Shown: piece after piece, positions 1 to 64,000 of the stretch
Numbering within the stretch: position 1 is the stretch's first letter
How the letters are laid out: each line of letters starts with the position of its first letter
Program-made: the position numbers and the translations under genes
Source: Mrakia gelida
Lineage: Eukaryota > Basidiomycota > Tremellomycetes > Cystofilobasidiales > Mrakiaceae
DNA: 64,000 nucleotides
Assembly: GCA_024345305.1 (NCBI GenBank)
Contig: BRON01000014.1
Span: 930,001-994,000 of the forward strand
Direction: 5' to 3'
Notes under the pieces: generated by a model
The model's database searches: none
What the model was told of the DNA's origin: nothing
What the model saw: only the letters and a program-made list of their open reading frames with translations

Positions 1-1
1 T

Positions 2-678
2 CTCGAGCACATCAGTGGAGAGGCGGGGTTGGAGCTTTGGTATGAATCGCAGGAGAGGATAGGGACGTTGAAGGAGAACCTCAAGGGACGGCTGGAGAGA
101 TTCAATGGGGTTGAGGTGGCGAAGGAAAGGTTGGGGCGGGTTCAGTTCGTTGTTCGTCAGTCTTGAGACTCGAGGTTCGTGCTTTTTTCTCCTCCCATAG
201 CTCTTGATTGGTGATATCTATCACTCTTGTGCTAACATCTCGGCTTTTAATTTGTCCCTTTCTCGCAGCCGCCCGTCCTCGCCCTCCCTCGGTTCATCGT
301 CGTCGACGCTTCTACTGTGGCTCGACGCGTCGTCCCCTTCACCTTCGACCTCCTCCCTCTTCGATACTCCACAATCCCCTCGATCAGTCCCTCGCACTTA
401 AGAATCAAGTTATGCCCTCCCCTGGAAGTCCAACGAGGTGGCCTCAGTTGGACGTGAGCGACCGGAAGTAGGTGCTTTAATCTCGCGTCCTCTCTTTCTC
501 GATTTCGCCCCGTCGAGAACCTCGAGCTGACCTTGCTTCTTCTATCTTCGGTCGCAGATACACACCGTGGAATAAAGTTCCGTACTCGTACCTTCATGGA
601 ATCTTCACCCACGCTGGAAACATTTTCGTCCAGATCAGGAACGATCCCGCGCGTCCTGCTCAGCTGTCTCGCTTCTGA
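2..678 (+). CDS. 3' end of an unrecognised spliced gene (5' end outside window)
   Basis: Three exons read as one frame: about 2-151, 269-453 and 558-678. Intron 1 begins GTTCGT right after GRVQFV; intron 2 begins GTGAGC and carries a CTGAC branch site; both acceptors are CAG. Splicing removes the in-frame stop at 164 and joins the frames cleanly (VQFV to PPVLALPRF, then LSWT to YTPWNKVPY), ending ...PAQLSRF. Codons strongly favour C or G in third position, as in the other genes here. I do not recognise the family: no catalytic motif, signal peptide or membrane segment is visible in the roughly 150 residues present. The true start lies left of the window. Confidence 0.6.
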
Positions 679-969
679 CGCCCCTTCGCTCCCGCTCGTT
701 CACTCCACTGGAGTTCCTCTCTGGTCGGCTCAGCTCACACTGATGTAAGCCACTCTTTTGCTTCCTTTTCTTGGCGCGAGGGCTTGCCCTGAAGTTCGAT
801 TCAGGGCGCGTCTAGAATTGTTTCACACATCGAGTAGGCGACGCACGCCTCGTCCTCCCTCGCTTTTCTTTCCATGTACTGACTCTCAGCCTCTCATCCT
901 TACTTACCCCCACTCTCGACACACTCCTCCCTCCCGTCCATCTCTCTCTCTACTAAACGCAACACACCC
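679..969. promoter_or_regulatory. Intergenic region upstream of the CPL1-like gene
   Basis: Pyrimidine-rich stretch between the stop of the upstream gene and the CPL1-like start. The last 80 bases are C/T-rich (tracts of TCTC and CCTC) and end in ACACACCC just before the ATG. No clear TATA box and no further open frame with gene-like codon use was seen. Confidence 0.4.
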
Positions 970-2235
970 ATGCTCGCCCTCTCCCTCCTCGCCGTCGTCT
1001 TCTCAGCAGTCTCGACCGTTCGAGCTGCCTGCAACACTGGAACCAACTGCCCTGCTCCCATTCCAGGCTCAAGCTTCAAGCCCGTCGGATGCTACACGGA
1101 TTCAAGCCCTCAGTGAGTAGTTTATCCATTGCCTCTTCTCTTTCCGTGGTCCTTGCGAATCGAGTCGAAACGAAGACTGACCTTGTCGTTCTTCGTTCGT
1201 ACAGAGGGCTGACCCCCATCAAAGTCCTCGCCGCTGGAGGATACGCACAGTGTGCTCCTCTTTGTCGAAACTCGGCTGGGTTCTTCTACATCGACTTCAA
1301 ACAACCAGCCCGGAGGCGATGCCTACTGCCATTGCGTTCGTCTTTGTCTTCTTCCTCACTTTTTCACTTTTTCACTTTTTCTCGTCGAGGTTCGAGGATC
1401 AAAGCTGACCTTCACTCTCTCCTTCTCGTCGCTTCATTTCATGTAGTCTCCTCGAGGGACCATCGGGGTGGGAGAAGCTAGCTGCAACTACATCTACGCT
1501 CTCGAGGTGAGCAGACGGCTCGTCGCGTTTGAGATTCCCTCGAAACGAAACTGACCTTGCTGATCGTTCTTCACAGTTCTTCCAACACGACGCCAACGCC
1601 CAAGCGAGTGGAATCGCACGTCGGGCAGCCAGAGAGGCTCTTTCCCTCAGTCCTCGTCGGTTGTGCTCGAAGGGAAAGGAGGCGTGCTTGATTCAGCCTG
1701 GATCGGACGCGTTCGAGGTCAGCTTGGTCTCTGCTTCTTTCCCTTCCTTTCGCTCCTCGAAGCTGATTTCCTTTTTCCTTTTGCTTTCCTTCGCAGTGCC
1801 TTGATACCACTCAGGAGCTCGACTCATGCGGAGGATGCCGTTTCGGGTCTGCTGATGCTCCCTCGAACGCGACCCTCTCTCGGTGTGTTTCTACTCTCTC
1901 TTCTTCTCCCCTTTCCCCTTTTCTTGAACAAGCACTGACCGTCTCCTTCCTCTCCCTTTTCGTCCTCGTAGGTTCCAGCTTCAAGGTCGATTCGAGAAGA
2001 AGGAAGTGGTCGGGGTCGAGTGAGTCGCGATTCGTTTCCTCCTCGACGACTCTCCAGCTCTGACTCGACGCTCCCTTTCAGTTGCACCGTTATTCCTGGA
2101 GTCTCTCTCTCGGGAGTCAGCTGTGCCTCCTCCAAGTGCTCAGTCTTCAAGTGCAAGCTCGGCTGGACGTTGGAGGATGGAACATGTGTTCAAGACGCGT
2201 CGAGCTTGTCGAAGGGGAGCAGGGGTGCTCGTTGA
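970..2235 (+). CDS. Secreted cysteine-rich CPL1-like protein
   Basis: Seven exons: 970-1112, 1205-1335, 1447-1506, 1577-1717, 1797-1882, 1972-2019 and 2082-2235. The protein starts with a signal peptide (LALSLLAVVFSAVSTVRA) and a short Cys-rich stretch with GCYTDSS, which recalls WSC-type domains. The C-terminal half has the CPL1-like pattern: LCSKGKEAC, then ECLDTTQELDSCGGC, then DCTVIPGV, VSCASSKCSVFKCKLGW and DGTCVQ. CPL1 family proteins are secreted or surface proteins of basidiomycetes, first linked to capsule formation in Cryptococcus; the biochemical role is unclear. Exon 2 needs a one-base frame change between CRNSAGFF and GGDAYCHC; all other splice phases fit. Family call is good, exact exon 2 reading is not. 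Confidence 0.7.
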
Positions 2236-2761
2236 TTTCGTTCGGTTCGTGCTTTGTTTCTTCGTGCTTCGACTTCGTTTTGGGCTATCATGGGATTTGG
2301 TTGCTGGATCGCTCTCGTTTCGATGCGAGAGGTGAAGAGAATTTTACTTGGGTTGGGTGGGCAACGCGGGCGAGAGGAGGGAAGGAGAGGTCGAAGCTCA
2401 CCTCTTTAGACTTCGAACGACTATCCTCTGCCATCCCCTCATCCTCCTCCTCTCGGGATTCGAACTCTCTCACTCAACTAGCCATCGACTACAAGCTTTC
2501 GGACCTTCGCCAAAATGTATACCTTCCATCGAAGGAACTCGATCGCCCAATCAGGAGTCGGATCGCCCACCTCCTCCCCCCTCCTCTCTCGTTCCCCTCC
2601 CCTCCTCCCCCTCTTTCCTCGAACCCCAAGGACAATGACGGAGGCCGTTCTCCTCTTCCCATCCCCAAAGCTTGCCTGAGCAAGAAGCCCACGTTCGAGC
2701 TCTCTCTCTCCTCAAACCCCCAGCAACGACTCTTCGACGAAAACGAAACGACCTCTCCCTC

Positions 2762-4400
2762 ATGACCCCTCGGCCTCCCTCTCCTCCTCCCTTCGCCTCG
2801 TCCTCCTCCTCTCACCTCCCAGGCTCCTACCCCACCTTCTCAAAAGAAGACTTCGACTCCACGCCTTGCGACGACCCTCTCCTTCACCTTCGAATCGCTT
2901 CAGAGCTCAACAGAGAGCGCTCAGCAGGACCTCGCAAACGACTTCGACGGAGGAGAGTGCTCGTCGGTTGTTTGAGCTTGATCATTCAGGTCTGGAGCGC
3001 TTTTCTCGCTGGGAGATACTTCGTCGGGTTCTTTCGTGAGCTCTACTTCCTCTCCTCTTACTCGTGGGATGCTGGCTTAGAGCAAAATCTGACGGGCTTC
3101 CGTTTCGATGTGGGTGACGACGCGAAAACAGAGGATCCTTCCCCTCTCTCTCTCACCTCCTCAACACCATCAACGAAAGTCCTCGCTCTAGTAGCCTTCT
3201 CTTTATCGACCGTGGTCACCGTAACGACCCTTCTATTCATTCTCTTACTTCGATACGTGAGTCCTTGAAGTCAATCCTCTCTTTCGCCCCTTTCGTCGTC
3301 CTCACCGCTCTCTCCTTTCCTCCCACTGTCTCTGAACAGATCCATCGCCCACCGAACTCGCTACCTCACCCCAAAGCCATGATTGTCACTCTTCGAACCA
3401 TCCTCGTCCTCTCCAACGTCCTCGGTCTTCTCGGTCCAGCGATCCTCAACCTCGTCCTCGTCCTCCTTTGGAGGTGTCTTCCTTCCTGCTCGTCATCCAC
3501 TACAGGAGCCTCAGTCGGCATCGACGTACTTTGGATATCTGGGACAGGCGAAGAGGGCGAGAGGAGGTGTTTGGAACCTGGTTGGCGATGGATCGTCGCG
3601 TCGGCGGGTCGATTGCTCGCGACGCTGACTCTGGTCGTGAGTCCTCTCTTCTCGCACCTTCTAGTCTTCTCGACTCAATCCCGAGTGCTAAACCTGCACC
3701 ACATTCTCCTTTCTCCGTTTTCCCCTTCTCGATCTCGAAGGCCTTGCAAACTACTCTCCTCTACCTCCTCTTCCCTCACCTCCTCCTCCCACCGTCGTCT
3801 GCCCTCCTACCCCAACACACGCCCGTCGAGTACGAAGAGATGTCGAGAGAACAACTCTTAGGTCTCATTCTACCTCAGCACGACCATCAGTCTCACTCGA
3901 CGGCGCAACAGGAGGGAGGTTGGTGGTGGGGAGGTGGAGGAGGGGAACGCGTCGAGTACCTGGAGGCAGAGGGCGAGGAGGTGTTGGCAATTCGCAGTCG
4001 CAGGGATGATCGTGGCTCGGACCTCGGTGAAGTGGTTGGAGTGGACTGGGATAGGAGGGAAGAAAACGAGGTGGACAATTTTGTGACGGAAAGGAGGACG
4101 CGTCGAGTCAGCGCCGACTCAGTTTCATCGGACGTCCCTCTCCTCTCCTCCCCAGCATCCCCCTCCCACCCCCACCGAGTCGCATCTCCTTCTCCTCCAC
4201 CGTCACATATCGTTCAAGGTCGCCGGCGAGGTCGAGGTCACTTTCATCAAGGAGGACGACGCGAGCTTTCGAACGTCCTTTCGGTGGGATCGGAGGGAGA
4301 GGAGGAGGACGAGGACGCCTGGGAAGACGCGAGGGAGGAGAGGGTCAGTCGGGGTGGTAGTGATTGGAGAGGGAAGGTCGAGGTTGGGATGGGGCGGTAG
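2762..4400 (+). CDS. Multi-pass membrane protein, unknown function
   Basis: Three exons, 2762-3256, 3340-3636 and 3741-4400, give 483 residues with all phases at codon borders. The first intron has donor GTGAGT; the second ends in an AAG acceptor instead of CAG. Hydrophobic segments include VLVGCLSLIIQVWSAFLAG, VLALVAFSLSTVVTVTTLLF, ILVLSNVLGLLGPAILNLV and a segment near ALQTTLLYLLFPHLLLPP, so four or five membrane passes. The last ~180 residues are hydrophilic, acidic and Ser/Pro-rich with a Gly/Trp run, and probably cytosolic. An ATG at 2762 is the first in frame with good coding character. No family recognised; sensor, transporter accessory or regulator would all fit. Confidence 0.6.
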
Positions 4401-4973
4401 TTTAGGGACGGGAACGAGGAACGAACGAAACGAAACGCACGAACGAACAACAACGAAACACGGACTGCTTGCTTATTTACTACTTATCCTCTTGCATACA
4501 TACACGAATCACGGTGATCTGTCTCCTTACAAACCTATCATGACTGTCTGAAGATTCTCCACCCCTGAAGTCTTAGCGAGAGCGAGCCGTCTTCTTGGAC
4601 GCGTCGACGACTCCGCATTCTTTCCCACAGCAGCGGAAACGAGATCGAGAGAGTGATCACAATGGGTACCGTTGAGAGAGTGTATGATGATGTAAAACTA
4701 GAGAGGAGGCCGGAAGAAACGGTAGCCCAGCGAAATGAAACGACGGTGAAGAAAAAACGCGAGGCCAAAACAAAGACGACCCATCCCTCCCTCTGTCGAC
4801 TTCCCCTCCTGGAACAGGGGCAACCGAAGGCTCCCTCTCTCTACTAAATGGAGGAACCAGGTGTTGCTGATCTACACGCAAGCCGGAGCGGTGCTGCGAA
4901 AGGAAGCAAAACGAGCGTTAGACTCGCGGATCAAAATCGAGACGCGTCGAGACGAAAAAGAAACGATCAAAAT
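4401..4973. other. Convergent 3' intergenic region
   Basis: About 570 bases between two genes that end towards each other. It holds the two 3' untranslated regions; only low-quality antisense frames are present. One copy of GACGCGTC lies near 4600 and another near 4950. Confidence 0.4.
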
Positions 4974-6471
4974 TCACGCGCTAAGACCAGCAACGAGAAG
5001 GGTGTTGGTAGCGGTCTTGTGTCCGACAGCTTTGATGACGACAGGGACGACTGTGCGAATGGGAAGGAGAGGTGGTGTCAGGAAGCTTGGACGAGCGAGG
5101 GCGAAAGGAAGGGCAAAAAGGAACTCACCTCCTCCAGTTTGAACGGAGAACTTGGGGTGGTTTATGGCAGAGAAGAAGGAGGAGATGACTCCACTGTGAG
5201 CGGTTATAGAGACGTAGGTCGAGTCGTCCGAGGAAAACAGCTCGTTCAACTGCTGCTGAAGTCGAAGAGCCTGAGCGCCCGAGTTTTCCTGGTACGTGGG
5301 ATTCCACAGTTGGTCGTGCTCGGTGAAGGAAGCATCGAAGTTCCATCCAGGGTAGTCGTGAGAGATGACGGTCTTGTTGGATCTCTGGTCGCATGTGTGA
5401 AGACCGATGGACTCTCGCTGACGGAGAACGAGAGAGAGATCAAGTCAGCTCGAGTCCTCGACGCGTCGGGTGGAGCGGGACGAACGTAGTGCTCTTTGAC
5501 AGTGGGAGTGTAGGACTTCTTCTGGAGAAGGATGTCTCCCCTGAATAAGACGAGCAATTGAAACGAGTCAGCGAAGCGTTTGCCGCGAGAGGATAAACGA
5601 GGAGGACGAACCAAGTAATCTGAAGGGTGGACGCGCTTCGTCGCATCGGCGAGGAGTAGAAGACCTGAGGCAGAGGAGCATCGGCTTTGGCCTCGATCTT
5701 CCAGGCGGCGTTCACGGCCTGAGCTTGAGCGATTCCAGTGTTGGTGAGAATGGCGTCGGGACTGAAGGAAGACGAATCGAATCGAGTGAGCGAGGGGGTC
5801 GAGGAAGACGAGCGAAACGATTCGACACTCACCCCCAGGTCATGTTTCCATCTCCGTTCAAGAGCGACCACTTGCAGTTCCATGCGGGAGTTCCGTAGAG
5901 CGTCTGAGCGAGATTGTGGTACCCTGGAGTGAGAGAGCGAAGGAGGTCAGTCGGGACGCGTCGAGCGACAACATTTGGTATTCGAGGTGAAGGAACGACG
6001 ACGCACCCTCTCCGTGTCGAGCGATGTAGACGACCTTGTAAGCGGTGAGCTCGTCAGCGTCATCGTTGAGCTTCTTGATGGCCCTGTGCAAGTCGAGAGA
6101 CGTTGGGTCAGCGACGAGAGGGGAAGAAGACGACGAGGAGATCGCTAACTCACTTGGCGAAGTTCTTCCACTTGTTGGCGGACTTGTCGATCAATCCGAA
6201 GTTGTCCTTGAGCGCATCGTAGCCCGTCGCGTTGAAGCCAGCGGAGGACTGGATGAAGAAGCCGTCGACGACCGAGTAGTTGGAGGCTGAAAAAGACGAA
6301 CACGAAGGCGATGGAGGTCAGCTTGGGCTCGACCAGGGCAGAGAAGGGAGGAAGGACAAGCTTACGAGCAAAGACGTTGGTGTTCTTGCCGTTGTTTCGA
6401 GAGGAGAGAGCGGGGGAGGCAGCGACGAGAGACGTGAGGGAGGAGAGGAGGAGGGCGGAAAGGACGAGCAT
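4974..6471 (-). CDS. Secreted histidine phosphatase (phosphoglycerate-mutase-like)
   Basis: Eight exons on the minus strand: 6471-6366, 6286-6154, 6083-6007, 5923-5833, 5761-5612, 5540-5486, 5417-5129 and 5050-4974, giving 325 residues. The N-terminus MLVLSALLLSSLTSLVAAS is a signal peptide. The catalytic histidine motif YIARHGEGYHN sits near residue 100, followed by LTNTGIAQAQAVN, FYSSPMRRS and a late SITAHSG with the second catalytic histidine. This is the branch-1 histidine phosphatase fold; fungal members are usually annotated as phosphoglycerate mutase-like and act as broad phosphatases, here probably outside the cell or in the secretory path. Two introns begin GTTCGT. The exact substrate cannot be told from sequence. 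Confidence 0.85.
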
Positions 6472-7768
6472 GGAGAGGGAGGAGAGAGAAACGAGGGAGA
6501 AAAGTGGGAAAGTAAGATGCAGACGGAGGACAAGGACGATCTGGTCGAAAAAAAGAGCTCCTCAAAGATCTTCAGCGAGCTCGGGGAAGGGAAAGCATGG
6601 GGGAGACGAACGTGGGAGCTCTGAAGGCATCAAAAGAGTTCAGCTCTCCCTCTTCCTCCAGTCGGAGTTTTCAGCTTGAGGGTGGATAGAGAGCGCGAGA
6701 GACGAATCAGCCGAGTCTCCGTGACCGTTTTAGAGCCCACGTGGTGAGGACGATGCCGAAGGAGAGAAACAGCGAAGAGGGAAGGAAGGAGGGTGTTGAG
6801 CTCGCGCTTTGCTTCCGAGCTCAGCTCTTCTCCTCCCTCCAGCGCCCAGCGGCCTTTTGTCGAGCTCTTCTCCGGGTTCTTCGTCGGCAAATGATCCCCA
6901 TATCCGATTGTCGACCAATGGAACTGCGAAACAGCTTCGGGAGAGAGTGAAAACGGCGACTCAAGAGGCGAAGAGCTCGAGACGTTTGATCTCCCCTTCG
7001 TTCACGTTCGTCCGTCAGCGGGGGGTCTCGTTGTGGTATGAGAATCGACAAAGGTTTTCCGATACGACGGTCCGCAGGTGGCTCGTCTCGGAATTCGACT
7101 GAGGATGTTGCGATCAGCTGGTTGGAAGGCTGAAGCGGTCGAAGGGAGGGAACAGAAGAGCTCACCTTTCGACGCTCCTCCCTCGCTTGCCCTCCACCCT
7201 TCACGACCCTTTTCCCTGCCTTTTCTCGCATATAGCTCGGCTTGCTCATGAGGCCTCATACGCTCGACTATCACCTCACCTGACTCCCACTCTATCCAAA
7301 CCCTCTCCCTCGAGCCCACAGTCCACAGGTCTTTCAGTTCCTCGACGCATACTCGAGTCAGGTTCCTCTCTCTCCGTCCTTCAGCTCGACTCTTCCCGTC
7401 TAGATTAGAATATCATCATTATCAGGTACAATCAAACAGACGAGCTCCTCGTGTCTATAGGGGACGTTCGCTCTGCGCAAAACGTCGGTGCGGTCCGACG
7501 TCGAGGCTGAACTCTTCCTCCCTCCTCCTCGTTTGCAGCTGTATCGACCTCGCCTCTTCTCTCCCTCACACCACCACCCTCAAGGTCACTTGCTTCTCCC
7601 TTCTCGACGCTCGGTTGTCGCTTCATCCTGGGCGATCCGAGGGTTTGGAATGTCGCGTCGTCGCAGCTCAACTTCGCAGCTCTGTCCCACCTCTGCCTGC
7701 TCCTCTATTGCTCTCGTCCATGTTCTCGACTGCTAGCAATACATCATTTCGATCAGCTGCATCCTCTA
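6472..7768. other. Intergenic region, no gene seen
   Basis: About 1.3 kb between the start of the phosphatase gene (leftward) and the 3' end of the first small paralog. The part next to 6472 is purine-rich on the plus strand and probably the phosphatase promoter. The part from about 7100 is C/T-rich, with AT-richer sequence near 7400. Several frames are open but have poor codon use and no splice pattern; I support no gene here. Confidence 0.4.
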
Positions 7769-8322
7769 CTACACGATCTTCGACTCCTGTTTCGATGCTG
7801 CCTTGGGCTCCTCCGTCACCTTCTCCAATCCCTCGTGATGATGTTCAAGCTCAGCGCTCGCCCTCGGAGATTTCGACTTCGACTTTTCCTTCTTGTGATG
7901 TTCCGAGTGATCCCCGCTGCTATGATGTCCGTGCTTCGCCGTCCTGTAAGAAGAAGAAGGGAGAGGGTCAATCTCAGCTCGAGGGAAGCGGCAGAAGGTC
8001 GAACTCGGAGGGAGGGAGGGAGGGAAATCGAAGCTCACCACTCTTTCGTCCCTTCGACCAGATGATGGTACTCTTTCGAGATCCCTTCGCTTAATCCGTG
8101 GAGATCCTGCGTGGCCGCGAGAGACAATCGAAGGTCGAATCAGTACCCCTTCATCCAACAAGCGATGCAGAACGAACGACAAAGGAGCGGGCTGAATCGA
8201 AGGAGGACTCGTCGACGACTCACCTCTTTGAAGTGGATCTCCTCCCTTCCGACGTAGTAGTGCTGCTTGACCGCGTTAGGGTTCTCAGGATCGTTTGACT
8301 CGTGTTTCTTGTTATGAGGCAT
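7769..8322 (-). CDS. Small charged protein, copy A of a tandem pair
   Basis: Three exons, 8322-8224, 8106-8039 and 7943-7769, encode 113 residues. Intron 1 falls between codons after FKE; intron 2 splits a TGG codon. The protein has a helical middle (DLHGLSEGISKEYHHLVEG) and a hydrophilic His/Lys/Ser-rich tail (KHGHHSSGDHSEHHKK). No signal peptide or membrane segment. It is the neighbour and likely paralog of the gene at 9148-8712, which has the same exon phases and the same order of helix, EWTAKH-like junction and His/Ser tail. I do not recognise a family. Confidence 0.6.
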
Positions 8323-8711
8323 GCTGTGTTGTGGTTGTGTTGTAGAAGGAGAGGTGAGGGCAGAGATGATGGTGGTTGAGGAAGACCGAGGAACTTGGGT
8401 CGAGCTCGCCGAACCTTCTCAGTTTCGGAACGAGAGCTCTGACGTTTTCGCCTGTAAGCCAAGACTCAGGATATTCCTGTCATGTCTCCTTGGCCCGAGG
8501 AGACGGAATGTTCGGTTCCCGTTGAAGAAAGAGGCGAAGGACGCGTCGGAGTTTAGATCGATGCGACGCGTCGGTCTCGCTGACTCCTTCCTCTTGCGCC
8601 GTATCTCGGCGCTCACACACTCTCTCACTGACCCCTTCTGCGTCGTCAAAGGTCGTTCATGTACGGCTCAAGTATCTCCTCCGCCGCCGTTTCCCTCTGC
8701 CGCTGGCCTCG

Positions 8712-9148
8712 CTACTTCCTTTCGCCGTCGACGTGCTTTCCATCCTGAGTACCAGCGCCACTCGAGGTCGAGGAGGAGTGAGAAGAGTTGGGATGATGTT
8801 TTGCGAGCCTTGAAGGACGAGGAGTGAGCCGAAAGGTGTCAGCTCCAGCTCTTCTTTGAAAGCGACGACGCGTCTTGACGAGCTCACCAAGCATCTCCTG
8901 CTTCGTCAACGTAGGCGAGGATCTCCTTTCGAACGACTTCTCCTAGATCTCCGATGCTCTGAGAGACAAGAAGACGAAGTGTTCGAGAACGCTGATCAGC
9001 TGAGCGAACTAACGAGAAGGGGAGGAACCAACGCGCGTCGACGAACCTCGCAGAGTTCCTTGATCTGGTCACCTACTCGACGGAAGTCGTCGCTATGTTG
9101 GAAGTGAGAGTGAGTGCTCTGGTTGGTGGTTGTGTTGGGTGCAGACAT
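8712..9148 (-). CDS. Small charged protein, copy B of a tandem pair
   Basis: Three exons, 9148-9047, 8958-8888 and 8808-8712, encode 89 residues. Intron 1 begins GTTCGT and lies between codons after CE; intron 2 splits a TGG codon, exactly as in the gene at 8322-7769. The middle (ELCESIGDLGEVVRKEIL, then EAGDAWLAKHH) aligns loosely with copy A, and the tail is again Ser/His-rich (NSSHSSSTSSGAG). The last acceptor is AAG rather than CAG. Function unknown. Copies differ strongly in sequence, so the duplication is old or evolution is fast. Confidence 0.6.
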
Positions 9149-9993
9149 GTTGAGTTGTTGAAGAGGAAGGAGATGGTGGTGGTTTGAGGGAAGGTCGAGG
9201 AATTTCGCCTGTTCGCAAGCTGACCTTCCCTTTTCGCATGACCCTGTGACGTAGATTCTCGAGCGGAAGCAAAGATATGAGACTTTTTGTACCAAAACGT
9301 TGTCTGAAGGGAGCCAAAGGCGAGAGTCTCTTGGAGGAGGACGCGACGCGACGCGAATGGGCTGAACGTCGACGCGTCTTTCTCTCCCCGCCTTCGCCTC
9401 CTTCTCCCTCAAGCTTCGCCGAGCTAGGAAAGAAGGTCCATGATACCCGTCGTAGCGATCTCATATGATTCCGAGATGAAAAGCATCTAGGGCCCACAGA
9501 GAGAGGAGAAAGTGACGGGCGGGGGTAACCGGCATCGAAGCTCGTGCTTCTTTCTCTTCTCTTTTCCTCTCTCTCTCTTCCCTCGAGAAGTCTAGGCGAC
9601 CACAGGAAAAACTGCTTCGCCTCTTCACTGCTGACTTCGGAAGTAACGCTCTCGACGATTTTTCTCCTTCTTCATTTGACCTCCCTCGCCTCCCCGCCCG
9701 TGGTCCTCCAAACTCCGCTCGCTTTCACGCTCTTCTTCTGCTGTTTTTCCGCCGCTTTTTCTCAGCGAAAACCTTCGTCAGTGAGAATCCCTTCTGAAGA
9801 GCACTCCGAAGACCATGAAATCCTGCTCGCTCTCTCTTCAGGCCGCCTCTCGACCTCTTGGCCGCAGCGTTGGCTGGGGAAGAGAGGAAAACCAAAGCGC
9901 TCTAGTTGGTCCTCCCTTCTCCTCCAACCTCGACCCTCTCTCCTTCCCCTTCCCTCTTCTTCTCTCTTTCGTTCTCCGGTTGGAATCGCAAAG
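9149..9993. promoter_or_regulatory. Divergent promoter region, small paralog B / delta-12 desaturase
   Basis: About 845 bases between a leftward and a rightward start codon. The middle has a GACGCGTC copy near 9370, the right half is strongly C/T-rich. No TATA box stands out and no gene is supported. Confidence 0.4.
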
Positions 9994-12913
9994 ATGGCTG
10001 TCTCTACTCCCAAGATCTCCAAGAAGTCTGACGTCCAGTACTCTGGCCACGGTTCCACGACTGGAAACAAGGTCGAAGCTCACGTCCCTGGGCAACCCTT
10101 CAATGTTCCTCAATTCACCGTCAAGCAGTGAGTCTCGCTTCTCTTTCTCTCTCTTCGAGCTCGGAGGGAAGGGTGGTCTGATGCGGTTTTCGGAGAGGAG
10201 GAGAAAATAATCAGGAGAGAGGAATCGGACAGGAGAGACCGAGGGAAGAGCAAGTGTTTGGTCGGAAATCCATCGAACGAGGAATCGAGAAGACGCGGGA
10301 GGAGACGGCGAGCTGGCAGGAAAAAGAGTCGATATCGTCCATCTCGCTCAGAGATCGGCTCGTCGGCATGTAGCGAGGGAGGACGAGCGTGCTCTCATGC
10401 ATAGAGAGATCCTTGAAGCGAACGAATCGAAGCTGACCTTCTCCTTCCCTCCCTCTCCGTCTCCTTCGTCCCCAACAGATTGCTCGATGCTGTTCCGTGA
10501 GTCTCGATTGGCCTCTTCTCTCTTTTCTCTCGCTCGCTCTCGCTGATCCTCTCATCCCTCGCTTCTCTCTACTGCAGTGCTCACTGCTTCAAGCGATCAG
10601 CCATCAAGTCTACTCGATACGTGATCCAGGACCTCCTGATCTTCGGAGCCATGGCGAAGCTCGCCTGGCACATCCCTGACCTCCTCACCTACCTGTTCGT
10701 CCCAGCCTCTCTCCTCTTGCCCTTATATCTCGTCTTGCTGCCAGCACTTCGTCCGAGTCTCCCACTCAGAGTCCTATCAACTCTCGCTAACACTTTTCCA
10801 CGCCTTTCATTTCGAAACAGCGATCTTCCTTACTGGCCCAACCTCCTCCTCAAGGCTACCCTCTGGAACGTCTACTGGTTCTCTGCTGGTTGCGTCGGAA
10901 TGGGTCTCTGGGTTCTCGCTCACGAGTGTGGTCACGGAGCTTTCTCTGAGAACAAGGTGAGCTCGTTTCCATCGAACGCGAGTGAAGAACGGTCCGTCGA
11001 GCACGGCCTCACACCTCCTCGTTCTCTCTCTCTTTCTTCTTCCCTCGCCAGCGATACAACGACTTCATCGGATGGGTCCTTCACTCGATCTGGATGGTCC
11101 CCTACCACTCGTGGAGGATCTCGCACGGAAGGCATCACGCTGCTTGTGGACACGCTTCGCGAGACGAGGTCTTCGTCGCTCGAACTAGGAACGAGCTCAA
11201 GTACCCCAAGTTCGATCCCTCGAAGGAGGATCTTCTTGGTCTCGAGTACGTCTATACCTCTTCAGCCTGACTTCGAGATCGTCAAGCTGACCTTCTTCCC
11301 TTTCTTCGTTTCACAGGGTCACCGAGGAGAGGCAGAAGGAGATGCACTCTGCGATCTCGGAGGCCGTTGGAGACATGCCCATCGTCGTGCTCGTTCGATT
11401 GATCGCTCACCAGGTACGTCTCCTCGCTCGCCTCTGCCTCGCGTCGTGACAGACTCGCACTGACCTAAATTCCCTCGTCCTTCGCTGCAGGTCTTCGGTC
11501 TTCCCCTCTACCTGATCCTCAACGCGTCTGGACAGAAGCACTACCCCAAGCACGTCGACCACTACCGACCCAGCTCTGCCATCTTCAAGTCCCGAGACTT
11601 CTACGACATCATCTGGTCCGACATCGGAATTGCCTCCGTCATCGGAACCATGGTCTACTGGGCGAACGCTCGAAGCTGGCAGGAGATGGTCTCGATGGTG
11701 AGTTTTGCTTTCGTTTCGTTCGTTCTCTCAATCGAGTCTTCCTCTCGATCTCTCGATCTCTCATACTGACGCACTCCTTCTCGTCTCATTTTTCAGTGGA
11801 TGATTCCCTACATGCACGTCAACGCGTGAGTGCAGCGATCCCGAGACGCGAGTCGACGACTTCGAACGAGATCGCTGACTTCCCTCTTCCTCCCTCCTTC
11901 CAGCTGGCTCGTCCTTATCACCTTCCTCCAGCACACCGACCCCATTGTTCGTGAGTACAAACCCCCCGTTGCCTTCTTTCCCACCCCAGCTGGCGAGAAG
12001 AACCGAATCGCGGCCGCTGATGTCTTCCCTTCTCAACTCGACGTCGACCTGCCCTTTCTCAGCCCACTACGTGAGTTCTCGCTTGCTCTTCTCCTCTCAA
12101 AGCTCACGACGAGTGACTGCACTGACGCCTTTTTTCGCCTTTCCCTTCCCCCAGTCGGCTGAGAGCTGGACTTTCCCCCGAGGAGCGCTTACCACCATCG
12201 ACCGAAACATCCTCGGATTCGTCGGCGTGAGTCTCTCTCCCTCTCCTTTTCTTTCTCGAGATCGTTCTGAAGCTGATTTCTTCCTCCCTTTCACTTCGTC
12301 TCCCAGCCCTGGCTCATGTTCGTCTTCTCTCCCTCGTCCCTCGTTCCCTCGACGCCTTTCCCTTCGCGTGTGCTGACTCTTCCCTCGCTTCGTTCTTTCC
12401 CTCAGGCACGGTATCTCCGAGACCCACGTCGCTCACCACATCTCTTCCAAGATTCCTCATTGTGAGTTTGAGCGAGCCAGTCCCGTCGACGCGTCGAAGA
12501 GGACGAAGGGGGAACGAACGTCGCTGACCTCATTCGCTCGCTCTTTCTCCCTCTCCTCGCAGACAACGCCTGGGAGGCCACCGAGCACCTCAAGATCTTC
12601 CTCGGCGAGCACTACGTCTGGTCGAACGAGAACTGCTACTACTCTCTCTGGAAGAACTTCATCGAGTGCCAGGTACGTTCGATCAAGAGTCGGAGGGACG
12701 AACGAGGACGATCCCAGAAGACTGACGCGTCTCTTTCCCCTTCCTTCTCGCTCCTGGCAGTTCGTCGAGGACATCGGACACACCCGATTCTACAAGAACA
12801 AGTCTGGAGTTGGAAAGACGTACCCTGTCTTCCAAAAGGAGGTCGTCTCTGATTCTGGAGTCGACGTCGAGGAGCCCGTCGCTGAGTTCTACCCTCGAGC
12901 CAAGGACGAGTAA
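9994..12913 (+). CDS. Delta-12 fatty acid desaturase
   Basis: Fifteen exons totalling 1389 coding bases (462 residues), among them micro-exons 10479-10496 (18 nt), 12063-12070 (8 nt) and 12307-12317 (11 nt). The three histidine boxes of membrane desaturases are present: HECGH near residue 128, HGRHH near 165 and HVAHH near 370. Hydrophobic segments flank them. The enzyme converts oleic to linoleic acid in the ER membrane; boxes, length and order fit the fungal delta-12 (omega-6) group, though a bifunctional delta-12/omega-3 activity cannot be excluded. Exon 1 is 9994-10127; intron 1 is about 350 nt, much longer than the 60-110 nt of the others. The last exon is 12761-12913. ATG at 9994 is preceded by CAAAG. 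Confidence 0.9.
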
Positions 12914-13343
12914 GCGGAGGAGGGTTCTTCTCTTCTTTCTTGCATCGTTCTCTTTTCTCTCTAGAGTTTCGTAAATATCGTTCGTTCCTCTCCAGTAGAA
13001 TTTGGGCTGTTGGTCGGTCGTTCGTTGGACGACGTCGGGGGTTCCTTTGCATTTCCTTCCTTTCTTTTTCTTTTTGGATCCTTCAGTTGTCTCTCTTTTT
13101 CTCCTCTTCAAATCATGCACTACACTTCTCTCCTTAACCTCGATTTCTGAGTCGAAGGAACTAGCAAATTTCTCCGTCGGGGCGGACCCAAAGGAGCGCG
13201 TGTCTGACGCCGACGAAAGCTGACAGAGGGAGCTCGACTCCCTCCCTTTCTTACCTCTCTCTCCCATCCTCTCCCCCTTCTTCACTGGCTGTTTTTCACC
13301 TCCCACCCCCCACTCGACCCTCGGGTCCCCCTTCAAGCGCGCG
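12914..13343. other. 3' region of desaturase and upstream region of the HAL-type kinase
   Basis: Intergenic, about 430 bases. The first half is T-rich 3' untranslated sequence; the second half is C/T-rich and leads to the TATA box at 13344. No gene seen. Confidence 0.4.
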
Positions 13344-13349
13344 TATAAA
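13344..13349 (+). promoter_or_regulatory. TATA box of the HAL-type kinase gene
   Basis: TATAAA inside GCGCGTATAAACGAG, one of few clear TATA boxes in the window. It lies about 160 bases before a 5'-untranslated intron (13506-13682, donor GTTAGT, CTGAC branch site, CTCTAG acceptor) and about 510 bases before the kinase start codon. Confidence 0.5.
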
Positions 13350-13858
13350 CGAGAATCGACGGTAGAAGAATCAAGAACAGCAACCAGAAGAAGAAGCTCC
13401 TCCCTCGACTTCCTTCAACCTCGCTCCTCCTCCCTTCGTCCCCTTCTTCTCCTCCCTCTCCCTCCCCTTTTCCGTCCCCTTCCTCGGTTCAGTTCCCTTC
13501 GACAGGTTAGTACTCACTCTTCTCTTTCCAACGGTACCACCTAGATGTAGACAAACTCGAAGGAGAAGGGAGGAGGGAAGGAGGCACTGCTCTGCTCTGC
13601 TCCCCTTTGATTCCCAGTGCTGACAAGCTGTCTCTCTCTCTCCCTTTCTCCCCCTTCCCTCTCTCTCGTCTCTCTTCTCTAGGCAACCCCACTACGACTT
13701 CCACCCTCACCTCCTCTTCTCTCCCTCGCTCTTATGGACCTTTAAACCCAACGAGATCGAACCCTTCTTCTTCTCTTCCTTCGACGACGACCAACGACGA
13801 CGACCCCTCCTTCCTCGCTTCCTCCTCCACCCTCAAGCATCCCTCTCCTCCTTCAGCA

Positions 13859-16546
13859 ATGAACTCCTCCCCTAATACCAACTTTCCGAACGGTCACTCT
13901 TCTTCTTCTGCATCAGGAGGAGGAGGAGGCGCAGGATCTTCTTCAGTAGAGAACGGAGACCAGCAGCCAGAGGAAGGCCCCAAGGAGGTCAGTTCCATCA
14001 AAAAGACTCAACTCAGCTTCGACTCAGCTCCTCCCTTCTCGCTCTCTCTTTCTCTCTCCTTCTTCCAAATGACGTGCTGACTCGTATATATATATACTCT
14101 CTCCCTTCGTTCGCCTGCAGCCCCCCGGAGGATCCCAACCAAAAGAGCAGCTCGTCTCGGTAGCCGATCTGTCCTACATGCAGAACCCGCCTCGACCTCT
14201 CGAAACCCCCATCACGCCTCCCACTCCCTCGTCGGAGATCACCTCTCCCTTCCCTCCCCAACCCATCCTTACCTCCAGCAACTCCTCATCTTCCAAACCA
14301 ACCACCACCACCAACACCACCTCTTCCATCCCTTCCAACCTCTCCTACTCGACCGTCATCCTCCCAACCAAGGTCTCTCCTCCTTCCTCGACCGTCACCA
14401 ACCACCCTGCCTCAGGCGCCTCTTCCTCCTCCTCCTCCACCGCTCAACCCAATCCAGCCTTCCCCTTCCCTCAGTACCAAGCTCTCACCGCCATCGGAGA
14501 GTCAAGTCCCGAAGAGCTCCAGCACGCTCCTCTCGAGTACTCCAACATCTCCGACACGAGCGAGATGAAGATCCCTCCTCTCCCCTCCACCGCCGTCGCA
14601 CCCGCTCACGCCCCTCCCATCAGTGCTCCTCCAAGTCGGCGACCGAGCTCGAGTGCTCCTTCGCTCGCCGAGGCTCAAGGGAAACGCGGAAGGAGCTCGT
14701 CGTCGAGCAAGGTCGACTCGTCCAATCCGTCGTCGTCGAAACCCACGATGCTCGGTCAGACGGGAGTTCAGAAGAGCTCGAGCTTCCTCCAGCGGATGTT
14801 CCACAAGGACGAGAAGTCTCCCAGCAACGGATCCGGTAGCGAGAAGCCTTCGAGGTCTCCGTCGTCAGGAGGAGGAGCAGGACGAGTCGGACCTCGAGAC
14901 GCGAACGGTCGAGGACTCAACATCGACATGCCTCGTCAACCTTCCCCGGCCCTCAACTCCTCGACCCAGTCCCCAGGAGGAAGTAATGGACCCATGTCCA
15001 AGGATACCGAGTCGCCTCCCATCACTCCCGGTTCTCCCGCTCTCTCGACCTACGGAGGATCCGAATCAGCTTCCAACAACGCCAGTCGAGCCCCAAGTCG
15101 AGCCGCCTCCGTCAAACGAGACGTCAAGTCCCCCTCCCTCCACCCTTCCGACGCCCACTCAGTCCCAGCCTCCGCTCTCGCCGAGAAACTCTCCTCAGCG
15201 TCCATCTCCACCGTCGTCCCCAACGGAACCGCTCACGTCAACGGAGGTCCTCTCGGCTCTCCCACCGTCACGGCTTCCTCCGGCAACGAGCACAAGTTCA
15301 ACCTCAAGGATCTGCTCAACTCGGGTCCTAAGCTCGCGAGGAAGGCTTCGGCTGGGTCGGCGGCTTCCAAGTCGGAGAAGGGCAAGTCGAACAACGGATC
15401 GGAGAAGGGAGGACACGATGGAGGGAGCACGGCGAGTCTGTTGGCCAAGTACGGAGTGTGCGAGAAGGCTGCGATTGGGAAGGGAGCGACGGCGGTGGTT
15501 AGGTTGGCTCACAAGTGGGACAGGAGGGAGGAGAAGCTTTATGCTGTCAAGGTGAGCACTTGTCGACTCTCGTTCGTTCTTCGCGCGTCCCTCGAATCCT
15601 CGAAGCTGACCACCCACCCTCCTTCTTCCACTCTCCCCTTCCCTCTTCCAGGAGTTCCGAAAACGACGCAAGAACGAAACCGAGAAGGACTACGTCAAGA
15701 AGCTCACCTCGGAATTCTGCATCTCCTCGACCCTCCACCACCCCAACATCGTCGAAACGGTCGATCTCGTCCAGGACGAAGCTCAGCACTGGTGCGAGGT
15801 CATGGAGTACTGCCCCGGTGGAGATCTCTACGCCGCCATCAAGAAGGGAACCATGTCCTCCGAGGAGATCGAGTGCTACTTCAAACAGATCCTCGACGGA
15901 GTCGCCTACCTTCACTCGACCGGAGTCGCTCATCGAGACATCAAGCCGGAGAACCTGCTCCTTGACGGACGAGGGAGGGTCAAGATCACAGACTTTGGAG
16001 TGTCGGATGTGTTTAGGATGTGCTGGGAGAAGAAGACTCACCTGTCGAAGGGTCTGTGTGGGAGTGAGCCGTATATCGCGCCAGAGCAGTTCGAGCAGAA
16101 GGGTGAGCTTCCGTTTCTTCCGTCTTTTCCCTCCTCCTCCTCCTCTTCGCGACTTCGAAACCCTCGCTGACTGACCTCTTCTCTTCCTTCTCTCTCGCTT
16201 CTTCTCTCTCCTCGCAGAGTACGACGCCCGTCTCGTCGACGTCTGGGCCTGCGGAGTCGTCTTCTACTGCATGCAGCTCCAAGAACTACCCTGGGGAGTC
16301 GCTCGGAAAACGGATCGCTCGTTCACCACCTACGTCGGAGCCTACCACTCGGATCACGTCCACGCCATCCCCGCTCCGCTCAGCAACCTCGCGAGGGAAG
16401 GAAGAGCACTCATCAAGCACATGCTGGATCCGGATCCCAAGACGAGATGGGGGATCGAGGAGTGTTTGAAGGATAAGTGGTTGGTCGGGATCGACGCGAA
16501 GAGGCAGGTCAAGGAGGTTGAGGCAGCAGCGGCTTCGTCTTCGTAG
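13859..16546 (+). CDS. HAL-family serine/threonine kinase (Hal4/Sat4/Hal5-like)
   Basis: Four exons, 13859-13987, 14121-15551, 15652-16102 and 16218-16546, give 779 residues. The first ~440 are disordered, Ser/Pro/Thr/Asn-rich. The kinase domain follows with a glycine loop (GKGATAVVRL), the ATP lysine in YAVKEFRKR, HRDIKPEN near 613, DFGVSD and the activation-segment end SEPYIAPE. The HAL-type context (insertion after the DFG motif, DVWACGVVFYCM, then LPWGVARKTD) supports this family, whose yeast members activate potassium uptake and stabilise nutrient permeases at the plasma membrane. The mRNA leader has an intron (13506-13682) and a three-codon upstream frame (ATG at 13733). Family call is firm; which yeast member is the ortholog is open. 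Confidence 0.88.
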
Positions 16547-16719
16547 TCCCTATAGCCTTTGCTTCGTTCGCTTCGTTCTCGTTTGGTCGCTGCTCTTCTA
16601 GATACTTCTCGCCCCTCGGTCGTTTCGTTTCGTTTAGCTTTTCACGACCTGTCTCGCTTCGTTCTTTTCCCCTCCTCCCTCCCGCTTTCTCTACCTAGAT
16701 TTCCCTCCCTTCCTCCCCT

Positions 16720-16744
16720 CCCCCCCCCCCCCCCCCCCCCCCCC
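16720..16744. repeat. Poly-C homopolymer, about 25 bases
   Basis: An unbroken run of C in the 3' region of the kinase gene, followed by a short TA-rich patch (CTCTATATATC). Length is probably uncertain in the assembly because homopolymers of this size are error-prone. Confidence 0.9.
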
Positions 16745-17200
16745 ACGTACTCTCTATATATCTTCCCCCTCCCTCGGTCGCGTCGCGCTCTTGGTCCTTC
16801 CCCTCGTCGCTCCTCGTTCCTCGTTCTTTCTTTACTCTAGCTCTAGTAGTTCTCCTCGTTTCTTCCTCCAAAACACTCTGTTTACTTACTCTCTCGCTCG
16901 CTTCGTTCGTTTCCCCTTCTCCTCGTTCGCGTACGTTGCCATATCTCTACGAAACAATCACGAAATCGACGCGTTTCTTCTTCGACGAGCGAGAACCGAG
17001 TTCATCAAGATGGGGGGAGCCGAAGTTCGAGAAGCGTCATTTCTACCAAGAAATGCTGTAGACAAGCCGGCAGCACTGCCCTCTTCTCAGTGAGTAACCT
17101 AGCATGAAGATCTTCACTTTCACCCCTCCTCCGAGATCGTGCCGAAAAACGAAACGAAACAGCCTCTCTTCTCGCGCTAGCTCGCCGCCACCAAACCACC
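16745..17200 (+). other. Leader region of the arrestin-like gene
   Basis: Intergenic and 5' untranslated sequence. An ATG at 17010 opens a short frame (MGGAEVREASF...) that ends at a likely donor GTGAGT near 17092, with acceptor-like CAG or TAG near 17160-17180. This looks like a leader intron with a possible upstream reading frame. Confidence 0.35.
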
Positions 17201-19163
17201 ATGTTCTCCTCTTCCTCCTCCTCCAAACTAATCACTCCCTCCTTCCCCTCCGCCCAAACCCACGTCTTCACCGCCTCCGACGTCGTCCAGGGCAGCATCT
17301 CGCTCAGACTAGAGACGGAGGGAAAGGAGGACAAGAGGAGGTTCAAGCTCGATGAGGTTTACGCGAAGCTGAGGGTCCTGCAGGTTACGACGTATTTCCA
17401 GGTGTTGAGTGCTACGCAGTTTGGTGAGTGGATGGAAGGGGCTAAGGAAGGGGGGGAGAGGACAGGAGGGAGAGGGAGGAGAGGGAGGGAGGGAAAGAGG
17501 GAGTGAGAGGAGGAGGAAAGCGATGTCGAGCTCTCGGACTGATCCGATGATGGGTTTGTTTCGTTTGGTTTTCGTTTGAGCTACAGATATCAGGGAGGAG
17601 AAGACTGCTCTCGTTCGTCGACACGCCCTTCCTCTTCATACGTTTTCGGGAGGAAAACTGACATCTTTACTCGCTCCCTCGTTGTTCTACAGCACTCAGA
17701 AGATCTCCTCCTCTGGTCAGCTTCAACCTCCTCCTCCTCCTCCCTCCCCGACCCCAACGCTCCTCCTCCCGTCCTCGAGATCCCCTGGTCGTTCACGCTT
17801 CCTGGGAGAGAGGCGAACCTTCCGCCGAGCTTCGAGGGTGGGAACAGGGAGGGGAAGACGAAAGGGCATGAGGTTGCTAGGATCGTTTGTGAGTTCGGCG
17901 AAGCGAGTTCAGATCTCGAAGCTGTTTTCTTCCTTTGAGGAGAGCTGACTTCTGGCTTTGAATGTGTGGTAGATTCCGTCAAGATTTCTGGACACAAGGC
18001 GGGAAGGTTTTCTTCGAACGAAAGGACGGTGCTTCCCTTCATCTACATGTTCGTCCTGCTTTTTTTTTTTTTTTTCTTTTTGCTCTCCGTCGTCGTCTCG
18101 CTTCGTCCCGACTTCCAGTCTTGGAAGGGACTCAGGTCACGGGCTTCGCTGGCTGACTTCGTTTACCCGCATACCGCAGGCCTCCTGCATCGATCAACCC
18201 TTCCTCGATCCCTCTCCCCATCGTCCCTCGACCCTCCGGAGAGCAGCAGTCCCTCTCGCCCATCGCTCCTCTTCAGCCAACCGCTCACGAAGGCTGGATC
18301 ACCTCGACGGCGGAGGAGGAGTACAGAGAGAAGCTCTTGGGGAAGAAGAACAAGGCTGTCGTCAAGGTAAGTCCCATTCTCACTTCGTTCCACTCGAGAC
18401 CGAGATCCCAACGCGACGCGCGACGCGTCGAGCTCACTCTCCCCTTCGTCCCTCTCGTTCACTCCTCAGTTCTCGGTCCCCTCCCTCCCCACCTTCCCTC
18501 GAAACACACCCATCCCTTACTATCTCTCCATCCTCGTCCTCGGACCCGAAGGAAAGGGAGAAACGACGATCAACCTCCCTTCTCCCTCCGAGGTTCGACT
18601 CTCCGCTCGACGAACGGTCAGCACGACCGCCAAGAAGGCTTCGCAGAAGTGGAAACAAGCTGCTGGAATCATCACCGATCTCAAGGACGAGAAGCGAGTT
18701 TGGTACAAGCCTCACGGGTGGGTGGACGTCGAAGGAGGGGAGAGGAGATGGGGAGGAGAGATAGTTGTGGTTGGGGAGTTCGAGCTTACGGGGGACGCGA
18801 TGCCTACGTTGAGGGAGGAGCAGACGAGGGGCTTGTTGTGCTGTGATGTGAGTTCATCCTTCCTTTCTCTCTTTGCCTCTCGAGCTAATTTGGCGGCGAA
18901 GGGAGGAGACTGGATCTTGATCTCATTCTCGTCGACGCGTCGCTAAGCTCGCTGTTTTCTTCGTCTCCTTCCAGTACGCCATTCGCCTCGAGCTTGCCCT
19001 CAAGGGTATCAAGAACGAGATTGACGAGCACAAATTCTTCCCTCTCGTCATCTCTTCGGATCCTCGCGTCGGTCAAGATCAGCAGGACGAGAAGTCATCC
19101 GACATCCCTCCCGACTACTTCTCGCTCGAGTACGATTACGACGACGAGAAGGATGAGAAGTGA
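17201..19163 (+). CDS. Arrestin-like (alpha-arrestin) protein
   Basis: Seven exons: 17201-17423, 17587-17612, 17693-17888, 17973-18048, 18180-18366, 18470-18847 and 18975-19163, 424 residues. The arrestin N-fold pattern is seen in SISLRLETEGKEDKRRFKL, IPWSFTLPGREANLPPSF and VYSVKISGHKAGRF; the C-fold in IPYYLSILVLGPEGKG and ending YAIRLELALKGIKNE. Alpha-arrestins are adaptors that recruit HECT ubiquitin ligases to plasma-membrane transporters; no PPxY motif was seen in my reading, so ligase recruitment is not shown. Two introns begin GTTCGT. Intron 18049-18179 contains a run of 15 T. The C-terminus is acidic (YDYDDEKDEK). Confidence 0.75.
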
Positions 19164-19489
19164 GATGGTAGACAGCGTCCTACTTCTTTTGCTGATTCGG
19201 TCTAGCCTATAAGATTATTCTACTTGCCATGGACCAACCGTCTTTCTTCCTTTTTAACCGAGCGAGAGACGCGAAGAGGAATTGCGCGACGAGACTTTCC
19301 TTTCCCCCTTCGCTCCTCCTGGGTCAACGCCTCGAGCTTCCCAGGTTTTTATCCAGTCGGAGAGTTTTAGAGCAACTTGTCGGCAGCCAACCTCGGACCC
19401 ACGCGGTCTGTTTTTAAACGAGGTTTCGATGCGCTGGCGCTTCAACTTCGAGTCATCCCTCTTCCCTTCGACTCACCAACTCCTTCGAC

Positions 19490-20645
19490 ATGTCAACTCG
19501 TCCTCTCATCGAGATCTCCTCAGTCACGCCCGATGACTACGAAGCGGTAGAAGATGCTTTTGTTCGAGCGTTTCAGCACACGGAGGTGAGATTTCGAGGT
19601 GTCGACGTCTGTCCGGTCGAGTCCGTCAACTTGACGAACGAGCTCACAACTGATGTCCTCTTCGTCTTTCTTCCCCTTTTGTTTTCCAGATCTTGACTTC
19701 CATCTATCCTCCTTCGATTCAGCCGTCTATCGAGACCCGAGTCGGTGAGTTGCGCTCCCCGCTGAGGTTTCGTTCTCCTCGCTTGTTCCCTCTCCGCACC
19801 TTTCCTCTTCTCACCTCCCTCCTCTTCGTCAACGGCTCTACTAATCGCCGCGCTCTCTTCCCTCACCTTTCTTTTCCTACAAGCTCCCCGCGTCCAAAGT
19901 CACATCAAAGGAGCCCTCTCCCCTGCCTCCGATCTCATCTCGATCAAAGCGACGCTCGACGGTCGAGTCGTCGGTTCTGCAGACTGGCACTCTCCTGTCG
20001 ATAGGAGGTCAACGGGAGGAGATCCTCTTCCTGAGGAGGTGAAGATCAAGGAACTTTCCGAAGCGAAGTCGAAGGAGGAGGGAAGAGCGTCTTGGGAGGA
20101 TGAACTCGACGCGACAAAGGACTTGGTCTTTCAGGCGAAGTTCCTCGAGCAGCTGCCTAGGGTTCGAAAGAAGAGGTACGCGGGGAAGCCGCATTGGTAT
20201 CTGGTGAGTCAATTGCGTCCCTCCTTTCGATTCGGTCGGACGGAGAAGGGGAGCAGCGAGTTTTGCTGGTGAGAGCGAGCGTTGACGCGTCGTCGTTCCT
20301 TTCCCTCCTCACGTTCTCTCTCCTCCTAGGCCTCCCTCTTCGTTCACCCAGATTATCAAGGAATGGGAGTAGGGAAAGCTCTCCTCGCCTACGGAACAGA
20401 TCAAGCAGACGCGGCAGGGGTTCCGACGTGGCTCGAGTCGTCCGCTCATGTTCGTCCCTCTCCTTTCCCTCCTTCCCCTTTTGTCTTTCTGATCTCTTGT
20501 GCGCTGATCGCTCTCACAGGGTCGTCACGTCTACTCGAAGCAAGGCTTCGAAGTCATCGACTACTGCGAGATCGCTGGAGACGAGTTCGAGGGAGGGTGG
20601 CTTCGGTGGCCTGGGATGGAGAGGAAGCCGAGTCCTCGTGTTTGA
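19490..20645 (+). CDS. GNAT-family N-acetyltransferase
   Basis: Five exons, 19490-19585, 19690-19744, 19884-20203, 20330-20449 and 20520-20645, give 238 residues. The acetyl-CoA-binding motif A is clear: LFVHPDYQGMGVGKALL near residues 160-176, followed by GRHVYSKQGFEVIDYCEI, the typical beta6-beta7 end of the fold. N-terminal region (TPDDYEAVEDAFVRAF) matches the first helix of the domain. It should transfer acetyl from acetyl-CoA to an amine; substrate unknown, probably cytosolic as no targeting signal is seen. One intron uses GTTCGT and one acceptor is AAG. Intron 4 contains GACGCGTC. Confidence 0.85.
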
Positions 20646-20852
20646 TCGTGATAATATGAGACAGTTGTATAGAAAAAATTGAGCAGCCTCTTGCGTCCGG
20701 GAGGCCTTCTCAGCATCTTTGGGCTCGGAAATGCGGACAGAACGACGCGTCAAACGGCAAGCCGGAGTCAAAGATCTGGTTTAGATGAGACTTCGAACCT
20801 TTTTTTCAGCCAGCAGCAGTACACGTGCGTAAACATGAAACGATAAGCATAC

Positions 20853-22916
20853 CTAACATCGAACGAAGGGATCCTCAAGCTTTCCAAACAAGTCTCGATC
20901 CCAGCAACCCCACTCGACGGCGACGCCCTCCGTTCCTCCACCTCGTTCCATCTTCCTCTCCTCTTCTGCCCGATCCATCTCCTCTCCATCCCGCCCATCC
21001 TCGAGCTCGAACTGGTCCTCGTCCTCCTCATCCACACCGATGGGGATCCCTGATCCATTGACGTGGAAGGGGGAGAGCATCCTTCCTGCGACGACGATGA
21101 GGGAGGAGGGATTCTCGACGACGGGAGTGGGAGGAGTAACGAAGAACTCGTCAAGGAGATCCCTGTCCGCTTTGGTGATGTCGTCGACGAAGAACGACTC
21201 GTCCGAGTCCTCTCCCTCTTCATCGTCGTTGTCTTCGTCCTCGTCGTCCGATCCGATGAGGGTCGAGGCGATGGAGGAAGTGGAGACGGCGGCGGCGAAA
21301 CTAGGGAAGAGGACTCCAAATCCGAGTCGACGAGCTTGTAGGCCGTGAGAGGAGGGTCGATGGTAGGCGCCAAAGGGGACTGCGGAGGGTGGGAAGACTG
21401 GCGAGGGGTTGTGAGGAAGCTCGATTGCTTTCTTGTCGTTGGGAGGAGTGGGGATGCCGCTGTCGGGGTCGTCGTCCTCGGGAGTGATAGGGAAGCCATC
21501 GTCGACGGAGCTCGTGGAACTGAGAGATAGGACGAGAAAGAAGTTGCGAGTCAGAATCGAGAAGAGAGAGGTGGGAGGCGAGAGAGAGTGTCGATTCACC
21601 TGTCCGAGCGTCTGTGTTTGTTGAAGTCGTCCTTCGCGTCCTCCTCCCTCGGGCGAACCGTCCACCTCTCGATTCCCTTGACCTCCCCAGCCAGCTCGAG
21701 AATGGTGATTCGGTGGAAAGGGTTGAGCTCGAAGATGGCGAGGAGGAGGGAGAGGGCTTCTTCCGAGAGAGGGAAGTTGTGCTGGAGGAAGAGTCGAGGC
21801 TCGAGAGTGAAGGCGGCGAAGGCAGGGTCGTCGAGGTGGGCTTCAGCCCAGCTGTTGAACATGAAAATGAAAAGACAGAAGATGAGTCAGTAACCGGGGG
21901 AGGCGAAGAGGATCGAAGACAAGAGAAAGGGAGGGGAAAACGAACGGGCAAATCTTGACGATCAGAGTGAGCAGCAGAATTCCAAGCGACCAAACGTCGT
22001 TGGTGACTGAGGAGTACGACGTCTTTGGGTTCTGGAAGAGTCCATCTCGGCATTCTGTTGGTGCGATGAACGGACGGGAATGGGCGTTAGGGGGAGCGAA
22101 CACGAGGACGCGAAAGAAGAACGTCGTCGCGTCGAACTGTTGCGAGACAAGACGAACCAGGAGACCTGCGAGAAAGAGATCACAAGGGCAGAGTCAGCAT
22201 GCGATGAAACTATATGGATATGAAGCTCGGAGCAAGGAAGAGACGACTCACATGAAGCAACTCGACCCCGTCCCAAACTCCCTCGTCCTCTCCCTCCCCG
22301 TCGCCAACCCAAAGTCGGCCAGATAAACCTGCCCACCCTCTCCACAAAGAACGTTCTCGGGCTTGATGTCTCGATGGGCCACTCCGTAGTTGTGACAGTA
22401 TTCCACCGCATCCAGGATTTGAAGGAAGACGGACGAGATGAGGTTGGGAGAGGAAAGGAATCGACCTCGCGTGATGTGTTCGAACAGATCTCCTCCTTCG
22501 ATCCAGTCGAGAACGAGGAACGTCCATCCTGGGTGGGACTTGACGATGCGGTGGAGGATGATAATGTTGGGATGGGCGGAGACTCGTTGATGAAGGTACT
22601 GTTCGGATTCGTGGAAGGCTCGTTCGGAGGCGCTGAGTCCTTTGGTCGAGAGGCATTTGATGGCTGTAGAGGAGGAGAGGTGAGAGGATTCAAAGGAACG
22701 GAAAGGACAAGGAGGAGGATCAGGATGGGTTGGACGCTGGGAAAAGAGGGAAGAGAAGATCAGGTACGAGAAGGACTCACCAACGAGCTGATCCTCCTGC
22801 ACGTCGCGAGCGAGGACGATCTCGCCGAATCCTCCTTTTCCGACAAGCTGGAGCAGCTCGAAGCGACCGTTGTCGATGGAGGTGCCGATGAGGGTTTGGG
22901 TGGAAGAGGGTGGCAT
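20853..22916 (-). CDS. Ran1/Pat1-like serine/threonine kinase
   Basis: Six exons: 22916-22781, 22663-22252, 22165-22158, 22054-21946, 21851-21600 and 21519-20853, 527 residues. Kinase features: glycine loop GKGGFGEIVLA near 27, AIKCLS, HRDIKPEN near 142, DFGLA near 163, then CFMSPECRDGLF where the SPE motif is partly encoded by the 8-nt exon 22165-22158 (GTCTCCTG). The order LDWIEGGDLFEHI, VFLQILDAVEYCH and NDVWSLGILLLTLIVK fits the Ran1/Sks1/Vhs1 group, which control meiosis and nutrient responses in yeasts. After the kinase domain comes a disordered acidic tail (IGSDDEDEDNDDEEG). Transcribed away from the F-box-like gene, sharing the 22917-23952 region. Confidence 0.82.
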
Positions 22917-23952
22917 GGGTGGAAGGGGAGGGGAGGGGAGAGGAAGGGATGAAGGGAGGCAAAGCGAGAGGAACGAAAGTTGGGGGGAGGTGAGGCGAGG
23001 CGAGGAGAAGGGAAAGTGGCGCGAGATAGCTATGTTTCAAGGGGGGTGTGGTTGTTGGCGAAGATACGGGTAGAGGGAGGTGGGTACCAGATGGATAGCA
23101 GGAGTGAACAAAGTTGTTGGGAAGAGAAAGGCAGGAAGGTGAAAGGCGAGGGTTCGCCACTAGTCGAGAAAGCTGGGAAGGGAGATATGCGCGTGCCTAA
23201 TTGCGATTCGATTGCGATGAAGATCACGATCCAAATAAAAGTAGCAGGGCCGAGGCCTCAGGTGAGGGTGGTGAGCGAGCGTCGTCGTCGAAAGACGCGT
23301 CGTCGCGGTCGAGGGAGTGGCTCGTGAGTCGAGAGGAGCTGGTCTTCTGCTAGTATCTCGGGCAAGAGGGGACAGGTGGGTTGGGTCGAATAGACTCGAA
23401 TGGGGGCTGAGTATCTCGAGGAAGCAAACGGGCAACATTCGATCCAGGACTGAACGAGGGAAGGACCGTGAATCAGGGCGAGAGGGAGGGCGATCCAAAG
23501 GCGAGAAGCCAACGCTTTCCGTTCAGACCCCACGGGCGAGGGACTTGTAGAGAAGAGACAAGTTCTGAAATGGAAGTAGAGGTATGTCTCCGACTGAGAG
23601 AGGTGACGACGACCCTACTGCGACGAAAGCCACCCTTCTTGAAGAGCTGGAAAGAAGAAGGAAGGAGAGACGAGGAACCGACGACGGAGCGAATCGCGAG
23701 CAGGTCAGCTGCAAGGGCGACGTTTCTGCTTCCAACGTTCGGAGGGACGAAGAGGGATGGGTGAGAAGATGAGCTGCTGCAATGGATGTTTGTCGATGGG
23801 ATGAAGCTGCAGAGGCCAAGAAGGAGTTGGGAGGGACTTTGCGAAAACGATGAGCTCGACTCTTTTTCTCCTTCCCTTCCCTTGCTTCCCTCCCATCCCT
23901 CACGACGAAACGTTGTTTTCTTGCGTCTCGACACGCTCTCTACCTCTTCACT
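22917..23952. promoter_or_regulatory. Divergent promoter region, Ran1-like kinase / F-box-like gene
   Basis: About 1 kb between two outward start codons. Left part is G-rich on the plus strand (mirror of a pyrimidine-rich leader for the kinase). An AT-richer patch with CCAAATAAAAGTAG lies near 23230. A GACGCGTC copy is near 23293. No gene supported. Confidence 0.4.
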
Positions 23953-25002
23953 ATGGCAGACCTCATCACCTCCTCCCCTCTCCCACTCCTTCCTCTCGAA
24001 CTCAAGCACCTCGTCCTCCGCTTCTGCGATCCCTCCACTCTCGCTCAGACCTCTCGAGTCTCGCTCGCCTTCCTTCAGCTCTCCTCCCCTCTCCTCTACC
24101 AAAACGTCGAGATTTCGAGCTTCGAGCAGCTCAATAAGCTCTTCTGCTCGAGGGTGAGCTACTCTTCCACTCTTTTCGCGATGGGTGGAGCTTGGCGAGC
24201 AAGAGCGAACGAGCTTGCTGAACCTGACCGTCTCTCCCTCTTCCAGGACGACGACACCTCCCAACCTCAAGTCTGTTCCCTCCTCGCTCTCAACCAGATC
24301 AAAACCTTCACCTTCGAACCTTGGCCAACCAACTTCGATGAATTTCCACTCCTCCAGCTCCATCTGGATCGTATCATCAACCCAATCGCCTCCGAACCTC
24401 CCTCCTCTCTGATCCCCGTCGACCGTCTGGAACTTCGCCTTCCTTTCCTCAGCCTGCACCAGCACCTCTCGAGATCCAGGACCCTAGCGCACTTCATCTC
24501 GAGCTCGATCCTTCCACTCTTCAACCCTCAAGTCTTGCATTTCGAGGCAGTCCTCACCTACGAGGTCGAGGACGAACCTTTACAAGCGTGGTGCGCTCCG
24601 GAACTCTCCCTCCGTTACGGTCGCTGGGATCGTCTTCGTCGCCTCAGCCTCAAGGACACGTCCGCCAACGACTGGAAGGCCCTCGATCGATGTCCTGGAC
24701 CTTTCGACATCGTCGTCGAGTTCTCGCGAGCGCTGCAGCTCCGAGCCGAGGAACGCGTGCTGCTCTCGTTGGCAGAGGTGATGATCCAGAGGCGGGCGGA
24801 TGCGGGCAAGGCGATAACGAGGGTGCAGGATAGGAGTGACGAGTTCCCTAATGAGGGACTGGAGAAGGTGGAGATCCGGGTGGAGTCGGAGAAGAGGAAG
24901 GAGAGTGTGAAGAGGATGGTCGAGCTTGTAGCGGTCGAGATGCTGGCCCCTTCTGCTGTGAAGGGAAGGCTGAGCAGGATCCATGTTCTGGCGAGTACTT
25001 GA
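23953..25002 (+). CDS. F-box-like protein
   Basis: Two exons, 23953-24153 and 24247-25002 (318 residues). The intron 24154-24246 (GTGAGC, CTGAC, TTCCAG) is 93 nt, a multiple of three with no stop, so unspliced mRNA would also be open. The N-terminus has an F-box-like pattern (LPLLPLELKHLVLRFCDPST, then VSLAFLQLSSPLLYQNVEI). The rest is alpha/beta-like without recognised repeats. F-box proteins link substrates to SCF ubiquitin ligases; this is weak family evidence and the substrate is unknown. A second F-box-like gene lies at 60432. Confidence 0.65.
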   Translation: MADLITSSPLPLLPLELKHLVLRFCDPSTLAQTSRVSLAFLQLSSPLLYQNVEISSFEQLNKLFCSRVSYSSTLFAMGGAWRARANELAEPDRLSLFQDDDTSQPQVCSLLALNQIKTFTFEPWPTNFDEFPLLQLHLDRIINPIASEPPSSLIPVDRLELRLPFLSLHQHLSRSRTLAHFISSSILPLFNPQVLHFEAVLTYEVEDEPLQAWCAPELSLRYGRWDRLRRLSLKDTSANDWKALDRCPGPFDIVVEFSRALQLRAEERVLLSLAEVMIQRRADAGKAITRVQDRSDEFPNEGLEKVEIRVESEKRKESVKRMVELVAVEMLAPSAVKGRLSRIHVLAST

Positions 25003-25500
25003 TCGTACTAAACTGTAAGTTCACCATCTTCTACTCTCCATTCACGAAGATCAAGGCTGACCTCCTTTCTTTCACGCGTCGCTGCTCTTGAGGTCGCGTC
25101 CTGTCCCACCCTCTCTTCGCCATCGTATACCTACTCATCTCGCTCAACAACTACTCGGCTGAGTCGGTGGATATCCATCGAGTCAGTTCTGCCTCCTTTC
25201 TCCTGCTCTCTTGAACGTGCTCGACGACGATCCCAAGGCTGACCTTCGACGCGTTCGCACCTTCAGATCGCGTCCTCCCTCTCCCGCTCTCTCGTCAACA
25301 CCGCGTCCCTCGTCGCTCAGTCCACCCTCACATCACTATGCTGGAGTCTCCACTCTCTCGTGAGTCTCATCTCCTTGCTCTTTCTGGACTTCTCTCCGAC
25401 GAAGCGAGAACTGACTCGACGCGTTCTTCTTTCCTCTTTCCTTCCCAGTTCAACTCGACCTCATCCTCTCCGTCTACATGACCGCACCCGCTTCACATCG
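25003..25500 (+). other. Spliced segment after the F-box-like gene, identity unresolved
   Basis: Three intron-like blocks follow the stop codon of the F-box-like gene: GTAAGT at 25014 to an AG near 25093, GTCAGT at 25181 to CAG near 25267, GTGAGT at 25361 to CAG near 25449, each with CTGAC before the acceptor. The exons between are open in two frames, one reading RVLSHPLFAIVYLLISLNN and so on for about 70 residues. This is either a spliced 3' untranslated region, an alternative C-terminus, or a short separate gene. Confidence 0.4.
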
Positions 25501-25826
25501 TCTCAATTTAGACTAGCCACTACGGTAGCCACGAGATCGAAACAGAGACGAAAGGTATATGTATGGGGTGAGGAAAGAGAGCGCGAATGGGAGAATAAAA
25601 AGAGGGGAAGCATACATATAGAGCGAGAGCGGAGAACGACCAGCGAGGAAGAAAACGAGAAACACACAAAGAGAGACCGGGGAGGAGAGATAGAGCAAAA
25701 GCAGAGACAGATAGGTTGTAAATATGATAGATAATATCTACCTTATATACCGGACCATAAAGAAACCGAGTGATAGCTAAACGAAACGGGAGAAGAGACG
25801 CGACGACGATGATGATGTTTTTTGGA

Positions 25827-28800
25827 TTACCAGATCCCCTTCGCTCCTCCTCCTCCTCCAGTCGAGTTGTACGACGACGACGCTGAGACGACCCTCTCCC
25901 CGATAGCTCCGACTCCGACCTCCGCCGACCAAGGGACCGTCGAAGACCTGGTCCTGTTCGAGACGATGGGATCCCTCGAGGTCGAGACGCTTGGTCGGCT
26001 GTTGTTGTTGAGCTCGAGCGACGACGAGATGGATGGGATGGGAGAGGGAGACGGCGCCCATCTTGAAGCCGAGAGATTGGATCCATCCGTGTAGCTAGCC
26101 GAGCGAGATCCATGTCCTCCTCCTCCTCCGAACGAAGGCGAGGGAGACGACGCGTGAAGGTTCTCGTTGAAGCTGACGCTCCTCGAGGGATGACCGGACG
26201 AAGACGAGGAATAGCTGTTGATGAACGCTGCGTTCCCTTCGTTGAGACTGGCGGATCGAGCGGCGTGGGAGACTGGGAAGAGGTGGTCGTTGGGGTAGGA
26301 TCCGTCGTCGTCGAAGGAGTTCGGGAACGAAGCTGATCTGGGAGCGTGTCCTCCTCCTCCGACTCGGTCGCTTCCGTTGCTGCTGTTGTACGACGAGGAC
26401 ATGGAGTAGGCGTCGGGTCTTCCGAGTCCGAACGACGACGACCTCGGGAGGGAAGGAGGGATCGAGGTGAGTTCCGGGATGGGATTCATGTTGACCGAAA
26501 GGGAGTCGGCTCGATCCCTCGGTCGGACGAGGGGACCGTTCCTGTCCTGCGACGAGAACGACGAGTAGCCAGGTCCGTCGAGTGGGAACCCTCCTCCTCC
26601 GTTGCTGGTCGGGAAGCGAGTCGAGCTCTGCTGCTGCTGCTGAGGTTGACGGTTGTAAGGGAGAGGGTGGTTGTGTCCGAGAGGAGAGAGGGAGGAGAGG
26701 TCGGGAACCGTGTCGGCGTTGGACGAAGTGAAGTAGTTTTGTTGGCTGAGGATCTGAGAGAGGTTCTGGTTGGGGCTTTGGAGGGGACTGAGAGCGTAGG
26801 GGCGAGGAAGAGAGAAAGGAGTCAGCGCCAGTTGGTCGGAGGTCGAAACGAGAAGACAAGACGGAAAACAAACTTACACTCCCTCAGCGTTGAGTCCAGA
26901 AACACTCATCCTCGCTTGAAGGATACTCTTGAGAGCGGCTTGAGTTCCGAGATCACCTGGGAAAGAAAAAGAGCAAAAAACGAAGACGCGTCGAAGGTCA
27001 GTTCTCGTTCGTCCACTCTCCTTTCTCCCCTCTCTCGTGTCTCCCCAAAGAGGACTCACCAAGCTCAGGAATACCTCCAGAAGGGATATCGTTATGAAGG
27101 AAGCAGCACCTGTCCGTTCGCAACCACCGAACCCAAACCAAACCAAGTCAGCGAAACGCGTCTCTCTCTCCCTTCCCTTTCATCCATCTCGAACGAAACC
27201 ACTCACCTCCTCCCGTAAGCACACTGCCCAAACAGCCAGAAGGTGGTGCAGATCTGAGTCTTGTACTGTCGAAGCCGAACCGAATCCATCGAAAACTTCG
27301 TCAGTCTTGTCTCGCGTCGAACGAAGGGAGATTGAGTGCGACGAACCTTCGGATGCCTCTCGACAGGCCTCAACTCTTCCCTCCCATGAGCGTACTGGCA
27401 CTTGTTCGCGTACTGACACCGTCCCTCGACAGTGGTAGCGTCCCAGTTCTTCTCCCAGGTGCCTAGCGAAAACGAAACGACGAAGCGAAGGCGAAACAAA
27501 ACGAGTCAGCTTCAGTCTCTCGTCCCTCCCTTCTCTCCCTTCTGAATCGTTCGATGGGATGAAGCGCTCACGACACAGCTCAGTCTTGTACAACTTAGCC
27601 TTCTTGTTCGTTGGGCTCGGTCCATCGATCGGGAGGTTGTGCTCGACGAGGTACTGTTTCGCGCGAAGACAAAACGAAAGCAGACGCGTCAGTTTCTCCT
27701 TCTCTCGTCCCCCCTCCTCCCACCCACCACCTCCCCTCCTCCTACCCACCCACCACCTCCCTCCCTTCCACCCCCTCAACCCATCGCGTCCACTCACCTT
27801 CTGCAACCCCGGATCCAACACCACCACCGGATTAACTCCCGTCCCCAACGCTCCCAACCCAGCTCCCAAGCCCAACCCGCCCACTCCCAACGCTCCCGCC
27901 CCGGCGAGTCTCATCAACTCCATCTCCTCTCCAACCCCACCTCCTCCCCCTCCCGCACCCCCTCCTCCGTGTCGTCCGAAGACTCCAGGATGGAGGAACT
28001 GGATGGCTTGGAAGCGGGTGAGGAGTTCCTGGTTCGTTTCCGCTCGAGTGGGTTCGGAGGACAGGGGGAGGGGGATGAGAGGAGGTTGAAGCTGCTGCTG
28101 AGTTTGGGAGGGCGATTGGGTTTGGTTCTGCTGAGCGAGAGCCGAGAGGAGAGCTGAGATGTAAGGGTTCTGGAACCCTCCTGCTCCTGAGGTGTTGGTT
28201 GGCGAGATGGGGGAGAGTTGGGAGGGAGAGGGAGAGGGAAGGGGGGAGGATCGCGAGTGAGGGAAGGAGGACGAGGCGGAGAGGGAGGGTTGTTGCTGTT
28301 GGTTCGAGGACGAGAAGTAAGTGGGTCCAGGCGAGGGAGCGAGAGACGAGGCGTTCGAGTGAGGGAACGACGATGGACCTCCTCCTCCTCCTTGTCCTGA
28401 GACGGAGTAATGACCTGGTCCTGGTGCTGGCTGTCCTCCTCCTCCTCGAACGACGTCGAGAGGTCCTTGTCCTTGTCCTTGACCTTGAGCTTGAGCTGAG
28501 ACGAAGCGCCCGTCGGGAGAGGAAGCGGATCTCTCCCTCCCCTCGCAAAGCTCGGAGTGGGAGGAGCGGCGGCGAAGTCGGAGTACTGCTGTTGCTGTTC
28601 GGGGACGAACGACGGTTGATATCCGAACGACGGCTGTTGGCGCTGTTGCTGCTGCTGCTCGACGACGTTCCTCCTCTCAGGCATGACTCCCATTCCCAAC
28701 CCCGTATCGATCCCCAACCCGTAGTTGATCCCTCCTGCTCGTCCCGCCCTCATCCTCGACTGCTCAGCCGCGATCTCCAACGCGTCCCTCTTGGGCGAGA

Positions 28801-29923
28801 CGACGACTTTGATCTTGTCCGTTGCGAATCCGTTGGTGGACGCGTTCTCGGACGACGGAGAGGGAGCGAAGTGCGAGGTGTAGGGAGGTTTGGGAGCGTG
28901 GATGGAGGCTGAGAGTCCGGCGCGATTGGATCCGTTCGAGTTGGAGGGGGTGGAGGAGGGAGGAGGACGAGTGGCGGAGAGCGAGGAGTTGGAGGGAGAG
29001 GGTTGGCCGACTCTGAAGGGAGCCGAGAAGCCGTTGTTGTTGTTGTTGTTGTTGTTGTTGTTGGGAAAGGGTTGGCGAAGGGAGGGCTGTTGTTGATCGA
29101 AAGAGGAAGGAGGGTGGTTGAAGTGGGGAGGGGAGGCTCGGTTGGGTTGAGAGACGTTCCTCGACGCGCCAAAGGGAGAGTACGCTCGGTTCTGCTGCTG
29201 CTGCTGTTGTCCTGGGATGGGAGATCGTCCGAGCTGAGCGTTCATTTCCTGCCTCCTCCTATCGTCGTTCGAAGCGCTCCTCTGCCTGCCAGCGAACTCG
29301 ACTCCCAACCCTGCTGACTGTTGCTGCTGCTGCTGATCCATCCTCGACGAACTCCTCGACGAGAGCGAAATGGGATCCTGGAGACCGAGCGAGGAGATGT
29401 TGAGATTCATGACGTCTTCAGCGAGTCGCTGCTGCTGGTGGTGAGGGTGAGGGTGAGGAGGAAGACCGTGGGTGTTGGGCGACGACTCGAAGGTGGCGGA
29501 GGAGGGAGGTGACCATCGACCGCGTCCGAGCGAGGAGAGGAGGGATCCAGTGTCGCTGGGGGAAGACTTGAAGGAACCGGTTCGGGAAGGATCCAGGACG
29601 TCGTCGAGGCTCTTGAAGGAGGACGGATCTCCAGACGAGTTCGAGTTGTTCGAAGACTCCTTCGAGTGAACTCCTGAGCCTAGTCCTCCGCTCCAGACTC
29701 GTGCTGCTCCAGGTCCGAAGACGCTCTCGGGGGTCTTGAACTCGTCGCTCGTGTCGCTCGAGGCGGGAGTGTGAGGAAGAGGTGAGGCTCGAGTGAGGGA
29801 GGAGGAGTGGTTGGTCGTGTGAGGAGGAGGAGGAGTGTTGGTTGGGGTGGGAGTGGAGTGGGACGGTTGAGGCCGAGGTTGTCGGTGAAGGATGGGCGAG
29901 TTGGGAGGGGAGAGGGTGGACAT
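25827..29923 (-). CDS. Tandem CCCH zinc-finger RNA-binding protein (Tis11/Cth-like)
   Basis: Exons 29923-27798, 27653-27572, 27462-27347, 27265-27207, 27109-27060, 26956-26878 and 26787-25827, about 1157 residues. The two fingers start with YKTELCR and YKTQICTTFW and include CQYAHGREELR, VERHPK and RCCFLHNDIP, the Tis11/TTP tandem-finger pattern; such proteins bind AU-rich elements and trigger mRNA decay. Finger 1 has CX15C instead of the usual CX8C. The N-terminal 600 residues are disordered with Q, N and S runs; the C-terminus has four RSxS motifs. The exon 1 frame (MSTLSPPNSP...) must shift by one base near 28540, after TPSFARG, to enter the frame that reaches the fingers. Leader introns lie upstream. 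Confidence 0.8.
29032..29061. repeat. GTT microsatellite encoding an Asn run
   Basis: About ten GTT (AAC on the coding strand) repeats inside the first exon of the CCCH zinc-finger gene, giving a run of ten Asn. Gln codon runs (CAG) lie nearby at about 29190-29210 and 29320-29340. Confidence 0.85.
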
Positions 29924-30660
29924 GGCAGTGGGCTGCTGGAAGAACGAAGTAGAAGGTCAGCGCTCGTACTGGTGTGGTGGTGATAGCAAAAGATAAGAAG
30001 AAGAGAGGGAAGTGAAGGGTGGACGAAGGACCGAAACGAGAGAGAACTCACTTGAAGCGACGGGCGAGGAGGAGGAGAGGTGTTTGCGAGAGATTCGAGA
30101 GACGACGAGGTCGAGGTGCGATTAACTTGATGAGACAGAGAGGAACTGAAGATACGAGAGGAAAGAGGACCGAAAGAAGGTTTCAAGTCAGCATGGTGTC
30201 AAGAGGAGGAAAGGGAACGAGAGGCGGGCGCGAGGGGCTGTTCAAACATGAGTCGTTGAGAAACCAAAGTTGCCGAGAAAGAGAGAGAACGTGGGGGGTT
30301 GCTCCTATGACAGGGAGACGCCTCCGACCTCGAGAAGGAAGATTTTCTCTCGCTCGAGGGCTGAGAGGGGTATGATCCCGCGTGTTCTGTGCCTTCTCCC
30401 TGCTCTCACGCGACTGAGGAGGAGGAGATGAGAACTTACCCTGGGATGTTGCTCTCTCCTTCTTTTCAGCCTTGCTCCGTGTTGCTGTCCTCTTGAGAGT
30501 CGGTTGGTGTTGATACGAGTGAAGGGACAGGAAGGACGAAGGAGGAGACTGTGGTGGTGGTGGAGGAAAGGGAAGAGGGAGAAGAGTCAGCTCTCGCTCG
30601 TCGTGTTGCTCGTTTGCGTTTGCTCTCTTCTCTACTCACCTTTTTCGATAAACAGAGAGA
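29924..30660 (-). promoter_or_regulatory. Multi-intron 5' untranslated leader of the CCCH zinc-finger gene
   Basis: Three leader introns are visible on the minus strand: donor GTGAGT near 30645 to CAG near 30552, donor GTAAGT near 30438 to CAG near 30147, and donor GTGAGT near 30050 to CAG near 29940, each with a GCTGAC branch site. No ATG precedes 29923 in the spliced leader as I read it. Confidence 0.5.
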
Positions 30661-31245
30661 AAAAGAAGAGAGTAGAGAGACAGAGGGAGTGGTGGGTGGT
30701 CGGGACGAGTCTGCGATGAATGGACAGCAACCGAGCTGATGGGAGGGAGGGAGGCGAGGGAGGAGCGAGCGAGCGAGCCGAAGAAGAGTCGAGGGATGGG
30801 ATGGGAACGGATGGGGGTTGGGGAGGAACGACGAGATGAAGTGGGTCCCAGGAAGGTTTGGCGGATCCTCGTATTGAGAGCGGTTGAGCTCGATATGCGG
30901 ATTCCTAAACCAGGGGAAAGGGAGAGAGGAAGGAAGGAGGGGTGGAAGCAGGTGACGACAATTAGAGGTTGAGCTCGAAGGAGAAGGCCGGATCAAACCG
31001 TCGAGAGGGAGGGAGAGGAGACTGGCTCTCTTGAAGGTGCTGAAGAGGGAGGAGAGAAGAACGGGAAGAGAGAGAAGCCTGCTCGTGGGTGGTGGTTGGG
31101 GACGCAGGCGAGCTCAAAAATCAAGGAGGGAGGGGAGAGGGGCGCTCACGGGTCGGATCAAGGGAGGGGACGGAGGTCGAGCTCAACATCCCCTCCCTCC
31201 CTACTTCCTTCTATCCGAGACATCCCAGCGACGCCCTTCTATAGT
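30661..31245. other. Intergenic region, no gene seen
   Basis: Purine-rich on the plus strand (long GGAGGGAG tracts), probably promoter of the CCCH gene on the left. Open frames here are low-complexity Arg/Gly/Glu and have no splice pattern. Confidence 0.35.
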
Positions 31246-31683
31246 TCACACCAGGTCAGCATACATGTGAGCCTCGCAAGTCTTCCACTCGAACACTCGC
31301 GAAGAGACTAGAGGCGGAGGAGAGGAGCAGAGAGTCATACGAGGGGTCCGAAGGGAGGAAGGGAGCGAAGAGCGAAGGGGAGGAGGAGTCGACCTCGTCC
31401 TTTCGCAACTCCTCCCCCTTCCTTGTTTGAACAGGCCTCTTCTTCTTGAGAGAATAGACTGCGTCGTGAGGGAAGGCGTGCTCGACCTGTAGACGGAAGA
31501 GGAAGGGGAAGATGAGCGTTGGCAGGGGAGTTGAACGAGAGAGCAAGGTTTGGTTGGACGAGGGCTGCTGCGTTCAGCCCTCGCTCAAAGGAACGAACGC
31601 GTCTGATTTTCCTTGTTGATCTTCTCTGCCAGACTCGCAGATCGAGGTCTACTAGAGTCAGAGAAACTTGGATCGACCTCCAT
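31246..31683 (-). CDS. Possible small spliced gene, unresolved
   Basis: An ATG at 31683 opens MEVDPSFSDSSRPRSASLAE and continues KINKENQT to a GTTCGT donor at 31598. Acceptors follow at about 31568 (CTGAACGCAG) and 31487 (TCTACAG). Downstream sequence is open in all three frames with coding-like codons; one frame ends VFEWKTCEAHMYADLV at 31246. I cannot decide the splice form or the family. It may be a real small gene or a chance combination. Confidence 0.3.
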
Positions 31684-32117
31684 TCAACGTCGAAAATGGA
31701 CTTCAAAAAGAGTCAGGATGAGGAGAAGCGAACCAGACCGATCTTCAAGTCTCCAGCTCGTTGTTGCGTCGTTCCTTTCCGTCTTTGACAGTGCTAGACA
31801 CAGAAGCGGTATCTTGGCTATTAGTACAGCTCGTCGCAGTTTTTGTCTACTTGTCCAACGAGCACCTCTCCCTCTGAGTCCTGCCTTCTTCGCACGCGTT
31901 TCTCTCGCTCGACTTGGCTTAGCCTAACGGGGTCGATTGCGAGAGTTCGAATGGCCTTTCAGCCCTCTTTTCTTACGGCAAATTACGTAAAAGTGGTAAA
32001 ATTTACATCCGAGCCTGACATTCCACCTTCCTCTGACTCCTCTCTCTTTCCCCTTCCAACCACACCCTCCCTTCCTCCCCCACTCCCTCTCGTCCTCATC
32101 GCCTCTCCTCACTCGTC
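31684..32117. other. Intergenic region upstream of the beta-lactamase-fold gene
   Basis: About 430 bases between the possible small leftward gene and the rightward beta-lactamase-fold gene. It has one AT-rich patch near 31978-32010 (CAAATTACGTAAAAGTGGTAAAATT) followed by C/T-rich leader sequence. No gene seen. Confidence 0.4.
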
Positions 32118-33944
32118 ATGACCACTCCCACCTCCCTCTCCCCCTCAGCTCAACAAAACATCGCCACTCTCGTCGAATCCAAAGTTGAGGAGAAGATGGT
32201 CCCTCCCTACTTCCTCAGCGCCTTCACAGCCGACGGCGAGCTCTTCTCGACTTCGGCCGGAGGGAACGTCGTCGACAAGGATACGGTCTTGAGGTTCTTT
32301 TCGATGACGAAGTTGATCACTTCTGTGAGTACAAAGATTTCTTCTCGATTGAGGTGGGCGGGCTTGGGGACGAGGAGATGGAGCGAGGAGGAGATTTACG
32401 AGACTTCACGATATGAGCTCGACGCGACGCTCTTCTCTTTTTTGCCTTCACTCTTCCAGGCCTGACCCACCTCCTTCTTCTACTCTCAGCTCGCGATCCT
32501 CCAACTCATCGACCGAGGTCTCCTCTCCCTCGACACCGAAGCTGGGACGTTCCTCCCTGGTCTCGTCGCTCCTCTGATCCTCACTGGGCACTCGGAGGAG
32601 GGGGAAGCGATCTTCGTCCCAGCAAGGAACAAGGTTATGATTTTGCATCTGTTGGATCACTCGAGTGGGTTGGCGAGGGATAAGTACTCTGCTGGTGAGT
32701 CAAAATTGTCGATGAGACTCGACGCGTCCGATCGATCGAGCGAGCAACGAAAGCTGACCTTTCCTTTCGTTGGATCAGATCTCGCGAGATACCTCAAGGA
32801 GAAGGATTGGACGGGCGTTAGTCTTGAGGAGGTGAGTTTTGTGTGGTTGTGAGAGAGAGGGAGAGCGAAGAAGGCGGCAGCTGATTTCGTCGACGCGTTG
32901 TTGTTTTTGCTTGCTTTTATTCCCGTCTTCACCCTCCGTGTAGAGATTCTTCACCGAGCCTCTCATCCACGAGCCAGGAACCAACTTCGTCTACTCTCCT
33001 GCGACGGACTACTTGGGTCGAATCGTCGAGATCATCTCTGGTGGAACGCTCGAGGAGTATCTGTGAGCGCTCGCTCACTCGACGCGTCGTCTTCCTCGCG
33101 AATTCGACGCGACTTCTTGCTGAAGACTCGAGTTCCCTGACACCCCCACTTTTCTCTCCCCTCTACCAGCCAAACCAACATACTCCAACCCCTCAACATG
33201 ACCTCCACATCCTTCATCCTCACTCCCGCTCTTAAAGAACGAGCCACCCTCCCCATCTTCATGCGCGACCCTTCCACCCCCGCTAAAACCATCATCCTCG
33301 TCCCCCAATCCGGCCACCCTTTCGCCGTCGTCAACAACTTCCCCGACGACCCTCCCATCCAGTTCGGAGCTCACGGACTTCTCTCAACTTTCCACGACTA
33401 CTCCCTCCTCCTCCAAAACCTCCTTCAACTCGCCCCTTCCTCCCTCGTCAAGCCCAAGTTTGCGCCCCTCATCTCGGAGGAAAGCTGGAAGTTGCTCTTC
33501 GTCGGGACGTTGACGGAGGAGGCGAAGGTTGGGTTAAAGTCGACGGGGGAGAGCATTTTCCAGGAGAAAGCTGAGTTGGATTGGTCGACGGCGATGTTGG
33601 TAAACGAGGAGGATCTGGAGGGTAGGAGGAAGAAGGGAAGTGGGACTTGGTATGGGGCTGGGCATATTCATTTCATTGTTGATCCGACGACGGGAGTTTC
33701 GGTGAGTCTTTGTGTTTCGTTTCTCGACGCGTCGTCGCGTTGACTTGACTCGCTGCTCGCTTTTTCCTTCGTCTCGCTCTTACTGACTCGTCACCCTCCC
33801 CCTACTTCTTCTCTTCTGATTTCCTGCGTTGACTGGATATTCGTTCAGATCCTCGGTGGAACTCAACTCGTCCCTGACGACGACAAGGTCGCGTTCGAGA
33901 TTTGGAACAAGATCGAGTCGGAAGTTTACGCGGGTTTGGAATGA
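32118..33944 (+). CDS. Serine beta-lactamase-fold protein (esterase / transesterase type)
   Basis: Six exons: 32118-32324, 32490-32694, 32779-32831, 32944-33062, 33170-33701 and 33849-33944, 403 residues. The SxxK catalytic motif is SMTK near residue 63, after DKDTVLRFF; the Tyr motif is VYSPATDYLG and a late QFGAHGLLST corresponds to the third motif. No signal peptide. Fungal members of this class-C beta-lactamase-like family are esterases or acyltransferases (LovD is one example); substrate here is unknown. Three introns carry the GACGCGTC palindrome (near 32722, 33080 and 33726). The gene converges on the broken multicopper oxidase. Confidence 0.8.
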
Positions 33945-34136
33945 GGGAAGAGAGATAGATGATACGCTTTCTCGCAGTATCAATGGGGGTAATTTCTCAC
34001 TTTGAGAGTCCAACAAATCGAAAGAGGGACGTCGAGTCGTCGACGCGTTCCCGCTTCGAGCACTTTCAGACTCCCTCGCCGCCGTTCCTCCCGAGAGTCA
34101 GTCGAAGCTCGAAAGGAAGAAGAGCGCGACGACTCA

Positions 34137-35267
34137 CTCTTCCGAAATGCGATGCGACCAGTCAGCGAGCAGAACTGCTTTGCTCTCGCTCTCAACTTGG
34201 AGAAGCCGTTCGGGCGTAGCTTCTGGGATGAGAGCGAAAGGGTTGGGTCTTCCAGGTCTTGGGTGGATGTAGAGCGTTCCTTGGGGCCCGTCGCCGAGGA
34301 GACCTCGCTGTTCGAGTTGAGGAAGATCGGTTTGAGTCAGTCTCGGACGTCGACGCCAGGCTCCTCTCGAGCGCCTCGTCGCCCTCCTTCGTTCTTTCTC
34401 CTCCTCCTCCAGTTTCCTTCTTTCCCCCGTTTCCGTCGGAAGTCTCTGACTCACGTTATGGGCGTGATACCAGTAGTAACCATGCTGAGTCGCTCTCCAA
34501 GAGTAGACGAAGGTCGAACCGATTCCGATGGGGAACTGAGTTACTCCTGCCACTCCATCAGACCAAGGAGTTCCTCGCTGCTCGATTCCTGGAAGCAGAA
34601 GGAAAAGAGGAAGGTTTGAATTCAGCTATGGGGAAGAGGAGAGGGGGAGAAGTTGAGGGTTCGAGATCTCGTCGAGAAAAGAAGAGGAACCGCACGCGCG
34701 ACGCGTCCGCGACATCCAGTCGAGGAGTTCGTGAGACGAAAGCGAGGCGGAAAGAAGAGAGAAACTACACCCACCGTGCCAATGTATAGTAATTTCGTTG
34801 ACTGATTCGTTGTTGACCTCGATCTGTGAGAGGAGGTGGAGGGAAAGGGAAGATCAGCGTTGTCGAAAGGAAAGGGGAGGTCGAAGTCGGACTTCGAAAC
34901 GAAGAGGTCGCCGCAACTACTAACCTCCACCCAATCTCCCTCATCGACGACCAGATCCGGTCCGGGGGTGTACCCATTGATCATGGTAGCATTTCGCGCG
35001 AAGCCTTGAGCGAAGAAGGAGGAAGGAGATGGTCAGCTCGTCGTTCCAATCTCGCGCGACTCATCAATCTCGTCTCTTTGAAGGCGAAAGAAGCTCACCG
35101 TCCGGCGCGAGGAGACCCGTAGTAACGTTGAAAACGAAGTATCAAGTAACACCAGTCTCGTAGTCATAGTCCGAAAGCTCGTTGTGAACCTCGTCGGGAT
35201 TGACCCACGCGAATGTCGCGAGGGCGCTGAAGAGGAGGAGAGGGAGGAGGAGGGAGGGTCGAAGCAT
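34137..35267 (-). pseudogene. Broken multicopper oxidase (laccase/ferroxidase type), first cupredoxin domain only
   Basis: Minus-strand exons from ATG 35267 encode a signal peptide (MLRPSLLLPLLLFSALATFA), then FNVTTGLLAPDG, MINGYTPGPDLVVDEGDWVE, the copper ligands HWHG and WYHAH, and RGLLGDGPQGTLYIH, ending ...LLADWSHRISEE at a GTGAGT donor near 34136. Multicopper oxidases have three such domains and about 500-600 residues; nothing of domains 2 and 3 follows before the oppositely oriented gene that ends at 33944. A TGA interrupts codon 42 (35144-35142), where the sequence ETGVT-stop-YFVFNV suggests a former CGA. Both breaks point to a decayed gene. Introns still have normal borders. Confidence 0.75.
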
Positions 35268-36716
35268 GGCTATGAAAAGGATTCCTAGGTGGTAGTGGTG
35301 GTCGGTGGTGGAAGAGCGGAAAGGGCTCGCGAGGGGGGAGGGCGAATACAGTTTCTCTCGAAAGGAAAAGAGCGAGAGGAGACAGGAGGGCGGTGGGTCG
35401 GGGCTGGAGGGTGTACGACTCGAGTGTTTGCTGCTGCTGAGGAAGACAGGAGGGACGTCGATCCGTTGAGGGTCCGAAATGAGGAGTAGGCGTGCGAGCC
35501 CTTTTCCACGAGGAGCTGAACCGAGGAGGGAAGGCGAGCTGAGGGGAAGGAAAGGACGTCGAGGGTCGACAAGGAGGTCAGGTAAGGTTGTTTGAGCTCG
35601 AGCGAGAATCAGCTATGCCTCCTTCGCCCTCCTGGCTTCCATCTCTCTCGAGTACATACGCTCGTCGTCGCTATTGGTAAAGCGAGCTCCAAAAGAGCGA
35701 GATGAGCGCGTCGAAGCTCGTGACAGAAGATGAGAGATGTGAAAGGTGTGAAAGGTCGAAAGCGCAAACGACTCCCCTTCCGCGGCGAGAGGAGCCATGG
35801 CGCAAGTTCGAGGGCTAGACCAGAGCTCCTATAGATAGGAAACGACTCGGCTTGAAAGGAGGCGAGAGGAGGGAGGAGGGAGAGGGGGGGAGGGGGGGGG
35901 GGACGAGGAGGAGGGAAGTCGAGCTCAACCTTCGAACGAGCTCCCTCTTCTGATTTCGCAAGAGGGGAGGACCTCGTTCTACAGCCAAGCAGGTGGTCGG
36001 GGAGAAGAATGAGGTGATGGTTCCGACGAGAGTATGGGAGGAGAAAGAGCAGAGAAGGGAGGTCGTGATGGATGGAAGGGAAAGAGAAGGAAGGTCGAAG
36101 CTCAACGAAGGCGAGTCCGTTTCAGCCCTCGGCCTTCTTGTGGTTTCGATGCGTTTGTTTTGATTCTTTCCGCAGGCAAACTGTTTCTTGCTTCTCATCC
36201 GACTCTCTAGATGCTCTCGAAGATCTCACACAGCCCTCAGATCGTGATCTGTTAGAGTCGAGGGCGAAGCAGTCTTCGCGACCGCTCGTTTGGTTGTCTC
36301 TTCTCTTCTGCTTCCTCTCAACGTCCAGCATCGAAATGTGGCATTTTTCAGCTCCAGCAGCTCTTCACTCATGAGCCCTTCCACTTTCAGCCCGAATCCA
36401 ATCAACAAAGCCATCCTGAACTCTCTTCTTCGAGACGCGTCGCCAACTCGAACGTGGTCGACGCACCACGAGCGGTTCCCTCGCTCTTCCTCCCCTCTCT
36501 ACTCCCAAAATTTACCTGTCTCGATCCAGTTCGTGGGCGACTGCTCTCATACGTTTCGGGTGACCCAAGAAGAGATTTTTCACCATGACGTTTTGATTTC
36601 TTAGAGCACAGCTGCGAGGATTTGGACGAGCTCCTCTCTCCTCCTCCCTCTTTCTCCAACCCACCACCTCTCCCCCTCCCCCCCCCATACCTTCTTTTCC
36701 TCTCACCTCCTTCAAA
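35268..36716. other. Intergenic region with G-rich tract, no gene seen
   Basis: About 1.45 kb. A G-rich tract (G7, A, G11) lies at about 35885-35903. An ATG at 35798 on the minus strand (MAPLAAEGESF...) has a good context but no convincing continuation. The right end is C/T-rich leader sequence of the histone chaperone gene with a poly-C run near 36680. Confidence 0.4.
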
Positions 36717-38169
36717 ATGGCCAAGTCCGCTAAAGCTACCATCGAGTCCGCCGCCCAGAAGTCCGACTCGTGGCTCGAGTCCAACGAGACTGAGATCACC
36801 CGTCTCCACGCTCGTTCGTGTTCCCTTCCTCTCTTCTTTCAGCCCTCCTTCTCCTCACAAATCTGACTTCCTTTCACTGGGATTCTTTGCAGTCCACACC
36901 GCCACCCAGGATGCTGTCCTCAAGGCTACCGTCGAGGCTTACAACAAGTACTACAACGAGCGAACCGCCGCCTTCGCGAAGATCCCTTCCTTCTGGTTCT
37001 CGACTTTCATGGTTCGTCCCAACACTTTTCACGCTTCTCTTCTTACGTCGAGCTCAAACTCGAGCTCACCTCGGTTCTATACGTTTCTGTTTTTCTCTTC
37101 GATACATACAGAAGCACCCCCAGCGTTCGTCCCGCATCCCTTCCTTCGAGCTCAACGTTTGCGAGCGAGGGCTGATCTATCTCTTGTCGCTTCCGCTACT
37201 ACAGTCTCCCTCTTCCTCGCCGCCGATGCCGACCAGGAGGCTCTTACCTACCTCGAGGACGTCAAGCTCGTTCGAGGAGGAGACAAGAAGTCTTTGGACG
37301 AGTTCGACTTGGTCTTCGTGGGTTTTGAGCCCCTCTCCTCCACCTTCCACCCTTCCCGTCGCCCCTCTCCGTCGAGCTGCTACGACGCCGTCTCAAGACT
37401 CAAAGCAAGACCCAGAGCTGACCAGCTTTATATTCCTGCATTCGCTCTGCTTGTTTGCTCGAAACAGACCTTCAAGGAGAACCCTTTCTTCTCCGAGACC
37501 GTCCTCACCAAGTCCTACACCGTCGCTCCCCAGGACCACTCTGGACACAACCACGCTGAGGGAGAGGGACACGGAGATGATGAGGTTGAGCTCGTTGGAA
37601 CTGTGAGTATCTCATTTCTCACTTCAGACTTCCCATCGAGCTCGCGAGCTCTCCGTCCCTTCCATCGCATCTCGCGCGTCTCCTTCTCCAACCCTCTCGG
37701 AGCTCACTCCCTTCTTCAATCTCGGTTCTTGCGTTTCTTTAGGTCGCCCCCATCACCTGGAAGGACGCTTCCCGAAACCTCGTCAAGGCGTCCCCCCGGA
37801 ACGTCGGAGACGAGGACGAGGAGTCGCTCGAGCCCGGATCTTTCTTCTGCCTCTTCACCGAGGCCCAGGATCCTTTCAACCTCGGTGAGGTGCTCAGGGA
37901 CGAGGTTGTTCCCAAGTGAGTCACATATCCTATACATCTTTGCTTCTTATCTTCCAGTACGAACGCACGAGCGCTTTCTCCTCGCTTCCACGTCGCTCGA
38001 CGTGTTTCTTTGACCTCTCACTGACCTCGGTCCGTCTTCTCTTTTGCTTCACAGCGCTCTTGAGCTCTTCGCCGGCATGGCCGACTTGAGTGATGACGAC
38101 GAGGACTTCGAGGACGACTCTGAGGAGGAGGACCTCGATCCTCGACCTACGAAGCGAACCAAGGCTTAA
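36717..38169 (+). CDS. SET/NAP-family histone chaperone
   Basis: Seven exons: 36717-36813, 36893-37011, 37112-37124 (13 nt), 37205-37317, 37468-37602, 37743-37915 and 38055-38169, 254 residues. The NAP/SET fold is seen in KATVEAYNKYYNERTAAFAK, IPSFWFSTFMKHPQ, ALTYLEDVKLVR, TFKENPFFSETVLTKSYTV and ITWKDASRN, then the acidic tail (LSDDDEDFEDDSEEEDLD) and a basic end (PRPTKRTKA) that may be a nuclear signal. The short length, without the long NAP1 N-terminus, fits SET/Vps75 better than NAP1. Function: binding and shuttling H3-H4 or H2A-H2B in the nucleus. Introns 1, 2 and 3 begin GTTCGT. Confidence 0.87.
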
Positions 38170-38650
38170 AACTTCGAACGAAGACGATACGGAGGAGGAG
38201 AGGAGGAGGAGGAGGAGGAGGATCTCGACCTTGGACGTACCAACCGTTTCAAACCTTCGACCAACCCTCCGACCGCAACGCAACCTAAAATACCTACCTA
38301 CCTATACCGGAACAGAATCGATATGTGACTTTTGTGCTCTTTGGGGAACGTGACAGGAAGGAGAAGGAAGGAAGGGCGAGCAAGCGAGGTCGAGAGAGAG
38401 GGACGGAAACGAGAGACGCGCTCACCTTCCTCAGCCTCCACCCTCTCTGGAGGGCTAGAACCAGATACCCTTTGCCCCCACTCGGACCTCAACATTACCG
38501 GGGACTACTTCGACAAGCAACGTGGTCCCTTCGCTAATTCTCGAGCTCCAGCAACCGCGAAGCTCGCTTCGGGAACTCGATCTCCCGCTCGCTCGACCTT
38601 TCGTCTCTGCCTCCCTCTTCCACGACTCACCAACGCCCATCACCACCCAA
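38170..38650. other. Region between histone chaperone and acyltransferase
   Basis: About 480 bases. The frame of the acyltransferase exon 1 is open back to a TAG at about 38456 without another ATG, so the true start could lie in an upstream exon ending near CTAG at 38457. Otherwise nothing seen. Confidence 0.35.
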
Positions 38651-40604
38651 ATGACTCTTCACCTCGCTTCCCTCATCCTCTCGGATCCAGCATTGCCGCA
38701 CGAGTCGGAGTACACTCTCCCTCCCATCACGCTTTGGGCCTTCGAATCAATCGACTCTGTCCACGTCCTTCCCTCTCGACTTCGGCTCGACCTCTTCCTT
38801 CGTGCGGTTGGGTTGGCGGCTGGGAGGGTGAGGGGAGCAGGTGGGAGGTTCAGGAGAAGGGAGAGAAGTTCGGAGGACGGGGGGAGAGGAAGGTTTACTT
38901 ACTTTGTGAGTCTATAGGAGGAGGAGAAAAGGACAGAAGGAGCGGGCGAGGGCTGAACTCGAGCTCATCAACTCCTCCTCCTTCCTCTCTTTGCCTCTCT
39001 CCCTCCGCTGGCTACGATCGCCTCTTCGCTCGACTTTCCTCGCCGCCAGATCTCCCTCATCGACTCTCCAATGCCAGTCGAACACCTCCTCGTCCCCTTC
39101 TCTTCATCCCTCCCAGCGAATCGTGACGTCGTCCGAAACGACCTCGGTCCCTTCATCCCCAAAGTCAAGGCGCTCGTCAACAGCGAGGAGCCTCTTTTCC
39201 GGATCAGGATCACCGAGGAGGTAGAGGGAGAGGGTAGGACTGTGCTGAGCTTCAGTTGGTTTCACGGCCTGGGTGAGTTGCCCTCGCAGAGATTTGTCGG
39301 AAGATCGTGAGCTCGATTCAGCCGGAGCTGACCGTCGTCTCTCGTTCTCGTTTCTCCAGGCGATGCAGCAGCCTTCAGTCTCCTCCTCTCCTCCATCTCC
39401 ACTATCTACTCTACCCTCCTGTCATCTACCTCAGAAAACATCGACCTCCCCTCACTCTCCCTCCCTCAACCAACGACCACCCATCTCCACTTCGATCCTC
39501 CCTCCGACGAGGCCGTTCGCGAGTTTGCGATCGTTCAAACGGAGCCTCTACCGATGGCGGAGGTCTCCCGTCGCTACAAGGAGGGAGCCTCGGGGAGTCA
39601 GTCGGTGATGATACGTCTCTCGAAGAAGGAGCTGGGGATCTTGAAGGCGAAGGCGAGCGGGGAGGACGCGTCGAGCTGGATCAGCACGCAGGATGCGTTG
39701 AGCTCTTGGTACGTGGAGGTGTTGAGGTCTTGCGGTGTGGAAGCGCAGGATGTCATCAATGCAATCAACGTGAGTTCCGGACTCCTGTATATCGCTCGTC
39801 GAACGAAGGCGGCTCTGCTGACTCCGTTCGTTTTTTCTCGTCGATCTTCAGTATCGTTCCCTCCCACCCTTGGACCCTTTTAACTCTCTCTTCCCCGTCC
39901 CTCTCACTTACCTAACGGGCAACGTAGCTCAAATGCGAGCCTCTCCAATATCACCTCCTTCAACTCCTCCCTCCCTCGTCCCAACAGCCCAAGCTCTCCG
40001 CGCGGACCTCCACGCTCTCGCCGAACCTCAACGGCTTTACGACTGGCTCTCGGTGCAGGCTGAGAGGCTGGAACGAGCGACGGACGAAGGAATGGGACAC
40101 TGCGTGCTTCCGACTGAGGGATCCGTGGCGGTGAACTCGAATCTGAGGTGAGTTTGCGAAGCGAGGGAAGAGCGAGGAGTTTCGAGTTGACGCGACGCTG
40201 ACTTGATTCGCTTTGCCATCGTTCGTTCTTTACATCGTTCCTCAAGATTCGACTGGAACCTGCCTTTTGGCTACCCACAAGGCTCAACCTCCTATCACAG
40301 CTCGTTCTCAGGCTATCACTTCCTTCGAGTTTTCCAGCCCAACCCGTTCGTCGCGTTTCGTTTCCTCCCAGGCCATCGGCCATCTCGTCCTTCGTCTTCT
40401 TCTCGCTCGAAGCGCCGGAGCCTGATCCTCTCTCGTCCTCTTCCCCTTCCCCTTCACTTGCTTGTACTGTTCAGGTATCCCGGAGACGAGGCAGCGAGCG
40501 GTGGAGGAGCAGAGCTCGTCTTCAGTGTTCGATCGGAGATCTTTTCAGAGGTTGTTGAGCTGATGGAGAAGGATAGAAGGGAGGGCTGGGAGAGACTCGT
40601 TTGA
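38651..40604 (+). CDS. BAHD-type acyltransferase (transferase family)
   Basis: Six exons: 38651-38905, 39050-39272, 39360-39769, 39852-40147, 40247-40345 and 40475-40604, 470 residues. The catalytic HxxxD motif is in SFSWFHGLGDAAAFSLLL near residue 157; the second conserved region of the superfamily is represented by FDWNLPFGY close to the end, in place of the plant DFGWG. Fungal relatives are O- or N-acyltransferases of secondary metabolism and detoxification (trichothecene acetyltransferase type) using acyl-CoA. No signal peptide. Start is the first in-frame ATG; an upstream exon is possible. The gene ends about 100 bases before the left inverted-repeat arm. Confidence 0.75.
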
Positions 40605-40699
40605 GGTTGGAGGTCATGGATGTATACAGTCGTCGTATTCTCTCCTCGACCTGCAAGCTCTCTCTGAAACAGCTCGTGGAGGAAGTCGGGCGGGAGAGG

Positions 40700-41825
40700 A
40701 GAAGGGTCCCGACGCGTCTCGATCGATCAGCTCGAGTCAAAACTGAAACGACCGAGATGGAAGCTTTGAACGAATACGTGTGTGCGCTGGCATTGCTGGA
40801 CGTATACGAGGAGGCGGAGGAAAGGCTCTAGAGGGAGGAAGAGCGATGTTTGTGAACCAAAACAAACGACGTCGCGAACGTGTCAACAAACGCGCGTGTT
40901 CGAGGTCGTTTGGTCTCTCTGCTTGAGAAACTGATTCCACTGGGTGAGAAAGCGAAGAGCGAAGTCCAGACTGCTACGAAGCGGTAAGAAGAGAGCTTAT
41001 CTGTCCAGGGAGAGGTGTGAGAGCGCGTCGTGGTTCCCAGTCGAGAGACGCGTCGTCGAGAAACTCGCGTCGACTTTTCTTTCGCTTTCCTTCGTGCTGG
41101 CTCGAGAGAATCGGCGCAGACTTTCGAGCAGAGGTCGAAGCGAGGAGCAGGGACGGACCCCTGCTGACACCGCTTTGAGCGACGAGCCGAGGGGAGACGG
41201 AGCAGGGTTTCTGAACAAGCAACAAGCAGAACCCCGCTGTTGGTTGGGAAAGGAACGGAATGAGAAGAAAAACAAAGACGGGGGGCTGCTCTTTCAACCT
41301 TCCGATTTCGACGACTGTCCCATCCTTTTGGTCGATATCCTCTTCTTCTCAGCAAGAAGGACGAGACGAGAGCAAACCTTTCGCGCCTGCCCCACGAAGT
41401 GGAGAGACCGAGGAACTGGAGGAGGGAAGCCCTTTCCGTGCGCGGAAACGAAGAGGCTGCTTCGGGCTGCAGAGAAACGATTAATGATCTGTTGCTGCTC
41501 CTATCCGGTTCCTGATGGGCAGATAAGATCTGGTGACCTCAGAAACAATTTACGAAAACAAGAAAAACAAGAGGTCCTGCCCTGTCGAAGGGGGCTCTCG
41601 AAGAGGAGAAAGTCTCGAAGGGGTGAGCTCGCCTCTCTTTCCCTCTTTCCCTCCACCGTCAAACACCTGGAACTCAACATCCGGCATGCCTTTGCCCTCG
41701 CCAGACGACTTGTCCCCTGGTGGTTCCTCTCTCCCACCCACCTCAAGGAGATTAACCCCGACGTCTTTGCTCGCTCAAACTCTTCAAACGAACCAACCTC
41801 CAGCACCTTCCTCTGCCCAAGGTCC
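40700..41825. repeat. Left arm of ~1.1-kb inverted repeat
   Basis: Reverse complement of 48865-47750. By eye the inner part (about 41250-41825) is identical to the right arm; the outer part (about 40700-41249) shows scattered substitutions and small indels, about 10 percent. The arm carries the upstream region and the first 46 or so codons of the transcription factor. The inner edge is sharp: both arms share CCAAGGTCC and then diverge (ACCTCACTGC here). The outer edge is near the sequence GACGCGTCTCGATCGATCA. Confidence 0.9.
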
Positions 41826-41850
41826 ACCTCACTGCATACTATACCGATAA
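41686..41850 (+). pseudogene. Truncated copy of the transcription-factor 5' end
   Basis: ATG at 41686 gives a 54-residue frame that begins MPLPSPDDLSPGGSSLPP, the same as the N-terminus of the factor encoded at 47889, and runs identical to ...PAPSSAQGP before the arm ends; then PHCILYR and a stop. It has the same upstream sequence as the intact gene for at least 435 bases, so it may be transcribed. It lacks the zinc cluster. Confidence 0.75.
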
Positions 41851-42318
41851 GGTCGGAACGAATCACGCCTTCCGTTTCCATCCCTGCATCATTCTGAGTC
41901 GTCTTTCTCGCAGCGTAAGGCGTAGGAGATGGAACAACAACGCGACGCGACGCAACCTTCGAATACTTTCCTTTCCAACTTCAAACTTCGTCGCCGAGCC
42001 CGTTCGACCGCGAGCTCACCTCCCAGCTCTAGAAGAAGTCATATAGCGTGTGAAAAGGTCCTGTCGCAACTTTGAACAGCGACGCAGCCGCCGGAAGCTC
42101 CTTCGGCTTCCCGTCCTCCCGCTCCCGCTCCTGTCCTTGCTCTCCTTGAAGTACACGAGAAGGTCATGATTTCGCTCGCTCGTAATGTAATTAGAAGAAA
42201 GGACAAGAGTAAAAGAAGAAGCATAGAGTTTACGTAGCAAAAGCGAGAAACCAAGAAGACTGACGACTCGAAATCCAAAAACGACGACGCGACCGAAACG
42301 AAATCGACTCCCTCGCTT
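41851..42318. other. 3' region of the transcription factor inside the inverted-repeat interval
   Basis: About 470 bases downstream of the factor's stop codon, between it and the left arm. Includes AT-richer sequence near 42170-42235. No gene seen. Confidence 0.35.
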
Positions 42319-45300
42319 CTAGAACTGCTGAGAACTGCCCCTTCCATCGATTCCTCCCACTCCCTCGTCCGCACGATGCCCACCTCCATCCGCTCCTCCG
42401 CTCATATCCGCGTAGCCGAGTCCTCCCGTAGATCCCATTCCCGACGGCCCTCCCATCGACTGATTGGGGAAGGGGTGGTTGAAAGCTTGAGATCCGCCGA
42501 ACATCGAGCCCATTCCTTCGCCTTCTTGAAGAGAGAGAGGATCTCCAGCACCGAAGTTGCTGCAGAAGAGAAAACCGAAGATGGGAAGGGCGAGCGTCAG
42601 CGTCGAGAAGGGCAAGAGGAAGAGAGAGGGGAGAAGGTGAAACGAACGAGAGGTAACCCGTTCCCAGCAGACTCGCCCAGTTCTGCCACTGAGGCTGATC
42701 GGGGTTGTCTTGGCCGTTCTGGTTGAGGGTTCGAGTAGCGAGGTCGAAGGGAGCCGAAGGAGGAGAGAAGGACTCGGGAACGAAGGTCTCGTCTCGGAAG
42801 GAGGGTTGCATGACTGTGAAGATGAGAGACGAAAGAACGGGATCAGCGACGACGAGCGCGACGAGCAGATTCCGAGCAGTAGATCAACTCACGACCGACC
42901 CAAGAGGCGACGAAACTGTCGTCGCTGTGAAGGAGAAAGCAGAGTGGAAGGAGGAAAGGAAGAGAGTCAGGCCGCGTAACGAAGGAGGGAGGGTAGATGG
43001 ACGAGAAGAGAGAAACTCACTCGAACGCGTTCGTCGTCGAGGCAGTAAGCCTGAGAGGAGGGATCGAGGGATCCGGGCGTCTTGCATATCGACTCGGCGG
43101 TACAGCGGTTCCTCCAGCGGTTCGATTCGTCCTAGAAGAGTCGTCCGACTTGGTGGATTTGGACATCGAGCTCCTGTCCCGTTGATTCGATCCGTTCTCG
43201 TTCAGCCCCTCGAGTTCAGGCTTCGGGCTTTTGATGGCTCGATCGATTCCGAGAAGGATCCTGTAGCATCGACGAGCGGTACTCTGGACCGAGTCGGGAG
43301 GGTAGCGAACCTCAGTTGGTGATCCCGAGGACGTGACTCCCTTCGTCGATTCCCAACCGAGCTCGATGAGGAAGTCGTAGGCTGAACGAAGAGCGTGAGC
43401 CGCGGCGGCTTGAGCGGTGGGAGACGAGGAATCCGGCTGAGACCTGTCGACGATTCGGTTGGCGAGAAGGACCTGGAAGCGACGAGACGAGGTGATGAGC
43501 TCGCGTCGAGGCGAGTGAGGTCGAGAAAGAACGAAAGACTCACGAGACAAGACGAGTAGACCTGACCCAGACTCATCCACCACCAGCCAATCATGATACC
43601 CTTCCAATTCTGGGAGACTCGCTCGATCAACTCGACGGCAGCTTCGGCGCAGACGACGGCGCTGGAAGGAGAAAGATGAAGTCTCGTCAGCGAGGGTCAC
43701 CACGGTTCGACGAAGAAGAACGAGACGAACCTTTTCCTCGCGAGATTGAACTTCAAGGAGTCAGGTAGCGGATAGCCTCCTCCAGGAGTGGCACAGAACT
43801 GATGTGCAGAAAACGTCGACGATCAGAACGACTTTTGAAACGAGCGAAGAGAAGAAAGCGGACTCACGAAGAACAAGAACGGTCGGTAAAGCTGGGAGCG
43901 AGAAGAAGAAGGTCAGCAAAGGAGAACGCTCGATGAAAGAGCCCGATGGACGTACCAGTATTCGACAGTTGGTGTAGCTGCGCATGGGAGAGCGAAGTCA
44001 GCTCGAGAAGTCGCAAGACACGTCGAAGGGAACGGGATCGAGAGCTCACCGATTCAGCAGCACATGAGCTTGAAGCTTGTAGGCTCCACCTAGGGGCGTC
44101 TTGGAAGGGTCCTTGAGGAATTCCGGTACTCCCTGATGCCAGAGAAGAAGCTGCTCTTCCAGCACCAAGACGTCGTGGGCATCTGCGAAGCGAGAGGGGA
44201 AGAACGAGCGTCAGCGACGCCAACGGAAGAGGCCTGGTAGATCCGAGGAGACTCACGAGGGAAACTCTTGGGGTTCTGAAGGTCGTAGAGACTCCTGAGG
44301 ATCCGACACTTGATGGCGAAGAGCTTGACGACCTGGGTGGGGAAGGAGAAAGGATAAAGAGGCGCGTCAGCTTCGAGCTCTTCGTCGGCTCGAGCGACGA
44401 ATCGAGAGACTGACCTGGATGAAGAACTCGATCTTCTTCGGAGACGATCCCTCTCCTCTTGCTACGACGGAGTTTTCGCCGAGGTCCTCGTCGTCGAAAG
44501 GTTCGGGGAAGCCGGAAGGGTCAAAGTCCTCGTCCGTCGACGTGGTTTGGCGGTAGAGCATTGCTGACGAGGTAGCTTCCATCTGCAGGCAAGCTGAGCA
44601 ACATAGGGAGGAGGATAAGGTCAGCTGTGACTTCGAACCATCGCTCGAGGTTGGAGAGCTTCGAAGAGACGTACCAGCCCAAGCTCGCTGACGGACGTTC
44701 CGTTCGAGAGGTCCGAAGGTCTTGTTGACTTTTTGAACGTGAAGCTGAAGACCTCGCGACATGAGGATGGCGAGACCGACGGCGTTGGCTGAGAGGTTTC
44801 CTTTCGAGCAGCTGCGAATGATGAACGAAGGAGGGAGAAACGAGGGAAGTCGGTCAGCTCGACATTCGTTCGAAACGAAGAGAGAGAAACGAGACGCGTA
44901 CGATTGTGAGTACTGGCACAGAAGGAGGAGGTAGTCGATGATCTGAACGTTGCCCATGAGGAGGACTGTAGAGATAAAGAGAGAGATCGTTAGTCCTGAG
45001 TCGAGATCGCGACGAGAGGCTCGCCAGAGGCAGAAGGAGGGGGGACTCGACTCACTGAACGGCACGGACATCAGCGTCTGAGATCGCCTGAAGTAGACTC
45101 CTCCAGAAATGTTGTCGTCCTTCCCTGACCGAAGAGCGCAGGTGATGCAGAAGAGGATGTTGAGGGTCGCGAGGAAGATGTGATCTGCAGCGATGAGGTG
45201 CTCCTCCGTCGGCCACGTCCAGATCTTCTCGTACTTCTTGAGCAGCGATGGCCAGTGAAGGATCGGGTACACTGAATGGAGCGAAGGAGGATCGTTGTCA

Positions 45301-47889
45301 GTCGAGAGAGAAGAGAAGAGCAGAGGCAAAGGGAACGAGAGGGCCGTACGAGGATGGACTGCGAAGGGAAGAGATGAGGGGAGGAGATCAGCCAACGGAA
45401 GAGAGACGACGACGACGACGAAAACAAGTCGAGGGCTGACCTTTGTCGTGGTAGAACGCTAGTAGATCGTCGGCAACCTTCCTCTCCGGCAGATCGTACT
45501 TCGCGAACACTCGTTGTTGTAGATTCCTGACGTCGGCAGTCTGACCCTTGACGGCGCTCTCTCCTCCAGTTTCACCGATCGTCGCGCTCAATCCGTTGGC
45601 GATGGAACGAGGAGAGAGAGCGAGGGCTGTCGAAGAAGGTGGTCGAGACGTTGAGAGAGGGAGGAGTCAGCCAAAGGAAGGGGTGAGGGTCGAAGAGAGA
45701 GGGTGGGAACGAACCTTGAGTGACGAACGCGTCCTCGGGCTGACCAGTCGGATGGAGACGAGACGCTTTGATGACCTGACCGGCGAGTTTTGCTGCTGCG
45801 TTCTCGACGAGTTCCGTTGACACTCCATCCTCTGTTTTGACGAAGAACGAGAACGAGATCAGTGGTGAACTCACCTCGCGAAAACGCGTCAAGAACGAAG
45901 GAGACTCGAGACTCACGACCTTGCCTCTCCCACCTGCTCGCTCGATCCACCATCGGATGAGTTTCGAATAACGCTCCACCTCTACCCGTTCCCTCCATCG
46001 CCACATCCTGATCTCCCTCCTCTGAACTCTCTCCAGGCGAGAACTCCCTCTCTCCAGTGTCCGGTCGAACGAGTCCATGATTCTCCGCTCGCGAGAGGTT
46101 CGGGTCGAGCTGTCCTGCGAAGGAAGCGTTCGGCATCGTTGGTTGGTAGGAGTTCGGTATAGACTGGTGCTGCTGATGAAGGTGGTGATCTGAGGGAGGG
46201 TAGGGAGCTGAGGAAGTCGAAGCGAAGGGCTGAGGATGGGCGAACGGTTGAGGAGGGACGGCGTTGAAGTAGGGATTCGAGGGTTGGGAGGTGAGGGTCG
46301 GACGAGGGTAGTTCTGCTGCATGTGGTGGTGATCCTGGCGCTGAGGATGATCTTCGTCCTGGAAGTAGTTTTGCTGCTGGTGCTGGTTTTGGTTGTACTG
46401 CTGCTGCTGGTGTTGCTGCTGCTGCTGAGGAGGGTAGGGCTGAGGTTGGAAAGGGAGGTGTTGAGGATAAGGGTACTGCTGATGAGGATGGTTTTGAGGA
46501 GGACCCATGTCTTGACGAGAGGAGCTCGATCCTGACGGAGGGTAGCTGGATTGATGCGAAGGGAGAGGTGGAGGAGGGTTGGCGTGGTAGGGAGGTCCAG
46601 AGGGAGAATCGGAGGATATCGAGGGAGTTCCGTTCGAGTCTCGGCCCGCTGAGGGTATCGAAGAGTTCCGAGATGAAGACTCCAGACTCGCCAGCTTCTG
46701 TTCGAGCTCCTCGACGTATCTGGGGGGATGGAAGGAAAGAGGAAGGAAGTCAGCCCGGCGTGTTTGGTCGAGAGCGACGGCGCGCGCGAATCCAGCCTTC
46801 TCCAGCATCACGCTCTCAAGAAACGGGGTGAGCTGCACGATAACAGAGAAGAGGTGTAGCCAGAGGTGCTAGCACCAGAATCTGGAGTGGAGGCGAGCGG
46901 TAGGGCTGGATGGGAAGCTTTTCTTCGACCTCAACTCCCTAGCCTCGCTCCTGGGTCGTTTTGCTCCCTTCTCGATCTCAAAGCCCCGCCCAGGCCCGAC
47001 TCTACGTTTTTTCGGACTCACTTGATGGTTACTCGTCTCGGTGGAGGAGGGTAGGTACATTCGGCGTTGTTGTTGGTACAGATAGCACAAGGAGTCCCTC
47101 CTGCGAATGACCGGCAGCAGTAGCAAAGGACGAGGAAGAAGGAGGGTCAGCGTTTGGAACGATATCAAAGAAACGAGTTTGGGCAACGAACCATCGCACT
47201 GAGAGATGAAGCGTTCGAACGAGAGGAGAGAGGCGAAGAAGATGGTCGATTAGAGATATGTCAGCAACTCGAGGGAAGAGAAGAAGGGCAAGGAAAAAAG
47301 AAGGGAAGGGAAGGCACCTTCGACCTCCTTTGGCGACAACCGCTGAAGAGCGAGAACGAAGACGTTTTGATCAGCTCTCGATCCTGCGAAGTCCCTGGCT
47401 AGTATAGACTCACAAGCACGCTCTCTCCACGCGCTTTCGCGCTCTCTTAGGGTCATGTCCCTCGTCTTCAGCCTGGTCGTCGCCGTCCTCAGCATGCTTG
47501 AGTGGGCGACTCTTCTTCCCAGCTCCTCCTCCTCCTCCTCCAGCTCCCGAGCTCCCTCCTACGACCTGTCCTCCGTGCCCTGCTCCTCCGCTCCCACCGC
47601 CCGTTCCACTAGGGCCTGCGACTGGAGCTGCTGCTGCAGTAGACGAGCTTCCAGCCGAGGAGGAGGATTTGAAGGGATGATGAGAACCTCCGGCCATCAA
47701 AAGGTGAGGAGGGAGAGCGGAAGGATGGGGAAGGGAGGAGGAAGAAGGAGGACCTTGGGCAGAGGAAGGTGCTGGAGGTTGGTTCGTTTGAAGAGTTTGA
47801 GCGAGCAAAGACGTCGGGGTTAATCTCCTTGAGGTGGGTGGGAGAGAGGAACCACCAGGGGACAAGTCGTCTGGCGAGGGCAAAGGCAT
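42319..47889 (-). CDS. Zn2Cys6 fungal-specific transcription factor
   Basis: Twenty-two exons from 47889-47414 to 42559-42319 sum to 3630 coding bases (1209 residues). Micro-exons: 47342-47318 (25 nt), 47198-47192 (7 nt), 45358-45350 (9 nt), 43977-43956 (22 nt) and 43891-43868 (24 nt). After splicing, the zinc cluster reads RACFGCRQRRSKCDGG plus PCAICTNNNAECTY (CX2CX6CX5CX2CX6C) near residue 160, with a linker and coiled-coil start (VEELEQKLASLE). A Gln/His/Pro-rich region follows, then the fungal-specific middle domain (HPLYPILHWPSLLKKYEK, CSKGNLSANAVGLAILMSRG, RQRAWACL). Nuclear regulator; target genes unknown. Its promoter and first codons lie in the right inverted-repeat arm, with an inverted second copy beyond its 3' end. 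Confidence 0.87.
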
Positions 47890-48865
47890 GCCGGATGTTG
47901 AGTTCCAGGTGTTTGACGGTGGAGGGAAAGAGGGAAAGAGAGGCGAGCTCACCCCTTCGAGACTTTCTCCTCTTCGAGAGCCCCCTTCGACAGGGCAGGA
48001 CCTCTTGTTTTTCTTGTTTTCGTAAATTGTTTCTGAGGTCACCAGATCTTATCTGCCCATCAGGAACCGGATAGGAGCAGCAACAGATCATTAATCGTTT
48101 CTCTGCAGCCCGAAGCAGCCTCTTCGTTTCCGCGCACGGAAAGGGCTTCCCTCCTCCAGTTCCTCGGTCTCTCCACTTCGTGGGGCAGGCGCGAAAGGTT
48201 TGCTCTCGTCTCGTCCTTCTTGCTGAGAAGAAGAGGATATCGACCAAAAGGATGGGACAGTCGTCGAAATCGGAAGGTTGAAAGAGCAGCCCCCCGTCTT
48301 TGTTTTTCTTCTCATTCCGTTCCTTCCCAACCAACAGCGGGGTTCTGCTTGTTGCTTGTTCAGAAACCCTGCTCCGTCTCCCCTCGGCTCGTCGCTCAAA
48401 GCGGCGTCAACAGGGGTGCGTCCCTACTCCTCGCTTCGACGTCTGCTCGAAAGTCTGCGCCGATTCTCTCGAGCCAGCACGAAGGAGAGCGAAAGAAAAG
48501 TCGACGCGAGTTTCTCGACGACTCGTCTCTCGACTTGACCACGACGCGCTCTCACCCCCCCCCCCTGGACAGATAAGCTCTCTTCGTATCGCTTCGTAGC
48601 AATCTGTTCTCCTCTCTTCACTTTCTCACCCAATGGAATCAGTTTCTCAAGCAGAGAAACCAAACGATCTCGAACGAGCGCGTTTGTTGACACGTTCGTT
48701 TGTTCACAAACATCGCTCTTCCTCCCTCTAGATCCTTCCCTCCACCTCCTCGCATGCGTCTAGTGATGCCAGCCTACACGCGCATTCGTTCAGAAGCGAG
48801 CTACTCTTCGTCGGTCCCTTCAAGTTTTGACTCGAGTTGATCGATCGAGACGCGTCGGTCGGGAT
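47750..48865. repeat. Right arm of ~1.1-kb inverted repeat
   Basis: Reverse complement of 41825-40700. It overlaps the first 140 bases of the transcription-factor coding region (47889-47750) and about 975 bases upstream of it. Differences from the left arm lie mostly in the outer half, including a C-run of about 10-12 near 48560 where the left arm has a mixed sequence. Beyond 47750 this arm runs on into the intact gene. Confidence 0.9.
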
Positions 48866-49774
48866 TCACTTCCCTCCCTCCAATTCTTCTCCTCCTAGCT
48901 CTTCCCTGCAGAGCTTGCAAGGGAAATAGAGCGCACTCCGTCTGTACCGAAGCATCACGATCGACCACACACGAGCCCCTCCCAGCCCACCCTTCTATCC
49001 TTCTCCATCAGCTCCCTTTGGAAAGATTTCCGATCCAACACTGAAGACGAGCTCTCCCCCTCTTTCTTCTTCCTTGCGTCGTCTCCTGACCCCAATAATG
49101 TTACTCCATGAGCTCACAAGTCCACGGATACAAGCCTCGTGCCGCCTCTCCACTCACATCTGCTTCAAAGCTGCTGGGTTTGGGACAGAAAATCCCACCC
49201 GACTCGCCTCGTCCCTCGTCCCAAGCTCGTCTCACGCCTCGCACAAAACAAGAAGAAGAAAAGAGAAGAAGAGAGATCATGAAATCGTGAACAATAACAA
49301 GTCCAGATAAGATGGATACATGTAGATAAACAAGCAAAAAAACAAACCGAACGAACGGAAACGCGTCGTCGTTTCGTTGCTTTCCTCTTTCGGAGAGCGA
49401 ACGGAGCTGGATCGAAGCCTAAACTAAGGAGCGACGGGCGAGTACGTAAAGTAAGGAGTCGAGCGGGCGAACGACATGCGAGATCGTCACGGAGGGGTTG
49501 AACGAACGAACTCGCGTCGAGCGAACGAGCGAGCGAAACAAACACATGGGTTGAGTTGGGTTCTACATCTTTGGTAAAGAGAGTGGTGGGTGGTGTTGGG
49601 TGTTTAGTAGTAGTAGTGGTTAACTGTCGAGGTCGAGGGCGAGCGAAGAGGAAGAGAGGGAGGTCAGTTTGAGGGACGAAGGGAGAAGACGGGGAGGTGG
49701 CACGGAGAACGGCTCGACTCACCATCGTTTCAGTTTTCTCCATAGTCATCAAGTTCCTACACCGAGTGAAGAGT
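48866..49774. other. Region between the right arm and the Ser-rich gene
   Basis: About 900 bases. The right part is the 3' untranslated region of the Ser-rich gene and contains a 99-nt intron, 49722-49624 on the minus strand (GTGAGT, CTGAC, GACAG), about 50 bases after the stop codon. The left part may hold distal promoter of the transcription factor. No other gene seen. Confidence 0.4.
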
Positions 49775-50539
49775 TCACTCCGCTACCAACTCCAACTTCA
49801 ACTGATGCTCCATCTTTTCCACCAATGCCAGCCCGTAAGTCGCTTCCAAATCCACCACCCTCAATCCTCGCACGACGTCGTCCTCCCCTCCCTCCTCCTT
49901 GACGAGCACAGGCGAGCGTGTTGCGGCGAGGTTTTTGGTGTTTCGACGACGGTTGGGAGGGAGGGTTAGTGTGAAGTTGGCGAGGGAGAGGGAAGCTCGA
50001 GGACCCGAGGGGGAGATGTCGTGAACGTGGGTGTCGGAAGAGGGAGGAGGTGGAGGAGTTGACGAGAGGTTTCGTTGTGCTTCGAGTCCGCTGGGTCCAA
50101 ATGACGATGAAGAGTAGGAGTAGGATGAGGAGGAAGAAGAGGAGGTTGGAGAGGTGGAGAGGAAGGCCGAGTGATCCATGTGGTCGGCGAGGGTGAGGGA
50201 GGAGGAGACGGTGGAGGAGGGGGAGACGAGGGAGGACGCGTCGTTGATGGGGTGGGAGGAAGCCGACTTGTCCGGTTCAGTTTCGAGTCCGAACGAGGGA
50301 GAGTGCCTGGCTTGAGGTGCTGGTGCTGGTGGTGGAGGAGGGAAGTAGAGTCCTTGACGCTGACTCTTGTACGAGTTGAGGTAGAAGGACGCTTGGGAGG
50401 AGGTTGTGGAGGACGACGAACTGTCGCTCGAAAGAGGGGAGGAGAGGTCGTCGTAGTGATCGTCCTCCTCGTCCTTCAGGCTCGCTGATTCCTGGGTCGT
50501 AGAGAGGGTTCGGTGCAGAGGGAGAGAGAAGTAATCCAT
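49775..50539 (-). CDS. Ser-rich low-complexity protein, unknown
   Basis: Single exon from ATG 50539 to TGA 49775, 254 residues, starting MDYFSLPLHRTLSTTQESAS. Ser runs (SSSSSSSYSYSSSS) and Pro runs dominate; a more ordered end has RGLRVVDLEATYGLALVEKM and a short helix. No domain recognised. A leader intron is likely upstream (GTATGT near 50699 to CAG near 50610), and there is an intron after the stop (49722-49624), a layout that can expose the mRNA to nonsense-mediated decay. Possibly a transcriptional or signalling regulator, but that is a guess. Confidence 0.55.
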   Translation of the reverse strand: MDYFSLPLHRTLSTTQESASLKDEEDDHYDDLSSPLSSDSSSSSTTSSQASFYLNSYKSQRQGLYFPPPPPAPAPQARHSPSFGLETEPDKSASSHPINDASSLVSPSSTVSSSLTLADHMDHSAFLSTSPTSSSSSSSYSYSSSSFGPSGLEAQRNLSSTPPPPPSSDTHVHDISPSGPRASLSLANFTLTLPPNRRRNTKNLAATRSPVLVKEEGGEDDVVRGLRVVDLEATYGLALVEKMEHQLKLELVAE

Positions 50540-50885
50540 CGGTGGTGGTGGTTGAAGGGTAGATGGGATTGAGGGTTTGGGTGGGGAGGAAGGTGGCTCG
50601 GTTGGTCTGAAATCGAACGTGCAGGAAGCTGGTCAGATTCCCAATCGATAAGACGTCTTAGGTGTCGGAGGTTTGAGAGCTAGCGAGGTGAACATACGAG
50701 TTTTTGGTGTGGAAGGGGAGACGAGAGGATGGTGGTTGGAGGTTGATCTGTAACGAGAGAAGGACGAGACGGAAAAAGGAACGTCGTCAGTTTCCTGCGA
50801 GGCTCGCACTGCACGCGGGGACTGAGCCGCCTTTCTCTTGCTCACTCACCTCTTCGTTCCGTCCTTCGTTCGAGAGACTGTTGTA

Positions 50886-52045
50886 GTTAGAGGTCAGAAG
50901 CAGACGAGGACCGACTTGAAAGGAAAATACGGCTCTCGGAGACGGAGAGGAGAGAAAAGGAAGACCGGGCTGCCGGATCAACCCGACCACGCTCGAGCGA
51001 GGTGCGTCGACGTCTTCTAGACCGCTTAAAGCCAGATGACAGCGTTAGAAGTTTCGTTATAGAGACCTGCTGAGTGAGAAGAAGGTGGAAGACGAAGAGT
51101 CAGCGACGCCGAGAAGCAAGAAGTGAGAGGGAGGTGACGAACGCGTCGAGTCGGCCACCGGTCGAGCGAGGAGAGGCGAACGAGGAAGCGGTGGCCGTGC
51201 TAGGGAGGGAAGAAGCACTCACCGATAAGTGTGGAACGGTCTCAAAAGCGAACTGGGATGCGAGACGCTCGAGGGGTCCTAGTCGACCGTACGAGGAAAG
51301 TCGTTCGGCCACGGCGACGAGCATCTCGAAAGCTCATGCCTCCCGCTCTGCTGTAGAAGCTGCTGGCTGCTGCGACAGGATTGAAGGATGAGATGAAGAG
51401 CTCCTGGTGAGGTGAGCCCACTGGTGAGAAGAGACCCGACCTGATCGCTCGAAAGAAAGGAGTGAGGGAGTCCGCCTCGACGCGGATGGGAGGAGACCGG
51501 AGCAACGAGAAAAGATGAACGAGACGTTGGAACACTCACAGCAGGCTGGTCACTCGGTAGGATATACGGAAGTATCATCATTGATGTCTTGAACAGTACG
51601 ATGGCCAAGGGATCAAGAGTTGGGCGACGCGGATGGGGAGGAAAGGAGGTGAGACGGGGTTGACGAGCGAAGATGAACTCTCGACGGTCTCGTGAAAGCC
51701 TGAAAAGGGAGAAGGAGGTAGTGTCAGTATAAGTCTCGATGAGACTGAACACGGAAGAGACTTGGAGACGTACCTTTCGAGGGAGAAGCAGAGCGATGAA
51801 CCGTCGTCGGAGGGAGGACATGACTGGACCGGACCGAAAGCTGCTGTTGCTGGGAGAGGAGGAAGGAGAGGTTCAAACCCTTTGGAAGGAGGAAGATGAG
51901 CTTTACAGGGAGCCCTCTGAGCTATGAGAGCCTTGGGATCAACAAGGGAGGTTGCCGAGGAGCTGAAGGGCGAGCTGAAGGGGAGGAGGGGAAGGGATGG
52001 GGAGGAGGGTGAGAGGTGGACGTTGGAATTGAGCTGGTGGAGGCT
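50886..52045 (-). CDS. Spliced gene of unknown family, exon structure unresolved
   Basis: Coding-like exons on the minus strand: about 52045-51890 (LYSLHQLNSNV... to LIAQRAP), 51849-51774 (TAAFGPVQSCPPSDDGSS), 51699-51541 (RLSRDRREFIFARQPRL, then MMILPYILPSDQPA) and 51440-51223. Splice phases between the first three fit. In the last one the frame SLLTSGLTSPGALHLILQ must change by one base to reach MLVAVAERLSSYGRLGPLE and QFAFETVPHLS. A further exon from about 51066 may give the C-terminus. Start codon not found. No family recognised; the helix-rich text suggests a conserved cellular protein. Confidence 0.4.
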
Positions 52046-52411
52046 GTAGGGTAGAGGCTCTCCTCAAAATTGCTGGTGGGGAAGGAGCTGCGTCTTGGGT
52101 AGGTCCTGAGGAGATCGACCACGAGATGAACGCCCTTCGATCTGAAGGATTGTGGCCGTTTGTTGGTGAAAGAAGGAAGGGCTTTGTCTCGAGGTTTTCG
52201 GGTTGAGCTCGTCCTCGTCCTTCTCCCTTCTCTCTCCCACCCCCATCCCCATCTTCTTCCTTTTCTTGTTCTCTTCTCGTTCAGATCCACCTTTTAGCCG
52301 TCGCCACCTCAGCTCCAAAGCCAGACAACCCTACCCTCGCTCTCCATCGCTCTCGAGCTCGCTCTCTTCACCTCCTCCCCTCTCGCCGAGCTCGGTTTCG
52401 TCTGATTCAAC
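52046..52411. promoter_or_regulatory. Divergent upstream region of DRG1 and the unresolved gene
   Basis: Between the unresolved leftward gene and the DRG1 start codon. The DRG1 side is C/T-rich with TCTCTC tracts just before CAACATGGG. No TATA box seen. Confidence 0.35.
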
Positions 52412-55315
52412 ATGGGTATCCTTGAGAAGGTGAGTCCAGATAACGAAGGTACATATGCTCGTAGAAGCTGAGAGCTGACTCGTTGCACCCTGTTTCGTCT
52501 CTACTCCTACAGTTGGAGGAAGTCCAGAGTTCGTCCCTTGATGAGCGCCTCCCTTCCTCCGTCGAGCTCACCTCTCGATGCTGATCCTTCTGCTCTCTCC
52601 CCACGTTCGCTCGCTTCCCTACAGAGGAGATGGCTAGGACTCAAGTACGCTCGACTTACTTTCCTCTTCATCCTATAAGATCTCTCGCTGACTCGGTCGC
52701 TCTCCCTCTCGCTCTCGTGTTCGCTTTCACAGAAGGCAAGCTCTCGACTCGACTCCATCAGCTCACTCCCTCTCTCTCAACAAAACTAATATGTTAACCC
52801 TTCTCCCTTTCACTCGTTCCGGCACTCTCGATCTAACAGAACAAGGTAGGTACACATCTGCCCCCGTCTCGAGCCCTTCCGTTGGAGGGGGGATAGCTCA
52901 GGGAAGGAGCGAGCGAGCTCACGCCTCTCCCTCCCTTCCCTTTGATTCGTTCGACTGACCTTGTTCTCTTCCTCCAGGCGACCGAGTACCATCTCGGAAC
53001 CCTCAAGGCCAAGGTAGCCAAGTACAGAGCCATGTTGCTCGAGCCTGACAAGAAGTCCAAAGCTGGAGAAGGTCAGCTCGAGCTCCCTCTCCTGCCCTCG
53101 CGATCCTCGAAGCTCACCACCCGGTTCCTTCCTCGTCTCGCTCGACAGGTTTCGACGTCATGAAGTCGGGAGATGCTCGTGTCGCTTTGATAGTGAGTTC
53201 AGGCGTTTTCCCTCGTCCGTCTCGAACGCAGAAGCTAACTGCATCTGCCCTCTGTCCAAACTCTCCAGGGATTCCCTTCGTGAGCTCGCGCTTTCACCTC
53301 CTCGCTCGTCGATCTCACGCTCACATCCGCCTCGCCTCGTCTCTCTACAGCGTCGGAAAGTCTACCCTGCTCTCAAAAACAACCAAGACCACCTCGGAAG
53401 TCGCGTCGTACGAGTTCACAACCCTCACGGTTAGTCCTCCCAACCGCGTCGCTCACGAAATCTCGCTGACCCTCTGCTCTCCTCGCTTCAGGCTATTCCC
53501 GGAGTCATCGAGTACGAAGGAGCCAAGATCCAACTGCTAGATTTGCCTGGTATCGTAGAGGGAGCTTCTCAAGGTCAGTTCGACTCGATCAAACTCAGTC
53601 GACGAGGCGAGAGCTGACCCACCGCGTTCGCTTCTCGAACAGGTCGAGGTCGAGGTCGACAGGTAATCGCAGGTGAGCGAACATTCACCTATACCAATCA
53701 GACCCTTCTACGTTTAAGCGCTATCTCTGACTCACCTGGTTTCGAATCGAATCAGTCGCGAAGACGGCGGATTTGGTGAGTCCAACGTCTTCTCTCCCCT
53801 TCGACGAAACGAACGACGCGCGAGAGCGAGACGCAGGCTTATCTTCCCTTCGCTTTGATTCGCTTCGCAGGTCATCATCCTTCTCGACGCAACGAAACAG
53901 ACGGAGCAACGTCGACTGCTGGAGATCGAGTTGGAGGCGGTTGGGATCAGGTTGAACAGGAAGAAGCCTGATGTTGTTTTGAAGACCAAGACCGCTGGAG
54001 GGATCACGGTGAGTTTCCGTCTCACTCGCTCTCCTCGCTGTTGTTCTCCTTCGACTCGAGGCTAACGAGGAATTGGTATTGGGTTCTAGATCAACGCTAC
54101 TACGAAACTCACCAAGATCGACGATAGAATGATCAGGACGATTCTGCAGAGTTACAAGAGTTCGTCTCGTCTTGTCCTTTCTCGTTCTCGTCCTTCTCTC
54201 GCACCAACTGACTTTGGTCTCGTTTCCTGCCAGTCCACAACTGCGACGTAATGGTTCGAGAAGACATCGACACAGACGAGTTCATCGATGTTCTGCTAGG
54301 AAACAGGAAATATCTTCAGTGCCTTTACGTTCGTCCCTTTTTCTCCCTCCTCCCTCCAACTCGCTTCCCCTCTAACCTCCCTCCCTCGCCCCCGCCAGGT
54401 CTACAACAAGATCGACTCGATACCTCTCGAAGAAGTAGATCGACTCTCTCGTCAACCCATGTCCCTCGCAATCTCGTGCGAACTCTCGCTGAAGTGGGTC
54501 TCTCGTCCTCTCTCTTCTCCTCATCATCATCACCTCCCAATCCCTTCGCCTCGTCGTTTCGGTTCTCCTTCTTCGTTTCTCGGCTCTCTCTTACCTCACC
54601 TGACACGTTCTCTATGTTGTCTTTTGCAGTCTGGATTACCTGATCGAGAGGATTTGGGATGTGAGTTCGGCGAAGCAACGAGGACGGCGAAGCTCGAAGA
54701 GTCTTCGCGTCCGATAATTCCGACCCACTTTGACCGACGCTCGCTGATCCGTGTCTCCCTTTGCCTTTTATCCGTTGCGCAGGAACTGGCGCTGGTGAAG
54801 GTGTACACGAAGAAGAGAGGGTCGCAGCCTGATCTGGCGGATCCTATTTGCTTGAGGAAGGGAGCGACGATTGAGTGAGTTTGAGAGCGAGGAGAGTCGA
54901 GTTGAGGGTGCGAGGGAACAAACGAAACGCTGACTTTCTCGACCCTCTCTGCTACGTCCGCGTCTTCTCAGGCACGTCTGTCACGGTATCCATCGATCCA
55001 TCGTCTCGCACTTCCGATACGCGTGAGTCCTCGAGCTTGAACGACGAGGAGGGAAGGACGTCGCGAGGGAACGAGTCTCGTCGTATCCTCTCTCGAACGT
55101 CTATACTGACCTTCGTCCACCTTCCCCGTATGCAGACTCGTCTGGGGAAAGTCGTCAAAGTTCTCTCCTCAGCCTCAGAAGGTCGGATTGACGCATCAGG
55201 TTCAGGACGAGGACGTCGGTTCGTTCCCTTTCCTCTCTTCTTCCTTCCTCTCCGACGAAGATCCTTACTGACTTCGTTCTTCCTCGCCCTCACAGTCAGC
55301 ATCTTTACGAAGTAG
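52412..55315 (+). CDS. DRG1: Developmentally regulated GTP-binding protein 1 (DRG1 / yeast Rbg1)
   Basis: Twenty-one exons give 365 residues, close to the usual 367. The N-terminus splices to MGILEKLEEVQKEMARTQ, then [20 protein letters not shown], the DRG helical domain. GTPase motifs: G1 GFPSVGKST, G3 [11 protein letters not shown]4 NKID, then a TGS domain ([18 protein letters not shown]) and C-terminus [22 protein letters not shown]1 binds ribosomes with a DFRP partner and relieves translational pausing. Exons 52513-52528 (16 nt), 52625-52644 (20 nt), 52840-52845 (6 nt) and 53270-53280 (11 nt) are very short; a 3-nt AAG exon at 52733-52735 with a GC donor supplies the lysine expected by homology. 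This last exon is inferred. Confidence 0.9.
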
Positions 55316-55963
55316 ATCGGATTTTCATGATTTTCTCGACGCAGCAGCATTCGCAGAGAATGAGCGAGAGGGACAGGTGTCTCGCGACGCGGTCGGTCGA
55401 ATCCGTCGCGACGCGTCCTTTCTTTTTCTCCCTCGCTGCACCCTCGCTACCGCACCGCCTCCAACGAGTCTCTGCCTTTGCGAGGAAGGTTTTGTCCCCA
55501 TTTCTATTGGCTCGGACGCTTATCTACCCCCTGCCTCTTATCTTCGAGTCGCCCCACGCGAACCAGAGCACGACTTGGTACTCGTCACAGCTCCGCCCAA
55601 AGAAGATGACCGCGGCTCTCTCTGCTTCCTTCCTTCCTTCCTTGCCTGCCAGAGACGAGAGACGCGTACCGACGAAGGCCGATTGAGAGAGGGAACCGCT
55701 TCGAGAGCAGAACCTGACCTCTTGATTTTTCACCTCCTACGACACATCCTATCCCTCAGCAGACCTCCAAATCCCAAATCATCGATGATTTGTACCAGAT
55801 CGAGAAAGGTGGGGCCAACGGCCAAGCAACTTCCGACCAAAGGACTCCGCTTTCATTTCAGGTCCTCCCCTCCCTCTTTCTTCTTCAAACCCTCACCCGC
55901 CAACAACTCTCCTTCCCTCTTCCCCCCTTTTCCTTCCCTTCTCGACTTGTTGATTCAGTCAAG
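55316..55963. promoter_or_regulatory. Upstream region of the amino acid permease gene
   Basis: About 650 bases. GACGCGTC near 55408, and C/T-rich leader just before GTCAAGATGG. An in-leader intron cannot be excluded. No gene seen. Confidence 0.35.
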
Positions 55964-58900
55964 ATGGCCATCTCCCCCGCCGACACCCACCCTGTAACCG
56001 AGAGCAGCATCGTCAACGAGAAGGGCGAGAAGGACGATGGCTCAGGCAACGTCGAAGAAGCTGGCTCGTACGAACGATCCAGGGAGAAAGGTCCCACCGT
56101 GATGGACTCTGATCAGCTTTCAGAGCTCGGAAGGATCGAGAGGACTACTACACATCGTGGACTCAAGTCTCGACACGTTTCTATGATTGCTATGTACGTA
56201 AACACTCGCCCACTCGAGCGAGAGGGAAGCGAGAGGGAAACAAAAGCTGACCTCTTTCGTCCTCGGTGCTTCTTATCGTCCTTTGCGTGAAAACTTGATG
56301 CGTTAACAGTGGAGGAGCCGTTGGAACTGGTCTCATTATCGGGTCTGGTAAGTCTTCTTTCCACTCTCTGTGCTGGTGACAGATTTTCTCGGGGGGGAGA
56401 GGGGGTCGCGGCTAGGTTCAGACCCGACTCGAACGTCCCTCGCCTCGCGCAAGAAACCTCCGCTCACCTCCTCTCCTCCCTCTCCCTCCTTCCAGGTCAA
56501 GCTATCGGACGAGCTGGACCCGTAGGTCTTCTCATAGGATACATAGTTATGGGAGCTGTGTGCTTCTTCGTGATGGTTTCCCTTGGAGAGGTGAGTCTTT
56601 GCTGGGAGGAGGCGAAGCGTCCAGCCGTCTCGCTCCCTTTCTCCCTTTCGACCGGCGTCGCTGACCTCAAATTTCTCCACTCCCTCTCGCATCCACTTCT
56701 CGTAGATGGCTACCTACCTCCCTCACAAGCAGGGATTCGCTGGATACGCTACTCGTTTCGTCGACCCAGCTCTTGGATTTGCCCTTGGTGCGTCGCGAAT
56801 TCTTTAGGCTGAGACGCCGAACGCTCAAACATCAACTCACTCACCCTTTCTTCCTCTCCCTTCCTGCATCTGTTTTCTGCCATCTAGGATGGAACTACCT
56901 CTTCAAGTACCTCATTGGTGAGTCGACTGGATCTGCTTATTTGGGCTGAGCCGTCGAGGGTTCGACCGCGCTCAACTTAACGACTGACCTCGCCGCTCTT
57001 CCCTCCTTTGTTCCCTCCTTTCCTCACGCAAACAGTCACTCCCAACAACATCGTTGCCTGCGTCGTCACTGTATGTATCTTTTCGCCCACCTGTGGCCGT
57101 CTCGACGAGCCTATCGAGTTCCGGACGCGGTCTCTCGAATCCTGAACGAGGTCAAGCTCACGCGTCGCTCTCCCTCTCGTCTTTCCCTTTCAGATCAACT
57201 ACTGGGACAACAAGAAGTACAACCCTGCCATTTGGGTCTCGCTCGTCATTGCCGCCATCTTTACCATCAACTTGCTCGGTGTAGCCGTCTTCGGAGAGTT
57301 CGAGGTGAGTCTAGCTTTGCTTCCCGCCCGACTCGACTCGTTCCCGCTCGAGCCCGCGCGCGTTTCCTGATTGCAAACTCGCGCTTCCTCTCTCTCTTCT
57401 CTCTCCCTCTCTCAGTTCTGGATGTCTAGCATCAAGGTCATTGTCCTCGTCGGTCTCATCATCCTCGGAATCGTTCTTGATCTCGGAGGAGGTCCCACTC
57501 ACGATCGAATCGGCGAGTCCTCTGTCCCCTTTCGCCTCTCATCCACAGCCCTCGCTGACTTCCTGTTCACTCTAGGTTTCCGTTACTGGAAGAACCCTGG
57601 GCCGTTCGCCTACTACATCTTCCCCGGAACCACCATCGGTCGATTCCTCGGAGCCTGGTACGCGTTCCCCAACGCGCTCTTCGCCTACATCGGAACGGAG
57701 CTCGGTTCGTCTTCGAGTCCCTCGAGACTTCGACATCGAATCTAACGCGTCTCTCTCTGTATATGTTCAGTTGGAGTCACGGTGGGAGAGTGCGCTAACC
57801 CTAGGAAACAAGTCCCCCGAGCTATTCGATCTACCTTCTGGCGAATTCTCGTCTTCTGTGAGTCGACGAAACGAACTCGTCGCGACTCGCTTCCCTCGAG
57901 ATTGAAACTGACGCGTCTGCTTCCTTCCTCTCTCTTCCCAGACGTTGGAGGAATCTTCGTGATCGGTCTCCTCGTCCCCTCGAACTCTCAACTCTGTACG
58001 TGGTCTTTTCAGCAAGACGTGAGCGCGGAGAAAGACGAACGCCGAGTTGATCCTCCCTTTCCTTCCCTCCCATTTTTTTTCCTCAGTGACCACCGCTCTC
58101 AAGGCTCCTGCGAATGCGGCCGCCTCGCCTTTCGTCGTCGCCATTCAAATCGCCAAGATCAAGACTCTTCCCTCCATCCTCAACGCGTGAGCGACTTCGA
58201 GATCGAGACGACGCGTCGAGCCTCAGACTGACTCCTCCCCTCCCTCTTCCCTTCTTTCCCCTCTTTCTTCTTCACTTTCTCCTTCCTCCAGCTGCATTCT
58301 CGTACGTTCGAGACTCCGCGAGATCGAGACGACGCGACGAGCCTCGAACTGAGTCTCTCCCTCCCTTCCCCTCCCCCTTCCCCTCTTCCCTCTTTGTTCT
58401 TTCCACCTTCCAGCTCTTCGTCTTCTCTGCCGCCAACTCTGATCTCTACATCGGATCCAGGACTCTCTTCGCCCTCGCCGTCGAGGGACAAGCTCCCGCG
58501 ATCTTCAAGAAGGTGTCCAAGCGAGGAATCCCTTTCCCGGCTTTGATCTTCTGCACTGCTTTCTGTGGACTCGCTTACTGTGCTGTGAGTTCACGATTCC
58601 ATCCCGCCCACCACGATGAACATCTACTGACTCCAGCTCTCGTTACGAACCCGCCCTCGTTCGAACAGTGCGCCGCTTCCGCCCTCACCGTGTTCAAGTA
58701 CTTCGTCTCGGTCATCTCGATGCTCGGAGCCATCACCTGGATGGTTATCCTCTACTCCCACATGGCGTTCATGAAGGCCCTTAAAGCTCAAGGCATTGAG
58801 CGATCGTCGCTCCCGTACATGGCTCCTTTCCAGGTAAGTAGCTCAGAAACTGCGTCGACTGCCGTCGTTCTTCGTTCGACTTCACCTGACCTTCGCCCGC

Positions 58901-59445
58901 TCTCCTCACCTCTCAGCCCTACGGAAGCTGGTTCGCCTTCGGATTCACCGGACTTGTGGCCTTCTTCAAAGGATACGACTCGATCGTCAAGAAGTTCGCC
59001 TACGTCTCGTTCATCACGAACTACATCGCTCTCCCCGTTCGTTCCCTTCCTCCTCTCCTCGTTCCCTCTTCCGCCTCTTCACCTCGCTGACCTTCGCTCT
59101 TTTGACCGCTACCCAGGTCTTCGTCATCCTCCTCATCGGATACAAGGTCTTGTACAAGACCAAGGTCCACAAGGCTCACGAGGTCGATCTCTTCTCCGGA
59201 GGTGAGCTCGCTCGTCTTCCTCTTTTTTCCTCGAACAGAACTGACGACCCTTCTTCCTTCTTCCCCTACCAGTTCGAGAGATCGACGAGGACGAGGCTGA
59301 TTACGAGGCTGAGCACGACGCTGGACCCAAGCAGAACTTCTTCCTCAGGTACGTCTCGCTTCTCTGCTCTCGTTCCTCGACGCGTCGACGCTGACCCTTT
59401 CCTCTTCCTCTTCTCTTCTCGCTCTTCAGGTGGTGGAACAACTAG
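55964..59445 (+). CDS. Amino acid permease (AAP/YAT family)
   Basis: Nineteen exons sum to 1731 coding bases, 576 residues. The signature after a hydrophilic N-terminus is RHVSMIAIGGAVGTGLIIGS, typical of the fungal amino acid permease family; next come GRAGPVGLLIGYIVMGAVCF, YLPHKQGFAGYATRFVDPAL, WNYLFKYLI and about twelve hydrophobic segments in all, ending in an acidic tail (EIDEDEADYEAEHD) and WWNN. It should import amino acids with protons at the plasma membrane; specificity unknown. Intron at 57513 uses a GC donor (GCGAGT). The exon 58292-58301 is only 10 nt and lies between two introns that share sequence. Adaptor and kinase families that regulate such permeases (arrestin, HAL kinase) are also encoded in this window, but distance gives no evidence of a link. 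Confidence 0.9.
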
Positions 59446-60431
59446 ACGCACCTCGTCTTCCTGCTCTCCCTCCTTTTTACGACCATCTTTGGCTCCTCAT
59501 CTCGTCTTTGTTTCCTCCCCAAGTTGTGATCTGTGCTTGCTTCCGTCTCGCGTCGTCTTCGTTCTCCCCCTTCTGTTTTTCTTTCGCTTTGCTTTGTGTT
59601 CGGCTTCAGTCTTTTTGCCTTTGCCACCTCGCCATCCCCCTTTATACTTTTACTTCTCTCTTGGTTAATAGAGAGAGAACTCACGTAGATTAAGGAAACG
59701 ACTCGTCTCTTTTTGTAGAGCAACGCTTAGTTGATGATCATGGTTCTTTCACGAAAACCACTTCCTGCGTGCACGCAGAGCAGTCTTATCTAGTGCCAGT
59801 AAAGAGATACTTCTCTGCTCCGAGCTTCGTGGTGGCGAGGAGAAGAACGCAGAGGGATCTCTCGATCCGCGTTCGCATCCAGTGGGTCGCATGCCCTCCT
59901 TCCTTCGATGAAGCGAGAGTTCACAATTCTCGCTCGTTCTACTTCTTCGAGACTCTTTCGTGGTTCTTTGGGGGGCGCGAGAAACGCGAGCAAATCTCGG
60001 GGAAAGGACCGAACTCGACTTCGACGCGTCCATGATCTTCTGGCTATCCCCTCCCACACGACTTCCCAGGCATCTTTTGTGCGAGTGAAATTCCGAGTGG
60101 GAGCTCCTCTCCAGACTTCATAGAAGGCCACGAAGCGGAACATACGTAGATGGAGAGATCGAAAGAATTTCAACGGAGGACCTTGAACAAGGACGACGAA
60201 CGAGCGACGACGAGAGCACTCGAGCAAGCTCAGCTCCTCCTTCCTTCCCTCCCAACTCCACCCGGCTCTCCTTCGTATGGAATCGAACCTTTTCTCCCGG
60301 AGGACTGAAAGTTAGACCCATCGCACCAGTGAGTGCACATTCCACCTAGTTTTGAGCAGATTTGCGTCTCGAACGAAGCGGCTGAGGCGAGCTTCCTTCC
60401 CTCCTCCCTCGTCAGCTTCCCTTCCTTCGCC
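59446..60431. other. Intergenic region, no gene seen
   Basis: About 990 bases. Begins with T-rich 3' untranslated sequence of the permease gene; a GACGCGTC copy is near 60023. A tRNA B-box-like word near 60290 on the minus strand has no supporting fold. The right end is C/T-rich leader. Confidence 0.4.
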
Positions 60432-63314
60432 ATGTCGATCAAGCTTCAACTCCTCCCTCCTACTTCGGCCTCGTCCTCGATTCCCCTCAAGATCAAGGTC
60501 CTCCCTTCGACCAAGATCTCCGCTCTGATCCATACGTACCTCGTCAAATCCAAGCTTCCTCTGAGCCAGAAGGAGCACCTCTCGGTCTGGTTGGAGGACG
60601 AGGAACTCGAGTTGGCAGCGATCGTGGCAGAGGAGGAGATCTCCTCGGGAGAGAAGCTCAGGATTGTATACAAGGAGAAGAGGAAGGTTGATAAGGGGAA
60701 GGGGAGGATGGTAGAACCGGTGGTGGAGAAGGGGAAGGGGAAGGGCAAGGGCAAAGGAACGGAGGAGCCGAGGAGGGAGGAGGACGAGGAGGATGAGCTC
60801 GACGAAGGACCCGAGTGGGACGACGCTTTCCTACGAGAACTCGATCAAAAATCGAACCCGCCACCAGCAGCTCCTACCAGACCCTCCTCTTCCTCCTCCC
60901 CCTCGTCTTCGAAACACCTCAAACCATCCACTTCAGCAGCCAACAACTCAACCACCATCGTCCAACTCGCAACCCTCCATCCTCGTCCGAAGACCGAGTA
61001 CACTTCGACAACCTACATCACCTACACTCCCGGCTCCTCCTCCAAACGACCAAAGTTCAAACCGCTCGTACCCAGCCACCTCAACAACCCATCCTCCTCC
61101 AACGTCGCATCCGTCGCTCAAGAGGAAGAGGAAGACGAGTTCTCCTCCTTCTTCCCAGGCGACGATCTTCTCGCTTCTATCGATCTTGCACCTCCAGCAG
61201 CCGTCGAAGAACCCATCAGCCTACCGTCTACTCCTCCTCCTCTCCCTCACGCTCCTCCAAACACGCCAGACTACGTCCCATCGCCGGAGACGCTCCTCGC
61301 CCTTCAGGAACGGCTCTCAGCACTCCCAGGATCGTCGCCGCCGACACGCGACTCTCGTCCGTCAAGAGGAGCAGCTCAACCACATCCCCAGAAGGCTTCA
61401 CCACCACCCTCACCCTCACGACCAAAAGAAGCCGTCGCTCCTCCGCCCCCACCGTCAACCAAACGATCCTCCAACCCTCCCACCTCCTCCTCGACCGCTT
61501 CCTCTTCATCGTCAACAGCAGCGGACAAGCTCGCCAAGTTCCGCTACGTCACTCCTCTTCCGGAACCAGAACCAGCTTCTCCCTCCCCACCACCAGCTGC
61601 CTCGCCGAAACCGTCTACACCTCCTCATCACTCCTCCTCCCCACTCTTCAACTCTCAACCCTTCGCCTCCTCCTCCTCCAAACCCAAACCCACCTCAACC
61701 AATCCTCCCCTCCCTCGAACCAAGGACGTCTACGGAGTCGACACCATCGACGACTTCTTCTCCGATGCTGTCGATCCTCGGGATGGGTACGAGAGGGTCA
61801 AGATCAAGGAGGAGGAGGAGGAAGGACGAGCTGGGTTGGACGCGTCGCACGAGAACGAAGAGGAGAGGGACGAACTTGCGGAGGAGGAGGAGCCTTCGAG
61901 GCAGCAGGAGGACATGGTCGTTGATTTCTGGGGAGGTGGATGGATGGTGAAGAAGGGTGAGGAGAGTGGGCCGCCTGCTTCGTTCGTTGCGCGGAGGGAC
62001 GAGGGAGAGGGAGAGGAGAAGGGTTGGGTTTACGAGGAGGAGGGAGGAGGAGGTGCAGGGTTTGGGTTTGAGGGGGATGGTGGGGATGGGGATGGGTTTA
62101 GAGTGAGTGGTGTGGGGGGGTTCGTCGCGTCGCTGCCCGTTGTGCGAGAGGAGGAAGAGGTTGATGAGTTGGAGGCCGACGGCGTTGTTGGTGCTGGTGG
62201 AGGAGACGCGATGGAGGGTGGGAAAGATGCTGCTGGTGGAGAGACGCTAGTGGAGAGTGAGGATACAAAGTTGAAGGTGGGCGAGGGAGAGGAGGCGGGA
62301 GAGAAGGAGAAGCTAGTGGTGGTGAGTCGCGTTGCGTCTCCGTTCTTCTCCTCTTCCTCGTGTCGAGATCTCGATGCTGATCTTCCTTTCTTCCTCTCCT
62401 CCCCAACATGGCAGATGGCTCTTCCACCAACTCCTGAATCCCTTCCTCGCCCAGATCGACCTCTCAACCCTTCCACCTCGACCGACGCTGCTCCTCCTCC
62501 TCGACCCTCCTTCACCATCGCGGACAGCACGCCTCCACCCTCTCGGAACCTTACCATCCTCAGCCTCCCCTCCTCAGTCCTCCACCTCATTCTCCTCCAA
62601 ACCATCGATCCCTCTTGCCTCTCCAACCTCTCCATCCTCCTCACCTCCAAACTCTTCCACTCCATCGCCCGTCCAATCCTCTACCGCGTCGTCTCCCTCC
62701 GCTCAACCCAAGGCTGGTCCTCCTTCTTCGCCTCCGGCTCCTCCGCTCAACTCCGCTCAGCCTCAGGGAACGTCGCTCGTCGGAAGGAAGACTACGACGC
62801 CATCGAGGAACTCGAGATCCACGCCGAGGCTTCGAACGTCGCGTCCCATCTAGCAAGAATCGACATGGTTCTCGCTCTACACGACATCTCCAGCAGACGA
62901 GGTCGGACGAAGAACAGAGCTTTCGTACCCAACTCGACTCCCTTCCTCCCCAAACTCAAGAAAGTCACCCTCTCCTTCCCTCCCACCTCGCCGACCTCCT
63001 CGCTCGACCACACCGTCACCCTCCGTCCCTTCCACCCGGCGCTCCTCAAAGCGCTTTCCTTCCCCACCCCGACGGTGGAGATCACGCTCATCGAAGTAAG
63101 GAAGTCGGATCAAGTCAGAGCGGTGTTTGGGACGGTGCAGGGGGTGAAGAAGGTGGTGCTGGAGAGACCGGTCGAGGGAGGGAGGAGGGAGTTGAGCGAG
63201 ATGGCGAGGACGAGTGGAGGGAGGATTGAGGTTCCGACGGGGGACGAGGGGTGGGTGCCCGTGGAAAGGGTGGAGGAGTGGAGGAAGAAGAGTGTTTGGG
63301 TGGGGATGCTTTGA
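60432..63314 (+). CDS. Ubiquitin-like / F-box-like protein with long disordered middle
   Basis: Two exons, 60432-62321 and 62415-63314 (929 residues). The intron is 93 nt, stop-free and a multiple of three, like that of the gene at 23953. The first ~80 residues look like a ubiquitin-like fold (IKLQLLPPTSASSSIPLKIK ... LRIVYKEK). The middle is disordered, Pro/Ser-rich and then acidic Glu/Gly-rich. The C-terminal part has an F-box-like pattern (LTILSLPSSVLHLILLQ, then LLTSKLFHSIARPILYRVVSL). A protein joining both would fit an SCF-linked ubiquitin pathway role, but both domain calls are from pattern only. ATG at 60432 chosen as the first in frame; upstream frame is open without ATG. Confidence 0.6.
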   Translation: MSIKLQLLPPTSASSSIPLKIKVLPSTKISALIHTYLVKSKLPLSQKEHLSVWLEDEELELAAIVAEEEISSGEKLRIVYKEKRKVDKGKGRMVEPVVEKGKGKGKGKGTEEPRREEDEEDELDEGPEWDDAFLRELDQKSNPPPAAPTRPSSSSSPSSSKHLKPSTSAANNSTTIVQLATLHPRPKTEYTSTTYITYTPGSSSKRPKFKPLVPSHLNNPSSSNVASVAQEEEEDEFSSFFPGDDLLASIDLAPPAAVEEPISLPSTPPPLPHAPPNTPDYVPSPETLLALQERLSALPGSSPPTRDSRPSRGAAQPHPQKASPPPSPSRPKEAVAPPPPPSTKRSSNPPTSSSTASSSSSTAADKLAKFRYVTPLPEPEPASPSPPPAASPKPSTPPHHSSSPLFNSQPFASSSSKPKPTSTNPPLPRTKDVYGVDTIDDFFSDAVDPRDGYERVKIKEEEEEGRAGLDASHENEEERDELAEEEEPSRQQEDMVVDFWGGGWMVKKGEESGPPASFVARRDEGEGEEKGWVYEEEGGGGAGFGFEGDGGDGDGFRVSGVGGFVASLPVVREEEEVDELEADGVVGAGGGDAMEGGKDAAGGETLVESEDTKLKVGEGEEAGEKEKLVVVSRVASPFFSSSSCRDLDADLPFFLSSPTWQMALPPTPESLPRPDRPLNPSTSTDAAPPPRPSFTIADSTPPPSRNLTILSLPSSVLHLILLQTIDPSCLSNLSILLTSKLFHSIARPILYRVVSLRSTQGWSSFFASGSSAQLRSASGNVARRKEDYDAIEELEIHAEASNVASHLARIDMVLALHDISSRRGRTKNRAFVPNSTPFLPKLKKVTLSFPPTSPTSSLDHTVTLRPFHPALLKALSFPTPTVEITLIEVRKSDQVRAVFGTVQGVKKVVLERPVEGGRRELSEMARTSGGRIEVPTGDEGWVPVERVEEWRKKSVWVGML

Positions 63315-63595
63315 AGGGAGGAAGGGAGAACGCGTTTTTCAGGGTGATTGACTTTCATTCGTTCGTTTCGACGCGACTTTTTTTTTGCTCGCTCTTGCTT
63401 TGGTTGGTTTGCTTGGTGTCCTTTTCTCTCCTTATTTTCACGACTTCTATGATGACGAAACGTTCTAGCAGCCTCCGTGGCCCCTTCTTCCTTTGGTTTT
63501 CAGGTTCTCCGACCTTCTCCTCCAACGGCATCAGTCAAACGAAACGACCTTCCTTTTCCTCCCTCCCTTCCTCCTCCTCTCACCGCTTCCTCAAG

Positions 63596-64000
63596 ATGAA
63601 CTCTAGTCAAGTCGAGGAAACAGTCACCCGCTTCGCTGGACTCCTCAAGATCGACGATGCTTCTTTCAAGCTAGCGAAAGAAACGAACTATCGCTGGACG
63701 GGGCAAGAGGGATCTGAGGAGGTTCGTTCGCCCGCTTCCTCTTCTCCTTCTCCTCTCGTTCGCTTCGACCAGGAATGTTTCCTTCCTGTCTGAACTCCCT
63801 CAGCGCTTTTCTCCGATCCAGATTTCGGGATGGTGGGCAGAACAGAGGAAACGAGGAGTCGAGTCGCAGACGGTTCCTCAGATGTTTGCGAGTTTGCCCA
63901 CGCTCCTCCCTTTTCCCCTCCCCTCCTCAACTCTTCCTCTTCCTCTCTCGCACCCTTCCGCTCTCTGACCCTTGCTGCCTTGCGGTACATCGCTCCCATT
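63596..64000 (+). CDS. 5' part of an unrecognised spliced gene (runs off window)
   Basis: Exon 1 is 63596-63721, 42 codons, starting MNSSQVEETVTRFAGLLKID and ending TGQEGSEE at a GTTCGT donor. The next exon probably starts after GATCCAG near 63821 and reads ISGWWAEQRKRGVESQTVPQ, then MFASLPTL; another intron with a CTGAC branch (near 63967) may begin before the window ends. Family not recognised from about 70 residues. Confidence 0.5.

Follow-up and report, generated by a model that had tools for sequence, protein, structure and literature searches.

In one assembly of Mrakia gelida, a gene for a Zn2Cys6/Fungal_trans transcription factor is bounded by an inverted repeat whose two arms, forward on the left and reverse on the right, both carry the promoter region and first codons of that same gene. 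The locus was probably formed by a partial inverted duplication followed by gene conversion between the arms and at least one inversion, and would now be a near-neutral flip-flop. The window is the whole stretch of DNA that was analysed, 64,000 nucleotides of contig C14; within it the repeat unit measures 8.6 kb overall and the invertible gene-body interval 5.9 kb. Coordinates of the features are collected in the table.

Features of the factor locus and its inverted repeat (positions in the window)
Feature	Position	Strand	Remarks
Acyltransferase-like gene	39071..40604	+	intact, 5 exons, 378-aa model; hand-spliced, no internal stops
Left arm	40504..41829	+	acyltransferase gene end, intergenic DNA, factor promoter region, about 46 first factor codons; judged native copy
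Homogenised tract, left arm	41170..41825	+	partner 47750-48404
Exon-1 stub	41686..41850	+	54 codons, directed into 3' end of factor gene
Spacer, left arm to factor stop codon	41830..42318	.	factor 3' flank; no second copy found
Zn2Cys6/Fungal_trans transcription factor gene	42319..47889	-	ATG 47889, stop 42321-42319; model provisional at last intron
Right arm	47746..49062	-	present factor upstream region and exon 1 start; judged derived copy
Homogenised tract, right arm	47750..48404	-	all 655 aligned bases identical; one 1-nt indel
Acyltransferase last-exon relic	48968..49062	-	5-bp deletion, frameshift, stop lost

Comparison of the window with itself using BLAST (threshold E <= 1e-5) gave the arms as the sole inverted pair, 40504-41829 being aligned with 49062-47746 over 1343 columns at 90.2% identity (E=0), and a chance origin of this match is out of the question. 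The inverted layout described in the original prediction was thus confirmed, as was its exon-1 stub of 54 codons; both arms are present where it had placed them (40700-41825 and 47750-48865), and each was found to extend about 200 bp further on its outer side. The sequence shared by the arms ends with the letters ...CCAAGGTCC. When 40700-41825 was used as query against the organism's own genome, where copy counts are lower bounds for repeats, the two arms were the two places matched and no third copy was found; this count speaks against an origin of the arms from a mobile element, which is unlikely. In itself, inverted duplication does not set this locus apart, since further inverted pairs occur on the contig: a 264-kb section of C14 that contains the window (840001-1104000; about 0.8% of the genome) gave several, some of them bounded by LTRs and one a 7-kb pair with 84 kb between its members. 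All the other listed pairs with a separation below 10 kb lay at 1.02-1.10 Mb, in a repeat-rich stretch.

Zn_clus and Fungal_trans domains were both present in the factor above the Pfam cut-offs (PF00172, 37.1 bits, cut-off 21; PF04082, 71.1 bits, cut-off 23); the last intron gave a frameshift in the model, and the Pfam and protein queries were made with the last-exon frame ending SSQQF, which was chosen by eye. The factor search returned four proteins among 7,982 scored candidates, namely one from Mrakia frigida, which is 79% identical over 79% of the query with exon 1 included, two from Phaffia rhodozyma, and a distant one from a Claussenomyces MAG. A chimeric query gave a single match (1/162), a 198-aa stretch of factor exon 1 from a contig of 2,037 bp, and the acyltransferase search likewise gave one (1/7,997), an ENA fragment from a contig of 3,946 bp; the matches of all three queries come without gene context. 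Contig scans for a relative confirmed none of 67 genome-contig and none of 32 viral-contig pattern matches, and the window scan against Rfam gave no match at gathering score.

Identity between the arms is sharply stratified. Apart from one 1-nt indel at 41249, the 655 aligned bases of the homogenised tract are identical, whereas the outer arms diverge by about 8-35%. A four-segment fit (BIC 587.9 vs 771.1 for uniform divergence) gave mismatches, from outer to inner, of 7/84, 76/216, 28/345, and 1/659, the single inner one being at 41826, so that 111 of the 645 outer sites differ. With an inner segment of 41185-41825, differing sites numbered 0/640 inside and 111/660 outside (Fisher p ~1e-35, the boundary having been picked after the data were seen). 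Coding constraint was considered as the cause of the identity and rejected, because the identical tract spans coding sequence as well as 5' leader and upstream DNA; in the gene model, about 516 of its 656 left-arm bases precede the ATG. The strata, read within this one genome, strongly indicate gene conversion between the arms; the homogenised tract is evidence of conversion, not of crossover. Since contigs made with FALCON-Unzip may combine haplotypes, it was weighed whether the repeat arose from a fold-back or from wrongly joined haplotypes, and such an artefact is extremely unlikely because the arms are 8-35% apart outside the homogenised tract and the libraries are longer than the 8.6-kb unit; a 5.9-kb spacer and the presence of two copies in the assembly also stand against it. 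The source organism is an Antarctic yeast, and the M. gelida MGH-2 assembly, which is of matching size, was built at 230x from PacBio libraries with cut-offs of 20 and 30 kb and was polished with Pilon (PMC9872599), which could have erased a few differences within the tract.

The outer ends of the arms bear on which copy is native. The last exon of the intact acyltransferase-like gene (40475-40604) extends into the left arm, and its C-terminus and stop position are matched by a paralog on contig C1. At the 14 arm differences in this exon region, the paralog agrees with the left arm in eight cases, with the right in two, and with neither in four. Because an intact gene's last exon stands at the outer end of the left arm and a frameshifted relic of it at that of the right arm, the left arm looks native and the right arm derived. 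BAHD-type acyltransferase is used here as a lead for the name of this gene, because it rests on the motifs HGLGD and FDWNLPFG, which we take to be BAHD-type, and there was no match to a Pfam family at E 0.01 or to a PDB sequence at E 1. Among the left-hand neighbours there is also a NAP-like gene at 36.6-38.0 kb.

These ends suggest that the gene body, once attached to the native left arm, has already shifted to the derived right one; since the body now adjoins the right arm though the left one looks native, duplication and then inversion would explain the map best. The same map is yielded by two histories that involve no inversion. In one, the factor always pointed leftward with the acyltransferase gene upstream on the right, and exon 1, the promoter, and the whole acyltransferase gene were copied in inverse orientation to the left, after which the right-hand acyltransferase gene was lost bar its last ~95 bases. 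The last-exon relic is what such a loss would leave, but near-whole gene loss is required, the own-genome search with the acyltransferase gene matched that relic alone on the right, and the flank at 49063-49774 matched itself alone; we regard this history as decidedly improbable. In the other, an inverse, tail-to-tail duplication took in the whole factor with its upstream DNA, and a later deletion removed the original body, so that a promoter and 46 codons stayed behind as a relic. Two events would suffice, the left stub being the relic, and homogenisation could have come afterwards. Neither a second factor body nor a palindromic centre was traced, however, 41830-42337 matched itself alone in the sequence search, and the window self-comparison held no inverted pair besides the arms, a result with which a clean deletion is compatible; this course of events is on the whole unlikely.

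Under the preferred history of duplication with inversion, a small segment comprising the acyltransferase 3' end, intergenic DNA, and the factor promoter with its first 46 codons would have been copied in inverse orientation to the opposite side of the factor. Ordinary homologous recombination would then have acted between the copies, with gene conversion making the inner 655 bp identical, as the strata strongly indicate, and at least one crossover presumably inverting the 5.9-kb body, which left its native left arm for the right one, as the intact and relic acyltransferase ends suggest. In an assay of inverted repeats in S. cerevisiae, about half of the recombinants are described as carrying inverted DNA between the repeats (PMC6334234). 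Flipping may be rare in M. gelida, because a comparable Saccharomyces interval is described as having stayed unflipped (PMC9731477).

The arms face each other, and the claim that recombination between them would invert the interval with the reading frame kept was borne out by flipping it in silico, after which the factor was letter-for-letter unchanged from ATG to stop. Upstream of the ATG, the two orientations share their proximal sequence over 436 bp, or over 516 bp when one 1-nt indel is disregarded, and the distal sequence differs. Because this proximal sequence is common to both, only distal sequence would change, and the proposed switch of regulation, which would need that distal sequence, is unproven. 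With the same protein and proximal promoter either way, the locus would be a neutral or near-neutral flip-flop, kept invertible by homogenisation, rather than a dedicated switch; ordinary homologous recombination suffices for the inversion. A stronger reading is that the factor inverts at appreciable frequency in Mrakia, protein and core promoter being kept and the distal upstream domain swapped (acyltransferase side vs right-hand side), so that homologous recombination flips the gene without ever disrupting it; control of the factor would then differ between cells within a culture or among the products of a single meiosis, and we think this improbable. Whichever way the interval lies, a spare promoter region, fully identical in its proximal part, faces the factor gene at its 3' end. 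This arrangement would also suit a self-antisense circuit, in which the spare promoter drives antisense transcription through the factor as negative feedback and selection keeps the arms alike, yet conversion without selection explains the sharp strata, and such a circuit is very improbable.

Among known systems, bacterial invertible promoters (e.g. fim) resemble this locus in having promoter context carried or exchanged by the DNA that lies between inverted repeats, and differ in their short repeats and site-specific recombinases. The recombinases are mentioned in passing in a report on MAT of Ogataea (Hansenula) polymorpha (PMC4238957). That report describes inversion at MAT between identical 2,049 bp inverted repeats around regulatory genes, for which homologous recombination is put forward as a possible mechanism; the repeats are located next to the genes, and the inversion is starvation-induced and alters MAT expression (PMC4238957). 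In Mrakia the proximal promoter travels with the gene, so factor expression need not change. The Saccharomyces chromosome XIV flip/flop is similar in that genic inverted repeats are kept alike by homogenisation and the interval inverts through their recombination. As described, it has 4-kb repeats around 24 kb and 15 genes, its orientation is polymorphic across strains and species, strains of either orientation existing, and no flip was recorded in ~53,800 mitoses and 950 meioses (PMC9731477). The Mrakia locus has 1.3-kb arms (655 bp identical), one gene, and one orientation in one assembly, and its repeat belongs to the inverted gene itself; long near-identical inverted repeats, signs of homogenisation, and, in silico, a gene intact both ways, as in a flip/flop, were found in this one genome. 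The original statement that no fungal transcription factor with such a layout was known needs qualifying, since MAT of Sclerotinia sclerotiorum is similar: a 3.6-kb inversion, an interval of similar size order, is described there between two inverted copies, 250 bp long, of a segment of the regulator gene MAT1-1-1 (PMC3574095). That inversion, however, truncates MAT1-1-1 and, according to the same account, segregates 1:1 in meiotic progeny (PMC3574095), whereas the Mrakia repeat consists of promoter and exon 1 start and inversion would rebuild an intact gene. If orientation varies, upstream context would be flipped cheaply; if it does not, the locus still records conversion strata between inverted repeats. 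It is a compact natural case in which inverted repeats from a gene's own 5' end would permit harmless inversion of that gene, accompanied by internal evidence of recombination between the repeats, and a basidiomycete parallel, with one gene, to the Saccharomyces flip/flop and to the MAT inversion of Sclerotinia.

Self-comparison of the window detected one inverted pair, 40504-41829 against 49062-47746. In searches of the organism's own genome, 40700-41825 matched the two arms only, and factor exon 1 with its leader matched itself and the left arm only. The layout proposed in the original prediction, a transcription factor flanked by inverted copies of its own promoter and first exon, is therefore real. 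The window has a GC content of 55.9% and the host genome comprises 34,857,517 bases in 25 contigs. The published assembly of Mrakia gelida MGH-2 measures 34.9 Mb at a GC content of 55.7% and counts 25 contigs or scaffolds; it was sequenced with PacBio Sequel and Illumina and processed with FALCON-Unzip and Pilon (PMC9872599; PMC12749792).

Coordinates of genes and arm strata in the window
Feature	Coordinates	Strand	Description	Basis
Factor gene	47889 (ATG) to 42319 (stop)	minus	between the arms	gene model
Acyltransferase-like gene	39071-40604		five exons, open; last exon forms outer end of left arm	
Arm stratum 1	40504-40592		7/84 sites differ	four-segment fit
Arm stratum 2	40593-40808		76/216 sites differ, far above both neighbouring strata	four-segment fit
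Arm stratum 3	40809-41169		28/345 sites differ	four-segment fit
Arm stratum 4 (inner)	41170-41829		1/659 sites differ	four-segment fit

The factor carries Zn_clus and Fungal_trans domains (Pfam), and its nearest match in a protein search was a Mrakia frigida protein. Since its N-terminal SRRLTPTSLLAQTLQTNQ block is common to P0001 (M. frigida) and the related P0006, exon 1 is probably right as modelled, its exact start codon being a prediction. A diverged factor copy is present in pieces (79-87% identity in DNA) on contig C15, at 1121512-1122559 and, on the opposite strand some 31 kb away, at 1089968-1090037. No arm sequence was found next to these fragments in the own-genome searches, and they are perhaps a decayed paralog.

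Alignment of the arms revealed diverged outer parts and an undiverged inner part, and a piecewise fit of the differences gave a BIC of 587.9 with four segments, compared with 771.1 with one and 591.5 with five. Stratum 2 either is the oldest of the four or has been replaced. Read outward from the inner arm ends, 576 gapless matching bases were followed by a 1-nt indel and 79 more matching bases. As this near-identical tract takes in coding and leader sequence together with upstream DNA, it is naturally read as a product of gene conversion between the two arms. Pilon polishing could have erased a few differences inside the tract but is unlikely to have produced so sharp a step to the 8-35% outer divergence. 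There is good evidence that the arms have recombined with each other, and the strata mark conversion, which need not have included crossover.

A diverged copy of the acyltransferase-like gene on contig C1 (1746668-1747914; 68% DNA identity over query bases 1-1282 of 1534) has the same end position and a similar C-terminus, so the last exon is very likely genuine; profile and PDB sequence searches with the window gene returned no Pfam or PDB match. The right arm version of this exon has a 5-bp deletion, a frameshift, and a lost stop. At 14 differing aligned exon-region sites, a comparison that includes a few edge bases just beyond the arm, the C1 copy agreed with the left arm at 8, the right at 2, and neither at 4. 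The intact exon and this agreement make the left arm the likely native copy. The factor body is presently joined to the right arm, and a native right arm with loss of an acyltransferase gene also fits.

With the left arm as native, an inverted partial duplication would have made the second arm, its mode of formation being conjectural, and an inversion would then have shifted the factor body from left arm to right. These two events would explain both the native left arm and the body on the right arm, which is suggestive evidence of a past inversion. Duplication of the whole factor gene followed by deletion, with no inversion, also fits, and the observation of a single orientation at the locus counts against the inversion reading. 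For the first duplication, the literature on inverted duplications offers fold-back and template switching as possible routes. Recombination between inverted repeats is documented in yeasts: about half of inverted-repeat recombinants in a yeast ade2 assay inverted the intervening DNA, via crossover or long-tract conversion (PMC6334234), and the Saccharomyces flip/flop region has homogenised repeats and has inverted repeatedly over evolution, with orientation unchanged in ~53,800 mitoses and 950 meioses (PMC9731477). The Ogataea inversion occurs at low frequency during mitotic growth and is induced by starvation (PMC4238957). By analogy, inversion would be expected at the factor locus and may be rare.

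The original prediction held that the gene stays intact in both orientations and that flipping could switch its regulation. An in-silico flip bore out the former, leaving the factor unaltered and starting at 41686 on the plus strand. As to the latter, distal upstream DNA is indeed swapped, the acyltransferase stop coming to lie 1,082 bp upstream of the factor in place of the right-hand flank, but both orientations are alike for 436 bases upstream of the ATG up to the first difference, and the first substitution lies 517 bases from it. Because the proximal sequence is shared, a regulatory switch, itself unproven, is possible only via distal sequence. The spare promoter region faces the factor 3' end in both orientations, so antisense transcription is a possible, testable side effect.

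Also counting against the inversion reading, inverted pairs are not unusual on contig C14, where a 264-kb sample held a 7-kb pair and several more in a repeat-rich stretch. Window 16509-23509 (C14:946509-953509) has a 99% identical inverse copy 84 kb off (C14:855402-862410), and this larger pair could flip a stretch extending into the window. The 7-kb segment contains a frame that we take to be protein-kinase-like (ORF 22248-23036, minus strand); 10 of the 17 places among the matches listed, itself included, are on C14, which suggests local family expansion. Two elements in the repeat-rich 1.02-1.10 Mb of C14 (1040261-1045103 and 1049563-1054402) are 99% alike, inversely oriented, and each bounded by identical 228-bp direct end repeats; by layout only, they look like LTR retrotransposons. 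Self-comparison also detected a short direct repeat at window 58198-58394 (78 columns, 82% identical), beside a presumably permease-like frame.

Word searches of the open-licence literature found no published description of such an arrangement. Its nearest counterparts are the flip/flop region of Saccharomyces and the MAT inversions of Ogataea and Sclerotinia. The Mrakia locus differs from these because its repeat consists of the promoter and opening codons of the gene itself, so that inversion rebuilds the gene.
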